Shown here one piece after another: positions 1-64,000 of a DNA stretch of 64,000 nt. How positions within the stretch are numbered: the first letter of the stretch is position 1; every line of letters starts with the position of its first letter. Source of the stretch: Saccharopolyspora rosea (GTDB taxonomy: Bacteria; Actinomycetota; Actinomycetes; Mycobacteriales; Pseudonocardiaceae). The notes under the pieces are model-generated. The model was not told where the DNA came from. It searched no databases and worked only from the letters and a program-made list of their open reading frames with translations. A program made the position numbers and the translations under genes. The DNA is taken from contig NZ_CP102826.1 in NCBI RefSeq assembly GCF_025643595.1, positions 3,844,001 through 3,908,000 on the forward strand, in the 5' to 3' direction.

Positions 1-1
1 G

Positions 2-3000
2 CACACCGCGGCCGTGCTCGACGACGGCGTCATCGAGTCGCTGACCGCCGAGCGGCTCGCCACGGTCCGGGAGCCGAAGACGACCGCCGCGCTCCACCTG
101 CACGAACTCACCCGGGACAAGGGGCTCAAGGCGTTCGTGCTGTTCTCCTCGGTCGCCGGTGTCCTGGGCACCCCGGGCCAGGGCAACTACGCGGCCGCCA
201 ACAGCGCGCTGGACGCCCTCGCCGAGAGCCGTCGGGCGGCCGGACTTCCGGCCACGTCGATCGCCTGGGGGCTGTGGACCGAGGCGAGCACCATGACCGG
301 GGCCATGACCGCCGCCGATCGGGCGCGGCTGGCCCGGCTCGGCATCGCGGGCATGTCCACGCAGGACGCGCTCGCGCTCTTCGACGCGAGCCTGACCGCA
401 GCAGCGACCGTGACGGCCGTCCGGCTGGACCGCGCGGCGCTGCGGGCGCGGGACGAGATCCCGGCGATGCTGCGCGGCGCAGTGCGACCGCGGGCCAGGC
501 GGACCGCGGCGACAGCAGCAGCGGCCGGGCGGATCGCCGCGCTGCCCGCCGAGGAGCGGCGCGCGGCGGTGCTCCGGGTGGTGCGCGAGCAGGTCGCGCA
601 CGTGCTGGGGCACGAATCCGCCGACGCGGTCGACACCGGGCGGGCGTTCCGCGAGCTGGGCTTCGACTCGCTGACCGCCGTCGAACTGCGCAACCGCTTG
701 AACGCGCAGTTCGACACCCGGCTGCCGGCGACCCTGGTGTTCGACCACCCGACACCCGCGGCGATCGCCGAGCACCTGGCCGGGGAATCCGGGAACAGCC
801 AGGCCGCCGCGGTGCCGGAACGCACCGGCGAACCGATCGCGATCGTGGGGATGAGCTGCCGCTTCCCCGGCGGGGTCGAGTCTCCGGAGGACCTGTGGCG
901 GCTGGTGGCGACCGGGACCGACGCGATCGGCGGGTTCCCGGCCGACCGCGGCTGGGACCTGGCGAACCTGTTCGACCCCGACCCCGCTCGGGCTGGGCGC
1001 AGCTACGCCCGGGAGGGCGGTTTCCTGTCGCACGCCGGGCTGTTCGACGCGGAGTTCTTCGGGATCTCCCCGCGGGAAGCCACCGCGATGGATCCGCAGC
1101 ACCGGCTGCTGCTGGAGACGTCGTGGGAAGCCTTCGAGCGGGCCGGTATCGACCCGGGTTCGGCGCGGGGCAGCCGGACTGGTGTGTTCGCGGGCGTGAT
1201 GAACGGCGGCTACGGGAACTCGCCGTCCGTCCCCGCCGAATTCGAGGGTTACCTGGCCAGCGGCACCGCCGCCTCCGTGGCGTCCGGCCGGATCGCCTAC
1301 GCCCTGGGCCTGGAAGGGCCCGCGCTGACCGTGGACACGGCGTGTTCGTCGTCCCTGGTGGCGCTGCACCTGGCGGCCCAGGCGCTGCGCCGCGGCGAGT
1401 GCGAGATGGCGCTGGCCGGGGGTGCGACCGTGATGTCCTCGCCCTCGCTGTTCATCGAGTTCAGCCGGCAGCGCGGGCTGTCGCCGGATGGCAGGTGCCG
1501 GTCGTTCGCCGCGGCGGCCGACGGCACGGGCTGGGCCGAAGGCGTGGGCGTGCTGCTGCTGGAGCGCCTGTCGGACGCCCGCCGGAAGGGGCACCGGGTG
1601 CTGGCGGTGGTCCGCGGGACCGCCGTGAACCAGGACGGCGCCTCCAACGGGCTGACCGCCCCGAACGGACCCGCGCAGCAGCGCGTGATCCGCGCGGCGC
1701 TCGACGACGCAGGTCTGTCCACTTCGGACGTCGATGCGGTGGAGGCGCACGGCACGGGAACGCCGCTCGGTGATCCCATCGAGGCCCAGGCGCTGCTGGC
1801 CACCTACGGCCAGGACCGCCAGCGACCGCTGCTGCTCGGCTCGCTGAAGTCGAACATCGGACACGCGCAGGCCGCCGCCGGGGTCGGCGGGCTGATCAAG
1901 ATGGTCCAGGCGATGCGGCACGGCGTGCTGCCGAAGACCCTGCACGTCGACGAGCCGAACCCGCGGGTGGACTGGTCGTCCGGAGCGGTCGAACTGCTCA
2001 CCGAGCAGGTGCCGTGGCCGTCGCCGGGACGGCCGCGCCGCGCGGGGGTGTCCTCGTTCGGCGTGAGCGGGACGAACGCGCACGTGATCGTCGAGGAAGC
2101 CGAGCCGGACGTGCCGGGCGGGCAACGCGTCGAGCCCCCGGTGGTGCCGTGGATCGTGTCGGCCCGAACCGAGTCGGCACTGCCCGCGCAGGTCGAGCGG
2201 GTGCGGGCGTTCGCCGCGGACTCCGGCCTCGCCGCGGTGGACATCGGGTACTCGCTGGCCACCACCCGGGCCTGGTTGCCGCACCGCGCGGTCGTCATCG
2301 GCGACGAGGTGATCACCGGGCACGGTGGCACGCCGCGCCGGGCCGCGTTCGTGTTCCCCGGTCAGGGTTCGCAGTGGCCCGGGATGGCGGTCGAACTGCT
2401 CGACTCCTCCCCCACCTTCGCGGCACGGATGACCGAATGCGCCCACGCACTCGCCGAATTCACCGACTGGAACCTCTTCGACATCCTCACCGACGAACGA
2501 GCACTACAACGAGTCGACATCGTCCAACCCGCCCTGTTCGCCGTCATGGTCTCCCTCGCCGCACTCTGGCGCACCCACGGCGTCGAACCCACCGCAGTCA
2601 TCGGCCACTCCCAAGGCGAAATCGCCGCCGCCCACATCGCAGGCGCACTCACCCTCCACGACGCCGCCCGCATCACCACACTGCGCAGCCAAGCCATCCG
2701 GCACTCACTCACCGGACACGGCGCCATGGCCGCCATCCCACTGCCGGTCGACGACGTCCGCGACCTGGTCAAGCCGTGGGGCGGCCGGATCGACATCGCC
2801 GCGGTCAACGGCCCGGAGTCCACTGTGGTCTCCGGCGAGGTCCGGGCGCTGCGGGAGCTCGTCGACGGCACCGAATTCCGCACCCTCCCGGTGGACTACG
2901 CCTCGCACTCGGCCCAGGTCGAAGTCCTCGAAGCGGAACTGGCCGAGCTGCTGGCACCGATTTCGCCGCGCTCCTCGGAAATACCGTTCTACTCGGCCGT

Positions 3001-5560
3001 CACCGGGGAACGCATCGACACCACCGAACTCGATGCGCGTTACTGGTACCGGAATCTGCGCGACACCGTCCGGTTCGACCGGGCCGTCGAGCGCCTGCTC
3101 GATGACGGGATCACGGCGTTCGTCGAGGCGAGCACCCATCCGGTCCTGGCCCTCGGTCTCTCCGGCACGATCGAGCAGGCCGAGAAGGACGCGGTGGTGG
3201 TGGGATCGCTGCGCCGCGACGACGGCGGGCTGCAGCGGTTCCTCACCTCCGTCGCGCAGGCCCACGTGCAGGGCGTGCCGGTGGACTGGACCCCCGCCTT
3301 CGGGACCGGCGCCCGGGTGGTGGACCTGCCGACCTACGCGTTCCAGCGGACGCACTTCTGGCTGCCCGCGCCTTCGCACGCCGGTGGCGCCCCCGCCCTG
3401 CTCGGTCAGGAAGCCGGTGGGCACCCGCTGGTCGCGGCGGTGATCGACCTGCCGGACGGCGGCGCCTGCTTCACCGGCCGGCTCGGCCTCCCGCTCCAGC
3501 CGTGGCTGGCCGACGAAGCGGTGGCCGCCTCGACGTGCCTGGACCTCGCGCGGCACGCCGCGGGCCGGTTCGACGACGCGCAGGTGCACGAACTCGCGGT
3601 GCACGAGCCGCTGTCGCTGGACGACGACTCGACCTTCGAGGTCCGCGTGGTGGTGGGCCCGGCCGGCGACGACGGCCGCCGACCGCTGACCATCCACACC
3701 CGGCCGGACACCACCGGCGCACCCGAGGCCGAGTGGACCCTGCACGCCTCCGGTTCCGCGGGCGCGGCCGACTCCCTCCACGAGCTCGACTGGGTGGCCG
3801 ACCCGCCCGCTGACGGCACCGCCGCCGCGGTGGTCCTCGCAGCGGCGTCCTGGATCGGCGGTGCAGCGGACCACCCGGACCTGTCGTCCCTGGCCGCCGC
3901 GCTGGCCGCCGGTGCTCCGGCACCGGACGTCGCGATCACCAGCGTCGCCGCGCCGGACGAGGACGTCGTCGCGGCGGTGCACACCGCCGCGCACCGGGCG
4001 TTGGCGCTCGTCCAGGAGTTCCTGTCCGACGACCGGCTCGCCGACGTGCGCCTGTCGCTGATCACCACCGGTGCCGTCACGACCGGGCCCGGCGACGCGG
4101 CGCCGGACCTGCCGGCCGCGGCGGTGTGGGGCCTGCTGCGCTCGGCCCAGACCGAGAACCCCGGCCGGATCCAGCTGATCGACGTGGACGGCACCGCGGC
4201 GAGCCGCTCGGCGGTGCGCGCCCTCTGCGGGTCCGACGAGCCCCAGATCGCCGTCCGCGGCGGCGTCGCCCACGTGCCGAGGCTGAACCGCGCGGCGGTC
4301 GCCGAGGACGCCGCACCTCCCGCGTTCCCCGACCACGGCACGGTGCTGGTCACCGGTGGCACCGGCACCCTCGGCGCGCTCGCGGCACGTCACCTGGTGA
4401 CCGACCACGGCGTGCGCCACCTGGTGCTGACCAGTCGCAGCGGAACCGACGCGCCGGGTGCTGCCGAGCTGACGGCCGAACTCGCCGAACTGGGCTGCCA
4501 GACCTCCGTGGTCGCGTGCGACGCAGCGGACCCGGACGCCCTGGCCGCCGTGCTGGACGGGATCCCCGGGAACCACCCGCTGGTCGGGGTCGTGCACACC
4601 GCAGGGGTCCTCGACGACGCCGTCATCGGCAACCTCACCCCGGACCGGGTCGACGCGGTGCTGCGCCCCAAGGTGGACGCCGCCTGGAACCTGCACCGCC
4701 TCACCCGGGACCGCGGGTTGACGGCGTTCGTCCTCTACTCGTCCGCCGCAGGCGTGCTCGGCACCGCGGGGCAGGCCGGCTACGCGGCCGCCAACGCTGC
4801 CCTGGACGCACTGGCCGCCCGCCGCAGGGCCGAGGGCCTCCCGGCGATATCGCTGGCCTGGGGGCACTGGGCCGAGTCGAGCGGCATGACCGACCACCTG
4901 ACCACGGCCGACCTGGCGCGCATGCGCCAGGCGACCGGTCTGCTGCCACTGCCCACCGAGCAGGCGCTCGCGCTGCTGGACACCGCGCTGCGCAGCTCGG
5001 CGCACGCCCTGGTCCCCGCCCGGTTCGACCAGCGCGCGCTCGACGGCCCGGTCGCGCCGGTGCTCAGCCGGCTGGTCACCGAGGCGCGCCCGGCACCCGG
5101 TTCTCCGCGCGACCGGTCCGCCTCCCCCGCCGAAAGCGCAGCGGCGGATTCGTTGGCGGAGCGGCTGTCGGGGTTGAACCCGGCGGGACAACAGCGCGAG
5201 CTGCTCAGCCTGGTCCGCGGCCACGTCGCCGACGTGCTCGGCCACTCGGACCCGGACGCGATCAAACCGGACGCCACGTTCCTGAGCCTGGGCTGCGATT
5301 CGCTGGCCGCCATGCAGCTGCGCAACCGCCTCACCGCGGCGACCGGCATCCGGTTGCCCGCGACGACCGTGTTCAACCACCCGACACCGGCGGCGGTCGC
5401 CGAACACCTGCGCACCAGGCTGACCACGACCGAGTCCGATGTGGACGCCGCGGAGGCGCAGGCACCGACCGACCAGCCGTCCGGCGGCATCGCGGACCGG
5501 ATCAGGTCGGCGACGAACGAAGAGCTGTTCCGGCTCATCGACGAGGGTCTCGACGCGTGA
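2..5560 (+). CDS. Modular type I polyketide synthase, 5'-truncated by the window (KR-ACP / KS-AT-decayed DH-KR-ACP)
   Basis: The reading frame is open from base 2, so the protein continues upstream. It adds one extender unit to an ACP-bound chain and reduces the keto group. Domains in order: end of a B-type KR (LDD motif, nt 23-31; NYAAAN near 188); ACP with carrier Ser at 668-670; KS from about 830 with active Cys at 1343-1345 and an [10 protein letters not shown] motif; AT from about 2340 with GHSQG (Ser 2609-2611) and YASH at 2897-2908, which predicts methylmalonyl-CoA; a degenerate DH at about 3410-3770; B-type KR (GGTGTLG near 4355, LDD near 4610); ACP (LGCDSL, near 5290-5305). The C-terminal [11 protein letters not shown] helix is a docking segment. 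The next PKS starts 38 nt downstream, so the two probably act in sequence. The AT core has odd codon use (see findings). Confidence 0.95.
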
Positions 5561-5598
5561 GCGTCATCGCCGAATTCCCAGAGTAGCGAGAGTGCCAG

Positions 5599-8500
5599 AT
5601 GAACGAGAACGAGAAGCTCGGCGAATACCTGCGCCGAGTCACGGCGGAGCTCTACGACGTCCGCGGCCGGCTGGCGGAAACCGAGGCGCGGCTCCACGAG
5701 CCGATCGCGATCGTCGGCATGGCGTGCCGGTTTCCCGGCGGGGTGAACTCCCCGGACGACCTCTGGGACCTGGTCGCCGACGGGCGCGACGTGATCTCCG
5801 GTTTCCCCACCGACCGCGGCTGGGACCTGGAGCACCTGCACGACCCCGACCCGGACCACCGCGGCACGTCGCTGACCGACCAGGGCGGTTTCCTGCACGA
5901 CGCGGCGATGTTCGACGCGGAGCTGTTCGGGATCTCGCCGCGGGAAGCGCTCGCGATGGATCCGCAGCAGCGGTTGATGCTCGAAGTCTCCTGGGAGGCC
6001 CTGGAACGGGCCGGGATCGATCCGGCTTCGGCGCGGGGGTCCAACACGGGCGTGTTCACCGGCGTGGCGCACAACGACTACGGCGGGCGGTTCATGGCCG
6101 GTGGCGCCGATGCCGGCGACATGGAGGGCTACATCGGCAGCGGCAGCGCGCACAGCGTCGTCTGCGGGCGGGTCGCCTACGCCCTGGGCTTGGAAGGGCC
6201 TGCGGTGACGGTGGACACCGCGTGTTCCTCGTCGTTGGTGGCGATGCACTGGGCGGTGCGCTCGCTGCGGGCGCGGGAGTGCGACCTGGCGCTGGCCGGT
6301 GGCGTGACGGTGATGTCCACCCCGTCGATCTTCGTGGAGTTCTCGCGGCAGCGGGCGCTGTCCCCGGACGGGCGGTGCAAGCCGTTCAGCGATGCCGCGG
6401 ACGGCACGGGGTGGTCGGAAGGCGCGGGCGTCCTCGTCCTGGAGCCGTTGTCCCGGGCGCTGGAGCGGGGCCACCGGGTGTGGGGCGTGCTGCGCGGGAG
6501 CGCGGTGAACCAGGACGGCGCGTCCAACGGGTTGACGGCACCGAGCGGTCCGGCGCAGGAGAAGCTCATCCGGGCCGCGTGGGCCGACGCGGGCGTGTCC
6601 GGCGACGGCGTCGACGTCGTCGAGGCGCACGGGACCGGAACCCGGCTGGGCGACCCGATCGAGGCGCAGGCCCTGCTGGCGACGTACGGGCGCGACCGCG
6701 GGGACCGCGAGCCGCTGTGGCTGGGGTCGGTGAAGTCGAACATCGGGCACACGCAGGCCGCGGCGGGCGTGGCCGGCGTGATCAAGATGGTCATGGCGAT
6801 GCAGCGCGGGACGGTGCCCCCGTCGTTGCACGCCGACGAACCGTCGCGCGAGGTGGACTGGGACTCGGGGGCGGTGCGGGTGGTGACCCGAGCCGTGCCG
6901 TGGCCGACCGCCGGCGATGCGCGACGCGCCGCGGTGTCCTCCTTCGGGGTGGGCGGGACGAACGCCCACGTGATCGTGGAGCAGGCACCCGAGCCCGAGG
7001 CCACCACCGAACCCGAGTCGCCGCCCGAGCCGGCGGCGCGGGTGCCGTGGATCGTCTCGGGTGCGTCCGCACAGGCGGTGCGGGCGCAGGCCGGGCGGTT
7101 GCGCGCGGCGCTGGACCGGGAACCGGGCTGGTCGCCGGCCGAGGTGAGCGCGGCGCTGTGCAGGACGCGGGCGGTGCTGGGCTGCCGCGGGGTGGTGCTC
7201 GCCGCCGACCGGGAGGAGGCGCAGCGGGGGCTCGCGGCGCTGGCGTCCGGCCGTGCCCAGCCCGGCGTCGTCGAGCCGGTGCCGGAAGGTTCGGTGCGTT
7301 CCGGCGTGGGGTTCGTCTTCAGCGGTCAGGGCGCCCAGCGCGCGGGGATGGGACGCCGGTTGGCCGCGAGGTTCCCGGTGTTCGCCGCGGCGTGGGACGA
7401 GGTGTGCCGCCTGCTGGAGGAAGTCGGGGGCGTGCCGGGGGTGCGCGAGGCGATCTGGGACGAGGCGGACCCCACCGCCGCGGACGACACGCTCTACGCC
7501 CAGACCGGGTTGTTCGCGTTCGAGGTCGCCCTGACCCGGCTGCTGGAGTCCTGGGGCGTCCGCCCCGACTACGTGATGGGCCATTCGCTGGGCGAGGTCA
7601 CCGCAGCGCACGTGGCCGGGGTGTGGTCGCTGGCCGACGCGTGCCGAGTGGTCGGGGCGCGGGCGCGGTGGATGAGCCGGGCACCGCGCGGCGGGACGAT
7701 GGTGGCGCTGGAAGCCACCGCGGACGACGTGCTGGACCTGCTGGCCGGAACGCCGGTGGTGCTCGCCGCCGTCAACGGGCCGACCTCCGTCGTCGTGGCC
7801 GGCCCGGACGACGCCGTGCGGGACGTGGTCGAGCGGTTCGCCGCGACGGGGCGGCGGTCCAATCGGTTGCGCACCAGCCACGCCTTCCACTCCCCGGACA
7901 TGGACCCGGTGCTGGCGCGGTTCCAAGACGAGATCGCGGACGTCACCTTCCGCACCCCCGAGATCCCGTTGATCTCGAACGTGACCGGCGAGCTCGCCGA
8001 CCCGCACGGCCTGCGGCAGCCCTCGTACTGGGCCGGGCACATCCGCGACACCGTGCGCTTCGGCCAAGGGGTGCGGGCGATGTGGGCCACGGGGACCGGG
8101 CAGGTGCTCGAAGTGGGGCCGGACGCGTCGTTGACCGCGCTGGTCAGCGACGCGTGCGGGCCGGGGCAGCGGGCGGTGGCGGCGATGCGCGCCGGACGCC
8201 CGGAGGACGACGAACTGCTCGCGGCCGTGGCCCAGCTGTTCGCGCACGGCGCGAAGGTGGACTGGAGCGGGTGGTTCGCCGATGTCCGGCCGAAGCACGT
8301 GGATCTGCCGACCTACCCGTTCCAACGCCGCCGGTACTGGATGGACGTCCCGTCGTCGGCGGCCGCCGACGTGACCGCGGCCGGGCTGGAGGCGGGCGGT
8401 CATCCGCTGCTCGGCGCGCGCCTGGACGTGGCCGCCGACGGCACGACGCTGTTCACCACTCGCTGGTCGGTGGCCGATCAGCCCTGGATCGCCGATCACC

Positions 8501-11500
8501 GGGTGCACGACCGGATCGTGGTGCCCGGCACGACCTTCGTGGAGCTGGCCCTGCACGTCGGGCGGCTGACCGGTTGCGGCGTCGTCCGGGAGCTGATCCA
8601 CCACGTGCCGCTGATCCTGGAGCCGGACGGTGCGGTCAGCGTGCAGGTGCAGCTCGGCCCCGCCGACGAGGACGGTGCCCGCTCGATCAGCGTCAGTTTC
8701 CGACCGGACTCGGCAGCGGTGGACGAGCCGTGGGTGTGCGGTACCAGCGGCGTGCTGGCGGACTCCGCACCCGCCCACGACCCCGGCGAGTTCGCGTTCG
8801 CCGCGGCCTGGCCCCCGCCCGGCGCGCGGAAGCTCGAACTGGACGGCCTCTACGAGGAGCACTCGCACGCCGCGGGATTCGAGTACGGGCCGACCTTCCA
8901 GGGCGTCAGCGCCGTCTGGCACCTGGGTGAGGACATCTACGCCGAGATCACTTCCCCGGAGGCGCTGGACCCCACCGGCTACTACCTGCACCCCGCGCTG
9001 CTCGACGCGACGCTGCACCCGGGCCTGATCGCGTCGGAGCAGCTGGGACTCCGGGAGGCCGGGCTGCCCTTCGCGTGGTCCGAGGTCCACGCCCACCGGC
9101 TCGGCGCGACGCGGTTGCGCGCCCGCGTCCAGCGGCACGACGACCACCGGATCTCCATCCACGTGGCCGACTCCCAGGGCGATCCCGTCGCCGCGGTGGA
9201 GTCGCTCACCCTGCGGCCGCACGACCTCGGCGGCTCCGGCCGTGCCGGGCGGGCGTCCCTGCTCCGCCTGGCGTGGCACGCCGTGCAGCCCGAACCGCCG
9301 ACCGCGCACCTCACCTGGCAGCTGGTCACCAAGGACTTCCACGCGCTGGAACCCGCGCTGGCCGCCGCGGGCGTGGTCTGCGAGAGCGCTGGTGCCGGAG
9401 CGCAGGTGGCGATCGCGTGCCTCGACGGGTCGCAGCACCGCAGTCCGCACGACTGCGCCGAAAAGGCGCTGGCGACCGTGCAGCGCTGGCTGTCCGATGT
9501 GGACGATCCCGGTGCGCGCCTGGTCGTCGTGACCAAGGGCGCGGTGGCCGCGGGCCCGGACGAAGCGGTCACCGACCTCCCGGCGGCCACGGCGCGCGGG
9601 ATGCTCCGCAGCGCCCAGACGGAGAATCCCGGGCGCATCACCCTGGTCGACGTCGACGACGGCAACGGCGTCGCCGAGGCCCTGCTGCTGGCGGCCGAGA
9701 CCGACGAGCCGGAAATCGCTCTGCGCGTCGGCAGGATCCTGGTGCCGAGGCTGACCGCGCACGCCGCAGGCGGGTCCGCGGCGGGCGAGGCCGTCCCCGC
9801 GATCGACCCGGCGGGCACCGTGCTGGTGACCGGCGGCACCGGAACGCTGGGTGGCATCCTCGCCGAGCACCTGGTGTCCGCGCACGGGGTGCGGCACCTC
9901 GTGCTGACCAGCCGCCGCGGCCCCGACTCGCCCGGCGCCGCGCAGCGGTGCGAGGAACTGCGGGCGCGGGGCGCGGAGGTCACCGTGGCGGCCTGCGACG
10001 TCGCCGACCGCGAACAACTGCGCCTGCTGATCGACTCGATCCCCGCCGACCGGCCGCTGACCGCGGTGATCCACCTCGCCGGCGCGACCGACGACGCCGT
10101 GATCACCGCCCTGGACGAGCGGAAGCTGCAACACGCCCTGCGACCGAAGGTCGACGGGGCCTGGAACCTGCACGAGCTGACCGAGGACCGGGATCTGTCG
10201 GCGTTCGTGCTGTTCTCCTCCGCCTCGGCGATCCTGGGCGGACCCGGCCAGGGCAACTACGCCGCGGCGAACGCGTTCCTGGACGCGTTGGCCGGGTACC
10301 GGCGCCGGCTGGGGCTGCCCGCCGTGTCCCTGGCGTGGGGACTGTGGGCGCAGCGCAGCGAGATCACCGCGAAACTGGCGGAGTCCGACCGCGCGCGCCT
10401 CGCGGACTCCGGCATGCTCCCGCTGGGCAACGACGAAGCGATGGCGCTGTTCGACGCGGCGATGCGCAGTTCGGAGAGCCTGCTCGCTCCGCTGTCCTTC
10501 GACGCCGCGGCGATGCGCAGGTCCGCCTCGTCCGTGGCGCCGATCCTCAGCACGGCGGTCGGCGCGCGGCCGCGGCCCGCGGCGGCGAGGCGCGCGGCCG
10601 AGGAGCCGACGCTGCGGCGCCGCTTGGCGGACCTGCCCGACGGCGACCGGGTGTCCGCCGTGGCCCAGGCCCTGCGCGGTGAGGTGGCCTCGGTGCTCGG
10701 GCACAGCGACACCGGCGAGATCAACGACACGGCCATGTTCCGCGATCTCGGCTTCGACTCGCTGGCGTCGGTGGACCTGCGCAACCGGCTCAGCCGGCTG
10801 ACGGGATTGCAGCTGCCCGCGACGGTGGTCTTCGACCACCCCACCGTCCAGGGGCTGTCGGCATTCCTGGCGGACCGGATCGCGGCGGCCGGCGACCAAC
10901 CCCGCGAAGTCGTGCCGGACGGCGCCCCTGCGGCGCAGGCGCACTCCGGCAGCGAGCCGGAGCAGACCGTCTCGACGCTGTTCAGGCAGGCGGTCGGAGC
11001 CGGCCGGGCGGCGGAGGCGCTCCAGCTCATCGGCGCGGCGGCCGCGCTGCGACCGATGTTCGACAGCACGGGCACCCGCGCGACCTCCCCGCTGGAGCCG
11101 GTGGCGTTGAGCCGGGGCGATCGCGGTCCCGAGCTGGTCTGCCTGCCCTCCGTCGGTGCCATGTCCGGGGTCCAGCAGTACTTCCGGCTGTCCGAGGCGC
11201 TGGGCACGACGAACCCCGTGACCTCGTTCGCGGTTCCGGGCTACCTGCCGGGGGAAGAGCTTCCGGGGTCCTTGGACGCGCTCGCCCGCGTGCTGGCCAC
11301 CAGCGTGCAGCGGTGCGTGCGCCAACCGTCGTACGTCCTCATCGGACACTCCTCCGGCGGCTGGCTCGCGCACCTCGCCGCCGAGCTGCTCACCGCGGAG
11401 GGACTGCCGCCCGCCGGGGTCGCCCTGCTCGACACCTACCTCCCCCGCAACGGGGAGACCGCGACGATCCTGCCCGAGCTCATCGCGGACATGGTCGAGC

Positions 11501-11778
11501 CACCGACCGGTACCGTCCCGCTCGAACAGGTCCGGCTCACCGCGATGGGTTGGTACTTCCGGATGTTCGCCGACTGGCAGCCGAATCCGGTCGCTGTGCC
11601 GACGTTGTTCGTGCGACCGGACGACCCGTTCCGCGAGAGCCACCGGGACACCGCCTGGCGCGCCCAGTGGCCGCTCGCGCACGACGCGGCGCACACCCCC
11701 GGCGACCACTTCACCATGATCAGCGAGGGGGCGGCCGGAACCGCGGAGGTGATCGCCACCTGGCTGGAGTCGCTGTGA
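5599..11778 (+). CDS. Terminal-module type I polyketide synthase (KS-AT-DH-KR-ACP-TE)
   Basis: 2059 aa. It performs the last extension and releases the chain. An N-terminal coiled docking helix (residues 1-33) precedes KS (34 to about 460, VDTACSSSL). The AT has GHSLG and HAFH at nt 7879-7890, predicting malonyl-CoA. The DH (nt about 8395-9200) keeps His and the later LLDATLH Asp, but its HxxxGxxxxP motif reads [10 protein letters not shown], with Asp for Gly. The KR has GGTGTLG, a TDD variant of the LDD motif and catalytic NYAAAN. The ACP has LGFDSL (nt about 10750). The thioesterase (nt about 11110-11770) has GHSSGG with Ser1918 and a terminal GDHF histidine. The start is ATG with an upstream AGAGTG-like site, 38 nt after the previous PKS. 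TE makes this the end of an assembly line: macrolactone or free acid release. Confidence 0.95.
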
Positions 11779-11831
11779 TCTGACGGCGCAGCGCCTCCCG
11801 CGGTGGACGGAGCCGCCCGCACGAAGGTTCG

Positions 11832-11868
11832 CGTGACGGCTACCGGCAGACTGCCGGTAGCCGTCACG
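11832..11868. terminator. Perfect 17-bp hairpin after the TE-containing PKS
   Basis: Arms of 17 bp (CGTGACGGCTACCGGCA and its exact complement) enclose a 3-nt GAC loop. It lies 53 nt after the PKS stop and 62 nt before the thioesterase start. No U-tract follows, which is common for actinobacterial terminators. It may end or attenuate PKS transcription ahead of the type II thioesterase. An operator role cannot be excluded. Confidence 0.6.
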
Positions 11869-11930
11869 GACTCGGCAACGAGCCGCATCGCGCATGCGGC
11901 GACCGACCGACCACCCGTTTCGAGGAGACC

Positions 11931-12689
11931 ATGGCATCTCACGACAGCAGCCGGTGGATCCGGCGGTTCCACCCGCGTGCGGACGCGGAGCACCGGCTGG
12001 TCTGCTTCCCGCACGCCGGTGGCTCGGCGAGCTTCTTCCACCCGTTGTCCGCGGGAATGGCCCCGTCGATCGAGGTTCTGGCGGTGCAGTACCCGGGACG
12101 GCAGGACCGGCGGCACGAGGAGGTGCTCGACGACATCACCGAGCTGGCGGACCATCTCGCCGAGGTGCTGCTCGACTGGACCGCTCGCCCGTTGACCTTC
12201 TTCGGCCACAGCATGGGCGCGACAGTGGCTTTCGAGGTCGCGCGACGGCTCGAACGGCGCGGCGTGGTGCCGGTGGGACTCTTCGCCTCGGCCAGGCGCG
12301 CACCCTCCTGCCTGCGCGACGAGGCGGTGCATCGCACGAGCGACGAGGAACTGATCCGGGAGATCGCCGCGCTCGACGGCACGCCACCCGCTCTGCTGTC
12401 CGACGAGGAACTGCTCCGCCTGATCCTCCCCGCGGTCCGCGGCGACTACAAGGCCGCCGAAACGTACCGCTACCAGCCCGGTCCGGACGTGAACTGCCCG
12501 ATCACCGCCGTCATCGGCGACACCGACCCCAAGGTGACCCCAGCGGAAGCACGAGCCTGGGCCCGGCACACCACCGGCGAGTTCGCACTGCGGGTGCTCC
12601 CCGGCGGCCACTTCTACCTGCGCGAACACCTGTCGACCGTGATCGACGCGATCTCCGACCACGTCCGCGCCACCACGACCCGCTCCTAG
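11931..12689 (+). CDS. Type II thioesterase (alpha/beta hydrolase, proofreading)
   Basis: 252 aa, the usual length for a discrete PKS/NRPS thioesterase. It probably removes stalled or wrong acyl groups from the carrier domains of the PKSs just upstream. Seen: an FPHAGGSASFF segment near residue 25, nucleophile motif GHSMG (residues about 90-94), late Asp in VIGDTD and catalytic His in PGGHFYL. A GAGGAG ribosome site sits just before the ATG. Its stop overlaps the stop of the convergent barstar-like gene by 4 bp (CTAG). It is clearly paralogous to the thioesterase at 58174-58920, with the same WIRRF N-terminal motif, so each PKS locus has its own editing enzyme. Confidence 0.92.
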   Translation: MASHDSSRWIRRFHPRADAEHRLVCFPHAGGSASFFHPLSAGMAPSIEVLAVQYPGRQDRRHEEVLDDITELADHLAEVLLDWTARPLTFFGHSMGATVAFEVARRLERRGVVPVGLFASARRAPSCLRDEAVHRTSDEELIREIAALDGTPPALLSDEELLRLILPAVRGDYKAAETYRYQPGPDVNCPITAVIGDTDPKVTPAEARAWARHTTGEFALRVLPGGHFYLREHLSTVIDAISDHVRATTTRS

Positions 12690-13210
12690 GAATGGCGGCT
12701 GGGCAGTCCTCGCGGCAGGCTCTCACCGATGAAGGCGACAAAGAATTCCGCCTGCTTCTCGGCTTGCTTTTCGCGAGCAGCCCTCGCCAAGATGTCGAAC
12801 AGCATCGATGCCCTGTCGACCGACTCATCCACCATGAATTGATCGGCGCGATCGATCATGAGCACCAACGAATCAACTGGACGCCCGGCGATCCCGAACA
12901 TCGACCCCAGCCCCCCGACGGACAGATCGAGAAGATCGACCATGCACTCGTTGAACGCATCGAGGTTTCTTCCGTAGTAGCCGGGAAATTCGAGGGCGTT
13001 CGCCAGTGTCTCACACGCCTCCGGCAGGGTTCTGCATCGCACCCCCTGCGCTCGCACGACGTGCACCCCCAGGTCGGTTTCATGTTCCAGCCGGTAAAGC
13101 TCCGCACCACCCTCATCCGCCGCGGACAATTGGCAATACCAATCACCCTCACTTGTCCCGACCTCTGGATTCGCTATTTTTGATCTCACGATTCTGGACA
13201 GTCGCGCCAC
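12686..13210 (-). CDS. Barstar-family (ribonuclease inhibitor-like) protein
   Basis: 174 aa from a GTG start at 13210, chosen because AGGAGG lies 11 nt upstream. The open frame runs further but reads as spurious Arg/Pro-rich sequence. The middle of the protein (TLPEACETLANALEFPGYYG, then NLDAFNECM) matches the barstar fold: helix, then a PxxYGxNLDAF loop that covers the RNase active site. The C-terminal half, with VLMIDRADQF and EKQAEFFVAF, completes the domain. Known barstars are cytoplasmic antitoxins to secreted RNases. No barnase-like or RNase toxin gene was recognised beside it, so this is an orphan immunity-type protein. Codon use is less GC-extreme than the neighbouring PKS, perhaps a sign of separate origin. 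Confidence 0.8.
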   Translation of the reverse strand: MARLSRIVRSKIANPEVGTSEGDWYCQLSAADEGGAELYRLEHETDLGVHVVRAQGVRCRTLPEACETLANALEFPGYYGRNLDAFNECMVDLLDLSVGGLGSMFGIAGRPVDSLVLMIDRADQFMVDESVDRASMLFDILARAAREKQAEKQAEFFVAFIGESLPRGLPSRHS

Positions 13211-13375
13211 GTTGAAAACAACCTCCTCGCGCCCGGAAAACGCGCATGGCAGTGTATCCAGCCGGAACCGGGACGGGCGCTGAAACCACCCCCTGGCCGG
13301 AGCCGGACCGCGAGCAGACCGAGGCCGCGTCGTCCCCGCCGAGCGGCGCCCCGGGGGAACACGGCATGACCACGG

Positions 13376-13410
13376 CGTGGTGGGCCGCCGCGTTCGCGCG
13401 GCCCACCACG
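13376..13410. terminator. 13-bp GC hairpin between barstar-like and membrane-protein genes
   Basis: Complementary arms 13376-13388 and 13398-13410 (core GTGGTGGGCCGC) flank a 9-nt loop. It lies 75 nt beyond the stop of the membrane protein encoded on the minus strand, in a 274-bp gap before the barstar-like gene. A terminator for the membrane-protein transcript is the simplest reading. Confidence 0.55.
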
Positions 13411-13484
13411 CCCCCACCCCCAGATACACAGTGGACGGTGGTTTCCCCCTGGACCACAGGACTTCCCGGCCCCGAGCGACGGAG

Positions 13485-14105
13485 TCACCGCGGGCGGCGG
13501 GAGCATCCGGTCAGCCACGCCAGTCCGTCCCGCACCCCCGGCGAGCGTTCCAGTCGGCCGTTCGGCGGGGGTGTGACCGGACGGGCCGTTCGCGCGGCGT
13601 GCACGAACCGGTCGACCCAGCTGGCGCTGCCGCGCCGCGTGCCGGGCGAGAACGGCAACCCGGTCGACAGCGCCCGCACCCCCAGCACCGCGGTCTCGCC
13701 CAGCATCCCGATCCCGATCGAGAGCACCATCGGACGCGCCTGGGCATGCATCCCGCCTGCCTGGGCCACCGCTGCGAACCCCGCGCTCACCACGAACGAC
13801 GCCGCCCACACGGCCAGCGTCACCGCCGTGTAGCGCTGCACGAGCGCCCCGCCCCGGCTCAGCAGGCGCACCGTCGCACCGCGGAGTCCGCCCGCCACCA
13901 GGCCGAGCAGCAACGACCCGGCCAGCCAGACCGCGTCGACCACGCCCAACACCGGCGCCGCCCGCACGAGCTGGTACAGCCCGATCCCCACCAGCACGAC
14001 CGGCCCGCCGAACAGGTCATCGGCCACCAGGCCCACTCCGCGCAGCCGCCGCACCACCGCGACCACGACCACCCCCACGGCCAGCACCACCGTCGCCGTG
14101 CTCAC
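13485..14105 (-). CDS. Multi-pass membrane protein, DUF1453-like
   Basis: 206 aa. About five hydrophobic segments are visible: residues 4-18 (VVLAVGVVVVAVV), 33-50, 57-72, 93-112 and 126-145. The C-terminus is basic and hydrophilic (WVDRFVHAARTARPV). The spacing resembles DUF1453/CcdC-like membrane proteins of actinomycetes, whose function is unknown. It is divergent from a TetR regulator 63 bp away. The shared gap holds two palindromes, so this gene is the likely target of that regulator, perhaps in membrane stress or efflux. No transport motif was recognised. Confidence 0.75.
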   Translation of the reverse strand: MSTATVVLAVGVVVVAVVRRLRGVGLVADDLFGGPVVLVGIGLYQLVRAAPVLGVVDAVWLAGSLLLGLVAGGLRGATVRLLSRGGALVQRYTAVTLAVWAASFVVSAGFAAVAQAGGMHAQARPMVLSIGIGMLGETAVLGVRALSTGLPFSPGTRRGSASWVDRFVHAARTARPVTPPPNGRLERSPGVRDGLAWLTGCSRRPR

Positions 14106-14120
14106 CGCGCACCCCTTTGA

Positions 14121-14147
14121 AGCATGAACATGCTAAATAAATTAGCA
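14121..14147. promoter_or_regulatory. Two overlapping palindromes, probable TetR operator
   Basis: AGCATG-AA-CATGCT (14121-14134) overlaps TGCTAA-ATAAA-TTAGCA (14131-14147). Both are perfect 6-bp inverted repeats, and the AT-rich centre stands out from the GC-rich surroundings. They lie between the divergent membrane-protein and TetR genes. A TATCTT at 14157-14162 is a plausible -10 for the TetR gene. Confidence 0.6.
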
Positions 14148-14168
14148 GCCCGGTGCTATCTTGTGAAG

Positions 14169-14774
14169 GTGCCGAAAATCGTCGACCCCGAACAGCGACG
14201 CACCGCGATCGCCGACGCCGCCCTGACCGTCATCGCCCGCGACGGGATCGAACACGCCACCCTGGCCCGCGTCGCCGCCGAGGCAGGACTCGTCGTCGGC
14301 TCCGTCCGCCACTACATCCCGACGCAGGCGCAGGTCATCGAAAGCGCCATGGACCGGCTCGTGGAGCGCGTCACCCAGCGCCTGCACGCACTCGGCGAGA
14401 CCCGCCCGCAGGACGCCCGCGCCACCGATGCCCTCGCCCAGCTCCTCCCCCTCGACGCCCCGCGCCGCGAGGAAGCCGCCGTCGGCATTGCTCTGGCCGC
14501 GGCCAGCCGCACCCGCCCCGAACTCGCCCCGGCCGCCGACCGGCTGCACACCAGCACCCGCACCCTCATCCGGGCCGTGCTGCGCCACGGCCGGGAAACC
14601 GGCCGCCTGCTCGCCGACGGAGCGGACCTCGACCTGGAGACCGAGCGCCTGGCCGCGCTGCTCGACGGGCTCGCGCACGCCGCCGTCACCGCTCCGGACC
14701 GCGCCGATTCCGCCCTGCTCACCAGCGTGCTCGACCACCACCTCGCACACCTGGCCCGCACCGCGACCTCGTGA
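14169..14774 (+). CDS. TetR-family transcriptional regulator
   Basis: 201 aa from GTG at 14169; the longer open frame reads through the operator. Residues 1-60 are a TetR DNA-binding domain (RRTAIADAALTVIARDGIEH, then TLARVAAEAGLVVGSVRHYI). This matches the BetI-like subgroup in which the Y/F of the helix-turn-helix is followed by I/F. The rest is a helical ligand-binding domain with an Ala/Arg-rich amphipathic pattern. If the TATCTT at 14157-14162 is the -10, transcription would begin at or near the GTG, giving a leaderless mRNA. It probably represses itself and the divergent membrane protein through the palindromes at 14121-14147. The effector is unknown. Confidence 0.88.
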   Translation: MPKIVDPEQRRTAIADAALTVIARDGIEHATLARVAAEAGLVVGSVRHYIPTQAQVIESAMDRLVERVTQRLHALGETRPQDARATDALAQLLPLDAPRREEAAVGIALAAASRTRPELAPAADRLHTSTRTLIRAVLRHGRETGRLLADGADLDLETERLAALLDGLAHAAVTAPDRADSALLTSVLDHHLAHLARTATS

Positions 14775-14923
14775 GGGCTCGGCCGCGATGCCGCGTCAGG
14801 CGTCGGCTCCGGCGGCCGCCTCCGGCCACAGTGGACAATTCGGATCGTTCGAAAGGTGCCGCGGCAGCGGCAATCCCACTCCGAAGCGCTTCCGTTCCGC
14901 CTGGCCACGCCGCCGGGCGGCCG

Positions 14924-15196
14924 TCAGCACGATGTCGGGTTGGTCCAGGTCACGTCGCGGAAGGTGTGGGCGGTGGCGCCGTACGCGACGAATCCGGTCA
15001 CCCCGGTGTCGACGTCGGTGAGCTTGTACCACGTCGTGATCCCGTTGACCGGGTCTCCGTCGGTCACGCAGATCAGGTCGGCGCGCTGGCCGGTGTAGCC
15101 CTGCCCGACGACGGGGCTGTTCAGCCGCGCCTCCTGGTGCAGGTTGATCCCGTCGTCGCCGAACACCGCGGTTCCGTTGGCTTCCGGTCGCGTCAT
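14924..15196 (-). CDS. Small SH3-like domain protein
   Basis: 90 aa. The start is ATG at 15196, preceded closely by GGGGGAG; the longer open frame has no support. The pattern GINLHQEARLNSPVVGQGY, then ADLICVTDG and ITTWYKLTDVDTGVTGFVA, is that of bacterial SH3 repeats: beta strands with a W-Y-K core and a terminal V-x-A strand. It has no signal peptide or membrane segment. Such domains often bind peptidoglycan or peptides, but a cytosolic 90-aa copy has no assigned role. It converges on the TetR gene and is divergent from the YihY protein. Confidence 0.6.
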   Translation of the reverse strand: MTRPEANGTAVFGDDGINLHQEARLNSPVVGQGYTGQRADLICVTDGDPVNGITTWYKLTDVDTGVTGFVAYGATAHTFRDVTWTNPTSC

Positions 15197-15314
15197 GTCT
15201 CCCCCAGCGCGCGATCGCCGCGTGAACTGCCGGGACGAGGCTAGCGCCGACCGGGCGTGCCGGGTGGGGAATGGCGACAATGTGCCACGGCGTCGCGGCT
15301 GGAGAGCGGGGACG

Positions 15315-16175
15315 ATGCGGATGCAACGGGTGGACAGCTTCCAGCAGCGCCACCGCGCGCTGGGTGTGGCGGTGGCCGTGTTCGCCAAGTTCGTCGAGGA
15401 CAAGTCCACGAACTTGGCGAGCATGATCGCGTTCTGGGCGTTCTTCTCGCTCTTCCCGCTGCTGCTGGTGCTGGTCACCCTGCTCGGGTTCCTGCTGCCG
15501 GTCGGCCTGAAGGACCAGGTGCTCGGCACCGTGGCGACGATGTTCCCGATGCTGGATCCGGCGACCGTGCGGGGGCTCGACGGCTCCTGGTGGGCGCTGG
15601 TCGTGGGGCTGCTCACGGCGCTGTGGAGCGGTCTGCGGGTGGTGCGCACCGCCCAGGTCGCGCTCAACTCCGTCTGGGGGTTGCCGTACGACCGGCATCC
15701 CACGATCGTCCAGCAGACCGCGCGGGGCCTGGTCCTGCTGGCCACCGTCGGCGTGGGCCTGGTGGTGAGCACCCTGATCAACGGCTACGTCTCGGCCGGT
15801 GTCGCGTGGACCGACCTGGGCTGGCCCGGCCGCGTGATCGGCTACCTGATCGCGATCGTCCTGGACCTGGTCCTGTTCGCGGCGGTGTTCCGGCTGCTCA
15901 CCCACCGGCAGGTCACCACCCGCGACGTCCTGCCCGGGGCGGTGCTGTGCGGGGTGCTCTTCTTCGTGCTGCAGACCGCCTCGTCGCTGATCATCAGCCG
16001 CTACCTGCACACCGCTCGCAGCACCTACGGCCCGTTCGCCACGGTGATCACCATGCTGTGGTGGTTCTACCTGCAAAGCGTCATCACGCTGCTGGGCGCC
16101 CAGCTCAACGTGGTGCTCAAGGAGAACCTGCACCCCCGGGCACTGCGCGGCGCCCCGCGCACCGACGGCCGGTGA
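15315..16175 (+). CDS. YihY/BrkB (UPF0761) family integral membrane protein
   Basis: 286 aa. ATG at 15315 follows a GGAGAG site; a second ATG at 15321 is possible. Motifs typical of the family: NLASMIAFWAFFSLFPLLL in helix 1, a conserved GLRVVRTAQVALNSVWG segment, and the late GPFATVITMLWWFYLQS followed by LLGAQLN. Six transmembrane helices are expected and can be traced. The family was once called ribonuclease BN but is now regarded as membrane proteins of uncertain function. It converges with the glucose-6-phosphate dehydrogenase gene, with 17 bp between the stops. Confidence 0.88.
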   Translation: MRMQRVDSFQQRHRALGVAVAVFAKFVEDKSTNLASMIAFWAFFSLFPLLLVLVTLLGFLLPVGLKDQVLGTVATMFPMLDPATVRGLDGSWWALVVGLLTALWSGLRVVRTAQVALNSVWGLPYDRHPTIVQQTARGLVLLATVGVGLVVSTLINGYVSAGVAWTDLGWPGRVIGYLIAIVLDLVLFAAVFRLLTHRQVTTRDVLPGAVLCGVLFFVLQTASSLIISRYLHTARSTYGPFATVITMLWWFYLQSVITLLGAQLNVVLKENLHPRALRGAPRTDGR

Positions 16176-16192
16176 CCGCGAAAACCCCGGCC

Positions 16193-17554
16193 TCACTCCC
16201 GCGACGGCCCGTCCGAGCCCGCCGGGTAGTCCTGGAGCGGCACGAGATCCCGCGACCAGGCCGACAGCACGGGTTCGACGACCCGCCAGGACTCCTCGGC
16301 CTCGTCGCCGCGGATGGACAGGGCCGGATTCCCGGTGAGCACGTCGAGCAGCAGTCGGCCGTAGGGCGGCAGACCGGGTGTGGCCATCCGCGCGGTCAGC
16401 GCGAGCGGAGCGAAAGTGCGGGCGCGGGAGCCGGTTCCGGTCAGGTCGAGCGTCAGACTTTCCGGTTCCAGCCCGAACCGCAGCACGTTGGGCAGCACTT
16501 CCCCGCTGTGGCCGAAGGGCACGTACGGCACGGGCCGGAACCGCACGGTGACCTCCTTGCGGTCCCGCCCCAGCGCTTTGCCGCTGCGCAGCCGGAATCT
16601 GGTTCCCGACCAGCGCCAGCTGTCGAGTTCGAGCTCGACCTCGGCGAAGGTCTCGGTGCGGCGGTCCGGGTCCACGCCCTGCTCGTCGACGTAGGCGGGA
16701 ACCTCGTGGTCGTCGATGCGGCCTGCCCGGTAGCGGGCGCGTCGCGTGCGGTGCACGACGTCCTCGTCGGTGAGGGGCCGCACCGAGCGCAGCACGTCGA
16801 CCTTCCGGTCGCGCAGATCGCGCTCACCGAGGCTGATGGGGGGTTCCATCGCCACCAGGCAGAGCAGTTGCAGCAGGTGGTTCTGCACCATGTCCTTGAG
16901 CGCCCCGGCGTTGTCGTAGTACCCCGCCCGGCCTTCCAGCGCGAGGTGCTCGTCCCAGACGATCTCCACCTCGGCGATGTGGGCGCTGTTCCAGATCGGT
17001 TCGAGCATGCGGTTGGCGAGGCGGGCGCCGAGCACGTTCTCGACGGTCGTCATGGCCAGGAAGTGGTCGACCCGGAACACCGCGTCCTCGGCGACCACCT
17101 CGGCGAGCAGCCGGTTCAGCTCCACCGCGCTGCCCAGGTCCTCGCCGAACGGCTTTTCCAACACGATGCGGCTTCCCGCGGGCAGACCCGCTTGGTCCAG
17201 TGTGGACACCGCGCGGGAGAACAGCGCCGGGGGCAGCACGAGGTACACGGCCAGCGGCCCCTCACCGGCGATGGCCGACGCGACGGCGGCGGGGTCGGTG
17301 ACATCGGCCCGCCGGAACCGGGCCGAGGCGGCGATCGCCTTCCTCGCGTCGGCTGGCCAGGCGTCGCCGTGGCGTTCGAGTTGTGCGGTCGCCCACGACC
17401 GGAACCGCTCGCTGTCCCAGTCGCTGCGGTCGGAGCAGACCAGCTGGAACCGGTCGTCGAGGTGCCCCGCCGCCCGCATCGCGGCCAGCCCGGGCAGCAG
17501 GTACCGCGCGCTGAGGTCACCCGTGGCACCGAAGATGGCAAGCCGGTCGATCAT
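16193..17554 (-). CDS. zwf: Glucose-6-phosphate dehydrogenase paralog with altered active-site signature
   Basis: 453 aa. The N-terminal Rossmann motif is IFGATGDLSARYLLPGL (residues about 7-23). EKPFGEDLGSA and FRVDHFLAMTTVENVLGARL follow. The classical signature is RIDHYLGKE. Here the His is kept but GKE is replaced by AMT, so this copy is divergent and may use another sugar phosphate or cofactor. It starts ATG at 17554 and overlaps the stop of the GH15 gene by 4 bp (ATGA), indicating translational coupling. GH15 plus zwf-like pairs suggest that glucose freed from an alpha-glucoside, once phosphorylated, enters the pentose phosphate route to give NADPH. Confidence 0.85.
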   Translation of the reverse strand: MIDRLAIFGATGDLSARYLLPGLAAMRAAGHLDDRFQLVCSDRSDWDSERFRSWATAQLERHGDAWPADARKAIAASARFRRADVTDPAAVASAIAGEGPLAVYLVLPPALFSRAVSTLDQAGLPAGSRIVLEKPFGEDLGSAVELNRLLAEVVAEDAVFRVDHFLAMTTVENVLGARLANRMLEPIWNSAHIAEVEIVWDEHLALEGRAGYYDNAGALKDMVQNHLLQLLCLVAMEPPISLGERDLRDRKVDVLRSVRPLTDEDVVHRTRRARYRAGRIDDHEVPAYVDEQGVDPDRRTETFAEVELELDSWRWSGTRFRLRSGKALGRDRKEVTVRFRPVPYVPFGHSGEVLPNVLRFGLEPESLTLDLTGTGSRARTFAPLALTARMATPGLPPYGRLLLDVLTGNPALSIRGDEAEESWRVVEPVLSAWSRDLVPLQDYPAGSDGPSRE

Positions 17555-19377
17555 CGCAGCCTCGCCTTCGCTCGCGAGATGTTCACCCCGCTGGCGATGA
17601 CGCCGAGGTGGCTGAACGCCTGCGGGAAGTTGCCCATGAACTCGCCGGTCGACGGATCGATCTGCTCCGAGAGCAGGCCGAGTGCGCTCGACCGGGCGCA
17701 CAGCGAGGCGTACAGCCGTTCGGCCTCCTCGACCCGGCCCTGGCCCGCCAGGTTGTCCACCAGCCAGAAACTGCACAGCAGGAACGCTCCCTCGTCACCG
17801 GGCAGACCGTCCGCCGACTCGTCGTGCAGGTACCGGTAGAGCAGGCCGTCCCCGGCCGAGAGCCGCTCGGCGATGCGCGCCGCGGTGGCGACCGTGCGCG
17901 GGTGGTCGACCGGAACGACCTGCCGCAGCGGAAGCGCGAGCAGACTCGCGTCCAGACCGCCGCCACCGTCGAGGTGTTCACGGAAGGTCTGCGCGTCCTC
18001 GTCCCAGGACTGCTCCAGGACGAGCCGGCGCAGCTCGTCGGCCGAGGCCCGCCAGGACGCGATCGGGCCGGGCAGGCCGAGCCGTTCCCCGATCGCCGCG
18101 GCCCGGTCCAGCGCCACCTGGCACATCCCGGCCGAGTAGGTGAACACCCGGCCTTCGCTGCGCACCTCCCAGATGCCCTGGTCCGGCTGCCGCCACGCCG
18201 TCGCCGCGGCGTCGGCGAGCCCGCTCAGACCGGCCCACAACGCGGGCTCCAGCGTTCCACCGGCACGCAGCCACTGGTCGGCGCAATCCAGCACCTCGCC
18301 GTAGACGTCGTGTTGACGCTGGTCGGCCGCGCCGTTGCCCCACCGCACCGGGGCGGAGCGCCGATAGCCCTCCAACTCGGCGTCCTCGACCTCGTCGGGC
18401 ACCGGCCTGCCGCCGAGCGCGTACATGATCCGCGGCACCCGGCTCTGTTCGAAGGCGTCGAGGACCCAGCCGAGGAAGGCGTCGGCTTCGTCGCCGAAAC
18501 CGATCCGCCGCATCGCGAACACGGTGAACGCCGCGTCCCGGATCCAGGCGTAGCGGTAGTCCCAGTTGCGGACCCCGCCGATCGGCGCGGGCAACGACGA
18601 CGTCGGTGCCGCGACCAGGGCGCCGTTGACCCAGTCGTCGCACAGCTTCAGGGTGATCGCCGCCCGCCGGACCAACGCCTCCTCGGGACCGTGGTAGTCG
18701 AACCGCGCCATCCACCGGCGCCACGCCTCGGCCGTGTCCCGCAGCATCTGCTCGGCGTCGAACCGGTGGTGGCGGTGGAAGCGCCCCCAGGACAGCACCA
18801 GGTCCAGGCGGTCCCCGCGGTGCAGCTCGTGCGTGCTGTCCAGGCCGTCCAGCGGGCGGTTCGAACGCAGGTGCAGGCGCAGCTCCGGCCGCCCGGGAAC
18901 GTGCAGTTCCAGCCCGCTGAACAGGGAACGGACCTGTGCGCCGCCGCGGGGCCGCAGCTCCACCCGCAGCCGGACGTCGCCGTCCAGGACGACGGCCGAC
19001 CGCACCAGCTCCTCCCGTTGCGCGGGGGCGTCGTCGGCGAGATCCGCACCGGAGCGCACCGCCAGCGCGTCGGTGACGCGGACCCGGCCGGCGGCGCTGG
19101 TCAGTTCGGTCATCAGGACCGCGGTGTCGGGCTCGTAGCGCTGCCGGGCCTGCACCAGCTCCTCCGGCCGGACGGTGAAGTGCCCACCGCGCGCGTGGTC
19201 CAGCAGGCCGCAGAACAGCGGGTCGGAGTCGAAGTGCGGCAGGCACAGCCACGGGATGGAGCCGTCGAGGCCCACCAGCGCTGCCGTCGCACCGTCCCCG
19301 ATGAGACCGAGATCCTCCAGCGGCGGGTAGCCCTCACGCCGGCGCACCGGCCGGAGTGGTGGATCGAGATCCAGCAT
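17551..19377 (-). CDS. Glycoside hydrolase family 15 (glucoamylase / trehalase-like)
   Basis: 608 aa from ATG at 19377, preceded by GGAGG. No signal peptide, so cytoplasmic. The N-terminal beta domain begins YPPLEDLGLIGDGATAALVG and includes DGSIPWLCLPHFDSDPLFC, a GH15 hallmark. The (alpha/alpha)6 domain carries RNWDYRYAWIRDAAFTVFAM, where the acid residue region lies, and DEGAFLLCSFWLVDNL near the C-terminus with the second catalytic Glu. Relatives in actinobacteria include trehalases and glucan 1,4-alpha-glucosidases; the sequence alone does not choose. It heads a two-gene unit with the divergent zwf. A MITE-like element fills the 346 bp upstream. Confidence 0.9.
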   Translation of the reverse strand: MLDLDPPLRPVRRREGYPPLEDLGLIGDGATAALVGLDGSIPWLCLPHFDSDPLFCGLLDHARGGHFTVRPEELVQARQRYEPDTAVLMTELTSAAGRVRVTDALAVRSGADLADDAPAQREELVRSAVVLDGDVRLRVELRPRGGAQVRSLFSGLELHVPGRPELRLHLRSNRPLDGLDSTHELHRGDRLDLVLSWGRFHRHHRFDAEQMLRDTAEAWRRWMARFDYHGPEEALVRRAAITLKLCDDWVNGALVAAPTSSLPAPIGGVRNWDYRYAWIRDAAFTVFAMRRIGFGDEADAFLGWVLDAFEQSRVPRIMYALGGRPVPDEVEDAELEGYRRSAPVRWGNGAADQRQHDVYGEVLDCADQWLRAGGTLEPALWAGLSGLADAAATAWRQPDQGIWEVRSEGRVFTYSAGMCQVALDRAAAIGERLGLPGPIASWRASADELRRLVLEQSWDEDAQTFREHLDGGGGLDASLLALPLRQVVPVDHPRTVATAARIAERLSAGDGLLYRYLHDESADGLPGDEGAFLLCSFWLVDNLAGQGRVEEAERLYASLCARSSALGLLSEQIDPSTGEFMGNFPQAFSHLGVIASGVNISRAKARLR

Positions 19378-19411
19378 GCATCGCCTCCGTTCCCGCGACG
19401 GCACGGCCCAC

Positions 19412-19722
19412 GTGCCTGGCGTGTCTTACAAGTGGCGTCAGCCGCTTTCTCTTTCGGTGAGCGGTCTCGCAACCCGCACCGCCGCGGGTTCTCAGCGGTC
19501 GTCTCGCGAGGACAGCCCCGACGCCGTGTATCGGACATACATCAGGAGGGGCTCCCGGAGCCGATGTGACCGTGGCGCGCAGCGCCTCCGTGGGGGGTGG
19601 TGGTCGGGCGACGGGCGGGCCGCTGAGGTTCCGCCACCGGCACCGCCACTCAAAACGAGTTCGAAGACAGGCTCTGAGGTTCCGCTACCGGCACCGCCAC
19701 GCACAGCACGTCCGAAACACTC
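19412..19722 (+). mobile_element. MITE-like intergenic element, copy A, with a tandem end unit
   Basis: This gap between GH15 and the alcohol dehydrogenase is filled by repeat sequence. Block R1 (19431-19493, core CCGCTTTCTCTTTCGGTGAG) and block R2 (about 19580-19650, core GCGCCTCCGTGGGGGGTGG, then GGTTCCGCCACCGGCACCG) recur in the same order, reverse-complemented, at 25855-26071. The right end AACGAGTTCGAAGACAGG recurs alone elsewhere in the window. The GAGGTTCCGC-ACCGGCACCG unit is duplicated (19625 and 19676, period 51). The left end (GTGTCTTACAAG) is a weak inverted match to the right end. No transposase is encoded. Confidence 0.6.
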
Positions 19723-19723
19723 C

Positions 19724-20773
19724 TTAGAAGGTGATCAGGACCTTGACGACGTCCTCCAGCTTCTTGTCGGCCACCTCGAAGGCGCGTTCCATGTCGTCGA
19801 AGCGGAAGTTGTGCGTCGTCATGCGGGTGGGGTCGATGCGCTGGGTCCGGAGCAGCCGCAGCAGGCGCTGCATGCGCAACCTGCCGCCGGGGCACAACCC
19901 GGTCGCGATCGTCTTGTCCGCCATCCCCACTCCCCATTCGACGCGGGGAATGCGCACGAACTCGCCTTCGCCGAAGTAGCCGATGTTGGAGATCGTCCCG
20001 CCCGGCTTGGTGATCTTCACGGCCGTCTGGAACGTCGCGTCCGCGCCGAGCGCCTCCACGGCGGTGTCCGCGCCCTCGCCACCGGTCAGCTCCAGGACTC
20101 GCTCGACGACGTCCTCGCTGGTGAAGTCCACGATCTCGTCGGCACCGTAGCCGCGCGCGAGTTCCTGCCTGCTGGGAACGGATTCCACTCCGATGACGAG
20201 TCCGGCGCCGCGCAGCCGGGCACCCGCCGTGGCCATCAGGCCCACCGGTCCCTGGGCGAGCACGACGACCGTGCCGCCGATCGGGATGTTGCCCTTCTCG
20301 GCGCCCATGAAGCCGGTCGAGAGCATGTCGGCGCAGTAGACCGCGGCCTCGTCGGCTATCGCGTCCGGGATCTTCGCCAGGTTGGCGTCGGCGTCGTTCA
20401 CGTGGAAGTACTCGGCGAAGACGCCGTCCTTGCTGTTGGCGAACTTGAAGCCGCCGAGCGGCGCGCCGGACTGCGACGGGTACCCGTTCTGCGCGGCCGA
20501 GCTCCCCCAGTCGGGAGTGATGGCACCGGCCAGAACGCGGTCACCCGGGCGCACGTGCCGCACCTCGCCACCCACCTCGTGCACCACTCCGACGCCTTCG
20601 TGGCCGAGCGTGAGGTTCTCCCGCGGTCCGATACCGCCCCTGACCGTGTGGGAATCCGAGGTGCAGATCAGCGCACTGGTGGTGCGCACGACGGCATCAC
20701 CCGGACCTGGTTGCGGTATCGGCTTGTCCAGGAAACCGACCTGGCCGATCTCCTTCATCACGAAAGCTCGCAT
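19724..20773 (-). CDS. NAD(P)-dependent zinc secondary-alcohol dehydrogenase
   Basis: 349 aa, ATG at 20773. It belongs to the medium-chain dehydrogenases of the Clostridium/Thermoanaerobacter secondary-alcohol type, with long conserved stretches: ICTSDSHTVRGG (catalytic zinc Cys and neighbours), GHEGVGVV (zinc His), AITPDW, FFHVNDADANLA-like segment, YCADMLSTGF (zinc Asp), GPVGLMATAGARLRGAG and LCPGGRLRMQRL. It lacks the four-Cys structural zinc lobe, as that group does. The cofactor loop reads GVESVPSRQ; the Glu there favours NAD over NADP. Reaction: oxidation of a small secondary alcohol or aldehyde. It lies downstream of a zwf gene, with repeat elements on both sides. Confidence 0.88.
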   Translation of the reverse strand: MRAFVMKEIGQVGFLDKPIPQPGPGDAVVRTTSALICTSDSHTVRGGIGPRENLTLGHEGVGVVHEVGGEVRHVRPGDRVLAGAITPDWGSSAAQNGYPSQSGAPLGGFKFANSKDGVFAEYFHVNDADANLAKIPDAIADEAAVYCADMLSTGFMGAEKGNIPIGGTVVVLAQGPVGLMATAGARLRGAGLVIGVESVPSRQELARGYGADEIVDFTSEDVVERVLELTGGEGADTAVEALGADATFQTAVKITKPGGTISNIGYFGEGEFVRIPRVEWGVGMADKTIATGLCPGGRLRMQRLLRLLRTQRIDPTRMTTHNFRFDDMERAFEVADKKLEDVVKVLITF

Positions 20774-20911
20774 CGTCGCCCGCCCCCTGCCGAGCCGTTC
20801 GCCCCGAGCCGGATCAGGCGGCGGGACTCCTCGCCCGCCGCCTCGTCCCGCGTACCCCGCGGGAGGGCCGGGTAAGCCTCCCGGCGGCCGGAGGAGGGCG
20901 GCGATGACCGG

Positions 20912-20952
20912 TGAACGGCACCGCCACGCACAGCGAGTTGGAAGACAGGCTC
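20912..20952 (+). repeat. Partial repeat end (copy D) abutting the zwf stop codon
   Basis: The string GGCACCGCCACGCACAGCGA, followed by GTTGGAAGACAGGCTCT, matches the right end of copy A (AACGAGTTCGAAGACAGGCTCT). It stops exactly at the TCA that is the stop codon of the zwf gene on the minus strand. Confidence 0.6.
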
Positions 20953-22362
20953 TCAGCCGCCCAGCAGCCACCCGGTGGGCCGGGCGAGGTCCTCGGCTTC
21001 CCGCGGTCCCCACGAGTTGGTGGGGTAGCTCAGCGGCGCGGGCTTGTCGCTGAGCAGCTGCTCGGCGACCTTCCAGACGTGTTCGAGGCCGTCGGGCCGG
21101 GTGAACAGGGACCGGTCGCCCAGCAGCACGTCGTGGATCAGCCGGGCGTACGGCGGCAACGGCGCGGCCGCGGGCGCGGTGGCCAGTCGCAGCTCGGAGT
21201 GCGCGGTGCTGAGCGTCAACTCGGGTCCCGGGGTCTTGACCACCAGCGCCAACCGCAGCCCTCCGCTGCCCGCGAGGTCGAAGGTCACCACGTTGCCCAC
21301 CGGCGGCAGTGCGTGGACGGGTGCTTCGGGTGGGCGGATGACCAGGCTGACCTGTTGGCGCGACTGCGCGAGCCGTTTGCCGGTGCGCAGCAGGAACGGC
21401 ACCCCCGCCCAGCGGTCGGTGTCGACCCGCAGCCGGGCGGCGACGAAGGTCTCGGTGCACGAGTCGTCGGCGACACCGTCGATGTCGCGGTAGCCCTCGA
21501 ACTGCCCGAGCACCACGTCCTGGCGCCGCAGCGGGCGGAAGGAGCCGATCACCTCCTCGCGGGCGGCGGCGAGCTGCTCGGCGCCGAAACCGGCGGGCGG
21601 CTCCATGGCCACCTCCGCGGCCACCTGGAACAGGTGCGTCACCAGCATGTCGAGCACCGCGCCGGTGGCGTCGTAGAAGGACCCGCGGGTGGCCACCCCC
21701 AGGGTCTCGGGGACGTCGATCTGCACTTCGGCCACGTGGGCGCGGTTCCACAGGCCGCTGAACATGCCGTTGGCGAACCGGACGACGTGCAGGTCCTGGG
21801 TCGCCTCCTTGCCCAGGAAGTGGTCGATGCGGAACACCTGGGTCTCGTCCAGCACCGCGTGCACGCACCGGTCGAGGGCGCGGAACGACTCGACGGAGGT
21901 GCCGAACGGCTTTTCGTAGACCACCCGGGACCGCTCGGCCAGCCCGTACCTGCCCAGCGCCGTGGTCAGCGAGGCGAACGCCAGCGGCGGCACCGCCAGG
22001 TAGTGCACCCGCTGCGGCGCGCCGCCGAGCTCCCGCTCGGCCTCCCCGAGGACTTCGGGGAGCCGTCCCGGGTCGTCCGGGGCGAAACCGCCGCCGGCGA
22101 ACCGCAACCGCGACCGGAAGTCCTGCCACGGGCCCTCTCCGGGCCGCGGGCCGAACTCCTCCAGCGCCTGCTGCACCTGGAGCCGGAACTGCTCGTCGCC
22201 GACCTCGCCGCGCCCGTTCCCGATCAGCCGCCAGTCCGCCGGGAGCAGATCTTGCTGCGCGAGCCGGAACAAGGCGGGCAGCACCATGCGGCGCGCCAGA
22301 TCCCCGGTGGCGCCGTAGAGCACGAAGACCGTGGGTGTGGGGCAACGCGGCAGCGCGGACAT
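20953..22362 (-). CDS. zwf: Glucose-6-phosphate 1-dehydrogenase (canonical paralog)
   Basis: 469 aa from ATG at 22362 (MSALPRC); earlier starts up to 22434 are possible but Pro/Gly-rich. Seen: LYGATGDLARRMVLPAL (NADP site), YEKPFGTSVESFRAL, and the full active-site signature FRIDHFLGKE. The C-terminal substrate domain has YARLIHDVLLGDRSLFTR. It oxidises glucose-6-phosphate to 6-phosphogluconolactone and makes NADPH. This is the intact counterpart of the divergent copy at 16193-17554. The alcohol dehydrogenase follows after 179 bp. The secreted protease gene ends 75 bp upstream on the same strand. Confidence 0.92.
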   Translation of the reverse strand: MSALPRCPTPTVFVLYGATGDLARRMVLPALFRLAQQDLLPADWRLIGNGRGEVGDEQFRLQVQQALEEFGPRPGEGPWQDFRSRLRFAGGGFAPDDPGRLPEVLGEAERELGGAPQRVHYLAVPPLAFASLTTALGRYGLAERSRVVYEKPFGTSVESFRALDRCVHAVLDETQVFRIDHFLGKEATQDLHVVRFANGMFSGLWNRAHVAEVQIDVPETLGVATRGSFYDATGAVLDMLVTHLFQVAAEVAMEPPAGFGAEQLAAAREEVIGSFRPLRRQDVVLGQFEGYRDIDGVADDSCTETFVAARLRVDTDRWAGVPFLLRTGKRLAQSRQQVSLVIRPPEAPVHALPPVGNVVTFDLAGSGGLRLALVVKTPGPELTLSTAHSELRLATAPAAAPLPPYARLIHDVLLGDRSLFTRPDGLEHVWKVAEQLLSDKPAPLSYPTNSWGPREAEDLARPTGWLLGG

Positions 22363-22437
22363 GTGCCCCAGGATGACCGGGGCCGCGGGCACGCGGCCGG
22401 GGCCTTTCGTCCCGTTCCCCGGCGGTGCCCGCACCGC

Positions 22438-23220
22438 CTACTCGTGGATCGTGGCGTCGATCCAGTTCCGGTAGGACGGGACCTTGTCCCACTGGCCGTA
22501 CCCGGTGCCGCACTTGTCGTCGTCGTCACCGGGCCCGCTGGTGACGCCGACCAGTTCCCAGTCACCCGGCCTGCCCTGCAGCTGCGGGCCGCCCGAGTCG
22601 CCGTTGCAGGCGTTGGTCCCGGGGTTGATCCCCTTCGCGCAGAGGTTGTGGTCCCGGTCCATCCCGGCCGTGCACTTGTCGCTGGGGACGACGCGGGCGT
22701 TGAGCTCCTGCAGCTTGCGCGGGATGTCCTGGCTGTCCTCCCGGGTCCGGCCCCAGCCGATGACCCGGGTCACGGACTCCGGAGGCGCGGCGTCCGCCGC
22801 GAGCTTGACGGGCTTCTCCGGCACCGCGTGGTCCAACCGCAGCAGGGCGAGATCGGCCGTGGACTGCTTGTGCCCGGGGTTGACCACGATCTGCGTGACG
22901 TTGGCCGTGCTGCCGCCGGTGACCCGGTCATCGCTGCCGACCCGCGCGGTCACGCCCTGGGACGAGTGCGTGATGGAGGTTCCGTTCGGCTGTTCTTCCG
23001 TGACGCAGTGGGCTGCCGTGAGCACCCAGTCGGGGGCGACGAGGGAGCCTCCGCAGAAGAACCTGCCGTCGTGGTCGAGGCTCGTCATGAACGGGTACTT
23101 GTCGGTCGCGTTCCCGCCGCCGATGACGGCAGGGGCCAGACCGGCAGCGGAAGCGGCGGGGGCGGCCAGCAGTGATGCCGCGACCGCGGCGACGGAAAGG
23201 CACAGTCGCACAGGGCGCAT
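22438..23220 (-). CDS. Secreted trypsin-like serine protease (S1 family)
   Basis: 260 aa with a clear signal peptide (residues 1-26: MRPVRLCLSVAAVAASLLAA, then PAASA). A propeptide-like GLAPA precedes the mature VIGGGNATDKYPFMTSL N-terminus. The catalytic triad is visible: LTAAHC (His), STADLALLRL (Asp) and CNGDSGGPQL (Ser). Six Cys could form three disulfides. A GAAGGAA site lies before ATG 23220. The 238 bp upstream, before the kinase stop, hold its promoter region but no site I can name. The S1 pocket region CNGDSGGP with GVTSGPGDDDDKCG is compatible with a chymotrypsin fold; substrate preference is not evident. Confidence 0.93.
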   Translation of the reverse strand: MRPVRLCLSVAAVAASLLAAPAASAAGLAPAVIGGGNATDKYPFMTSLDHDGRFFCGGSLVAPDWVLTAAHCVTEEQPNGTSITHSSQGVTARVGSDDRVTGGSTANVTQIVVNPGHKQSTADLALLRLDHAVPEKPVKLAADAAPPESVTRVIGWGRTREDSQDIPRKLQELNARVVPSDKCTAGMDRDHNLCAKGINPGTNACNGDSGGPQLQGRPGDWELVGVTSGPGDDDDKCGTGYGQWDKVPSYRNWIDATIHE

Positions 23221-23458
23221 AACGGGGTTCCTTCGGGGGTTTTTCACTCGGGGGCCGCCGAGCCTAGGAGCCCCGACGCGAAGGCGTCCAGGCCGCCCGG
23301 GCTGGGGTGTGCGCGAGGACACGGCGCGGGGAAAACCGCCTGTCACGGGACTGCACCTTCGACACAGCACTCACGATCCATCTCCCCGGCGCGCGGTTGC
23401 GGGTGGTGGACGTCGCGCCGCCGGTTCTCCCGGTGCGACCGGTCCGGCGGTGCCGCGG

Positions 23459-24382
23459 CTACTCCCGCGCGGCCAGGAACCGGTCGATCTCGTCGGCGGT
23501 GGGCGCGGTGGCCGGGCCGGGGCGGAGCACCGACAGCGCGGCCGCCGCGTTCGCCCGGACGGCCGCGGTGGTCAGGTCCGCTCCGGCGAGCAGTGCGGCG
23601 GCGAGCACGCCGCAGTGGGTGTCACCGGCCCCGTTGGTGTCCGCCGGGGTGACCGGAAAGCCCGCTACCGCGCGGATTTCCCCGGTGCGGGCCAGCACGC
23701 AGCCGTGCGCCCCGTCGCGGACGACGGCCGCCGCACCGGGTTTCAGGCGCGCGGCGAGCGCGGCCGCCGCCGCGGCGGTGTCCCGCTGCCCGCTCAACGT
23801 GCGGGCCTCGACCGCGTTGCACGACAGAACGTCCACAGTGGCCAGCACCGCGGCCATCGCGCCGGTGTCGACGTCCCCGGCCAGCGGCCCCGGGTCGAAC
23901 AGGATCCCCGCCGCGGCCGCGCTCGGCAGCCAGCTCCGCAGCGCCGCCCCGTTCGACTCGTGCAGCAGGCTGTACCCGCTGACGTAGACGATGTCCGCAC
24001 GTCCGACCCCGATGCCGGCGAGCTGGTCCGGCAGCAGCCGGCCCTCCGCGCCCGGGGCGGTGACGAACGTGCGCTCGCCGCTGTCGTCGACCAGCACCAC
24101 GCACACACCGGTGTCGCCGTCCCCCGCGGGCGGCTGCACGACCTCGATGCCCTCCTCGCGGAGCGCGGCGCGCACCTGGTCGCCGAACCGGCCGGTGCCG
24201 TGCGCCCCGGCGTAGACCACGCGCGAGCCCGACCGGGCGGCGGCCGACATCACGTTGAAGCCGCCGCCGGCGTGCAGTTCGTTCGTCGAGGCCAGCACGT
24301 CCCCGCCCGGCGCGGGCAGCGCGGGAACCCGCAGGACCAGGTCCACGACGACCTGACCGGTGTGCACCAGCCGCCCGCTCAC
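23459..24382 (-). CDS. PfkB-family (ribokinase-like) sugar or nucleoside kinase
   Basis: 307 aa from GTG at 24382, which overlaps the permease stop by 4 bp (GTGA). Both PfkB signatures are present: GGGFNVMSAAARSG near residue 40 (substrate side) and the anion-hole/catalytic TPADTNGAGDTHCGVLAAALL near residue 255, with Asp of NGAGD as base. It phosphorylates a sugar hydroxyl with ATP. Its coupling to an NCS1 permease and proximity to an ADP-ribosylglycohydrolase suggest that it phosphorylates a ribosyl compound or nucleoside brought in or released by those proteins. Substrate not determined. Confidence 0.88.
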   Translation of the reverse strand: MSGRLVHTGQVVVDLVLRVPALPAPGGDVLASTNELHAGGGFNVMSAAARSGSRVVYAGAHGTGRFGDQVRAALREEGIEVVQPPAGDGDTGVCVVLVDDSGERTFVTAPGAEGRLLPDQLAGIGVGRADIVYVSGYSLLHESNGAALRSWLPSAAAAGILFDPGPLAGDVDTGAMAAVLATVDVLSCNAVEARTLSGQRDTAAAAAALAARLKPGAAAVVRDGAHGCVLARTGEIRAVAGFPVTPADTNGAGDTHCGVLAAALLAGADLTTAAVRANAAAALSVLRPGPATAPTADEIDRFLAARE

Positions 24383-25851
24383 CGGTCCGCCTCCGCCCGG
24401 CGCGCGCCGCCCAGCAGCGCGTGCAGGCCCGCGGCGACGGCGAAGGTGATCACCCAGCCGAGGCCGTTCTGCCCGGGCCAGGTCTTCGCGAACACCCCGG
24501 CGAACCACACGTCCTCGCCGGATCCGGCGGTGGTGAACTGGTAGCCCACCACGATCGCGACGGCCCACGCGGCCAGCGCCCGCGGCTGCACCCCACCGCG
24601 GTACCAGTACCGGCTGGCGCGGCCCAGGTCCATCAGCCCGGCGGCGTCGTAGTCGCGCCGCCGCAGCATGTCGGTGGCGAACACGCCGATCCACGCGGTG
24701 ATCGGCACGGCGAGCAGGCTGATGAACGCGACGAACGGGTCGTAGAAGTTGTCCGCGACGAGCATGAAGTAGATCGCGCCCGCGGTGGTCACCACGACGT
24801 CGACGACCACGGCGTAGACCCGCTTGATCCGGATGCCCAGCGTCAGCGTGGTCAGCCCCGCCGAGTACACCGACAGGTGGTTGGCCAGCAGCAGCCCGCC
24901 GAACGCGGCGATCAGGTACGGCACCGCCATCCAGGGCGGCAGCATCGCGCGGATCGCGGCGACCGGGTCCCCGGCCTCGGCCAGCGCGGGGTCGCCCGCC
25001 GACAGCAGGCTGCCCAGCGAGATCAGCAGCACCAGCGGGATGCCCGCGCCGACCGCCGCGGAGGCCACCAGGGAGCCCGCCCGCGCGGTGGGGCGCTGGT
25101 AGCGCGACATGTCCGCCGACGCGTTCGCCCAACCGATCCCCGTGCCCGCGGCGACCGTGCCGATGCCGGCGATCATCGCGCCCACCGACGCGGGCGGTGC
25201 CGAACCGACGGCGTGCCAGTCCACATCGGACACCAGGCACCCGGCGACGACGATGTTGAGCGCCCCGAACACCCACGTCGCCCAGCGCTGCACCGACACG
25301 AGCACGCGGTGCCCGAGCCCGGACACGATCACCGTGCAGATCACGAACACGGCGATGCACGCGATCGTCAACGCCGGCGCGGACTTCGCGGTCGGGTCCG
25401 TGCCGAACAGGATCGAGCACAGCGACAGCAGGGCGAACGCCGCCGTCGTCGTGTTCACGGTTTCCCAGCCCAGCCGGGAGATCAGCGACACCAGCGTCGG
25501 ACCCGCGTTGCCCCGGACCCCGAACACCGCCCGCGACAGCGTCAGCCCCGGGGCTCCCCCGCGGCGGCCCGCGATCGACACCGCGCCGACGATCGCGAAC
25601 GAGCCCACCGACCCGACCAGCGCGACGATCGCGGCCTGCCAGAACGCCAGCTTCTGGAGCGCGACCAGCGTCGCGCCCAGCGGCAGCCCGAGGATCGAGA
25701 TGTTCGCGGCGAACCACACCCAGAACAGCTGCATGGGGTGGCCGTGCCGCTCCTGCTCGGGCACCGGCTCGATGCCCCGGGTCTCCAGTGCGCCCTCGGC
25801 GGGCGCCGTGGCACCCCGGGCGCCTGCGGCGGTGTCGCTGGTCATGCGCAT
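24379..25851 (-). CDS. NCS1-family cytosine/purine/nucleoside permease
   Basis: 490 aa with about 12 transmembrane helices. Family marks: HPMQLFWVWFAANISILGLP near residue 38, LTLSRAVFGVRGN (helix 3 region), and SVQRWATWVFGALNIVVA. The N-terminal tail is hydrophilic. NCS1 proteins import nucleobases, nucleosides or hydantoins by H+ or Na+ symport. It is translationally coupled to the PfkB kinase, so import and phosphorylation go together. Start: ATG 25851, or 25845. A MITE-like element fills the 220 bp between it and the ADP-ribosylglycohydrolase gene. Confidence 0.9.
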   Translation of the reverse strand: MRMTSDTAAGARGATAPAEGALETRGIEPVPEQERHGHPMQLFWVWFAANISILGLPLGATLVALQKLAFWQAAIVALVGSVGSFAIVGAVSIAGRRGGAPGLTLSRAVFGVRGNAGPTLVSLISRLGWETVNTTTAAFALLSLCSILFGTDPTAKSAPALTIACIAVFVICTVIVSGLGHRVLVSVQRWATWVFGALNIVVAGCLVSDVDWHAVGSAPPASVGAMIAGIGTVAAGTGIGWANASADMSRYQRPTARAGSLVASAAVGAGIPLVLLISLGSLLSAGDPALAEAGDPVAAIRAMLPPWMAVPYLIAAFGGLLLANHLSVYSAGLTTLTLGIRIKRVYAVVVDVVVTTAGAIYFMLVADNFYDPFVAFISLLAVPITAWIGVFATDMLRRRDYDAAGLMDLGRASRYWYRGGVQPRALAAWAVAIVVGYQFTTAGSGEDVWFAGVFAKTWPGQNGLGWVITFAVAAGLHALLGGARRAEADR

Positions 25852-25854
25852 CTC

Positions 25855-26071
25855 CTCAGTGTCTTCGAACTCGTTGTGCGAGGCGGTGCCGGTAGCGGAA
25901 CCTCAGCGGCCCGCCCGTCACCCGACCACCGCCCCCCACGGAGGCGCTGACGCGCCGCTGTGCCCATCGGAGAACCCGCGGCGGTGCACGTGGCGAGACC
26001 ACTCACCGAAAGAGAAAGCGGCTGGCGCCGCTTGCCACGTTCCTTCCGGAAGCAGGTTCAAAGACAGGCAC
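25855..26071 (-). mobile_element. MITE-like intergenic element, copy B, with inverted ends
   Basis: The reverse complement of copy A: R2-type block at 25862-25949 and R1-type block at about 25970-26039, in the same relative order. The ends are imperfect inverted repeats: GTGTCTTCGAACTCG near 25860 and CAGGTTCAAAGACAGGCACT near 26053-26072. About 217 bp, no coding capacity. It sits inside what is otherwise a GntR-hydrolase-permease-kinase gene order, so it may have split an operon or brought its own promoter or terminator. Confidence 0.6.
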
Positions 26072-27070
26072 TTACCGTGCGGAGGAGCGGAGGTGGAGCA
26101 GCCCGTCGACGACGGGTTCGAGGTCCAAGCCGTTGACCCGCCGCACGGCGGCGACGAGATCGGCGGGCAGCCCGGACAGCCCGTGCTGCGCCCCGAGCAC
26201 GGCCCCGCACATCGCGGCCACCGTGTCGGTGTCTCCCCCCAGTTCCGCGGCCAGCGTCAACGCCCGCACCGGCCGGTCCCCCAGCGCCTCGGCGAGCGCG
26301 AACGCCGCCACCACGGACTCCTGCGCCGCGACCGAGGTGCCGATCACCTCGGCCACCGCGTCGGCGAGGGCGGGCACGTCCATCCCGCGCACCCATCCCC
26401 GCGCCCACCGGATCCGCGCGGCGATGTCGCCACCGGCGCTCCAGTGCCCGCGCGGTGCCCCGGCGGCCGCGGCGCGTTCGGCGTGGTCGAGGGCGGTGGG
26501 CAGGTCCGCCCCGTCGATCCCCGCGGACACCGCCGCCGCGACCGCCGCCGCGCCCGCGATGCCGAGGCTGGTGTTGTGGGTGAGCCCGCTGGCGGCGACG
26601 ACGGCGTCGAGGAGCGCGCCGAGCTCGGGCGGCGTGGCGATCGCGACCGGGGTGATCCGCATGGCCGCGCCGTTCGTGGTGCCGGTCCGCCCGGCCTCCT
26701 CCGGCGGCACCCCGGCCTCCAGGAGTTCGAGCGCGCGCTTGGTGGAGGGGCCGAGCAGGTCGGCCAGGCCGCGCCGGACGATGCCGGCCTCCCAGTCCAG
26801 CAGCGCCTCGGCGAACACCTTCGGTTCGATCCGGCCGCCACCGTCGATGAGCAGCCGGGCGACGAGCACGGCCTGCTCGGTGTCGTCGGTGACCGACCCG
26901 GCGGGCAGTCCGGGCGAGATCGGCTGCGCGGCCACCGCGTCCAGCAGGGTGGCCACGGATCCGTAGTGCACGGCGATGTCGGCCCGCGACATCGACTGCG
27001 TGGGCATCCCCAGCGCGTCACCGAGGGCCAAACCGGAGAACGCGCCGAGCGCGCGGTCGCGCGCGCTCAT
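26072..27070 (-). CDS. ADP-ribosylglycohydrolase (DraG/ARH family)
   Basis: 332 aa from ATG at 27070, overlapping the GntR stop by 4 bp. Motifs of the family: GLALGDALGMPTQ near residue 14, the metal-binding GSVTDDTEQAVL near residue 58, NGAAMRITPVA, THNTSLGIAGAA, and the second metal site GGDTDTVAAMCGAVLGA near residue 290. These bind two Mg ions and cleave N- or O-glycosidic bonds of ADP-ribose derivatives. Co-expression with GntR, permease and kinase genes points to a catabolic (nucleoside-like) role rather than reversal of protein ADP-ribosylation, but that is inference. Confidence 0.9.
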   Translation of the reverse strand: MSARDRALGAFSGLALGDALGMPTQSMSRADIAVHYGSVATLLDAVAAQPISPGLPAGSVTDDTEQAVLVARLLIDGGGRIEPKVFAEALLDWEAGIVRRGLADLLGPSTKRALELLEAGVPPEEAGRTGTTNGAAMRITPVAIATPPELGALLDAVVAASGLTHNTSLGIAGAAAVAAAVSAGIDGADLPTALDHAERAAAAGAPRGHWSAGGDIAARIRWARGWVRGMDVPALADAVAEVIGTSVAAQESVVAAFALAEALGDRPVRALTLAAELGGDTDTVAAMCGAVLGAQHGLSGLPADLVAAVRRVNGLDLEPVVDGLLHLRSSAR

Positions 27071-27783
27071 CGCTCGCCGAAGGTCAGGTGGAACCGGAAG
27101 CGGGCCGGGTCCAGCAGGCTGACGACGTGCTCGACGAGCCCGCCCCGGGTGTCGGTGCTGGTGCGCGTCGCGTGCAGGCACAGCTCCCCTTCGCGCCGTT
27201 CGAGCAGCGCCGCGGTCTCGGCGGTGAGCGCCTCGGTGCCGATCCACTGCTCGCCCCCGGCCGGGTGCAGGTCCGCGGCGGCCAGGGTGGCGGTCAACGA
27301 GTCGCGGACGAGTCCGCGCTCCGGCAGGTCGGCGAGCTCGCCGGTCGCGGGCACCAGGGCGACCTCGTAGGACACCGGGACGCCCGCGCGGTCCCGGCGC
27401 AGCCGGCGCACCGCGACGAACTCGGCGACGCCGAAGCGGTCGGTGAGTTCGGGATCGGTGGTGCGCTCGATGCCGAGCAGTTCGGTGCGGATGTCGAATC
27501 CGGATCTGGCCATCGCGGTGGCCCAGCCGACGGACTGGTCGAGTCGCACCCCGTCGAGCGTGACGAACGAGCCGACGCCGCTGCGGGTCGCGACCAGCTC
27601 GCGCCGCTGGAGCTCGGCCAGGGCGCTGCGCACGGTGCCGCGGCTGACCTGGTAGCGCACGGCCAGCTCGTGTTCGCCCGGCAGCTGGTCGCCGTGGGCG
27701 AGCCGACCGGTCCGGATCTGCCGCGCGAGGTCGTCCACGAGGCGGTCCCGCTTCCCGAATGGCACCTGAGCAGACCTGTTCAT
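27067..27783 (-). CDS. GntR-family regulator, HutC/UTRA type
   Basis: 238 aa. The N-terminal winged helix (residues 10-75) has RLAHGDQLPGEHELAVRYQ, then VSRGTVRSALAELQRREL. The C-terminal UTRA domain has VRRLRRDRAGVPVSYEVALV and a terminal FRFHLTF. UTRA domains bind small metabolites. It is the first gene of the unit with the ADP-ribosylglycohydrolase and is probably its repressor. Upstream, CAGACCTGTTCATACCTGTACACTAG around 27770-27795 is AT-richer and contains related CCTGT-CACCTGT-like repeats typical of GntR boxes, but I could not fix an exact operator. Confidence 0.9.
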   Translation of the reverse strand: MNRSAQVPFGKRDRLVDDLARQIRTGRLAHGDQLPGEHELAVRYQVSRGTVRSALAELQRRELVATRSGVGSFVTLDGVRLDQSVGWATAMARSGFDIRTELLGIERTTDPELTDRFGVAEFVAVRRLRRDRAGVPVSYEVALVPATGELADLPERGLVRDSLTATLAAADLHPAGGEQWIGTEALTAETAALLERREGELCLHATRTSTDTRGGLVEHVVSLLDPARFRFHLTFGER

Positions 27784-28038
27784 ACCTGTACACTAGGCGG
27801 CGGGACCCGCCACGACAAGGGCCGTCCCGCGGCGCGCCGGGCGAACCCGGTCGCGCGCCGCCGCGTCTGTGCACTGTGGACGAACCGGTGCACCGCGGCG
27901 GCATCCGCGCGCGAACGCAGCGCGAGTCCGATCCGAAACGAACACCCTCGACTCGACCGCGAACGCGTTATACAGTCGCGCGAACCTGGCACTGGTGCGA
28001 AATCGCCCCACGACCGGGCGCGGCGGGACGGAGGACGG

Positions 28039-29865
28039 ATGCGAGCACCGCGATGGCTCCTGATCGCGTCGGTGGCGTCGATGCTGCTCGGCCCCGCACC
28101 CGCGGCCGGGGCGGCGCCCGGACCCGGGGCGCACACCCCGACTCCGGCGCGGAAATCCGGTTCCGACAAGAGCTTCGCGGTCTACATCGGAAAGAACCTC
28201 ACCGCGGACGGGCACACCTTCCTGGGCGGCTTCGGGCACGAACCGTCCAGTCACTGGCTGGACATCGTGCCGCACCGCACGCATCCGCCCGGGGCGACCA
28301 CGCAGGTCGGCGCCACCGGGGAGGCCGACATGCCGGGAGAACTGTCCAGGATCCCGCAGGCGCCGGAGACCGCGCGGTACATCACCTCGAACTACTCGGA
28401 ATTCTCCGGATTCCCCGCGCCGCTGACCAACGGCGGGCTCAACGAGTACGGCGTCGCGGCCCGCGACGTCTGGTCGGACTCCCGGCCGGAACTGGTGGAG
28501 CAGACCCCGAATCCGCAGCACGGGCCGAATTACAGCGATCTGTCCCGGATCGCCGTGGAACGCGCGCACAGCGCGCGGGAAGCGGTGCAGATCGTGGGCT
28601 CGCTGATCGACGAGTACGGCTACACCGACTACGGCGGGAACTCCCACCTGTTCGCCGATGCCAACGAGGGATGGGTGCTGGTCGAATTCGCCGGGGGCAG
28701 GGGTTTGTGGGCGGCCGAACGCCTCGGACCCGACGACGTCCGCGTGTCGTACCCGGGCTACATCGACCACTTCCCCACCGACTGGGCGCACGATCCGAAC
28801 TACCTGGCCTCGCCGAACCTGGTCTCCTACGCGCAGCAGCGCGGCTGGTGGGAGCCGGGAACGCCGTTCGACCCGCAACGGGTGTACGGCACGCCGTTCC
28901 CCGGAAAACCGGTCCGCCCCGGGCAGCCTGCGGACCCCGGCGACCCGTCGCCGTACCGCCACCCGCCGTCGCTGGAAGCGGAATTCCGCATGCTGCGGCC
29001 GGTGCGCCTGCAGGACGTGATGCGCATCGTGCGCGACCCGCGGTGGTCCGACGACCGCTCCGGCTACGGGCAGGTGGCCGAACTGGACGACTCGCTGCCG
29101 AACGCCGAGCTCGCGAAGCTGTGGGTGGCCAACACCGCGGCGGTCACCGCGCCGTACATCCCGATCTACATCGGCACCCAGTGGATTCCGCCGGAGTACC
29201 GGCAGCACCGGTACCTCACCCACAACTCGGCCGCGGAGTACCTGGATCCGCAGTTCGCCGAGCAAGAAGCCACCGAGTCGGCGACGCAGACGTTCAAGCG
29301 GCTGATGTACGCCACCTGCTCCCGACCGCGGCAGTACCTCGGCACCGTCACGCGCGCGTTCGAGGGGTTCGAGGCGCAGATCCTGGACGGCCAGCGCGAC
29401 GTGGAACAGCGCGCGGCCGGGCAGTTCCGGAACGGGGACGCGGCAGGCGCGCGCAGCACGCTGACCCGGGCGAGCACCGGCTGGGCCGTGGACGGCCTGC
29501 GCCTCGGCGACCACCTGCTGGACGACGAACTGCGGAAGAGCGAGCAGCACGGCGGGATTCGGGAACCGCAGGTCGCCGTGCCCCCGGGTGAGACGACCAA
29601 TCCGGACAGCACCGACATGTCCCTGCGCAGCGAGGACACCGCGCGGGACCGGATCAACTGCGACCTCGGCGGCGGCTGGGCCGACGGCGGGACGCTGGCC
29701 AAGAAGGGCGAGTACGGCGATCCCGCGGACGTCCCGGACTTCGAGGCCGCCGACGACAGCGCCCCGGCGGGTGGCGGCTGGTGGGCGTACGCGCTGGCCG
29801 GGCTCGGCGGCCTCGTGGTCGGCGTGGCCGCGATGGCGCTGCTGCGCCGCCGCAACGCCCGGTGA
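28039..29865 (+). CDS. Secreted, membrane-anchored C69-like (dipeptidase A family) protein with Ser at the nucleophile position
   Basis: 608 aa from ATG 28039, preceded by GGAGGA. Signal peptide residues 1-27 (LLIASVASMLLGPAPAAGAA). The body matches secreted peptidase family C69: AVYIGKNLTADGHTFLGG, EPSSHWLDIVPHR, then SNYSEFSGFPAPLTNGGLNE, YGVAARDVW and GNSHLFADANEGWVLVEFAG. C69 enzymes are Ntn-hydrolases with an N-terminal Cys; here the matching place reads KSFAVY, so Ser or no nucleophile. Only two Cys occur, both far downstream. The C-terminus has one membrane span (WWAYALAGLGGLVVGVAAMA) plus RRRNAR, giving an outward-facing anchored protein. Function as a peptidase is therefore uncertain. 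Confidence 0.8.
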   Translation: MRAPRWLLIASVASMLLGPAPAAGAAPGPGAHTPTPARKSGSDKSFAVYIGKNLTADGHTFLGGFGHEPSSHWLDIVPHRTHPPGATTQVGATGEADMPGELSRIPQAPETARYITSNYSEFSGFPAPLTNGGLNEYGVAARDVWSDSRPELVEQTPNPQHGPNYSDLSRIAVERAHSAREAVQIVGSLIDEYGYTDYGGNSHLFADANEGWVLVEFAGGRGLWAAERLGPDDVRVSYPGYIDHFPTDWAHDPNYLASPNLVSYAQQRGWWEPGTPFDPQRVYGTPFPGKPVRPGQPADPGDPSPYRHPPSLEAEFRMLRPVRLQDVMRIVRDPRWSDDRSGYGQVAELDDSLPNAELAKLWVANTAAVTAPYIPIYIGTQWIPPEYRQHRYLTHNSAAEYLDPQFAEQEATESATQTFKRLMYATCSRPRQYLGTVTRAFEGFEAQILDGQRDVEQRAAGQFRNGDAAGARSTLTRASTGWAVDGLRLGDHLLDDELRKSEQHGGIREPQVAVPPGETTNPDSTDMSLRSEDTARDRINCDLGGGWADGGTLAKKGEYGDPADVPDFEAADDSAPAGGGWWAYALAGLGGLVVGVAAMALLRRRNAR

Positions 29866-30103
29866 GATCCGGCCGCCCACCGAACCGTCATCTCGGATTT
29901 CCGCCGGAATGCGGGATTCTCGCGCGGACATCTTCTCCTGCGATGACAGGACGTCGACCGGGCTGAAGCCAACCGCTGCGCCACCGCGGTCAACTTGTCG
30001 GGTGAAACAGCGACCGCGTCGTCCGACAACCCTTCACGAACGCTCCCGGACCGCTCTACTGTGCCGCAGCGTGTCAACACCAGATGTCGTCCCGGGGAGC
30101 CTC

Positions 30104-30595
30104 GTGAGAAGCACCCGATTCGTCGAGCGCACCGGCACGCACGCCGACCGTGCGCGCACCCCGCTGCACGACGAGTACGCAGCGCTGTACCTGATCCTGC
30201 GGACCTGGTACGAGGACGCGGACGCGGCCAGCCGTCGAGCGCGCGACGGCAGACCCTCGAACGCGCTCAACACGGAGTGCGCCCGGCACAAGGGACGCGC
30301 CCGGGACCTGCTCGTCCAGCTCGAACTGACGGGGGCCGACCCGGTGGTCCGGCACGCCTTCGCGACCTACGCCAAGCTCCGGTCCTGGTCGCTGGAGACG
30401 CACAACGGTCGTTACGGCGCCGACGTGGCCGACGATCTCGCCGGTGTCGCTGAGCAGCTCGATGCGATGCGCCGCGCGATCCGGACCCAGCAGGGACTGC
30501 CGTCCGAATGGGCCCTCACGTTCGACCAGCCGTTGCAGCGCGACAACCGGCACCGCGGATGGTCCTGGCCGCAGATCCTCCCCGGCATCGAGTGA
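30104..30595 (+). CDS. Hypothetical helical protein
   Basis: 163 aa from GTG at 30104, chosen for the GGGGAGC just upstream; the open frame is longer. I do not recognise the family. The sequence is charged and looks all-helical (YAALYLILRTWYEDADAASR, then ARHKGRARDLLVQLELTGAD), with no membrane or signal segment. It ends with an aromatic stretch (RGWSWPQILPGIE). It lies between the C69-like protein and the dienelactone hydrolase, on the same strand but with gaps of 238 and 90 bp, so its own promoter is likely. Confidence 0.6.
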   Translation: MRSTRFVERTGTHADRARTPLHDEYAALYLILRTWYEDADAASRRARDGRPSNALNTECARHKGRARDLLVQLELTGADPVVRHAFATYAKLRSWSLETHNGRYGADVADDLAGVAEQLDAMRRAIRTQQGLPSEWALTFDQPLQRDNRHRGWSWPQILPGIE

Positions 30596-30685
30596 ACCGG
30601 AGGAGCGGCGGTGGCCCACCCGCGTGCCCGCAGCACCGCCGGTCGCGGGCGGTGCCGCGGAGCGCGCACGCGGTAGGTTCGGCAC

Positions 30686-31411
30686 ATGGCCGCAGTGCAG
30701 ATCAGCACAGGCGGGTCGACGATCCCCGCCTACCTCGCGACTCCCCTGCCGACCGTGTCCGGCCCCGGCCCCTGGCCGGGTGTCGTCGTGGTCCACGACG
30801 TCTTCGGGCTGAGCGATGACATCCGGTCGATCGCCGACCGCTTCGCCACCGCCGGTTACCTCGCGGTCGTCCCCGACCTCTACTCGCGCGGTGGCGCCGT
30901 TCGCTGCGTGCGCTCGGTGATGCGCGACCTCCGGCAGGCCCGCGGCCGGGCGTTCGACGACGTCGATGCCGCGCGGGAATTCCTGCAGGACCGCGCCGAC
31001 TGCACCGGCAAGGTCGGAGTCGCCGGGTTCTGCCTGGGCGGTGGCTTCGCCATCGTCGGTGCGACGCGCGGATTCGACGCCTCCGCGCCGTACTACGGCC
31101 AGCTCCCCACGGATCCGTCCATTTTGGACGAAGCTTGCCCGGTCGTGGCGTCGTTCGGCGCGAAGGACCCGGGGCTGCGCGGCGCGGCGAGCGAGCTGGC
31201 GGCCGAACTCGCGCGGCGCGACATCCCGCACGACGTCAAGGAATACCCGGATGCCGGGCACGGCTTCGCCAACCGCCTGCCGCTCGGCCCGTTCAACGCG
31301 CTCGCCCGGGTCGTCGGCTTCGGCTACCACCACGACTCGTCCGAGGATGCCTGGAAGCGCGTGCTGACCTTCTTCGCCGAGCACCTCCGCTCCGGCGATC
31401 ACCCGGCATGA
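30686..31411 (+). CDS. Dienelactone hydrolase family protein
   Basis: 241 aa, alpha/beta hydrolase. VVVVHDVFGLSDDIRSIADR near residue 32 is the family's oxyanion/N-terminal motif. The nucleophile elbow is GFCLGGGFAI with Cys, as in true dienelactone hydrolases. ASFGAKDPGLRG carries the acid Asp and PDAGHGFANRL the catalytic His. Dienelactone hydrolases open enol-lactones in aromatic degradation, but many members act on unknown esters. No other aromatic-degradation gene is adjacent, except the FAD monooxygenase about 3 kb away. It converges with the nitrilase gene across a repeat end. Confidence 0.87.
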   Translation: MAAVQISTGGSTIPAYLATPLPTVSGPGPWPGVVVVHDVFGLSDDIRSIADRFATAGYLAVVPDLYSRGGAVRCVRSVMRDLRQARGRAFDDVDAAREFLQDRADCTGKVGVAGFCLGGGFAIVGATRGFDASAPYYGQLPTDPSILDEACPVVASFGAKDPGLRGAASELAAELARRDIPHDVKEYPDAGHGFANRLPLGPFNALARVVGFGYHHDSSEDAWKRVLTFFAEHLRSGDHPA

Positions 31412-31419
31412 CGGCGGCA

Positions 31420-31446
31420 CGCGAAACGAGTTCGAAAACAGGATCT
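31420..31446 (+). repeat. Solo repeat end (copy E) abutting the nitrilase stop codon
   Basis: AAACGAGTTCGAAAACAGGA then TCT at about 31424-31446 matches the right end of copy A with one or two changes. As in copy D, it ends exactly at the TCA stop codon of the minus-strand gene. Confidence 0.6.
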
Positions 31447-32477
31447 CAGCCCTCGCCGGCTCCGTCCTGTTCGGACAGCGTCAGCGGCGCCGGGGGCTCA
31501 CCCCGGAGGTCGAGGGGTGCGTGTCGCCGGGTGTCCACGGTGAGCTGGAAGATGTCGGCCCGGTGGTAGGTGCCGACGATGTCGTGGGCCTGCTTGGGGA
31601 CGATCTCCGCGCGCAGGTCGACCTCGGCGTGCAGGGTGCCTTCGCCGCCCACCAGCGGCCCGGCGATCGTGCGCCCGTTGGGATCGACGACCAGCGAGGC
31701 GGTCGGGTGGGCGGTCAGCAACTGCTCGATCCGGGCGTCCCCGCCGGCGACGGTGGCCACGGCGTTGTCGTCCAGCGCGGTCGCCGCGATCACGCTGAAC
31801 AGCTTGCCCTCGAAGGAATGCGCGGCAGCGCGCAGCTTGATGGCCGCCTCCAGGTCGTAATCGTCCGCGGTGGGCCGGGAGTCGAACGGCCAGGACGGCG
31901 GGTAGGTGGCCACGTGCAGCCGCTCGCCCTGCGCCAGCAAGGTGAACCGCGCCAGGGTGTTCGTGTTCTCCCCGCAGATCAGCGCGCCCAGGTTCCAGCC
32001 GCCGAGCGGGGCGGGCCGCAGCTGGTGGGCGTCGCCGTGCGACCAGGTGAGCCGCTCGTACCAGGTGGCCACCAGCTTGCGCCGGTGGTTGACCAGGCGG
32101 CCGCCGGTGTCGAAGACGAGGTTGGCGTTCCAGATCTGGCCGAGGCTGGCCGGGTTGCGCTCGTTGACGCCCACCGAGAGCACCACGCCGTGCCGGGCGG
32201 CGATGCGGCCCAGCCGCTCGGTGGTCGGCCCCGGCACGAGCACCGACTCCTCGACGAGCCGCTGGTGCAGGTCGTGCTGGTCGACCGGCGCCAGCACGCC
32301 GTTCCAGATGGGGAACCCGGCCAGGAACGACTCGCCGAAGGCGACGAGCTGGGCCCCGTCCCGCGCGGCGTCGGCGACGAGCCCGTCGAGTTTGTCCAGG
32401 CTGCCCTGCAGGTCCAGGAACACCGGAGCGGCCTGCACGGCGGCCACCCGCACCACGGGCAGGTCGATGCTCGACAT
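31446..32477 (-). CDS. Nitrilase / cyanide hydratase family carbon-nitrogen hydrolase
   Basis: 343 aa. The Glu-Lys-Cys triad is visible: LVAFGESFLAGFPIWN (Glu), NHRRKLVATWYE (Lys) and ALICGENTNTLARF (Cys). The ICGEN context and length near 340 fit true aliphatic nitrilases or cyanide-converting enzymes rather than amidases. Reaction: hydrolysis of a nitrile to acid and ammonia; the substrate is not evident. It is divergent from a TrmB-like regulator, with two identical-form palindromes in the 157-bp gap, so expression is probably substrate-controlled. Confidence 0.9.
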   Translation of the reverse strand: MSSIDLPVVRVAAVQAAPVFLDLQGSLDKLDGLVADAARDGAQLVAFGESFLAGFPIWNGVLAPVDQHDLHQRLVEESVLVPGPTTERLGRIAARHGVVLSVGVNERNPASLGQIWNANLVFDTGGRLVNHRRKLVATWYERLTWSHGDAHQLRPAPLGGWNLGALICGENTNTLARFTLLAQGERLHVATYPPSWPFDSRPTADDYDLEAAIKLRAAAHSFEGKLFSVIAATALDDNAVATVAGGDARIEQLLTAHPTASLVVDPNGRTIAGPLVGGEGTLHAEVDLRAEIVPKQAHDIVGTYHRADIFQLTVDTRRHAPLDLRGEPPAPLTLSEQDGAGEG

Positions 32478-32505
32478 CGGATCTCCTCGGCGATCACGGC
32501 AGAAG

Positions 32506-32523
32506 TGTCGACTGATTTCGACA
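32506..32523. promoter_or_regulatory. Palindromic operator, nitrilase-proximal (TGTCGA-N6-TCGACA)
   Basis: Perfect 6-bp arms with a 6-nt spacer, 29 bp upstream of the nitrilase start. The same arms and spacing occur again at 32605-32622. Confidence 0.7.
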
Positions 32524-32604
32524 ACAGGTCTTCCGCGGCGGCTGAAGCCCTGCCAAACTATTCCGCTGCGCGGGCCGGGTCAATGACCACACCTGTGCGA
32601 GACG

Positions 32605-32622
32605 TGTCGAGAGCGGTCGACA
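32605..32622. promoter_or_regulatory. Palindromic operator, regulator-proximal (TGTCGA-N6-TCGACA)
   Basis: Second copy of the nitrilase-region palindrome, 12 bp upstream of the TrmB-like start. Its position over the start region suggests autorepression. Confidence 0.7.
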
Positions 32623-32634
32623 ACGGGGAGCGGG

Positions 32635-33369
32635 ATGTGGGCTGAACTGGTGGACGCGGGCCTGGACCAGAAGGAGGCGAAGCTCTACCTGGCGGTGCTC
32701 AGCCAGGGATCCCCGACGGTCGCCCAGGCCGCCGAGGCGGCCGGGGTGAGCCGCACGAACGCCTACGACATCGCCAAGCGGCTCGCGCACCGCGGCCTGC
32801 TGTCGACGGTCGACCGCGAGCCCGGCGGACGCGCGGTGCTGCGGGCCGCCGACCCGCAGCACCTGCTCGACGAGTGGCACCAACGCCGCGACCTGCTCGA
32901 ACGGCTCGTACCGCAACTGCGCGCGATCCACGCCAAAGGCGGGACCGCCCCGCGCTCGCGGTACCTGGAGGGCGCCGGCGGCATCCGCACCGCGCTGTTC
33001 GAGACGCTGAACTGGCCGTCACCGCTGCGCGGCATCCTGTCCATGCAGGACCTGATGACCGTTCCCGGCGCCGACGCGATGGCGGAGTACATCCGCCGGC
33101 GAGCCGAGCGCGGGCTGTGGCTCAACGTCGTGCGCTCAGCGCAGAAGGACCGCGAAGGCGGCTGGCCCTCCAGCGACGCGGAGTTCCGCCGCACCCGGTA
33201 CGCCCCCGACGACTACGTGTTCACCATGACGATGATCATCGGGTCCGACGCGGTCGCGATGCTCTCCTCCACCGAGGAGAACTTCGCCCTCGTCATCGAA
33301 AGCGCCGAATACGCCGAGATGCAGCGCAACCTCTTCGAGGTGCTGTGGGCGGCCAGCCGTCCGCGGTGA
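32635..33369 (+). CDS. TrmB-like / helix-turn-helix transcriptional regulator
   Basis: 244 aa. The N-terminal winged helix reads GLDQKEAKLYLAVLSQGSPT, then VAQAAEAAGVSRTNAYDIAK, as in TrmB-type sugar regulators. The C-terminal domain (residues 100-244) has a phospholipase D-like fold pattern (MAEYIRRRAERGLWLNVVRS), often used as an effector domain. The start has GGGGAGCGGG before ATG 32635. It is divergent from the nitrilase gene and has its own copy of the palindrome. It probably controls both genes. The effector may be the nitrilase substrate or product. Confidence 0.82.
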   Translation: MWAELVDAGLDQKEAKLYLAVLSQGSPTVAQAAEAAGVSRTNAYDIAKRLAHRGLLSTVDREPGGRAVLRAADPQHLLDEWHQRRDLLERLVPQLRAIHAKGGTAPRSRYLEGAGGIRTALFETLNWPSPLRGILSMQDLMTVPGADAMAEYIRRRAERGLWLNVVRSAQKDREGGWPSSDAEFRRTRYAPDDYVFTMTMIIGSDAVAMLSSTEENFALVIESAEYAEMQRNLFEVLWAASRPR

Positions 33370-33378
33370 ACCCCCGCG

Positions 33379-34128
33379 TCAGCGCTCGGGCAGGCCGAGG
33401 CCCATCCGGTGCGCCATGCCGTCGAGCAGCATGACCAGGCCCTGGCGGAACCGGTCGCGTTCCGAGGTGTCGCCGATGAGCCGGGGGAACCCGTCGTGGG
33501 GGACCCGACCGCCGAACAGCGCTTGCAGGTGCGGGAACTCGCCGGTGGCGTACTGGGTTTCGGCGAAGCGAGCGGCCGCTTCGGCCGCACCGCGGTCCTC
33601 GGGAGGCGTGGCGGTCGCGCGGAACTCGGCCACCCGGAAGACGTTGCCGTGCACGTAGTCGTCGACCGCGGTGACCAGCGCGAACTTGGCAGGCGCGGCC
33701 AGGCCGGTGTCGGCCAGGGCGGCGAGTGACTGTTCGAAGTGCCGCATGGCGTTGGGGCCGATCGGTGCGTTCTGCAGGGACCTCAGGGCCCACGGGTGGC
33801 GCATCAGCACGTCCCAGGTGCGCTCCGCGACCGCGGCGAGCGCGTCGTACCAGTGGGTCGGGAACTCCTCGGCGGGGATCAGCGCCTCGCTCATGATCGC
33901 ATCGTCCATCAGCGCGATCAGCTCGTCCTTGGTGCGGACGTAGTAGTAGAGCGTCATGGTGCCGGCGCCCAGCTCGTGGGCGATGCGGCGCATGGACACC
34001 GCCGCGAACCCCTCGGCGTCGGCGATGGCCAGCGCGGTGGACGCGATTTGTTCGCGGGTGAACTTCGGCCGGCGAGTGCCGGGCTCCGGTCGGGTCCAGA
34101 TCAGTGCCGAGTCGTCGACGGTTGCCAT
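33379..34128 (-). CDS. TetR-family repressor (TetR/TetR_C type)
   Basis: 249 aa. DNA-binding domain at residues 23-70: REQIASTALAIADAEGFAAV, then SMRRIAHELGAGTMTLYYYV, followed by KDELIALMDDA. The longer C-terminal domain, with DVLMRHPWALRSLQNAPIGP, matches the tetracycline-repressor C-terminal family that senses polycyclic or drug-like ligands. It is divergent from the FAD monooxygenase. The two start codons frame a large inverted repeat at 34127-34170. This arrangement is typical of drug-inducible monooxygenases. Confidence 0.9.
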   Translation of the reverse strand: MATVDDSALIWTRPEPGTRRPKFTREQIASTALAIADAEGFAAVSMRRIAHELGAGTMTLYYYVRTKDELIALMDDAIMSEALIPAEEFPTHWYDALAAVAERTWDVLMRHPWALRSLQNAPIGPNAMRHFEQSLAALADTGLAAPAKFALVTAVDDYVHGNVFRVAEFRATATPPEDRGAAEAAARFAETQYATGEFPHLQALFGGRVPHDGFPRLIGDTSERDRFRQGLVMLLDGMAHRMGLGLPER

Positions 34129-34170
34129 TCGTACACTGTACCGCTAGCGTAGTTGGTACAGCGTACGAAT
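34127..34170. promoter_or_regulatory. 16-bp inverted repeat operator between TetR and monooxygenase
   Basis: Left arm 34127-34142 (ATTCGTACACTGTACC) and right arm 34155-34170 (GGTACAGCGTACGAAT) pair at 15 of 16 positions around a 12-nt spacer. Each arm also holds its own GTAC-N3-GTAC half-palindrome, so two TetR dimers could bind. The left arm overlaps the repressor's start codon. Confidence 0.75.
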
Positions 34171-34188
34171 ATGAATCGGGAGCGGAGC

Positions 34189-35745
34189 ATGACGGACATC
34201 GACGTGCTGATCGTCGGAGCGGGACCGACGGGACTCACCCTGGCCTGCGAACTCGCGGTGCGCGGCGTCCGGTTGCGCATCGTCGACCGGGCGCGCACCT
34301 TCTTCGGCGGCTCGCGCGCCGACGGCATCCAACCGCGGACCATGGAGGTCTTCGCCGACATCGGGATCCTCGACCCGATCCTGGCCAGCGGCGATCTCGG
34401 CCCGACGCTGCGGGCCTACCGGGGTGACGAGGTCGTCTGGGAAGGCCGGATGAGCGAGCCCACCGAACCGACGCCGTCCGTGCCGCACCCGAACCTCTGG
34501 TTCGTGCCCCAGTTCCGCACCGAGGAGATCCTCCGGGACCGGCTCGCCGCGCTGGGCGTGCACGTGGAACCGGGTGTCGAGCTGACCGACTTCACCCAGG
34601 ACGCCGACGGTGTGACCGCCGCGCTGAGCGCCGACGGCACCGAGCGGACCGTGCGCACCCGGTACCTGGTGGGCGCCGACGGCGGGCGCAGCACGGTGCG
34701 CAAGCGCCTCGGCATCCCCTTCCCCGGCGAGACCGACGAGACCACCACCATGCTGTTCGCCGACGCCCGGGTGGACGGGATCAGCCGCGAGCACGGCCGG
34801 ATCTGGCAGCTCGGCGACAGCGACGTCTCGGCCGTGCCACTGGCCGGCACCGAGCTGTTCGTCCTGGTGGCACGGCCGCCGAGCGGGGACGTGCCGATCC
34901 GCGAGCACCTGCAGCAGCAGGTCACCGAGGCGTCCGGCCGCGACGACGTCCTGGTGCGCGAGGTCACCTGGCACACCACCTGGCGGGCGAACACCCGGCT
35001 GGCCGAGCGGCTCCGGGACGGCCGGGTGTTCCTGGCCGGCGATGCCGGGCACGTGCACCCGCCGACCGGTGGCCAGGGCATGAACACCGGCATCCAGGAC
35101 GCCTACAACCTCGGCTGGAAACTCGCCGCCGCGCTGGCCGGCGCTCCGGGCGCCCTGCTGGACAGCTACGAACCGGAGCGGTTGGCGGCGGCGCGCAACG
35201 CGCTGGACATCAGCACGGCACTGCTGGACAAGCACCGGCGCGGGGACGACGACGCCCACGTGCGCGGCCCGGAGGTGCACGGGCTCGCCCTGAACTACCG
35301 CGGCGGCCCGCTCTCCCGCGACGACCGCACCGAACCAGGTGCGCTCCGGGCCGGGGACCGCGCACCGGACGCGCCTGCGACGGTCGACGGCAGGCCGATC
35401 CGGCTCTTCGACCTCTTCCGCGGTCCACACTGGACACTGCTCGCGTTCGGCGCGGAGCACGCGGACGCGGTCGCGGCGCTGGATGCGGAGTTCGGGCACG
35501 CGCACACCGTGGTTCGGCCGGACGATCCGGCCGACGAGCGTTCGGTGGTCGACGTCGACGGGCACGTGCGCAGCGGCTACGACGCGGAGGACGGCACCCT
35601 GGTGCTGGTCCGCCCCGACGGCTACCTCGGCCTGGTCACGACACCGGTCAGCATCGAGCGGGTGGCCGAGTACTGGGCCGCGCTGCACGGCGAGCCCGAG
35701 ACCGGGCCGACATCCGCCGCGGAGCTGCTGTCCACTGTGGAGTAG
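34189..35745 (+). CDS. FAD-dependent aromatic monooxygenase (PheA/TetX type)
   Basis: 518 aa from ATG 34189, preceded by GGGAGCGGAG. FAD fingerprint VLIVGAGPTGLTLACELAVR at residues 5-24, a DG motif (RYLVGADGGRSTVRK) near residue 165 and the GD motif (RVFLAGDAGHVHPPTGGQGM) near residue 282. The C-terminal thioredoxin-like domain is present. Class A flavin monooxygenases hydroxylate phenols or modify polyketides and antibiotics such as rifamycin and tetracycline. Control by a TetR repressor suggests detoxification or resistance. No PKS gene is adjacent, so a tailoring role is less likely. Confidence 0.9.
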   Translation: MTDIDVLIVGAGPTGLTLACELAVRGVRLRIVDRARTFFGGSRADGIQPRTMEVFADIGILDPILASGDLGPTLRAYRGDEVVWEGRMSEPTEPTPSVPHPNLWFVPQFRTEEILRDRLAALGVHVEPGVELTDFTQDADGVTAALSADGTERTVRTRYLVGADGGRSTVRKRLGIPFPGETDETTTMLFADARVDGISREHGRIWQLGDSDVSAVPLAGTELFVLVARPPSGDVPIREHLQQQVTEASGRDDVLVREVTWHTTWRANTRLAERLRDGRVFLAGDAGHVHPPTGGQGMNTGIQDAYNLGWKLAAALAGAPGALLDSYEPERLAAARNALDISTALLDKHRRGDDDAHVRGPEVHGLALNYRGGPLSRDDRTEPGALRAGDRAPDAPATVDGRPIRLFDLFRGPHWTLLAFGAEHADAVAALDAEFGHAHTVVRPDDPADERSVVDVDGHVRSGYDAEDGTLVLVRPDGYLGLVTTPVSIERVAEYWAALHGEPETGPTSAAELLSTVE

Positions 35746-35759
35746 CTTGTCCCGGTGCC

Positions 35760-36821
35760 TCAGTCCCGGCTTCCCGGTCGTGCTGCCGCGGTGGACCCGC
35801 GGACCACGAGTTCGGGCTGGAACAGGTACTCGGCGTGCGGCGGAGGAGTTCCGTTGATCTCCTCCAGCAGTGAGTTGACCGCCGCCAGGCACATGGCCTC
35901 GACCGGCTGGCGGAGCGTGGTCAGCGGCGGGTCGGTGTGGGCGATCAGCAACGAGTCGTCGAAACCGGTCACCGAGAACTCGCCGGGAACGTCCAGCCCC
36001 CGTTGGCGCGCCGCGCGGATGGCGCCGAGCGCCATCAGGTCGCTCGCGCACACCACGGCCGTGCACCCCGCGTCGAGAGCCGCTTCGGTGGCGGCCTGTC
36101 CGCCCTCCACTCCGTACAGGGACTCGTGCACGAAGCTCTGCGCTTCGCCGGGAGTCAGGCCGAAGGTCTCCCCCATGCTGTGCACGAACCCGTCGACCTT
36201 CCGCGACGCCGGGACGAAACGCCGGGGGCCGACCGCCAGCCCGATGCGCTCGTGCCCGAGCCCGGCGAGGTGCTGGACCGCCAGCCGCGCCGCGGCCCGG
36301 TCGTCGGTCGACACGCACGGCGCCGAGACCTCGGCGTTGAAACCGTTGACGAACACGAACGACACGCCCGTGTCGGCGAGCCTGCGGTACCGGTCCACCT
36401 GCGCCGTCGAGTCGGCGTGCAGGCCGGACACGAACACGATGCCCGCGGCGTTGCGCTCCACCAGCAGCTCGGTCAGCTCGTCCTCGGTGGAACCGCCCGG
36501 CGTCTGGGTGCACAGCACGGTGGTGTACCCGTGCCGGGTCAGGATCCGTTCGATGGACTGGGCCATCGCGGGAAAGATGGGGTTGACCAGTTCCGGCGTG
36601 ATCAGGCCGATCAGTCCGGCCCGGTCCTGGCGGAGCCGGGCAGGTCGTTCGTAGCCGAGCACGTCGAGCGCGGCCAGCACCGCTTCGCGGGTGGTCGCGG
36701 CGACGCCCTGCTTGCCGTTGAGCACGCGGCTCACGGTCGCCTCGCTGACACCCGCCTGCACCGCGATGTCGCGGAGCCGGGTGGGCGCGGCCGCCGGCCG
36801 GTTCTGGTCCATCCTGGTCAT
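35760..36821 (-). CDS. LacI-family transcriptional regulator
   Basis: 353 aa from ATG 36821 (GGTGGA upstream). Helix-turn-helix and hinge: TRLRDIAVQAGVSEATVSRV, then LNGKQGV. The ligand-binding domain begins GLIGLITPELVNPIFPAMAQ and has the periplasmic-binding fold (TAVVCASDLMALGAIRAARQ). It is divergent from the secreted alpha-amylase, and TTGC...GCAA-type elements lie in the amylase leader. That matches maltose/starch regulators of the MalR type in actinomycetes. Role by context: repressor of amylase expression, relieved by a maltosaccharide. Its stop is 14 bp from that of the convergent monooxygenase. Confidence 0.9.
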   Translation of the reverse strand: MTRMDQNRPAAAPTRLRDIAVQAGVSEATVSRVLNGKQGVAATTREAVLAALDVLGYERPARLRQDRAGLIGLITPELVNPIFPAMAQSIERILTRHGYTTVLCTQTPGGSTEDELTELLVERNAAGIVFVSGLHADSTAQVDRYRRLADTGVSFVFVNGFNAEVSAPCVSTDDRAAARLAVQHLAGLGHERIGLAVGPRRFVPASRKVDGFVHSMGETFGLTPGEAQSFVHESLYGVEGGQAATEAALDAGCTAVVCASDLMALGAIRAARQRGLDVPGEFSVTGFDDSLLIAHTDPPLTTLRQPVEAMCLAAVNSLLEEINGTPPPHAEYLFQPELVVRGSTAAARPGSRD

Positions 36822-37520
36822 TCCACCATCCCGGATTCGTCGCACCGCGCCCGACGAGCCCGCTGCGCGGCAGGGCGCCGGGGGCGAACCGGCCGATCCG
36901 CCGGAGAACTCCGCGTGGGACCCGGAGGGACGGCCGGGCGCGTCGAGTCATGGCACCGGCCCGGCACGCGGGCTGGGCTGACCCTCGACCGCCCCTCCGG
37001 GAGCTCGTCGGTCGTGCTGGTGCGGTGGGATGCCGCGCAACTCCGGCACGACGGCCCCCGCCGTCCGCGGGAGCGGGGCCGCTGCCGTGAGCCGTCGGAT
37101 CCCATTCGGCCTCCTGTCCGGTGTCGGTCCGCGTGTGGCGGCCACGTTAACAACATCGATTCAGCGATGGAAGATTTTGCGGAAAATTTGCAAGAACATC
37201 CGCCGCGCCGCCGGAACACCGTCGATCCCACGGCCGAAAGCCGGATGTCGATGCGTCCGACGGCCCGCCCGCCACCGGACGTTCGGCGCAACCTTGCTGC
37301 AAAATTGCAGGAGTCCCTTGACCGCGCCGCATCCGGCGGGACATGGTGCGGCACGCGGCAGGACCGCCTCCTCGTGGCGGCTGATGGCTGGGCGCGTGGC
37401 CGAGGCGCCGACGAGGGGTTCATCCCGTGTTCCACGCAAGGCCGACCCCTGCCCCACCGCCCGGATTCCGCGAATCCGGCATCGGGCACGGTCATCGATA
37501 CGCGTCCACAGGAGGCAAGC
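36822..37520. other. 699-bp LacI/amylase intergenic region
   Basis: No convincing gene: the open frames here have no ribosome site or family match. Its GC falls around 37140-37200 and 37290-37310, where the amylase control elements lie. The rest shows no structure I can name. Confidence 0.5.
37177..37312. promoter_or_regulatory. Paired TTGC/GCAA elements, possible LacI (MalR-like) operators
   Basis: TTGC-GGAAAATTT-GCAA at 37177-37193 and CTGCAA-AA-TTGCAG at 37297-37310 (perfect 6-bp arms) share an AAAATT core in an otherwise GC-rich leader. They lie 344 and 224 bp before the amylase start. From memory, actinomycete MalR sites contain CTTGCAG-type half sites; these resemble them. Confidence 0.5.
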
Positions 37521-38987
37521 GTGAGAATCCCCGCACGTTCGCGCGGATCCGCCCGTCGCGGCACCAGACGCCGGATGGCGTGGCTGGGTGCCGCCGTCGC
37601 GGCGGCGTCCGCGGTACCGGCCGCGCTCCCCGCGGGCACCGCGACCGCGGCGACGGACAACGACACCATCGTCCAGCTCTTCGAGTGGCCGTGGGCGAGC
37701 GTCGCGTCCGAGTGCACCAACGTCCTCGGCCCCAAGGGGTACGGCGCCGTCCAGGTGTCCCCGCCGGCGAGTTCGGCGTCGCTGCCGGACAAGGGCCACC
37801 CGTGGTGGGAGGTCTACCAGCCGAACAGCTACGCGCTGAACTCCCGGATGGGCAACCGCGAGGAGTTCCAGAACATGGTGGCGACCTGCCACGCGGCCGG
37901 TGTGAAGGTCTACGCCGACGCCGTGCTCAACCACATGACCGGGCAGGACGGCGGCGGAACCGGTTACGACGGAACGTCCTTCCCGGACAAGTACGACTAC
38001 CCGAACCTGTACACCAAGGACGACTTCCACCAGCCGCCGTGCACGGTGAACAACTACACCGACGCGCACAACGTCCAGTTCTGCGAACTGGAAGGGCTCG
38101 CTGACCTGAAAACCGAATCCGACGGCGTGCGCACCAAACTCGCCGGCTACCTCAACGACCTGGAGAGCCTCGGCGTCGACGGCTTCCGGCTCGACGCGGC
38201 CAAGCACATCCCCGTGGACGACATCGCGGCGATCGAGGGCAAGCTCGGCAAACCGGCGTTCATCTACCAGGAGGTGTCGGCCGGTGGATCCGGTGACGCG
38301 GTCCAGCCGAACCAGTACGAGCCGACCGGCTCGCTGTTGGAGTTCCGGTTCGGACGCGGCCTGAAGTCGGCCTTCCAGGGCAGCATCGCGGGTCTGTCCG
38401 ACTTCGGGTCCGGGATGGAACCCAGCGACAAGGCGGTGTCCTTCGTGGACAACCACGACACCCAGCGCGACGGCAGCACGCTGTCCTACAAGGACGGTCA
38501 GCAGTACGTGCTGGCGAACATCTTCGCGCTGGGCTGGAACTACGGCACGCCGAAGGTCATGTCCAGCTACACCTTCAACGGTCACGACGACTCGCCGCCG
38601 GCCGGTTCCGACGGCAAGGTCTCCCCGGTGAAGTGCGGCTCCGGCTGGGAGTGCGAGCACCAGAAGCGGCCGATCGCGAACATGGTCGGGTTCCACAACG
38701 CCGTCCGCGGGACCGACGTGGCCAACTGGTGGTCCAACGGCAACAACCAGATCGCGTTCAGCCGTGGCGCCAAAGGATTCGTCGCCATCAACAACGAAGG
38801 CGGGACCCTCGCGCAAACCCTGCAGACCGGACTGCCCGCCGGGACCTACTGCGACGTCATCCACGGTGACCTCGGCAACGGCGGGTGCACCGGCCCGACG
38901 GTGACGGTCGGCCCGGACGGCAAGGCGCAACTGTCCGTCAACGCCTCCGACGCCGTCGCGATCCACGCCGGCGCCAAGGTGAGCTGA
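37521..38987 (+). CDS. Secreted alpha-amylase (GH13)
   Basis: 488 aa from GTG 37521 with GGAGG 6 nt upstream. A twin-Arg-like, basic signal region (RRGTRRRMAWLGAAVAAASA) ends near residue 40 at ATA-ATDND. GH13 motifs: DAVLNHMTG (region I), GFRLDAAKH (region II, nucleophile Asp), FIYQEV (region III, acid Glu) and FVDNHDTQ (region IV, Asp). A C-terminal beta domain (Aamy_C) ends in AIHAGAKVS. It hydrolyses internal alpha-1,4 bonds of starch outside the cell. No starch-binding domain is attached. A strong hairpin 53 bp after the stop ends the transcript. Confidence 0.95.
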   Translation: MRIPARSRGSARRGTRRRMAWLGAAVAAASAVPAALPAGTATAATDNDTIVQLFEWPWASVASECTNVLGPKGYGAVQVSPPASSASLPDKGHPWWEVYQPNSYALNSRMGNREEFQNMVATCHAAGVKVYADAVLNHMTGQDGGGTGYDGTSFPDKYDYPNLYTKDDFHQPPCTVNNYTDAHNVQFCELEGLADLKTESDGVRTKLAGYLNDLESLGVDGFRLDAAKHIPVDDIAAIEGKLGKPAFIYQEVSAGGSGDAVQPNQYEPTGSLLEFRFGRGLKSAFQGSIAGLSDFGSGMEPSDKAVSFVDNHDTQRDGSTLSYKDGQQYVLANIFALGWNYGTPKVMSSYTFNGHDDSPPAGSDGKVSPVKCGSGWECEHQKRPIANMVGFHNAVRGTDVANWWSNGNNQIAFSRGAKGFVAINNEGGTLAQTLQTGLPAGTYCDVIHGDLGNGGCTGPTVTVGPDGKAQLSVNASDAVAIHAGAKVS

Positions 38988-39039
38988 TCAAGCGGGCCCG
39001 GTCGCCGGTCTTGCCCCGTCTGGACCACGACCGGGTCAG

Positions 39040-39070
39040 ACGGGGGCTCCCCACCGCCGGGAGCCCCCGT
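39040..39070. terminator. Hairpin terminator after alpha-amylase
   Basis: Perfect 12-bp arms, ACGGGGGCTCCC (39040-39051) and its complement (39059-39070), around a 7-nt loop, 53 nt after the amylase stop. Confidence 0.8.
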
Positions 39071-39241
39071 CGCTCGGCCTCAGCACCGCGGAAACCACCC
39101 CGGCCGGCTCGACTCCGACGACGTGGCCACGGCCAGCCGGACGCCGGACCGGCTGGCCGACCTGGCAGCCTCCGACGAGCAACTCGCCGACATGCTGCCC
39201 TTCCGGCACGGCTGACCCATCCGACCGTCCTCAGTGGACCA

Positions 39242-40063
39242 TCAGGCGCGCGGTCGGCCCACCGCGGCCAGGCACGCCGACCGGCGCGGGTCCTGCCCCG
39301 CGGGCAGCGGTCCGTCCGGGCGCCACAGAGCCGGATAGGTCAGACCCGGTTCCACCAGGTCGAAGTCGTCGAGCAGGGCGCTGATCCGGGCGCGGTTGCG
39401 CGCCGTCATGGGTTCGGCCAGGTGCGCGTTGAAGATCTCCTCGCCGCGGCGGATCTCCTCGGGGAAGTCCTCATTGGTGATGTGCGAGAACACCAGCAGC
39501 GACCCCGGGGCCATCACCGACCGGTACCGGTCCAGGATCGCCGCCGGGCCGTCGTCGTCGGTGAGGTAGTGGGCCACGGCGACCATGAGCACCGCCACCG
39601 GCCGGTCGAAGCCCAGCAGCCGCCGGGTATCGGGATGGCCCAGGATCGACTCCGGGTCGCGCATGTCCGCCCGCAACGCGGTGGCGCGGTCGTCGCCCGC
39701 CAACAGGCGGCGGGAATGGGCCACGGCGACCGGGTCGATGTCGACGTACACCACCCGCGCCGCCAGGTCGTGCTGCTGCGCGATCTCGTGGACGTTGCCC
39801 ACCGTGGGCACCCCGGATCCCAGGTCCAGGAACTGGGCGATGCCCTGCTGCTGGCAGAAGCGCACCGCCCGCCGCAGGAAGGCCCGGTTGTCCCACGCGG
39901 ACTGCGCGGCAGTGGGCGAGATCCGGCGGAACTCCTCGTGCACGCGCCGGTCCACGGCGAAGTTGTGGCTGCCACCCAGGCCGTAGTCGTAGACCCGGGC
40001 GGGGCTGGCCTTGGTGGTGTCGATCCCCTCGGGCACCCAACCGGCACCGAAATCGCGGTCCAC
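39242..40063 (-). CDS. SAM-dependent methyltransferase of the PF04672 type
   Basis: 273 aa. The N-terminal pattern GIDTTKASPARVYDYGLGGS, then HNFAVDRRV, is the mark of this actinobacterial family, abundant and mostly uncharacterised. The SAM-binding strand reads FLDLGSGVPTVGNVHEIA with the acidic residue in VYVDIDPVAVAH. The family probably methylates small molecules, but no substrate is known. It starts at ATG 40063 with AGGAGA before it. The 185 bp upstream, before the LysR stop, hold no feature I can name. Confidence 0.85.
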   Translation of the reverse strand: MDRDFGAGWVPEGIDTTKASPARVYDYGLGGSHNFAVDRRVHEEFRRISPTAAQSAWDNRAFLRRAVRFCQQQGIAQFLDLGSGVPTVGNVHEIAQQHDLAARVVYVDIDPVAVAHSRRLLAGDDRATALRADMRDPESILGHPDTRRLLGFDRPVAVLMVAVAHYLTDDDGPAAILDRYRSVMAPGSLLVFSHITNEDFPEEIRRGEEIFNAHLAEPMTARNRARISALLDDFDLVEPGLTYPALWRPDGPLPAGQDPRRSACLAAVGRPRA

Positions 40064-40248
40064 GAGATCTCCTCACCACGTCGACGCCCTTCCGGCGGAA
40101 CGCATTGTCCAGCGCGCCGGCCGCGGTCGACACCGCCGAAAACAGGACATCGCAACGGCGAACGATCGCTCTTCTCGGCGGTGCTGCCGACCACGCGCCC
40201 CGCGCCCAGCAGGCGGACGGTCTGGCCGAGCCGGCCGCCGAGGTCCGG

Positions 40249-41118
40249 TCAGCCGCGTTCCCGGTAGAGCTCGGCGAGCAGGGCGACGGCGCCGTGCGTG
40301 GCGGGGTGCGGGTCGTGCCGCCGCCAGATGAGGTGCACGGGAACGGGATCGGCATCGCGCAGCGGGCGGTAGCTGATCCCGTCCCGGCGGTACTGGGTGG
40401 TGGTCGCGTGCGGTGTGACGCCGACGCAGCGGCCGGTGGCGATGGCGGCCAGCCAGTCGTCGATCTCCTGGATGTACTCGACGGCCGGGCGGGCGCCTTC
40501 CGGCCACAGGTCCAGCGTGGTGGTGCCGGTCCGGCGGTCGAGCACCAGGGTGCGGCTGGGGATCTCGGCCAGCCGAATGCTGCGCCTGCGCGCCCAGGGG
40601 TCGTCGGTGGCGAGTGCGACGTAGCGGCGCTCGTGGCCGACGACCGCGTGCGACCAGTGCCGCCGGTCGACGGGAGCCCGGATGACGGCCAGATCGCACA
40701 GCCCTTCGGCGAGCCCGCCGGTGGGCGTGTTGTGCCGGATCAGCTGGAGCTCGACGTCCGGGTAGCGGTCCCGCCAGCGGCGCTGGAACTCGGCGGTGTG
40801 GCGCCCGAACGCGGACCAGGCGTGGCCGATGCGCAGCCGGGTGTGGCCGGCGGCCGCCTCCCGGACCAGTTCCTCGGCGCCGCTCAGCAGCACCCGGGCG
40901 CGGGCCAGCACCCGCACGCCGGCGGTGGTGGGGTAGATCGTCCGGCTCGTCCGGTGCAGCAGCCGGACGCCGAGGGCCCGCTCCAGCGCGAGCAGGGTCC
41001 GGGAGACCGCCGCCTGCGAAACACCCAACTCGATCGCGGCGTCGGTGAAGCTGCCGGTGTCCACGATGGCGACCAGGCACCGCAGGTGCTTCAACTCCAG
41101 TTCGGCACGACCGTCCAT
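40249..41118 (-). CDS. LysR-family transcriptional regulator
   Basis: 289 aa from ATG 41118. An upstream ATG at 41160 would place the start inside a palindrome and is less likely. Winged helix at residues 8-65: LKHLRCLVAIVDTGSFTDAA, then SQAAVSRTLLALERALG. The effector domain (residue 90 on) has RLRIGHAWSAFG, and VGVTPHATT near the end. It is divergent from the EamA exporter 68 bp away and probably controls it. The gap holds CATC-N5-GATG at 41124-41136 and a 9-bp-arm palindrome at 41141-41165, plausible LysR recognition and activation sites. Confidence 0.9.
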   Translation of the reverse strand: MDGRAELELKHLRCLVAIVDTGSFTDAAIELGVSQAAVSRTLLALERALGVRLLHRTSRTIYPTTAGVRVLARARVLLSGAEELVREAAAGHTRLRIGHAWSAFGRHTAEFQRRWRDRYPDVELQLIRHNTPTGGLAEGLCDLAVIRAPVDRRHWSHAVVGHERRYVALATDDPWARRRSIRLAEIPSRTLVLDRRTGTTTLDLWPEGARPAVEYIQEIDDWLAAIATGRCVGVTPHATTTQYRRDGISYRPLRDADPVPVHLIWRRHDPHPATHGAVALLAELYRERG

Positions 41119-41140
41119 GCGTTCATCGTATAGATGGTGC

Positions 41141-41165
41141 GTCGGATGCATTTTGCGCATCCGAC
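41141..41165. promoter_or_regulatory. Palindrome in the LysR/EamA divergent promoter
   Basis: GTCGGATGC-N7-GCATCCGAC, perfect 9-bp arms, 21 bp before the EamA start. The T-N11-A-like dyad form suits a LysR regulator. Confidence 0.65.
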
Positions 41166-41186
41166 GGGCCGGTCCATGGTGCGGGT

Positions 41187-42077
41187 GTGACCATCTCGGA
41201 ATCGCAGGAGAGCACCGCCACCACCGCGCCCGGCACGGGCTCGCGGGCCGCCGGGGTGGCGCTGATGTTCGGCAGTGGACTGTCCAACCAGGTCGGGGCG
41301 GCCGTGGCCGCGCTGGCGTTCCCGGTGATCGGGCCCACCGGGGTGGTGGCGATCCGGCAGTGGGTGGCCGCCGCCGCGCTGCTCAGCGCCGGCCGTCCCC
41401 GGCTGCGTTCGTTCACCGCCGCCCAGTGGCGGCCGGTGCTCGGGCTGGCCGTGGTGTTCGCGACGATGAACCTCGCGCTCTACACCGCGATCGAGCGGAT
41501 CGGGCTCGGCCTCGCGGTCACCCTGGAGTTCCTGGGGCCGCTCACCGTCGCTCTGATCGGTTCCCGCCGCCGCACCGACCTGGTCTGCGCGCTCGCCGCC
41601 GCTGCCGCGGTGGTCGAACTCACCGCACCCCAGCCGTCCACCGACTACCTCGGCATCGGTCTGGCGCTGCTGTCCGCGGTGTGCTGGGGCTGCTACATCC
41701 TGCTCAACCGCACCGTGGGCAGGCGGCTGCCGGGGCTCGGAGGGCTGGCGGCCTCGGCGGCCGTGTCCGGACTGGTGTACGTGCCCGTCGGCGCCCTGGT
41801 CCTGTGGAACCACCCGCCCACGGCCGGCGCGCTGGGCTGCGCGCTGGCCGCCGGAGTGCTGTCCTCCGCGGTGCCGTTCCTGTCCGATCTGCTGGCCCTG
41901 CGCCGAGTTCCGGCCCACTACTTCGGCATCTTCATGAGCGTCAACCCGGTGCTGGCGGCGCTGGTCGGCACGGTGGTGCTGGACCAGCACCTCGACGGGG
42001 CGTCCTGGCTGGCGGTGGGCGTGATCGTCACCGCGAACGCCGTGGTCGGCGCCACGTCCCGGACCGCGGGCGGCTAG
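41187..42077 (+). CDS. EamA-family (RhtA-like) transporter
   Basis: 296 aa from GTG 41187. Ten transmembrane helices can be traced. Two EamA repeats are seen: the first with NQVGAAVAALAFPVIGPTGV and VALRQW-like VAIRQW, the second starting YLGIGLALLSAVCWGCYILL. SAVPFLSDLLALRRVPAHYF and IFMSVNPVLAALVGTVVLDQ are typical of RhtA threonine/homoserine exporters. It exports a small metabolite, probably an amino acid, under the divergent LysR. No clear ribosome site precedes the GTG; the message may have a very short leader. Confidence 0.88.
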   Translation: MTISESQESTATTAPGTGSRAAGVALMFGSGLSNQVGAAVAALAFPVIGPTGVVAIRQWVAAAALLSAGRPRLRSFTAAQWRPVLGLAVVFATMNLALYTAIERIGLGLAVTLEFLGPLTVALIGSRRRTDLVCALAAAAAVVELTAPQPSTDYLGIGLALLSAVCWGCYILLNRTVGRRLPGLGGLAASAAVSGLVYVPVGALVLWNHPPTAGALGCALAAGVLSSAVPFLSDLLALRRVPAHYFGIFMSVNPVLAALVGTVVLDQHLDGASWLAVGVIVTANAVVGATSRTAGG

Positions 42078-42087
42078 CGCGTGATTC

Positions 42088-42165
42088 ATCAGCGGCGCCG
42101 GTCGCTCTCTTCCGGCGAGCGGTCTCGCAGCCGGCACCGCCGCGCAAAGCATCCGAAACACGCCG
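42088..42165 (+). repeat. Degenerate MITE-like repeat (copy C) between convergent genes
   Basis: CAGCGGCGCCGGTCGCTCTC, then TTCCGGCGAGCGGTCTCGCA, corresponds to block R1 of copy A, followed directly by the GGCACCGCCGCGCAAAGCAT / CCGAAACACGCC end found at 19690-19722. R2 is missing, so this is an internally deleted relic. Confidence 0.5.
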
Positions 42166-42175
42166 GTGCCGTGAC

Positions 42176-42943
42176 TCACTGCGCCGTCCACCCGCCGTCG
42201 ACGGCGACGAGCGCGCCGGTGACGAAGCTGGCGGCGTCGGAGACCAGGAAGGCGACGGTTTCGGCGACCTCGCTGGGTCGTCCGATCCGGCCGATCGGGT
42301 GGGCGTCGCCGAAGGAGGCGAGCATCGCGCGCCCGTTCTCCACGACGCCTTCCATGATGTCGGTGTCGATGACGCCGGGGAGCACGGCGTTGGAGCGGAT
42401 GCCGTGGCGGCCGCCTTCGATGGCCAGCACGCGCGTGATCTGGGCCAGCGCGCCCTTGGACGCGGCGTAGGCGGTCTGGGTGTCGAAGGCGACGACCGAG
42501 GACACCGACGCGATCGAGACGATCGCACCACCGCCGGCGGCCTGCATCACCCGGAACGCCTCGCGCGCCTGCACGAAGTTGCCGCGGGCGTTGACGCGCA
42601 GGATCGCGTCGAAGTCCTCCGCGGTGGTGTCGGTGATCGGCTTGTTCAGGGTGCGGCCGGCGTTGTTGACCAGGATGTCGAGCCGTCCGAACCGGTCGGT
42701 GGCCAGCCGCGTGGCCGCCCGCGCGGACTCCTCGTCGGCGACGTCCCCGACGAGTGCGGCCACGTTGTCCGGATCACTCGCGGCGAGTTCCTCGACGGCC
42801 TCGGACCGGTCGGTGACGACCAGCTGGGCGCCGCGCTCGCGCAGCAGTGCGGCGGTGGCGTGCCCGATGCCGCGGGCCGCACCGGTGACGACGGCGACGC
42901 GACCGGTGAGGTCCCAGCTGTTCGGGAGGGAGGTGGTGGTCAT
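42176..42943 (-). CDS. Short-chain dehydrogenase/reductase
   Basis: 255 aa, ATG at 42943. Rossmann motif VVTGAARGIGHATAALL, NNAG, catalytic Ser in IVSIASVSSV and YAASK with Tyr and Lys. The C-terminal FVTGALVAVDGGW is typical of classical SDRs of the FabG/glucose dehydrogenase type. DGDVADEE-like AALVGDVADEESARA binds the adenine side; the acidic residue after strand 2 (VVTDRSE) suggests NAD. It follows another SDR with a 23-bp gap on the same strand, so they probably share a transcript. Substrate unknown. Confidence 0.9.
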   Translation of the reverse strand: MTTTSLPNSWDLTGRVAVVTGAARGIGHATAALLRERGAQLVVTDRSEAVEELAASDPDNVAALVGDVADEESARAATRLATDRFGRLDILVNNAGRTLNKPITDTTAEDFDAILRVNARGNFVQAREAFRVMQAAGGGAIVSIASVSSVVAFDTQTAYAASKGALAQITRVLAIEGGRHGIRSNAVLPGVIDTDIMEGVVENGRAMLASFGDAHPIGRIGRPSEVAETVAFLVSDAASFVTGALVAVDGGWTAQ

Positions 42944-42966
42944 GGTTCCTTCTCGTGGTGTGGTGG

Positions 42967-43722
42967 TCAGCGTTGACGGGCCGGGCGCACGACGATCTCG
43001 TTCACGTCGACGTCCGCCGGCTGGTCCAGGGCGTACGACACGGCACCGGCGATGGCGTCCGGGGCGATCGCGTGCGCCCGGTAGGTGCGCATCGCCTCGG
43101 TCGCCCCGGGCTCGGTGATGGAGTCGGCGAGTTCGGACTCGACGACGCCCGGCGAGATCGTGGTGACCCGGATCGCGGGGTCGCACTCCTGGCGCAGGCC
43201 CTCGGTGATCGCCCAGGCGGCGTACTTGGTGCCGGAGTACACCGCTGCGGTGGGCACGACCTGGTGGGCGCCGATGCTCGCGATCGTCACGAAGTGGCCC
43301 GAGCCCTGCGCGGTGAAGTGCGGCAGCGCCGCGGCGATGCCGTGCAGCAGGCCCCGGACGTTGACGTCGATCATCCGGTCCCATTCCTCGACGAGCAGGC
43401 TGTCCAGGCGCGACAGGGGCATGACGCCGGCGTTGTTGACGAGGACGTCGACGCGTCCGAACCGGTCGCGGGCCCCCTGCACGAAGGCGCCGACGTCGGC
43501 TCGGTCGGTGACGTCCAGGCGCACCGGGTGAACGCCGCCGCGGGCCGCCTGCACGCGCTCGGCCAGCGCGTGCAGGCGGTCGATGCGTCGCGCACCGGCG
43601 ACGACGTGGTGCCCCTCGGCGGCCAAGCGGGCGGCGAGGGCTTCACCGATCCCGCTGCTGGCGCCGGTGACGAGCACGACCTTGTCCCGCTGCGTGCTGT
43701 GGACTTCGGAGTTGCTGGACAT
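42967..43722 (-). CDS. Short-chain dehydrogenase/reductase
   Basis: 251 aa from ATG 43722 (43731 also possible). TGASSGIGEALAARLAAEGH, then ARRIDRLHALAERV, where the Arg pair after strand 2 favours NADP. NNAGVMPLS, VTIASIGAH and YSGTKYAAW supply the catalytic Asn, Ser, Tyr and Lys. It resembles the YdfG-like NADP oxidoreductases for 3-hydroxy acids or aldehydes. It precedes the other SDR, and the two may form an oxidation/reduction pair. The 176 bp upstream hold nothing I can identify. Confidence 0.88.
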   Translation of the reverse strand: MSSNSEVHSTQRDKVVLVTGASSGIGEALAARLAAEGHHVVAGARRIDRLHALAERVQAARGGVHPVRLDVTDRADVGAFVQGARDRFGRVDVLVNNAGVMPLSRLDSLLVEEWDRMIDVNVRGLLHGIAAALPHFTAQGSGHFVTIASIGAHQVVPTAAVYSGTKYAAWAITEGLRQECDPAIRVTTISPGVVESELADSITEPGATEAMRTYRAHAIAPDAIAGAVSYALDQPADVDVNEIVVRPARQR

Positions 43723-43907
43723 GTCCACCACGGTGGCGGCGCGCGACCCGCGGTGGCAGGGCGCTGTCTTCCTGGGAGTGCCACACCCACGCTGTCAACG
43801 GGCGCCGCGACGCCGGTGCGGCGCAGGCCGAACCCGTCGCCCGGCGGGCGCGGCCCGGGCCCGCCACTGCTCGCCGAAAGGCCCGGTCTCCGCCGGCTGC
43901 GGACCGG

Positions 43908-44750
43908 TCAGACCGACGCCGGAACAGCCAGGAAGTCGATGATCTCGCGCGTGACCCGTTCCGGGGCGTCTTCCATGACGAAGTGGCCGGCGTTCGGGAT
44001 GACGACGAGTTCGGCCGTGGGGATGTCGTCGCCGAGGCGGCGGGCGTAGTCGAGCGGCTGCCACCGGTCGTCCGCACCCCAGAGGACGCGGACGGGCATG
44101 GTCAGCCCGCCGAGCTGGTCGCTGATCTCCTCGGTGTACTTCGAGTCGTAGTGCCGCACCTGGTGTTCGAAGAAGGACGCCCGGCCCAAGGCCGACTGGT
44201 GGGGCGCCAGGTAGGCGTCGAGGACGTCCTCGGCCATCCCGCCTCCGGTCGCGACCGTCATCTCCAGCTGACGGGTGAGCAGCGCGTTGAACGCGTCCTG
44301 CGTCAGGTTCCGGTAGTCGTCGAGGTGTTCGTCGATGATCTTCCGCCAGGTCGCCGACGGCCAGGAGTCGTAGCTGACCGTGTCGATGAGCACCAGGCGG
44401 CGGACGCGTTCGGGGTGCGCGATCGCGAATCGTTGACCGATGGCGCCACCGATGTCGTGGGCGACGATGTTCACGCGGTCCAGGCCCAGTTCCGCGAGGA
44501 CGGCTCCGAGCAGGTCCGTCTGCGCCGCGACCGAGGTGTCGCGGCTCGTCGGCCGCTCGGACAGCCCGTACCCCAGCAGGTCGTAGGTGACGGCGCGGTA
44601 GCCGGCCGCCTCGATCCGCGGCACGACGTTGCGCCATTCGCAGGAGTGCGACGGCGTGCCGTGGATGAAGACGACCGGCTCGCCCCGACCGTGGTCGCGG
44701 TACGCCAGCCGCACTCCGTCGACGACGAGGTCGTCGGTCAGCAAGGCCAT
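43908..44750 (-). CDS. Alpha/beta hydrolase (haloalkane dehalogenase-like)
   Basis: 280 aa from ATG 44750, with GGAGGG upstream. Seen: HGTPSHSCEWRNVVPRI (oxyanion HG motif), nucleophile elbow VAHDIGGAIGQ with Asp in the nucleophile position, and NAGHFVMEDAPE with His. An Asp nucleophile (xxHDxGG) is the mark of haloalkane dehalogenases and epoxide hydrolases rather than esterases. The acid is in LWGADDRWQP. Epoxide hydrolase activity could matter near an antibiotic cluster but is not shown. Its promoter (TGGCAC, 17 bp, TATAGT; 44888-44860) is overlaid by a large inverted repeat. Confidence 0.85.
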   Translation of the reverse strand: MALLTDDLVVDGVRLAYRDHGRGEPVVFIHGTPSHSCEWRNVVPRIEAAGYRAVTYDLLGYGLSERPTSRDTSVAAQTDLLGAVLAELGLDRVNIVAHDIGGAIGQRFAIAHPERVRRLVLIDTVSYDSWPSATWRKIIDEHLDDYRNLTQDAFNALLTRQLEMTVATGGGMAEDVLDAYLAPHQSALGRASFFEHQVRHYDSKYTEEISDQLGGLTMPVRVLWGADDRWQPLDYARRLGDDIPTAELVVIPNAGHFVMEDAPERVTREIIDFLAVPASV

Positions 44751-44828
44751 GGTGTTCCCTCCCCGGCTTTCGTCCTCATCGGACGGTCGCGGGCCGGACA
44801 CCGACGCCGCGGACAGCACCGGCGCGTC

Positions 44829-44880
44829 AGGTATACCGACCTGTTTACCCACGGCCGCGACTATACAGGTCGGTATACCT
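44829..44880. promoter_or_regulatory. Perfect 16-bp inverted repeat over the hydrolase promoter
   Basis: Arms 44829-44844 (AGGTATACCGACCTGT) and 44865-44880 are exact reverse complements around a 20-nt spacer. On the minus strand the spacer contains a -10-like TATAGT (44865-44860) with TGGCAC 17 bp further up. Such symmetry with GGTATACC and ACAGGT is typical of TetR-family sites. No TetR gene is adjacent. Confidence 0.75.
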
Positions 44881-44974
44881 CAGTGCCAGTCCCGGTGCCG
44901 GGAGCACGTGGCGCCAACCGAAGACCACGGCGCCGCGGCCACCGGATCGCGGTGGCCGCCCGTGGCGCACCGGC

Positions 44975-45760
44975 TCACGCGCCGCCCGGCAGGCGCCCCC
45001 AGGCGCTGACCATGAGCGGTCCGAAACCGGTGGACTCGCCGTCGTGCCACAGCCGGTGGAACGCGTCGAGGTCCGCCTGGGTCAGCAGTCCCCCGCCCAG
45101 CAGGTGTGGCGCCAGCTGGTCGACGAACATCTCCCACAGCGGCACGCCCCGCTCGCGGTCGGCGGTCAGCGGCCTCGGTTCGGCGCGGAACCCGACGTCG
45201 TCCAGCCCGGCGCGACGCAGCGCGCGGGGCAACGTGCGCCCGCAACACGGGTCGTAGGACATCGTGTCGAACAGTTCCCGCAACGCCCGCAGGACGCGTT
45301 CGTGGGCCGGGGAAGGCGGATCCACGGTCGACACCGTGGACCAGTCGAGGTCCTCCACCACCAGCCAGCCGCCCGGCCGCACCGCCGCGACCATCGCACC
45401 GATCGCGTCCTCGGCCGACGGCAGGTGCTCGACCAGCAACCGGGCGTGCACGAGGTCGAAGTGGTCGGCGGGCAGCGGGTCCGCGGTGATGTCGGCGGCC
45501 AGGACCTCGACCTGACCGCCCGCCAGCGGTTCCAGGTAGCGGGTGTCGTTGTCGACGGCGAGCACGTGCCCACCGGGTCCGACGCGGTCGGCGAGCATCT
45601 CGACCACGCTGCCCCCACCGGCGCCGATGTCCGCGCACCGCCAGCCCGGCGCGACACCGATGCGGTCGAACACGGCCGCCGTGCCCGGGTCGTAGTGCGC
45701 GGCCAGGTCGTCCAGCCGGGTCTTCTCCGCGTGCCACGCGGGATCGAGCAGATAGGTCAC
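44975..45760 (-). CDS. SAM-dependent class I methyltransferase
   Basis: 261 aa. SAM motif I CADIGAGGGSVVEMLADRVG near residue 44, the acidic motif II in VLAVDNDTRYLEP, and motif III/IV FDLVHARLLVEHLPSAEDAI. The C-terminal half has a CCG pair and charged helices but no metal site. It follows the acyl ligase by 72 bp on the same strand and is the last gene of the minus operon of the PKS/isonitrile cluster, so it could methylate the product. It could also be independent; the gap is larger than within the operon. Confidence 0.85.
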   Translation of the reverse strand: MTYLLDPAWHAEKTRLDDLAAHYDPGTAAVFDRIGVAPGWRCADIGAGGGSVVEMLADRVGPGGHVLAVDNDTRYLEPLAGGQVEVLAADITADPLPADHFDLVHARLLVEHLPSAEDAIGAMVAAVRPGGWLVVEDLDWSTVSTVDPPSPAHERVLRALRELFDTMSYDPCCGRTLPRALRRAGLDDVGFRAEPRPLTADRERGVPLWEMFVDQLAPHLLGGGLLTQADLDAFHRLWHDGESTGFGPLMVSAWGRLPGGA

Positions 45761-45832
45761 GACTCTCCCTTTCGGTCGAAGGTGGTGGCGAACCGCGGGT
45801 TCGCACCGGTCACGTCTTCTCCGGTCGCCAGA

Positions 45833-47398
45833 TCAGTTGACGGCCCGGTCGCGTCCGCTCCAGAACTCCTCGCGGAGCACGCGGCGCAGGATCTTGCCGC
45901 TGGGGTTGCGGGGGACCTCGTCGACGAACGCGTACCGGGTGGGGATCTTGAAGTCGGCGATCCGCCCGCGCGCGAAGGCCCGCAGCTCGTGCGGTGCCAC
46001 CGATTTCCCCTGGTGCAGCACGACGAACGCGTGCACCGCCTCGCCCCACCGGTCGTCCGGGACCCCGACCACCGCGACGTCGAGCACCGCGGGGTGCGCG
46101 CTGAGGGCGTTCTCCACCTCGGCGGGGTAGATGTTCTCCCCGGCGCGGATGATCATCTCCTTGATGCGGTCTTGGACGTGGACGTAGCCGTCGTCGTCCA
46201 GGTAGCCCGCGTCGCCGGTGTGCACCCAGCCGTCGACGAGCGTGGCCGCCGTCGCCTCCGGCAACCGCCAGTACTCCAGCATGCGGGCGGGCGTCCTGAT
46301 GCAGACCTCGCCGACCACCCCGGTGCCGACGTCGCGACCGTCCCGGTCGACGACCTTCAGCTCGATCCCCGGGTACGGCCGACCGGCCGCCCGCAGCCGC
46401 GGACTGCCGGGCACGTGGTCGGCCGGGGGCAGGCACACCGCCGTGTTCCCGGTCTCGGTCAGGCCGTAGATCTGCGCGAACTCGCAGCCCATCGTGTCCA
46501 GGCAGCGCTGCAACAGGGATTCGGAGATGGGCGAGCCGCCGTAGACGACCTTGCGCAGCGCGGCGAAGTCCGCGGGGCGGACACCGGGTTCGGCCAGCAG
46601 CATCAGCAGCATCGCGGGCGCCAGGATGGCGGTCGTGATGCCCCGGTCGCGGATCAGCTGCAGGACGTCCTCGGCACCGAAGGACCGCACGACCACGTTG
46701 GTGATCCCGGCGTTGAACCCCTGGGTGGCCCACCAGATCCCGCCGATGTGCGAGGCCGACATGCCGAGGAGGCTGATGTCGCTGTCCCGGAAGTCGATCC
46801 AGTCGAGGCCGTTGCTGTCCAACAGGTCGCGCACCGCGAAGAAGGTCCGGTGCGCCAGCACGACGCCCTTCGGGTATCCGGTCGTCCCGCTGGTGTACAT
46901 CTGGGCGATCGGGTCGTCGGGGTCGCAACCGCCGGGCAGCTCGGTTCCCGCGCCGGTCTCCCGCCACTCCCGCAGCTCCCCGACGGGAACCACGTCGCGC
47001 AGTTCCGGCAGTTCGGCCCGCAGCGCGCGGGCCACCGGCAGGAACTCCTCCTCGACGAAGAGCAGTTCGGCGCTGGAGTCCCGCAGGATGTACTCGACCT
47101 CGTCGGGTGCCAACCGCCAGTTCACCGGGACGAAGACCGCACCGCTCCGGGCGCAGGCGAAGAGCAGTTCGTAGCAGTGCTCCGACTCCTTGCCCAGGTA
47201 GGCGACGCGCGAGCCGCGGGTCAGCCCGCAGGCGCGCAACGCCCGGGCGGTCGCGGTGCTCTCGCGGTGCAGCGTCGCGTAGTCGACGGTGCGGTCCTCG
47301 TGGGCGATCGCGACGTGGTCCGGTCTGCTCCGCGCGTGGAAGGCCAGACGCGCGTCGAGCGTCCGCCCCTCCGGCCCGGGTTCGGTGATACCGGTCAT
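45833..47398 (-). CDS. AMP-forming acyl-CoA / acyl-ACP ligase
   Basis: 521 aa from ATG 47398. Adenylation motifs: MYTSGTTGYPKGVVLAHRT (A3), YGLTETGN (A5), HTGDAGYLDDDGYVHVQDR (A7/A8) and NPSGKILRRVLREEF (A10) with the catalytic Lys. No long FAAL insertion is visible. It is 13 bp downstream of the AT-less KS gene. Isonitrile clusters contain one or two such ligases (ScoA/ScoC, FadD10 in the Rv0096-Rv0101 locus). Here it would activate a fatty or isonitrile acid and load it on the discrete ACP or on the N-terminal ACP of the PKS. The substrate is inference. Confidence 0.9.
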   Translation of the reverse strand: MTGITEPGPEGRTLDARLAFHARSRPDHVAIAHEDRTVDYATLHRESTATARALRACGLTRGSRVAYLGKESEHCYELLFACARSGAVFVPVNWRLAPDEVEYILRDSSAELLFVEEEFLPVARALRAELPELRDVVPVGELREWRETGAGTELPGGCDPDDPIAQMYTSGTTGYPKGVVLAHRTFFAVRDLLDSNGLDWIDFRDSDISLLGMSASHIGGIWWATQGFNAGITNVVVRSFGAEDVLQLIRDRGITTAILAPAMLLMLLAEPGVRPADFAALRKVVYGGSPISESLLQRCLDTMGCEFAQIYGLTETGNTAVCLPPADHVPGSPRLRAAGRPYPGIELKVVDRDGRDVGTGVVGEVCIRTPARMLEYWRLPEATAATLVDGWVHTGDAGYLDDDGYVHVQDRIKEMIIRAGENIYPAEVENALSAHPAVLDVAVVGVPDDRWGEAVHAFVVLHQGKSVAPHELRAFARGRIADFKIPTRYAFVDEVPRNPSGKILRRVLREEFWSGRDRAVN

Positions 47399-47411
47399 GG
47401 TGGGTGTCCTT

Positions 47412-49235
47412 TCAGGATCGTTCGGCGTCCAGCCAGTAGCGCCGGCGTTGGAAGGCGTAGGTGGGCAGGTCGACCGATCTGGCGTCGGAATCCGGGAATG
47501 CGGTGCACCAGTCCACCGCACCGCCCCGGCAGAACTCGTCCACGAAGGACCGTTCGGGCGACCGCCGGCCGTCCCCCGGATCCGGGCCGTGCACCAGGCC
47601 CGGTGCCGAGCGGCCCTCGGCGAGGGCGGTCAGCGCCTCGCGGCGCCGCTGCGGTCCGGCGGCGACCACGCCGGCGCGGTGTTCCAGCGCCGCGCGCCCG
47701 GTCGCCAGCGACCGGGCGACGTCGACGTCGCGCAGTTCCGGGTGCTCGGCCAGGTGCTCGGCGAGCCGGGCGGCCTGGGCGCGCAGCGCCGGCGGCGAGG
47801 CCGCGGACAGCAGCCAGGGCACCACTTCGGGATCCGGTCCGGGTGCCGCCGGGGCGTCGCCGGGCGGGGCCTGTTCGACGACGACGTGCGCGTTGGTGCC
47901 GCTGACGCCGAACGAGGAGACCGCCGCCCGGCGGGGTTGCCCGGTCTCCGGCCACGGCAGCGCCTCGGTGAGCAGCCGGACGGCGTCGTCCTGCCACTCC
48001 ACGTGCGGTGACGGCTTCTCCGCGTGCAACGACCTGGGCAGCACACCGCGGCGCAGCGCGAGCACGACCTTGACCACGGCGGCGACGCCGCCCGCCGCCT
48101 GGGTGTGGCCGAGGTTGGACTTGACCGAGCCGAGCCGCAGCGGGCGACCCCGCGGCCGGTCGGCCCCGTAGGTGTCCAGCAGCGCCTGCACCTCGATCGG
48201 ATCACCGAGGGGAGTTCCCGTGCCGTGGCCCTCGACGGCGTCGATGGCGGCGGCCGGGAGTCCTGCCGCGTCCAACGCCTGGCGGATCATCTGCCGGTGG
48301 GCCTGGCCGTTGGGCGCGGTGAGGCCGTGCGAAGCGCCGTCCTGGACGACGGCGGAACCCCGCACCACCGCCAACACCGGCCTGCCTTCGCGACGGGCGT
48401 CGGACAACCGTTGCAGCGCGAGCATTCCGGCGCCCTCGGCCAGTCCCCAACCGTCCGCCGCGGCGGAGAACGACTTGGACCGCCCGTCCGCGGCGAGCGC
48501 ACCTCGGTGGGTGAAGGCCAGCAGCGTCACCGGGGTGGCCATCACGGTGGCTCCCCCGACCAGCGCCAGCGAGCACTCCCGGTTCCGCAGCGCGTGCACG
48601 GCGGAGTGCAGCCCGACCAGCGCCGAGGAGCACGCCGTGTCCACGGTGACCGCCGGTCCGCGCAGGCCCAGCGCGTAGGAGATCCGGCCGGAGGCCAGGC
48701 TCGGCACGCTGCCCACCAGCACGTCGCCGGCGAAACCGTCGGGAGGCCGCCGCACCGTGCCGCCGTAGTCGTTGTAGATCACCCCGGCGAACACGCCGGT
48801 CGCGCTGCCGCGCAACGACGTCGGGGCGATCCCGGCCCGTTCCAACGCCTCCCAGGCCGTTTCGAGCAGCAACCGCTGCTGGGGGTCGGTGGCCAGCGCG
48901 TCGTGCTCGGTCATCCGGAACGGTTCCGGGTCGAAGTCGGCGGCGTCGTGCAGGTATCCCCCCTTGCGCGGGCACTCCACCCCGTCGAGGCGGAGTGCCC
49001 GCTCCCAGCCGCGGTCGGACGGCAGGGTCGTGACGGCGTCCTGCTCGGCGAGCAGCAGGCGCCACAGGTCCTCCGGTGACCGGACACCGCCGGGGAAGCG
49101 GCAGGACATCCCGACGATGGCGATCGGTTCGCGCAACCGGTCCTCGGCGTCCCGCAGCCGCTGCTTGGTGCGGCGCAGTTCGAGCGTCACGCGCCGGAGG
49201 TAGTCGCGGAGCTGGTCGTCTGCTGGCATGGGCAC
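47412..49235 (-). CDS. PKS ketosynthase protein lacking its acyltransferase (docking-KS-linker only)
   Basis: 607 aa. An N-terminal docking coil (residues 1-34) leads into KS (35 to about 460) with Cys202 in [26 protein letters not shown] near residue 337 and SNLGHTQAAGG near 372. The usual FFGISPREA segment reads FRMTEHDALATDPQQ, so the KS is off the normal clade. The KS-AT linker continues to about residue 540, then the chain jumps to the AT tail and post-AT linker ([18 protein letters not shown]). All AT motifs and any ACP are missing. It starts 21 bp after the PKS at 49257-54920 and probably takes that protein's chain. Its extender or acceptor must come in trans. Confidence 0.92.
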   Translation of the reverse strand: MPMPADDQLRDYLRRVTLELRRTKQRLRDAEDRLREPIAIVGMSCRFPGGVRSPEDLWRLLLAEQDAVTTLPSDRGWERALRLDGVECPRKGGYLHDAADFDPEPFRMTEHDALATDPQQRLLLETAWEALERAGIAPTSLRGSATGVFAGVIYNDYGGTVRRPPDGFAGDVLVGSVPSLASGRISYALGLRGPAVTVDTACSSALVGLHSAVHALRNRECSLALVGGATVMATPVTLLAFTHRGALAADGRSKSFSAAADGWGLAEGAGMLALQRLSDARREGRPVLAVVRGSAVVQDGASHGLTAPNGQAHRQMIRQALDAAGLPAAAIDAVEGHGTGTPLGDPIEVQALLDTYGADRPRGRPLRLGSVKSNLGHTQAAGGVAAVVKVVLALRRGVLPRSLHAEKPSPHVEWQDDAVRLLTEALPWPETGQPRRAAVSSFGVSGTNAHVVVEQAPPGDAPAAPGPDPEVVPWLLSAASPPALRAQAARLAEHLAEHPELRDVDVARSLATGRAALEHRAGVVAAGPQRRREALTALAEGRSAPGLVHGPDPGDGRRSPERSFVDEFCRGGAVDWCTAFPDSDARSVDLPTYAFQRRRYWLDAERS

Positions 49236-49256
49236 CCTTCCCTCGCCCCGGTGCTG

Positions 49257-52200
49257 TCAGTTCGCGCCGAGTTCGTCGTCGATCAGCTCGAAGAGTTCTT
49301 CGTCGGAGGCGGCGGCCAGGTCGTCCGGGCGGTGCGCGGCCAGCAGGGCCCCGAGCCGGGCGAGCACCTCGTCGCGCTCCTGCGGGTCTGCCGCCTCCAG
49401 CGCGGTCTCCAAGCTGTCGAGGTGGGCCGATGCCACTCCCGTCGCGGCGGGTTCCGGGTCCGCGGGGGCGAGCCGGTTGCCGAGTTCCCGGGCCAGTTCC
49501 TCGGGTGTGGGGTGGTCGAAGACGACCGTCGGGGACAGCCGCAGGCCGGTCGCCTCGGCGAGGGCGGTGCGGAGCTGGATCGCGGTGAGCGAGTCGAACC
49601 CGAGCTCCGGGAGGGGCCGGTCGGGTGCGATCTCGTCGGGTGTGAAGCGTCCGAGCACGGCGCAGACCTGGTCGCGCACGAGGTCCAGCAGCGCCGCCTC
49701 GCGGTCGGGCCCGGACAGGGCCGCCATCCGGTCCGTCGAGCCGGTCCCGGTCGAGCTGCGCTGCTTCCGGGACCGGACGAGTCCGCTGAGCAGCGGTGGG
49801 ACGGTGGGGCGCTCGGACAGCGACGCGACGTCCACCCGCGCCGTCGTGAGCACCGGTTCGCCGGTGGCCGAGGCGGCGTCGAACAGCGCGAGGCCCTGCT
49901 CGGTGCGCAGCGGCAGCATCGCGATGCGGCGCAGCTGGGCGGCCAGCGCCTCCTGGTCCACCGCCTCGGTCAGGCCGCCGGTGTCCTCCCAGTACCCCCA
50001 GGCCAACGCGGTGGCGGGCAGCCCGGCGGCGCGGCGGTGGTAGGCCAGGGCTTCCAGCAGCGTGTTCGCCGCCGCGTAGTTGCCCTGCCCCGGAGCGCCC
50101 AGCGCCCCGGCGACCGAGGAGAACAGCACGAACCAGCGCAGCGGCAGGTGCTCGGTCAGCTCGTGCAGGTGCAGCGCGGCGTCCGCCTTCGGGCGCAGCA
50201 CGCGCGCGACCCGCTGCGGGTCGAGCGAGCCGATGACCCCGTCGTCGAGAACACCGGCGGCGTGCACGACCCCGGTCAGCGGGCGGTCGGCCGGGATCGC
50301 GTCCAGCAGGCGGGCCAGCGCGTCCCGGTCGCCGACGTCGCACGCGGCGGTGGTGACCGTCTGCGCGCCGAGCTCGGTGAGTTCGCGTTCCAGCTCGGCG
50401 CTGTCCGGCGTCGGTCCGCGGCGGCCGACCAGCAGCAGGTGCCGGATTCCCCGCTCGGCCACCAGGTGCCGGGCGAACCGGCTGCCGAGCGCGCCGGTGC
50501 CGCCGGTGATGAGCACGGTCCCGCCGTCCGGGGCCTCCGGGGCCGAACCGGTGGCGGCGGCGCGGACCAGGCGGGGCGCCCGGACCGCTCCGGCGCGCAC
50601 CGCGAGCTGCGGTTCACCGGTGGCCGCGGCGGCGGGCAGCGCTGCGACGGACGCGGCGTCCTCGTCGGTGTCCACCAGGGCGAACCGGTCGCCGTGCTCG
50701 CTGCGCGCGGACCCGACCAGCCCCCACAGCGCCGCGTGCGCCAGGTCCGCGACGCCCTCGTCGGGGCCCGCGGCGAGGGCTCCCCGGGTGACCACGACCA
50801 GGCGCGAGTCCGCCAACCGCTCGTCGGCGAGCCAGGTCTGCAGCAGTGCCAGGGCGCGGCAGGTCGCGGTCCGCACCCGCTCGGCGGTGTCGGCGCCGCT
50901 GTCGGATCCGGGCAGGTGCGGGGCGAAGACGACGTCCGGCGCGGTGCCACCGGCGTCGAGCGACGCGAGCAGCGCGGCCAGGTCCCGGTGCCGCTCGGCC
51001 CCCGGCACGGCCAGGTCCTCGCCCAGCACGGCCGCCGTTCCGCTCGGCGCGGGCGGGTCGACCTGCTGCCACCGCGTGCTGAACAGCGCGTCGCGGTGCG
51101 GTCCGCGGAGGGCGGCGAGCTGGTCTGCGGCCACCGGTCGCAGGGTCAGCTCCGCCACCGAGACCACCGGACGTCCGTCCACATCGGACGCGGTCAGCGC
51201 CACCGCGTCCGGTCCGACCGGCACCAGCCGGACCCGCGCCACCGAGGCGCCGGGCGCGTGCAGCACGACGCCGCGCCAGGAGAACGGCAGCCGCGCCCGC
51301 TCGGCGTCGAGCGCGACGGGGTGCAGCGCGGCGTCGAGGAGGGCGGGGTGCAGCAGATATCCCCCCGCATCACCGGCCGCCTCCGGCAGGCGCGCCTCGG
51401 CGAGGATCTCCGCATCGCGCCGCGACATCGCCGACAACCCCCGGAACGCGGGGCCGTAGTCGTAACCACGGGTGGCGGCCTGGGCGTAGAAGTCCTCGAC
51501 GTCGACCGGCGTGGCGTCGCCGGGGACGTCGAACGTGCCCGTGCCGGGAACGGCCGGGCTCAGCACGCCGGTGGCGTGCCGGGTCCAGGGACCGACGTCC
51601 GGGTCGCCGGGACGCGAGTGCACCGCGAGCGCGCGCCGCCCCGCCTCGTCGGCGGCCGAAACCCGGACCTGGAGCTGGACGTGCCCCTCGTCCGGGATCG
51701 GCAGCGGGGCTTCCAGCACCAGTTCGGCGATCTCCTCGCAGCCGGTTTCCCGTCCCGCGCGGGCCGCGAGTTCCACGAACGCCGTCCCGGGCAGCAGCGC
51801 CGTCCCGGCCACCGCGTGGTCGGCCAGCCACGGGTGCGTCCGCAGCGCGATGCGGCCGGTCAGCAGCGTGGCGCCGTCCTCGGCGGTGTCCACCGCCGCG
51901 CCCAGCAGCGGGTGCCCCGCGGCGTGCAGGCCCAGCGCGGCGGGATCGGCCGCCGAGACCGCCGGAGGGCGCGGCCAGTGGCGTTCGCGCTGGAACGCGT
52001 AGGTGGGCAGGTCCGTGCGCACCGGACTGACGCCCAGGACCGCCGACCAGTCCACGTCCACTCCGGACACGTGCGCCCGGGCCAGCGCGCCCGCGAACTC
52101 GTCGAACCCGCCCTCGCCGCGGCGCAGCGTGCCCAGCACCGCACCGCCGCGCGGTGCTGGGTGAAGGATCTGCTCCAACGGAGCGGTCAGCACCGGGTGC

Positions 52201-54920
52201 GGGCCGACCTCCAGGAAGATCCGGTGCCCCTGTTCCACCAGCGTCCGCGCGGCTGCCTGGAATTCGACCGGCTGGCGCAGGTTGCGGTACCAGTAGTCGC
52301 CGTCCAGTCCGGCGGTGTCGAGCACGTCCCCGGTCACCGAGGAGCAGAAGGCGGTCCCGGACGAGCGCGGGCGCAGGCCCGCCAGCGCCTGCCGCATCGG
52401 CTCTTCGAGCACGTCGATCTGGGCCGAGTGGCTGGCCCGGTCCATCGGCACGTGCCGCGCCCGGATTCCTTCGCCGTCGAGGTCGGTGACGAACCGGGCC
52501 ACCGCGTCCGGCTCCCCGCACACCACGGTCAGCTCGGCGGAGTTGATGGCTGCGACCGAAATCCGACCGTCCCATTCGGACAGACGACGCTCCACCTCGT
52601 CCCGGCCCAGCGGCACCGAGGCCATCGCGCCGCGACCGACCAGGTCCGTGAGCAGTCTGCTGCGCGAGCAGACCACGCGCGCCGCGTCCGGCAGGGTCAG
52701 CGCACCGGCCACGAACGCGGCCGCGATCTCGCCCTGCGAATGTCCGACCACGGCGGCCGGGTGCACCCCGCAGCTCCGCCACAACCCCGCCAGGCCGGTC
52801 ATCATCGCGAACAACGCCGGTTGCACGAACTCCACGGACTCCAGCGGGGTGTTCGGGTCGCCGCGGAGCACCTCGGTCAACGACCAGTCCAGGTACGGCG
52901 CGAACGCCTCCTCGCACTCGGCCACCCAGTCGGCGAATTCCGGCGAGGACTCCAGCAGCTCGCGCCCCATCCCCCGCCACTGCGCCCCCTGGCCGGGGAA
53001 GACCAGGACGACCCCGCCGTCCAGCGCGGAACCCGCGGCCGCGCGGGCAGGACGCCGGCCGTCCGCCAGCGCCCGCAGGTCCGCCACCGCCGACGCGCGG
53101 TCCCGGGCCACGACCACCGCCCGGTGCTCGAACGCGGTCCGGCTGCGCGCCAGGGCCCCGGCGATGGCGCTGTCGCTGCCCGCCGGGTCGGTGGCGAGGA
53201 AGTCGGCCAGACGACCGGCCTGCGCCCGCAACGCCGCCTCCGACCGGCCCGACACCGGCCACAGCACGGTCCCGTCCAGCGCGCCGGACTCGCCGCTCGG
53301 CTCGTCCTCGGTTTCCGGGCCCTGTTCCAGGATGACGTGCGCGTTGGTGCCGCTGATGCCGAACGACGACACCGCCGCCCGCCTCGGCCGGTCCACCGCC
53401 GGCCACGGCACCGGTTCGGTGACCAGCTCGACCGCGCCCGACGACCAGTCCACGTGCGGCGACGGTTCGTCCACGTGCAACGTCGCGGGCACGGTGCCGT
53501 GCCGCAGCGCCAACACCGCCTTGATCACCCCGGCCACGCCCGCGGCAGCCTGGGTGTGGCCGATGTTCGACTTCACCGACCCCAACAGCAGCGGGTGTTC
53601 CCGGTCTGCGCCGTAGGTCGCCAACAACGCCTGCGCCTCGATCGGGTCGCCCAGCGGCGTCCCCGTGCCGTGCGCCTCCACCACGTCCACATCGGACGGT
53701 GACAGTGCCGCGTTCGCCAACGCCTGCCGGATCACCCGCTGCTGCGACGGACCGTTCGGCGCCGTCAACCCGTTGCTCGCCCCGTCCTGGTTCACCGCTG
53801 AACCCCGCAGCACCGCCAACACCCGGTGTCCGTTGCGGCGCGCGTCCGAGAGGCGTTCCAACACCACCACTCCGGCTCCCTCGGCGGGGCCGAAACCGTC
53901 GGAGGCCGCGGCGAACGCGCGGCACCGCCCGTCCCGGGACAGCGCGCGCTGGCGGCAGAACCCGAGGAAGACGTCCGGACCCGCGAGCACGGTCGCCCCG
54001 CCGGCCAGCGCCAGGGAGCACTCGCCGTGCCGCAGCGCCTGCGCGGCCAGGTGCATCGTCACCAACGACGACGAGCACGCCGTGTCCACCGTCAGCGCGG
54101 GCCCCTCCAGTCCTAGCACGTACGCCACCCGGCCGGAGGCGACGCTGTTGTGCGTGCCGGTGATCCGGTACATGTCGCCGTCCGGCACGGTCTTGGCGAC
54201 CGCCGGGAAGTCGAAGTTCGCGATCCCGGCGTACACCCCGGTGCGACTGCCCCGCAACGACGACGGGTCGATTCCCGCGCGTTCCAGCGCCTCCCACGAC
54301 GTCTCCAACAACAACCGCTGCTGCGGATCCATCGCTTCCGCCTCGCGCGGCGGCACTCCGAAGAAACCCGCGTCGAAATCCAAGGCGTGGTCGAGGAAAC
54401 CGCCCTCGCGGACGTAGGAAGTGCCCTGCCGGTCGGGGTCCGGGTCGTACAGCGACTCCAGGTCCCAGCCCCGGTCGTCGGGGAACGGACCGACGCCGTC
54501 GCCGCCCGCGGACACCAGCCGCCACAGGTCCTCCGGCGACTCCACGCCACCGGGCAGTCGGCAGGCCATCCCCACGATCGCGATCGGCTCGTCAGCGGCG
54601 GAGACCGGTTCCCCGGCCGCGCCCGGCTCGTCGGCGGCCGAGCCGTTCCCGACGCGGGTTTCGAGGTGGGCGGCGAGCTGCACCGGGGTGGGGTGGTCGA
54701 AGACCACAGTGGACGAGATCGCGATCCCGCAGGCCGCGGTCAGCCGGTCGCGCAGGTCGACCGCGGTGAGCGAATCCATCCCGAGGTCGAGGAAGGACGC
54801 GTCGGTCGCCACGTCGGCGCGGTCGTCGTACCCGAGGAGGTCGGCCACCTGCTCGCGCACCAGGTCGAGCAGCGTCCCATCGGGACGCCCCGACCGGCCG
54901 GGCGCTGGTGTTGGATCCAT
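49257..54920 (-). CDS. Modular type I polyketide synthase starting with a bare ACP (ACP-KS-AT-DH-KR-ACP)
   Basis: 1887 aa; ATG 54920 with GGAGGAG 8 nt before. Domains: N-terminal ACP (LGMDSL, Ser50) with no AT or KS before it; KS 111 to about 535 (Cys282); AT near 625-900 with GHSQGE and RASH in place of YASH, closest to methylmalonyl-type; DH with intact HAVAGTALLP and a late LLDAALH; B-type KR with GGTGALG, LDD and NYAAAN; ACP (LGFDSL); C-terminal docking helix EELFELIDDELG. A first ACP without AT implies loading by a ligase. The module would make an alpha-methyl (if methylmalonyl), alpha,beta-unsaturated thioester. First gene of the minus operon. Confidence 0.95.
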   Translation of the reverse strand: MDPTPAPGRSGRPDGTLLDLVREQVADLLGYDDRADVATDASFLDLGMDSLTAVDLRDRLTAACGIAISSTVVFDHPTPVQLAAHLETRVGNGSAADEPGAAGEPVSAADEPIAIVGMACRLPGGVESPEDLWRLVSAGGDGVGPFPDDRGWDLESLYDPDPDRQGTSYVREGGFLDHALDFDAGFFGVPPREAEAMDPQQRLLLETSWEALERAGIDPSSLRGSRTGVYAGIANFDFPAVAKTVPDGDMYRITGTHNSVASGRVAYVLGLEGPALTVDTACSSSLVTMHLAAQALRHGECSLALAGGATVLAGPDVFLGFCRQRALSRDGRCRAFAAASDGFGPAEGAGVVVLERLSDARRNGHRVLAVLRGSAVNQDGASNGLTAPNGPSQQRVIRQALANAALSPSDVDVVEAHGTGTPLGDPIEAQALLATYGADREHPLLLGSVKSNIGHTQAAAGVAGVIKAVLALRHGTVPATLHVDEPSPHVDWSSGAVELVTEPVPWPAVDRPRRAAVSSFGISGTNAHVILEQGPETEDEPSGESGALDGTVLWPVSGRSEAALRAQAGRLADFLATDPAGSDSAIAGALARSRTAFEHRAVVVARDRASAVADLRALADGRRPARAAAGSALDGGVVLVFPGQGAQWRGMGRELLESSPEFADWVAECEEAFAPYLDWSLTEVLRGDPNTPLESVEFVQPALFAMMTGLAGLWRSCGVHPAAVVGHSQGEIAAAFVAGALTLPDAARVVCSRSRLLTDLVGRGAMASVPLGRDEVERRLSEWDGRISVAAINSAELTVVCGEPDAVARFVTDLDGEGIRARHVPMDRASHSAQIDVLEEPMRQALAGLRPRSSGTAFCSSVTGDVLDTAGLDGDYWYRNLRQPVEFQAAARTLVEQGHRIFLEVGPHPVLTAPLEQILHPAPRGGAVLGTLRRGEGGFDEFAGALARAHVSGVDVDWSAVLGVSPVRTDLPTYAFQRERHWPRPPAVSAADPAALGLHAAGHPLLGAAVDTAEDGATLLTGRIALRTHPWLADHAVAGTALLPGTAFVELAARAGRETGCEEIAELVLEAPLPIPDEGHVQLQVRVSAADEAGRRALAVHSRPGDPDVGPWTRHATGVLSPAVPGTGTFDVPGDATPVDVEDFYAQAATRGYDYGPAFRGLSAMSRRDAEILAEARLPEAAGDAGGYLLHPALLDAALHPVALDAERARLPFSWRGVVLHAPGASVARVRLVPVGPDAVALTASDVDGRPVVSVAELTLRPVAADQLAALRGPHRDALFSTRWQQVDPPAPSGTAAVLGEDLAVPGAERHRDLAALLASLDAGGTAPDVVFAPHLPGSDSGADTAERVRTATCRALALLQTWLADERLADSRLVVVTRGALAAGPDEGVADLAHAALWGLVGSARSEHGDRFALVDTDEDAASVAALPAAAATGEPQLAVRAGAVRAPRLVRAAATGSAPEAPDGGTVLITGGTGALGSRFARHLVAERGIRHLLLVGRRGPTPDSAELERELTELGAQTVTTAACDVGDRDALARLLDAIPADRPLTGVVHAAGVLDDGVIGSLDPQRVARVLRPKADAALHLHELTEHLPLRWFVLFSSVAGALGAPGQGNYAAANTLLEALAYHRRAAGLPATALAWGYWEDTGGLTEAVDQEALAAQLRRIAMLPLRTEQGLALFDAASATGEPVLTTARVDVASLSERPTVPPLLSGLVRSRKQRSSTGTGSTDRMAALSGPDREAALLDLVRDQVCAVLGRFTPDEIAPDRPLPELGFDSLTAIQLRTALAEATGLRLSPTVVFDHPTPEELARELGNRLAPADPEPAATGVASAHLDSLETALEAADPQERDEVLARLGALLAAHRPDDLAAASDEELFELIDDELGAN

Positions 54921-55345
54921 GGAATTCGCTCCTCCAAAGCCCGCGCGAGGACGCGGGACGAGAAGAAATCAACGGCGCGGAATCAGAGGGATTGCCGACG
55001 GCCTTGTCGGCGGATGGCGGACAAGCCGTTCCGGTGGTCCTGTGATACGGCAGGAACACCGCGTCCCGCAAGGGATCCCAGCGCCGTCCGGCTCGCCGGG
55101 AAGGCCCGCGGAACCGGCGAACGCAACCCTCGGCAGCGCACATCACCGCAGTTCATCGGCGGAACCGGCGGCACCCGGCGGAACACCGCCGGCGACGTCG
55201 GACGTGATCCCGGACGCTTAGCGCACTTTTAGACCCCTTTTAGGAACCGGGTCCTTTCGTTGACATCCGTCCGCAAGTGCATTTTCGTTGCTCTCACCCC
55301 CGGTCCGGAGGAAAACCGTTCCCCAACCCAAACCGAGGTGCCGTC
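54921..55345. promoter_or_regulatory. Divergent control region of the PKS/isonitrile cluster
   Basis: 425 bp between the PKS (minus) and KAS III (plus) starts, without a gene. It should hold both operon promoters. Toward the KAS III side the GC falls and heptamer direct repeats and a TTGACA occur (separate entry). CTTGTC-N11-GACAAG at about 55003-55025 is a short inverted repeat. No clear promoter was seen on the PKS side. Confidence 0.6.
55226..55265 (+). promoter_or_regulatory. SARP-type direct heptamer repeats with TTGACA, upstream of KAS III
   Basis: CTTTTAG at 55226-55232 is repeated at 55237-55243, exactly 11 bp apart. SARP activators bind direct heptamers spaced one helical turn. A consensus-like -35 (TTGACA, 55260-55265) follows; the -10 is weak (around 55280-55288). 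The cluster encodes a SARP at 58934-59701. Confidence 0.6.
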
Positions 55346-56371
55346 GTGAGCATCAGCCGAAGATCCACCGCCCGAGCGGCCGTGTTGTGCGGAATCGGCG
55401 GCTGGGTTCCGCCCAGGGTCGTCACGAACGAAGAACTCTCGCAACGCCTGGCCACCACCGACGAGTGGATCACCACCCGCACCGGTATCCGCGAACGCCG
55501 CTTCGTCGAGCCGGGCGAGGCCACCTCCGATCTGGCCGTGGCGGCCGGAACTCGGGCGCTGCGCTCCGCCGGTGCGGTCGCACCGGACGCGGTCCTGGTC
55601 TCCACCGCGACCCCGGACCGCCCGCTGCCCGCCACCGCACCGCTCGTCGCGTCGCGGCTCGGCCTGCGGGACGCGGCTGCGTTCGACGTCGCCGCGGCGT
55701 GCAGCGGGTTCGTCTACGCCCTCGCCACGGCCGCCGGGATGATCTCGACCGGCGCGTCGCGGCGTGTCCTGGTGATCGGCGCCGACGTCTACTCCTCCAT
55801 CGTCGACCCGGAGGACCGCACCAACGCCATCATCTTCGGCGACGGGGCGGGCGCCGTGGTGCTGCGGGCCGGGGAGGACGACGAACCCGGCGCGGTCGGG
55901 CACTTCGTGCTGGGCAGCGACGGCACCGGGGAGGACCTGGCCATCGTCGCGGCCGGAGGTTCCCGCCAGCGCACCACCGACCGGTCACCGACCCGGGCCG
56001 AGCAGCACCTGGAGATGCAGGGCAAGAAGATCTTCCGGCACGCGGTGACGCGCATGTCCGGCTCCGCCCGGCAATCCCTGGCCGCCGCGGGCTGGAAGCC
56101 CGAGGAGGTGGACCACCTGGTGGCGCACCAGGCCAACCTGCGCATCCTGCAGTCGGTGGCCGACGAACTGGGCATCGACCACGAGCGCTGCGCCCGCCAC
56201 CTGGTCGACGTCGGCAACACCGGTGCCGCCTCCATCCCGCTGGCCCTGGACGCCGCCGCGGCAAACGGCGAACTGCGCCCGGGACAACGGGTGCTCCTGA
56301 CCGCCTTCGGCGCCGGACTGGCGTGGGGCTCCTGCGTCCTGCGCTGGCCCGACCTGGCAACGACAACGTGA
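55346..56371 (+). CDS. Beta-ketoacyl-ACP synthase III (FabH-like)
   Basis: 341 aa from GTG 55346. Catalytic triad all present: Cys119 in AAACSGF, His261 in HQAN, Asn291 in GNTGAA. It condenses an acyl-CoA with malonyl-ACP to a beta-ketoacyl-ACP, or transfers an acyl starter. The discrete ACP begins 10 bp after its stop, a natural partner. In this cluster it could make the short acyl chain that receives the isonitrile. Alternatively it is a spare FabH that protects the host if the product inhibits FabH. WITTRTGIRERR and the normal length point to a true FabH fold rather than a PKS starter-specific form. Confidence 0.93.
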   Translation: MSISRRSTARAAVLCGIGGWVPPRVVTNEELSQRLATTDEWITTRTGIRERRFVEPGEATSDLAVAAGTRALRSAGAVAPDAVLVSTATPDRPLPATAPLVASRLGLRDAAAFDVAAACSGFVYALATAAGMISTGASRRVLVIGADVYSSIVDPEDRTNAIIFGDGAGAVVLRAGEDDEPGAVGHFVLGSDGTGEDLAIVAAGGSRQRTTDRSPTRAEQHLEMQGKKIFRHAVTRMSGSARQSLAAAGWKPEEVDHLVAHQANLRILQSVADELGIDHERCARHLVDVGNTGAASIPLALDAAAANGELRPGQRVLLTAFGAGLAWGSCVLRWPDLATTT

Positions 56372-56381
56372 GGGACGAACG

Positions 56382-56639
56382 ATGAACAGCACCAGCTACG
56401 ACCGGTTGGTCGCCATCCTGCAGGACGTCCACGGCGTGACGCCCGAGGACACGACTCCCGAGACGACCTACCACGACCTGGGCGTCGACTCGCTCACCGT
56501 CGTGGAACTCACGCTCCAGCTGCAACGCGAACTCGGGATCGCGCTGGAGGACGACGAACTGACCGACGACCTCACCCTCGCCGAAACCGCGTCGCTGATC
56601 GACGCCAAGCTCGCCGAGCTGTCCCCCAGCTCGTCCTGA
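56382..56639 (+). CDS. Discrete acyl carrier protein
   Basis: 85 aa. [20 protein letters not shown] carries the phosphopantetheine Ser37; the rest is the four-helix ACP pattern and is strongly acidic. Position: 10 bp after KAS III and 46 bp before the ScoE-like oxidase. In isonitrile pathways a discrete ACP (ScoB) holds the unsaturated acyl group to which glycine is added. It may also serve KAS III and, in trans, the AT-less KS. Confidence 0.95.
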
Positions 56640-56685
56640 ACCACCGCGATCGCAACGACCCCTACGCACAGGAGTGGCAACGCAC

Positions 56686-57573
56686 ATGGAGATCGAGCCG
56701 CAGCAGGGCAAGAAGCTGGGCGTCACCGTCACCGGCTTCGACCACACCACGGCGACCGACGCGGACGTCGAGGCGCTCAAGCAGGCCGTCTACACCAGCA
56801 AGATCGCGGTCCTGAAGGACCAGGACCTCTCGCCGCAGCAGTTCCTGGCGCTGGGACAGCGGCTGGGACGGCCGGAGGCCTACTACGAGCCGATGTACCA
56901 CCACCCGGAGTTCCCCGACATCTTCGTGTCGTCGAACGTGCCGGAGAACGGCAAGCAGATCGGCGTGCCGAAGACCGGCAAGTTCTGGCACGCCGACTAC
57001 CAGTTCATGCCCGACCCGTTCGGCATCACGCTGATCTACCCGCAGGTCATCCCGCAGAAGAACCGCGGCACCTACTTCATCGACATGGGTGAGGCGTACC
57101 GGAGGCTGCCCGCGGAGTTGCAGGCGGAGGTCGCCGGGACCCGCGCCCGGCACAGCGTCCGCAAGTACTTCAAGATCCGCCCGCAGGACGTCTACAAACC
57201 GGTCTCCGAGCTGATCCAGGAGATCGAGCAGAAGACGCCCGAGGTGGTGCACCCGACGACGTTCAAGCACCCGATGACCGGCGAGACGGTGCTCTACATC
57301 AGCGAGGGCTTCACCGTCGGCATCGAGGACCCCGCCGGCGGCGAGGTCGACGGCGACCTGCTGAAGCGGCTGTTCGACGCGACCGGGCAGTTCGACGAGG
57401 ACCTGGAGCACGACAACATCCACCTCCAGGAGTTCGAGAAGGGCGACCTGCTGGTCTGGGACAACCGCAGCCTGATCCACCGCGCGCGGCACACCACCAC
57501 GCCGGAACCCACGGTCTCCCACCGGGTCACCGTGCACGACACCCGCAAGCTGTACGAAACGGAGGAGGTGTAG
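56686..57573 (+). CDS. scoE: Fe(II)/2-oxoglutarate oxygenase, isonitrile synthase (ScoE / Rv0097 type)
   Basis: 295 aa from ATG 56686 (AGGAG about 10 nt upstream; the GTG at 56674 is too close to it). TauD/TfdA fold: HxD at His102/Asp104 in FWHADYQ, distal His265 in LIHRARH. From memory, ScoE uses His132, Asp134, His295 for iron and Tyr96, Tyr97, Tyr101, Lys193, His299, Arg310 around the substrate. Here Tyr66, Tyr67, Tyr71, Lys163, His269 and Arg280 match at a constant offset of 30. Known reaction: oxidative decarboxylation of an N-carboxymethyl (glycine) adduct of a 3-aminoacid to the isonitrile. Followed after 4 bp by the ScoD-like gene. Identity as isonitrile-former is a strong inference. 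Confidence 0.85.
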
Positions 57574-57577
57574 GCAC

Positions 57578-58096
57578 GTGCACGCGGCCTCCCTGCCCAC
57601 CGACGCGGACCTGCTCGCCAACGTGCTGCGTCCGTACAAGCAGCACTGCGAGTACCTGAAGTCGGCGATCGTCACGCCGCGGGACGACACCACGATCACC
57701 CGGTGCGAGTTCGCCATCCCGGAGTCGTGCTACATCGACGACACCGGCCACCTCAACGCGGTCGAGGTCACCATCTGCTACAATCAGATGCTGTACTACA
57801 CGATCGCCGCGGCGGTCCAATGGGGACTCATCCCGGAGTTCAGCGGCTGGACGATGAGCGACTACTGGAAGCACCAGCTGCCGGACATCCTCATCGCCCG
57901 GTTCACCAGCCGGTTCCACCGGCCCATCGACCCGCGCGCCTTCGAGGGCGAGATCGAGTTCCGGTCGGTGCGGCGGCAGACCCCGGGAGGTGGCGCGCCG
58001 ATGCTGGTCGTCGACACCGGCTTCCAGTACTGGGACGCGGGAGGCGGCCGTTGCCGGGGCGAGGTGCACATCGCGGTGCTCAACCTCCCCGACTGA
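57578..58096 (+). CDS. scoD: ScoD / FcoT (Rv0098) family hot-dog protein
   Basis: 172 aa from GTG 57578, with GGAGGAGG 7-10 nt upstream and overlapping the end of the oxidase gene. The core YIDDTGHLNAVEVTICYNQM has Tyr52, Asn60 and Asn69. They share the spacing (8 and 9) of the conserved Tyr66, Asn74 and Asn83 I recall for FcoT of M. tuberculosis. GWTMSDYWKHQLPDILIARF, then TSRFHRPIDPRAF, continues the match. FcoT was first called a long-chain acyl-CoA thioesterase. Its homolog ScoD is reported to add glycine to an unsaturated acyl-ACP and release the adduct that ScoE oxidises. Tight pairing with the oxidase supports that role. Confidence 0.85.
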   Translation: MHAASLPTDADLLANVLRPYKQHCEYLKSAIVTPRDDTTITRCEFAIPESCYIDDTGHLNAVEVTICYNQMLYYTIAAAVQWGLIPEFSGWTMSDYWKHQLPDILIARFTSRFHRPIDPRAFEGEIEFRSVRRQTPGGGAPMLVVDTGFQYWDAGGGRCRGEVHIAVLNLPD

Positions 58097-58173
58097 CCGG
58101 TGGAAGGGTGGTCGGCCACGTCGCCGACCACCCTTCCCGCTCCCCACCCGCCGAACACCTGCGAGGGCTGCCG

Positions 58174-58920
58174 ATGACCCCCTCCCCGACGAAGAACCCG
58201 TGGATCCGGCGCTTCGGGCCGCGCCCGGACGGCGGTCCGCACGTGGTCTGCTTCCCGCACGCGGGCGGATCCGCGAGCTACTTCAGCCGGCTGGCGCGAC
58301 GGTTGGCGCCCGACGTGGCGACGCTGTCCGTGCAGTACCCGGGACGTCAGGAACGCCGCCGGGAGCCGGTCCCCACCAGCATCGACGAGCTGGCCGACGA
58401 CATCGCCGAAGCCCTGGCCCCGCTCCTGGCCGAGCGCCACGTGTTCTTCGGCCACAGCATGGGCTCGGTCGTGGCGTTCGAGGTCGCGCGCAGGCTGGAG
58501 GTCACCGGGACCGGTCCGCTGCGCCTGTTCGCCTCCGCGCGCCGCGCACCGTCCACTCCGGACACCAGGAAGGTGCACCTGCTCGACGACGCCGGGCTGC
58601 TGGGCGAGATGTCCCGCCTGGGCGGCACCGCGCAGACCGTGCTGGCCGACCCGGAGATGGCGGCGATGATCCTGCCCGCGGTCCGCGCGGACTACCGGGC
58701 CATCGGGAACTACTCCTGCCCGCGCGGCGCGGCCGTGCGGTGCCCGATCACGGTCGTCGTCGGCGACCGCGACCCGGTGGTCACCGCCGAGCAGGCGTCG
58801 AGCTGGCAGGAACACACGACGAGCGGGTTCGACCTCACCGTCCACCCGGGAGGGCACTTCTACCTCGACGACAACCTCGACGCGGTGGCACGGGACATCA
58901 CCGCCGCGCTGGCCGGTTGA
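58174..58920 (+). CDS. Type II thioesterase
   Basis: 248 aa from ATG 58174. FPHAGGSASYFSRLA, nucleophile GHSMGSVVAFEVARR, VVGDRDPVV (Asp) and HPGGHFYLDD (His). A close paralog of the thioesterase at 11931-12689. It clears dead-end acyl groups from the PKS, or releases the product, since no TE domain exists in this cluster. It is the last gene of the plus operon after a 77-bp gap and converges with the SARP gene (13 bp between stops). Confidence 0.92.
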   Translation: MTPSPTKNPWIRRFGPRPDGGPHVVCFPHAGGSASYFSRLARRLAPDVATLSVQYPGRQERRREPVPTSIDELADDIAEALAPLLAERHVFFGHSMGSVVAFEVARRLEVTGTGPLRLFASARRAPSTPDTRKVHLLDDAGLLGEMSRLGGTAQTVLADPEMAAMILPAVRADYRAIGNYSCPRGAAVRCPITVVVGDRDPVVTAEQASSWQEHTTSGFDLTVHPGGHFYLDDNLDAVARDITAALAG

Positions 58921-58933
58921 CGCCGGGGTTCGG

Positions 58934-59701
58934 TCATCCCGCCCGGGCGGGCGCGCCGTTCTCCCCGGCCGACAGCACGGTCCGTTCCAGGTCGCGCAGG
59001 GCCTGGCACGGCTCCAGGCCCAGCTCCTGCTTGATGACCCTGCGCGCGTGCTGGTACACGGCCAGCGCCTCGGCCCTGCGACCGGAACGGTGCATGGTGA
59101 GCATGAGCTGCCGGTAGAAGCCCTCGCGCAGCGGATACGCGTCGAGCATCGAGCGCAGCAGCTCGGTCGCCTCGTGGTGCCGTCCCAGCCTGATGCTCGA
59201 TTCCACCGCGGCTTCCGCGCACTCGGCCCGGACGTCGCCGAACCACCGGACGAATCCGTCGGCGATCGGCCCGCCGCCCAGACCGGGCAGCGGCGGCGAC
59301 TGGCACATCGCCAACGCCGACCGCAACGACCGCGCGGCGTCCTCGTGCTGCTGCGCGCGGGCGTGGCGGCGCCCGTCGCCGACCCGCTGCTGGAAGACGT
59401 GCAGGTCCAGTTCGCCGGGCTCGGTGCGCAGGACGTACCCGGGAGCCTCCGTGCCGATCGGATCGCCCCCGCCGGAGCGCCGCAACAGCTTGCGCAGCTG
59501 GGAGACGTGCACGTGCAGGGCGGCCGTGGCCCGCCGCGGCGGGTCCGCGGGCCACAACTCGCGGACCAGCTCCTCCCGCGAGACGATCCGGTCCGCCCTG
59601 ATCAGCAGGGCGGCGAGCAGTCGTCCCACCTTGGGTGCGCTGACGGCCGACAGCCCCCGCGCGCCCGCCACCTGGAGGGGCCCCAGAATCCGGTACCTCA
59701 C
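58934..59701 (-). CDS. SARP-family pathway activator (AfsR/DnrI/RedD type)
   Basis: 255 aa from GTG 59701 with AGGAG 8 nt upstream. N-terminal OmpR-like winged helix: RYRILGPLQVAG, ELVRELWPADPPRRATAALH, then VHVSQLRKLL. The bacterial transcriptional activation domain follows (ELDLHVFQQRV, YPLREGFYRQLMLTMHRSGR, then AEALAVYQHARRVIKQELGL). SARPs switch on antibiotic clusters by binding direct heptamer repeats. Candidate sites lie at 55226-55243 in the divergent cluster promoter. It lacks the ATPase/TPR extension of larger SARPs. Its position at the cluster edge marks the right boundary. Confidence 0.93.
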   Translation of the reverse strand: MRYRILGPLQVAGARGLSAVSAPKVGRLLAALLIRADRIVSREELVRELWPADPPRRATAALHVHVSQLRKLLRRSGGGDPIGTEAPGYVLRTEPGELDLHVFQQRVGDGRRHARAQQHEDAARSLRSALAMCQSPPLPGLGGGPIADGFVRWFGDVRAECAEAAVESSIRLGRHHEATELLRSMLDAYPLREGFYRQLMLTMHRSGRRAEALAVYQHARRVIKQELGLEPCQALRDLERTVLSAGENGAPARAG

Positions 59702-60157
59702 GAGTCGCTCCTCACACTCCGCGCCGGCTCGTTGACACCCGACGCCGACGGACCACGCGCACTCGGGGAACCGCCCGGCGGTCACCGGGATGCGTGCGGA
59801 GCAGCCGTGCTACGCCCGCGCAGCTCCGCCCCCGAGAGGCAGAAGTCCCACACCGACGACCACATCGTTGCTCCGGCCAGAGCGCACCAGCACCCCCACA
59901 TGGAGGGTTTGCCCCCCGCCGCCGGAGAGCTCAGTCCATACAGGACGGACGAGTTGCAGGGCGCGGACTGCTCCAAAGGAGTGGACATCGCCGATCACCA
60001 CCGGTCGCAGGTGGCGGGCCGCGATCCCGATCGCGACGACCGCGCGGCCCGGGGTCGTCCGAAGTGGACCACGGATTCAGGCGCGCCATCGGGACACCCG
60101 GACTTCGCAAGCGACCGAGCGGGGGTTCCGCCACCGGCACCGCCGACCACAACGAGT
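59702..60157. other. Intergenic region upstream of the SARP gene
   Basis: 456 bp without a supported gene; the open frames are GC-skew shadows. It must contain the SARP promoter. The right part (from about 60118) is a repeat end. Nothing else was identified. Confidence 0.5.
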
Positions 60158-60175
60158 TCAACGACAGGATCTCAG
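60118..60175 (+). repeat. Repeat end (copy F) at the MarR remnant
   Basis: GGGGGTTCCGCCACCGGCAC, then AACGAGTTCAACGACAGGAT and CTCAGG, equals the R2 tail plus right end of copy A. It runs into the 3' end of the truncated MarR gene. Confidence 0.6.
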
Positions 60176-60345
60176 GTTCCGCACGCAGGTGGTCAGCAGT
60201 GAGGCGAGCCGGCGCACGTCGTCGGGTGCGAGATCGGCGGTCATCCGGTCGTCCACGTCGAGCACGATCCCGTCTGCCTGGTCGAGCAGTGACCGCCCGG
60301 CTTCGGTGAGGGCGACGGGCAGGGCGCGGCCGATGTTGGGCTTGA
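60158..60345 (-). pseudogene. MarR-family regulator remnant (C-terminal part only)
   Basis: About 62 residues survive: GRALPVALTEAGRSLLDQAD, then DDRMTADLAPDDVRRLASLL, the end of the MarR wing and dimer helix. The helix-turn-helix half is missing; the open frame runs upstream only into unrelated MVSVSTEI. The 3' end is fused to a repeat end, where the frame reads through RSCR to a TGA. A 5'-deleted gene is the simplest reading. Confidence 0.6.
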
Positions 60346-60489
60346 TTTCAGTCGACACTGATACCACCGATCGCGCTTACACCGCAGCAGTCGATCGGCG
60401 CTGGGAGATCCCCGGGAGTCCGCTGTCGGGTAACCGCTCGGTCCGGGTACTCCGGGAGCGAGACGGCCTTCTTCACCAGGGAGTTCGAC

Positions 60490-61323
60490 ATGACGTCACG
60501 GGCAGGACCGGTCGTGGCCGGAGTGGACGGGTCGGACCCGGCATTGCGCGCCGCTTCGTGGGCGGCTGCCGAAGCCGATCGTCGCGGTACCGGGCTGCAC
60601 CTCGTCCTCGTCAACGACGACCCGGTCCGCGCCGAGTTCGCCGAGCAGGCGGTCCGCAAGGCCGAGAGCAGGTGCACCTCGGCGTTCCCGCACGTGGCGG
60701 TGACCGCGGAGGTGGTGTCCGGGCACCCGGTGGACGAACTGCTCCGGCTCAGCGGCACGGCACCGCTGCTCGTCGTCGGGGCGCGGGGTCTCGGCGGTTT
60801 CACCGAAGCCCTGCTGGGCGGCGTGAGCACGGGTGTCGCCGCCCACGCGAGCTGTCCCGTCGTCGTCGTGCGCGGGGACGTCCCGACCACCGTCGGGCCG
60901 GTGGTCGTCGGGGTCGACGGTTCCGACGGCAGCCGGGAAGCGCTGGGGTTCGCCTTCGCCGCCGCCGAGCGGCTGCGGGCCGAGCTGGTGGTGATGCAGA
61001 CCTGGCGCGAGGAGGGGTTGCTGTCCGTCCCGCTGCCGCCGGAGGACCGCGAGCGGGTGGAGCGGGCCGTCGAACGTTCCGTGTCCGAGCAGACCGCCGA
61101 CTTCCGCGCCGAGCACCCCGACGTCCGCACCCGCGAGGTCGCCCAGCGGGGGCACCCGGTTGCCTCGCTCACCGACGCGGCCCGCGACGCGCGGCTGCTC
61201 GTCGTGGGCCACCGGGGACGCGGCGGCTTCGGCGGCCTGTTCCTGGGATCCGTCGCCGTCGGGGTGCTGCACCACGCGCGGTGCCCGGTCGCGGTCGTGC
61301 GCAACGCCAGGGGTGCGTCGTGA
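60490..61323 (+). CDS. Tandem-domain universal stress protein
   Basis: 277 aa with two UspA domains (about 1-140 and 141-277). Each begins with a VVAGVDGS / VVVGVDGS strand and ends with an ATP-binding G-x2-G-x9-G-S/T loop: GARGLGGFTEALLGGVSTGV in the first, GHRGRGGFGGLFLGSVAVGV in the second. Such proteins bind ATP and act in redox, hypoxia or dormancy responses. AGGGAG precedes ATG 60490. The next USP gene overlaps its stop (TGATG), so the two are coupled. Confidence 0.92.
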   Translation: MTSRAGPVVAGVDGSDPALRAASWAAAEADRRGTGLHLVLVNDDPVRAEFAEQAVRKAESRCTSAFPHVAVTAEVVSGHPVDELLRLSGTAPLLVVGARGLGGFTEALLGGVSTGVAAHASCPVVVVRGDVPTTVGPVVVGVDGSDGSREALGFAFAAAERLRAELVVMQTWREEGLLSVPLPPEDRERVERAVERSVSEQTADFRAEHPDVRTREVAQRGHPVASLTDAARDARLLVVGHRGRGGFGGLFLGSVAVGVLHHARCPVAVVRNARGAS

Positions 61324-62150
61324 TGGCCGTGGACGATCCGATCGTCGTGGGCGTGGACGGGTCCGCGCCCTCCTTGAACGCCGCTTCGTGGGCCGCCGAC
61401 GAGGCGGTGCTGCGCGCGCCGGCGCGGTTGCGGGTCGTGCTGGCGCCCGACGACGACCTGGACGACGACCGCGCGGCGCGGACCGTCTCAGGGCTGGCGA
61501 CCGTGCTCGCCGCATCGCGTCCGGACCTGGAGATCTCCCCAGAGGTCCGGCACGGCTCGCCCGCTGACGTGCTCGTGGAGCTGTCCCACCACGCCCGGCT
61601 CGTGGTGGTCGGTTCCCGGGGGCGCGCACCGGTGGCCGCGACCCTGCTCGGCTCGGTGAGCGCCAAGGTCGCCACCCACGCGCGGTGCCCGGCCGTCGTG
61701 GTGCGCGGGTACCCCCGGACCGGCCCGGTCGTCGTCGGCCTGGACGGTTCGCCGTCCAGCCGGGACGCGCTCGAATTCGCCTTCGAGGCCGCCGAGCGCC
61801 ACGGCACCGACCTCGTGGCGGTGCACGTGTGGCGCGATCCCGAGTACGCCCCGGTCGTTCCGCGCCTGCCCTACGAAACGGCCGACCTGCGCGACGCCGC
61901 GCACCGGTCCCTCGCCGAGCAACTCGCGGGGTGGGACGAGCGCCACCCGCGGGTCACCGTCCACCGCAGGGCGCCGGGCGGGCATCCGGTGGCCGAGCTC
62001 GCCGCGTCCGCCGACGGGGCGCGACTGCTCGTCGTCGGCCACCGCGGACACGGGGGTTTCGCCGGTCTGCTGCTCGGTTCGGTGGCGCGCGGCGCGGTGC
62101 TGCACGCGCCGAGCCCGGTCGCCGTCGTCCGGACCGGAACCAGCCGGTGA
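61323..62150 (+). CDS. Tandem-domain universal stress protein
   Basis: 275 aa, coupled to the USP before it by a 1-base stop/start overlap. Domain 1 (VVGVDGSAPSLNAASWAADE to about 140) has GSRGRAPVAATLLGSVSAKV; the usual GRGG is changed to GRAP, so ATP binding may be weaker there. Domain 2 (VVVGLDGSPSSRDALEFAFE on) has a normal GHRGHGGFAGLLLGSVARGA. The paired genes probably arose by duplication. Confidence 0.9.
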   Translation: MAVDDPIVVGVDGSAPSLNAASWAADEAVLRAPARLRVVLAPDDDLDDDRAARTVSGLATVLAASRPDLEISPEVRHGSPADVLVELSHHARLVVVGSRGRAPVAATLLGSVSAKVATHARCPAVVVRGYPRTGPVVVGLDGSPSSRDALEFAFEAAERHGTDLVAVHVWRDPEYAPVVPRLPYETADLRDAAHRSLAEQLAGWDERHPRVTVHRRAPGGHPVAELAASADGARLLVVGHRGHGGFAGLLLGSVARGAVLHAPSPVAVVRTGTSR

Positions 62151-62180
62151 CGACGCGGATTCCCGGCGGGTCGCGCCGAG

Positions 62181-62627
62181 CTAGTGACCGTCCTCGTGCG
62201 GTCGCCGGACCACGACCACCGAGCACGACGCGTGGTTGACGCAGTGCCGGCTGACCGAACCCAGCACGGCACCGACGAAACCGCCGCGACCGCGGTGCCC
62301 GACGACGAGCAGGTCGGCGCCGCGCGCCTCGTCCACCAGCGCGCGGGCGGGGTGGTCCTGGACCACCACCCGGTTCACGTGGACGTCGCTGCCCAGCAGC
62401 GCGGTCGTCTCCTCGACCGCCTCGTGGAGTTCGCGGTCCGCCCGGTCGGCCGCGTCGTCGCCGGGCATCGGTACCGCGAGGTCGATGAACACCGGTGGGC
62501 CGGAGGCGATCAGGGCGGTCACGTCCCCGTCGGACAGCTCGGCGTACCGCAGCGCCCAGCGCAGGGCGGCTCGCGAGCCCGGGGAACCGTCCACCCCCAC
62601 GACGATCCGCGGCTTCGCATCGGTCAT
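62181..62627 (-). CDS. Single-domain universal stress protein
   Basis: 148 aa, the normal single UspA length. Starts IVVGVDGSPGSRAALRWALR and has the complete ATP loop GHRGRGGFVGAVLGSVSRHC. It converges with the tandem USP pair, 30 bp between stops, and is divergent from the HAD gene. ATG 62627 is preceded by GGAGAT. Confidence 0.92.
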   Translation of the reverse strand: MTDAKPRIVVGVDGSPGSRAALRWALRYAELSDGDVTALIASGPPVFIDLAVPMPGDDAADRADRELHEAVEETTALLGSDVHVNRVVVQDHPARALVDEARGADLLVVGHRGRGGFVGAVLGSVSRHCVNHASCSVVVVRRPHEDGH

Positions 62628-62715
62628 GTGATCTCCAGGACTCGCGCACGTCGGGTGAAGACCTCGCACCGCCCGGGTACCCACTCGTCGGGCAACTCGC
62701 GCCGGACGGGTGATC

Positions 62716-63480
62716 ATGACCGCCATCAGCATCGATCCAGACCGGCACCGCGCCGTGCTCTTCGACATGGACGGCGTGGTCACCGACACCGCCCGGGTCC
62801 ACGCCGCCGCCTGGAAACGCTTGTTCGACCGCTACTTCGCCGAGCGGCCGGCGAGCGCCGGAGAGGACCACCGCCCCTTCAGCGAGGACGACTACGTCCG
62901 CCACGTCGACGGCAAACCGCGGGTCGCCGGGGTGGTGGACCTGCTCCGCTCCCGCGGGATGCACCTGCCCCTGGGAACCGCCGGGGACGAACCCGGCCGG
63001 AAAACCGCGCACGGACTGGCGGCGCTCAAGGACGTCCACTTCCGCGAAGCGCTCGACTCCGCGGGCGTCGAGGTCTTCGACGACGCGCGGGCGCTGCTCG
63101 CAGAGCTGCGCGGACGCGGCGTGCGGACGGCGGTCTTCTCCGCGAGCCGGCACTGCGCCGAGATCCTCGCGCGAGCCGACCTCCTCGGGCTGTTCGACGC
63201 CCGGGTGGACGGGCAGGTCGCCGACGCGCTCGGCCTCGCGGGCAAACCCGACCCCGCCATGCTCCTGGAGGCCGCCCGGCGCGCGGGGGCGGGGCCGGCG
63301 GCCTCCGTCGTCGTCGAGGACTCCCGGGCCGGGGTGACCGCGGGCAGGCGCGGCGGCTTCTCGCTCGTCATCGGCCTCGACCGGCGCGGCTGCCCCGCGC
63401 CGCTGACCGAGGCCGGTGCCGACGTGGTGGTCTCCGCGCTCGACGAGGTGGCGGTGGCCGCGCCCGGACGGTCGCGATGA
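62716..63480 (+). CDS. HAD-family beta-phosphoglucomutase
   Basis: 254 aa from ATG 62716 (GTG 62710 is possible). Motif I LFDMDGVVTDTARVHAAAWK with both Asp; a four-helix cap; motif II FSASRH; motif III KPDPAMLLEAA; motif IV VVEDSRAGVTAGRRGGF. The cap and the second Asp are those of beta-phosphoglucomutases, which convert beta-glucose-1-phosphate to glucose-6-phosphate. The next gene, overlapping by 4 bp (ATGA), is a GH65 phosphorylase that releases beta-glucose-1-phosphate. The pair forms a disaccharide (trehalose, maltose or kojibiose) breakdown unit. Confidence 0.92.
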   Translation: MTAISIDPDRHRAVLFDMDGVVTDTARVHAAAWKRLFDRYFAERPASAGEDHRPFSEDDYVRHVDGKPRVAGVVDLLRSRGMHLPLGTAGDEPGRKTAHGLAALKDVHFREALDSAGVEVFDDARALLAELRGRGVRTAVFSASRHCAEILARADLLGLFDARVDGQVADALGLAGKPDPAMLLEAARRAGAGPAASVVVEDSRAGVTAGRRGGFSLVIGLDRRGCPAPLTEAGADVVVSALDEVAVAAPGRSR

Positions 63481-64000
63481 CCGGCGGTCACCAGGAGCGC
63501 ATGAACTCGCCGTGGTCGTTCGGGTTCCGCGGCTACGACCCCGCTGACGAGGGGCGTCGCGAGGCGTTGTGCACGCTCGGCAACGGGTACTTCGCGACCC
63601 GGGGCGCGGCTCCCGAGGGCCGCGCGGACGGTGTGCACTACCCGGGCACGTACCTGGCGGGCTGCTACAACCGCCTGACCACCCGCGTCTCCGGGCGCGA
63701 CGTGGAGCACGAATCGCTGGTCAACCTGCCGAACTGGTTGTTGCTGACCTTCCGCATCGACGACGGCGGGTGGTTCGACCTCTCCGACGTCGAACTGCTG
63801 GACTTCGAACAGGACCTCGACGTGGAACGGGGAATCCTGGTGCGCCGCCTGCGCTTCCGCGACCCCCAGCGGCGGACGACGCGGCTGGTGCAGCGCCGGT
63901 TCGTCCACATGGGACTGGCCCACCTCGCGGGGCTGGAAACCGCGCTGGTGGCCGAGGACTGGACCGGTGCGGTGACGATCCGCTCGGGCGTCGACGCGGC
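63477..64000 (+). CDS. GH65 disaccharide phosphorylase, N-terminal part (runs off the window)
   Basis: 174 codons visible. FRGYDPADEGRREALCTLGN, then GYFATRGAAPE, is the conserved GH65 N-terminal beta-sandwich (trehalose, maltose and kojibiose phosphorylases). LAGCYNRLTTRVSGRDVEHE, then SLVNLPNWLLLTFRIDDGGW, agrees. The catalytic (alpha/alpha)6 domain lies beyond the window, so the substrate cannot be assigned. It would phosphorolyse a glucosyl disaccharide to beta-glucose-1-phosphate for the coupled mutase. Confidence 0.88.
   Translation, partial: MTGGHQERMNSPWSFGFRGYDPADEGRREALCTLGNGYFATRGAAPEGRADGVHYPGTYLAGCYNRLTTRVSGRDVEHESLVNLPNWLLLTFRIDDGGWFDLSDVELLDFEQDLDVERGILVRRLRFRDPQRRTTRLVQRRFVHMGLAHLAGLETALVAEDWTGAVTIRSGVDA

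Follow-up and report, generated by a model that had tools for sequence, protein, structure and literature searches.

Gene content and layout of the locus

The window, that is, the whole 64,000-nucleotide stretch of Saccharopolyspora rosea DNA that was analysed, carries a type I polyketide synthase (PKS) operon and, divergent from it, an operon resembling the isonitrile cassettes of known biosynthetic loci. All named genes of the region 45833-58920 were found, and their reading frames are open. The features, including one gene on either side of this region, are:

44975..45760, minus strand: SAM-dependent methyltransferase, likely tailoring (Pfam Methyltransf_11)
45833..47398, minus strand: AMP-forming acyl ligase, predicted loader of the isonitrile acid on PKS Ser50 (PF00501/PF13193)
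47412..49235, minus strand: KS2, an N-terminal docking domain and a ketosynthase (KS) with the AT excised and no acyl carrier protein (ACP) (PF08990+PF00109+PF02801)
49257..54920, minus strand: type I PKS, ACP-KS-AT-DH-KR-ACP, with a bare N-terminal loading ACP (Ser50) (Pfam)
54921..55276, no strand: divergent intergenic region separating the two operons
55277..56371, plus strand: KAS III, predicted starter of a short acyl-ACP; the start may be 55346 (PF08545/PF08541)
56382..56639, plus strand: discrete ACP, ScoB-like (PF00550)
56674..57573, plus strand: ScoE, a (3R)-3-[(carboxymethyl)amino]fatty acid oxygenase/decarboxylase, predicted isonitrile former (PF02668, NF049937)
57578..58096, plus strand: ScoD, a (2E)-enoyl-ACP glycyltransferase of the FcoT family (PF10862, NF049938)
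58174..58920, plus strand: type II thioesterase (TE) (PF00975; motifs GHSMG and GGHF)
58934..59785, minus strand: SARP-type regulator (BTAD), likely the cluster regulator (PF03704/PF00486)

The ScoE-like oxidase, ScoD/FcoT-like protein, discrete ACP and AMP-forming ligase that the earlier note had placed together are all present (Pfam, NCBIfam), as are the PKS with a bare N-terminal ACP, the AT-less KS, the KAS III and the type II TE (Pfam, alignment). Two gene boundaries needed small corrections: the ligase probably starts at 47398 (ATG) and not at 47521, and the TE starts at 58174. Gene calls were picked by codon-position GC rather than taken from a curated annotation, and the start positions of ORFs in the relatives may deviate. 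The claim that the DNA holds no NRPS was borne out by a tblastn search over the whole window, in which one condensation-domain query gave nothing at E 1e-3 and an A-domain query matched only the ligase, and by the lack of NRPS domains in the Pfam-scanned genes (18 proteins at 33379-59782 and two at 14-11775). No P450 was found among the Pfam-scanned genes of the locus, and two P450 queries gave zero matches within the window. A domain of the FAD-dependent, glycine oxidase-like CmiS2 type was likewise not detected among the scanned genes at 42967-59782. A FAD monooxygenase-type protein is encoded at 34153-35745, 7 kb away.

The methyltransferase seems to be a member of the cluster, since S. shandongensis, S. 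catenulae and S. pinistramenti each have a relative of it (61-69%) next to their cluster; none was found on the 25.8-kb S. benahoarensis contig, the best match in that species (42%) lying on another contig. Relatives of the SARP regulator (58-60%) occupy the same position in S. shandongensis, S. catenulae and S. pinistramenti.

The isonitrile cassette

Both signature enzymes pass the NCBIfam equivalog models, ScoE with 513.9 bits against NF049937 (cut-off 400) and ScoD with 299.3 bits against NF049938 (cut-off 250). The nearest PDB chains are those of ScoE (6dch/6l6w) for the former and 5wsx/5wsy for the latter. The identity of the oxidase as ScoE, and not a taurine dioxygenase, was a check set in advance: the TauD model reaches 117 bits, under its own cut-off of 313, compared with 514 bits for the ScoE model, a difference on which a taurine dioxygenase identity was set aside, and the protein falls into a ScoE clade (see below). 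All ten residues checked are kept, namely His132/Asp134/His295, which we take to be the Fe triad in this numbering, Tyr96, Tyr97, Tyr101, Arg157, Lys193, His299 and Arg310. Roles for most of them are described in PMC7949033.

In the KAS III, Cys142, His284 and Asn314 are kept; its Cys motif is ACSGF, compared with VCTGF/VCTGL or VCSGV in its closest relatives. The two FabH-like copies of the same genome are only 40 and 41% alike to it in one comparison and 42 and 43% in another. A KAS III with 59-69% identity to that of the window lies upstream of ScoE in 43 of 53 NRPS loci. The earlier note had counted this enzyme towards the PKS wiring, but it belongs to the usual gene set of isonitrile loci. 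Its position upstream of ScoE makes a biosynthetic role the better reading, and a self-resistance FabH was set aside on the same grounds. Since the enzyme is standard in NRPS loci where a PKS was not found, the cassette is seemingly independent of a PKS for its enoyl substrate. Orthologues of the free ACP (55-57%) occur in three relatives.

The PKS, KS2 and the ligase

According to Pfam, the PKS consists of a single module without ER (ACP-KS-AT-DH-KR-ACP). It possesses neither a loading AT nor a KSQ and starts with a bare ACP, whose serine is residue 50, as had been predicted (motif LGMDSL at 46); in other isonitrile PKS loci (L062, L064, L071 and S. virginiae), an ACP-like ORF stands alone ahead of the PKS. 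The AT carries the motifs GHSQG and RASH, the latter being YASH in eight of ten other modules examined. We presume that GHSQG with RASH denotes methylmalonyl, and the meanings of the AT, KR and KS motifs are in general our assumption.

KS2 lacks PF00698 and aligns to its own PKS over the KS and linker (residues 36-542) and the post-AT linker (574-601), the AT in between being missing. Its triad Cys202/His337/His377 is intact, and Cys-His-His is kept in the AT-less KS of all eight clusters of the window type; elsewhere among isonitrile PKS loci, five of six AT-less KSs have lost a His, and in S. virginiae KSb lacks both, whereas KSa does not. An origin of KS2 by decay was set aside, given the intact triad and an AT-less state in 8/8 backbone clusters. 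Three relatives have an orthologue of the ligase (69-75%) at the corresponding position. Formation of an acyl-CoA or charging of the free ACP would be just as plausible for this enzyme.

Distribution and gene histories

Among 80 GTDB loci found by ScoE, an NRPS was present in 53, a PKS in 15 and both in none; the PKS wiring of the isonitrile cassette is therefore not unique to the window. In the ScoE tree, every locus that was recognised neither as PKS nor as another type bears the label NRPS by default (56 rows). A condensation domain was found in 53 of these; the exceptions are L012, at a contig end, and two loci that fall below the threshold, L079 and L084.

The link between cassette and PKS is real, since three relatives from two families, Saccharopolyspora shandongensis, Streptomyces benahoarensis and S. 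catenulae, have the two operons in the same divergent arrangement (loci L106-L107 and L110-L113). These loci share the gene order of the window and contain orthologues of KAS III, ACP, ScoE, ScoD, TE, module 1, KS2 and the ligase, but they also have a second KS-AT-DH-KR-ACP module and, in two of the three, a P450, both of which are missing in the window. The cluster in the window could therefore be reduced or inactive in part. A P450 lies beside six of the eight backbone clusters, though not at the window, and the best match to the relatives' P450 in the window's own genome reaches 39%. A PKS with a single module is likewise present in S. fumigatiscleroticus and in L076-L078, and in the latter cassette and PKS are co-directional.

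In the ScoE tree (81 rows, without a TauD outgroup), the window falls into a five-row group (99/93) together with L028, a partial locus, and three loci of the PKS type. This group is nested in a clade of 56 rows (100/98), 51 of which are labelled NRPS, 50 of them with a condensation domain. The ScoE rows of S. virginiae, which stands in for amc/aec reference sequences, lie outside the window clade. The ScoD tree (30 rows) joins the window to chalkophore-type rows weakly (81/84). In the KS tree (34 rows), all eight window-type AT-less KSs are monophyletic (98/94), and in the ligase tree (48 rows) the window belongs to an eight-row PKS clade (100/99); the same eight clusters are monophyletic in both, so the ligase moves together with the PKS/KS2 backbone. 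The rows of the ScoD, ligase and KS trees were chosen by the analyst from the loci available; from 35 KS proteins taken, L064_m1 was left out (no KS match), and from 49 ligases sought, L140 (match too short). For the AU tests, clades were defined only after the trees had been viewed.

The gene trees are thus discordant: ScoE and, weakly, ScoD group with Streptomyces NRPS loci, and the ligase and the AT-less KS with a polyketide lineage. The Streptomyces NRPS clade is likely of the chalkophore type, a label based on closeness to ScoE and on gene content, L010 having an NRPS with condensation, adenylation, carrier and reductase domains, and not on products. As judged from these trees, the locus seems to have arisen by re-pairing of a chalkophore-type cassette with a backbone of the PKS type.

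Proposed pathway and alternative explanations

On balance, we consider it probable that a KAS III-ACP-ScoE-ScoD cassette of likely chalkophore lineage supplies a short beta-isocyano acid as polyketide starter to the one-module PKS, the AT-less KS and the ligase. KAS III and housekeeping reductase and dehydratase enzymes would build a short enoyl thioester, probably crotonyl, on the free ACP; ScoD would add glycine at C3, with release of the acid, and ScoE would oxidise the acid to the isonitrile, probably 3-isocyanobutanoate. The ligase would then activate this isonitrile acid and load it on PKS Ser50, and the single module would add one unit, probably methylmalonyl, KR and DH leaving a double bond. 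The predicted product is a 5-isocyano-2-methylhex-2-enoyl thioester (free acid C8H11NO2, 153.079, calculated). KS2, with its intact Cys-His-His, would take over the chain via its docking domain and carry out one further condensation with an acyl unit held on an ACP in trans, for which the free ACP is the obvious candidate; this is the least certain step, and we propose it only tentatively. A C2 unit added here would make the predicted free acid C10H13NO3 (195.090), and either acid might also occur as its methyl ester. The methyltransferase and the type II TE would finish or proofread the product. A more speculative version, which we consider unlikely, is that a copper-chelator cassette has moved to a polyketide backbone and that the trans-acting KS2 either borrows the free ACP or links a pair of isonitrile chains, resulting in a polyketide chalkophore without a peptide core.

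The earlier note had offered two models. The one adopted here, in which the isonitrile acid is made first and then passed to the PKS, is favoured from the gene comparisons, because NRPS loci without a detected PKS contain this very KAS III-ACP-ScoE-ScoD block. In the other, the PKS would make an alpha,beta-unsaturated chain and hand it to the free ACP, perhaps via KS2, for ScoD and ScoE to install the isonitrile on the finished chain. This order appears unlikely, even though a KR and DH without ER would yield the enoyl thioester needed by ScoD, and the ScoD-like CmiS1 of the cremimycin pathway puts glycine on a PKS-made enoyl chain (PMC11284099). The cassette retains a KAS III and an ACP of its own, the nearest lineage of ScoE and, weakly, of ScoD is that of the NRPS loci, the N-terminal ACP of the PKS would be left without an obvious starter source, and the alpha-methyl group resulting from a methylmalonyl unit is expected to slow glycine addition. 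That the cluster is degenerate, having lost module 2, the P450 and the AT of KS2, and yields no product is rather improbable: relatives keep module 2 and the P450, but all genes of the locus are open with intact triads, the AT-less state is common to the backbone clusters, and one-module forms exist elsewhere.

A pathway of the amycomicin/aerocyanidin type, leading to an epoxy-isonitrile fatty acid with the extra KAS III as a resistant FabH copy, would be consistent with the inhibition of FabH by amycomicin and the networking of its cluster with type I PKS clusters, both taken from PMC13273461, and with the PKS, AT-less KS and ligase of the S. virginiae locus. It is nevertheless very unlikely, as no P450 was found at the window locus, a KAS III is common upstream of ScoE in NRPS loci, and S. 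virginiae differs in the clade of its ScoE and in its KSb. Least probable of all is that an orphan isonitrile cassette and an unrelated PKS merely lie next to each other; the operons are divergent and their gene histories differ, but this reading was set aside, given that the pairing is kept in three relatives and, co-directionally, in L076-L078.

With about 15 kb, the locus is compact and clonable and offers a direct test bed for isonitrile starter loading on a PKS. The gene-tree tests further suggest that the isonitrile cassette is a portable warhead block, re-paired with different assembly lines, and the locus draws attention to a conserved terminal ketosynthase that has neither AT nor ACP but keeps its catalytic residues.

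Comparison with known systems

The diisonitrile lipopeptide (chalkophore) clusters sco, sfa/SF2768 and Rv0096-Rv0101 resemble the window in ScoE, ScoD, ACP and an acyl ligase. However, no NRPS was found in the window, its ligase comes from a polyketide lineage, and PKS, KS2, TE and SARP are additional. A copper-chelator role of known diisonitrile lipopeptides is described in PMC9600254.

In the amycomicin and aerocyanidin clusters (Zheng, Clardy, Liu 2024, as summarised in PMC13273461), an isonitrile cassette is joined to a type I PKS cluster, as in the window, and P450s account for the epoxide and keto groups. The S. virginiae locus (L056), assigned to the amycomicin type from its species and the paper and not from a comparison with the amc sequence, also has AT-less KSs and a ligase near its PKS. 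In contrast to this type, the window has a KAS III and a free ACP, one module, no detected P450, an intact KS2 triad and, as judged from the S. virginiae rows, a ScoE of a different clade. Wiring of the cassette to a PKS instead of an NRPS, the central claim of the earlier note, therefore holds as a link but is not unprecedented; the novelty lies in the build of the locus.

Cremimycin-type beta-amino acid starter pathways (CmiS1/CmiS2), in which an enzyme of the FcoT family joins glycine to an enoyl thioester and the resulting acid primes the PKS (PMC11284099), share both features with the pathway proposed here. In the window, the FAD enzyme CmiS2 is replaced by ScoE, so that the nitrogen would end as an isonitrile and not as an amine.

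The isonitrile locus and its identification

The genes around the locus lie in two operons on opposite strands, with a SARP gene beyond the second:

44975-45760, minus strand: methyltransferase, last gene of the minus-strand operon
45833-47398, minus strand: ligase, minus-strand operon
47412-49235, minus strand: KS2, an AT-less ketosynthase (N-terminal docking domain and KS), minus-strand operon
49257-54920, minus strand: PKS, ACP-KS-AT-DH-KR-ACP, minus-strand operon
55277-56371, plus strand: KAS III, plus-strand operon
56382-56639, plus strand: free ACP, plus-strand operon
56674-57573, plus strand: ScoE, plus-strand operon
57578-58096, plus strand: ScoD, plus-strand operon
58174-58920, plus strand: TE, plus-strand operon
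58934-59785, strand opposite to the plus-strand operon: SARP gene

All eight genes that the earlier note had placed at 45833-58920 (PKS, KS2, ligase, KAS III, ACP, ScoE, ScoD and TE) were found there. Its remark that no NRPS is seen is also borne out: the window genes scanned with Pfam showed no NRPS domains, and a condensation-domain query over the whole window gave no match. Two large proteins at 14-11775, about 33 kb away from the isonitrile locus, apparently belong to another modular type I PKS, distinct from that of the locus; a thioesterase forms the end of the second protein.

The NF049937 model (cut-off 400) gives ScoE 513.9 bits; for ScoD, the (2E)-enoyl-ACP glycyltransferase model NF049938 (cut-off 250) gives 299.3 bits. 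The top PDB matches are the ScoE entries 6dch and 6l6w for the former and 5wsx/5wsy for the latter. Ten ScoE positions are kept, namely the iron triad, Tyr96, Tyr97, Tyr101, Arg157, Lys193, His299 and Arg310. Roles for most of them are described in PMC7949033. The S. rosea genome (6.56 Mb, one contig) contains a single FcoT-family match and four TauD-family matches, ScoE among them. An FcoT match was found in two of 22 listed genomes of the same GTDB genus and in none of 351 further genomes of the family, some of which may belong to this genus. One same-genus match (genome G700, C127:76666-77121) coincides with the S. shandongensis ScoE locus.

Related clusters and the AT-less ketosynthase

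In S. shandongensis, S. catenulae and S. benahoarensis, a ligase, an AT-less KS, PKS module 2 and PKS module 1 face KAS III, ACP, ScoE, ScoD and TE; in contrast to these clusters, the window lacks PKS module 2. The SARP gene also accompanies the S. shandongensis and S. catenulae clusters, and an S. pinistramenti contig end carries ScoE, ScoD, TE, SARP and methyltransferase genes. A one-module PKS with an AT-less KS and a ligase is also present in S. fumigatiscleroticus and three further loci (L076-L078). Of the eight clusters above that have PKS, AT-less KS and ligase, the window included, six adjoin a P450, namely those of S. shandongensis, S. catenulae (67%), S. fumigatiscleroticus (54%) and L076-L078 (46-52%). 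The S. benahoarensis contig, which stops about 4.3 kb past the ligase, yielded none. The relatives' P450 had no match in the window, and its best match in the S. rosea genome reaches 39%. At a distance from its isonitrile cluster, S. shandongensis has a second methyltransferase (66%) next to a P450 matched in two pieces (contig C72, L108-L109).

The PKS sequences that flank the AT on both sides are matched by KS2 residues 36-542 and 574-601; the AT has therefore been cut out of KS2. All eight KS2 proteins of the window type retain the catalytic Cys, His and His, unlike five of the six AT-less KSs from other isonitrile PKS loci (L061-L064 and S. virginiae L115-L116): both His are lost in Svir_KSb, L061 and L062, one in L063 and L064, and none in Svir_KSa. 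Among the 120 matches listed of 7991 in the protein database, one is the S. rosea protein itself; of the other 119, 15 span 99% or more of KS2, have lengths of 604-658 amino acids and show no AT domain. Two of them (P0126, P0130) lie on contigs of 55,842 and 867,779 bases, sizes equal to those of ScoE-match contigs.

Gene trees suggest an exchange of cassettes

The ScoE tree (81 rows) puts the window in one group (99/93) with L005 (S. shandongensis), L008, L025 and the partial cluster L028. This group is nested in a 56-row clade (100/98), in which 51 rows are labelled NRPS, nearly all of them Streptomyces; L076-L078 fall elsewhere, in a six-row clade (100/99). Among the 34 rows of the KS tree, a single clade (98/94) unites eight AT-less KS2 proteins, those of the window, S. 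shandongensis, S. catenulae, S. benahoarensis, S. fumigatiscleroticus and L076-L078. The ligases of these eight clusters are likewise monophyletic in the ligase tree (48 rows; 100/99) and stand separate from the Streptomyces NRPS ligases. Approximately unbiased tests, with groups named once the trees had been seen, reject the eight clusters as one group for ScoE (p-AU 2e-60) and ScoD (p-AU 0.005; 30 rows each), and reject placing the four window-type ligases with Streptomyces NRPS ligases (p-AU 0.0005; 30 rows). ScoD places the four window-type rows with Streptomyces NRPS rows, weakly (81/84; 30 rows). The simplest reading of the ScoE, ScoD, KS and ligase trees is an exchange, by which a KAS III-ACP-ScoE-ScoD cassette of likely chalkophore lineage would have come to stand on a PKS-KS2-ligase backbone; elsewhere, this backbone carries another ScoE lineage.

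Partners of ScoE across GTDB

Of the best 80 of 101 GTDB loci obtained with ScoE as query, 53 have a condensation domain scoring at least 80 bits, 15 have PKS KS and AT, none has both and 12 have neither (the contig end L012, the partial cluster L028, five Leucobacter/Agrococcus loci, L074, L075, L079, L080 and L084). A KAS III on the same strand within 2.5 kb upstream of ScoE was counted in 43 of the 53 NRPS loci (59-69% identity to the window KAS III) and is therefore a usual member of such loci; it was counted in five of the 15 PKS loci (36-75%). In L055 (about 9002-10000) and L061 (about 8823-10000), KAS III lies upstream of ScoE but is only 36-41% alike, as if separately recruited.

A Pfam scan of the Leucobacter locus L068 (2-13180) showed a CtaG protein, family 2 glycosyltransferases and a heavy-metal P-type ATPase next to ScoE and ScoD; neither NRPS nor PKS was found in this locus or its relatives L066, L067, L069 and L070 (0/5). 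Such loci may represent a third, copper-tied use of the cassette. Five further stretches (L146, L147, L148, L150, L155) carry an FcoT-family gene and a related ligase, these ligases forming their own clade (100/99); ScoE had no match in the stretches fetched, and three of the five have PKS ketosynthase matches. They are reminiscent of beta-amino acid starter clusters.

Proposed pathway

The window AT carries the motifs GHSQG and RASH, which we take to indicate methylmalonyl; YASH is found in eight of ten other modules. KAS III and housekeeping enzymes would supply an enoyl-ACP. In the literature, ScoD-like enzymes transfer glycine onto an enoyl thioester and set free an N-carboxymethyl amino acid, which ScoE-type enzymes convert to a beta-isonitrile (PMC11284099, PMC7949033). 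The ligase would then place the isonitrile acid on Ser50 of the N-terminal ACP of the PKS, the single module would add a probable methylmalonyl unit and leave a double bond, and KS2 is the putative catalyst of a last condensation in trans. Alternatively, the PKS might build the chain first and the isonitrile be added afterward; loading of a preformed isonitrile acid is favoured because the NRPS loci have the cassette but no PKS, and because the cassette retains its own KAS III and ACP. Against the proposed pathway speak the PKS module and P450 that the relatives keep and the window lacks, as well as a KAS III Cys motif unlike that of the closest relatives.

No title or abstract opening among those listed in the literature searches, which covered few subscription papers, describes such a cluster type. 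According to PMC13273461, isonitrile cassettes are already joined to PKS-type clusters for amycomicin and aerocyanidin; the novelty of the S. rosea locus therefore lies in the variant only.
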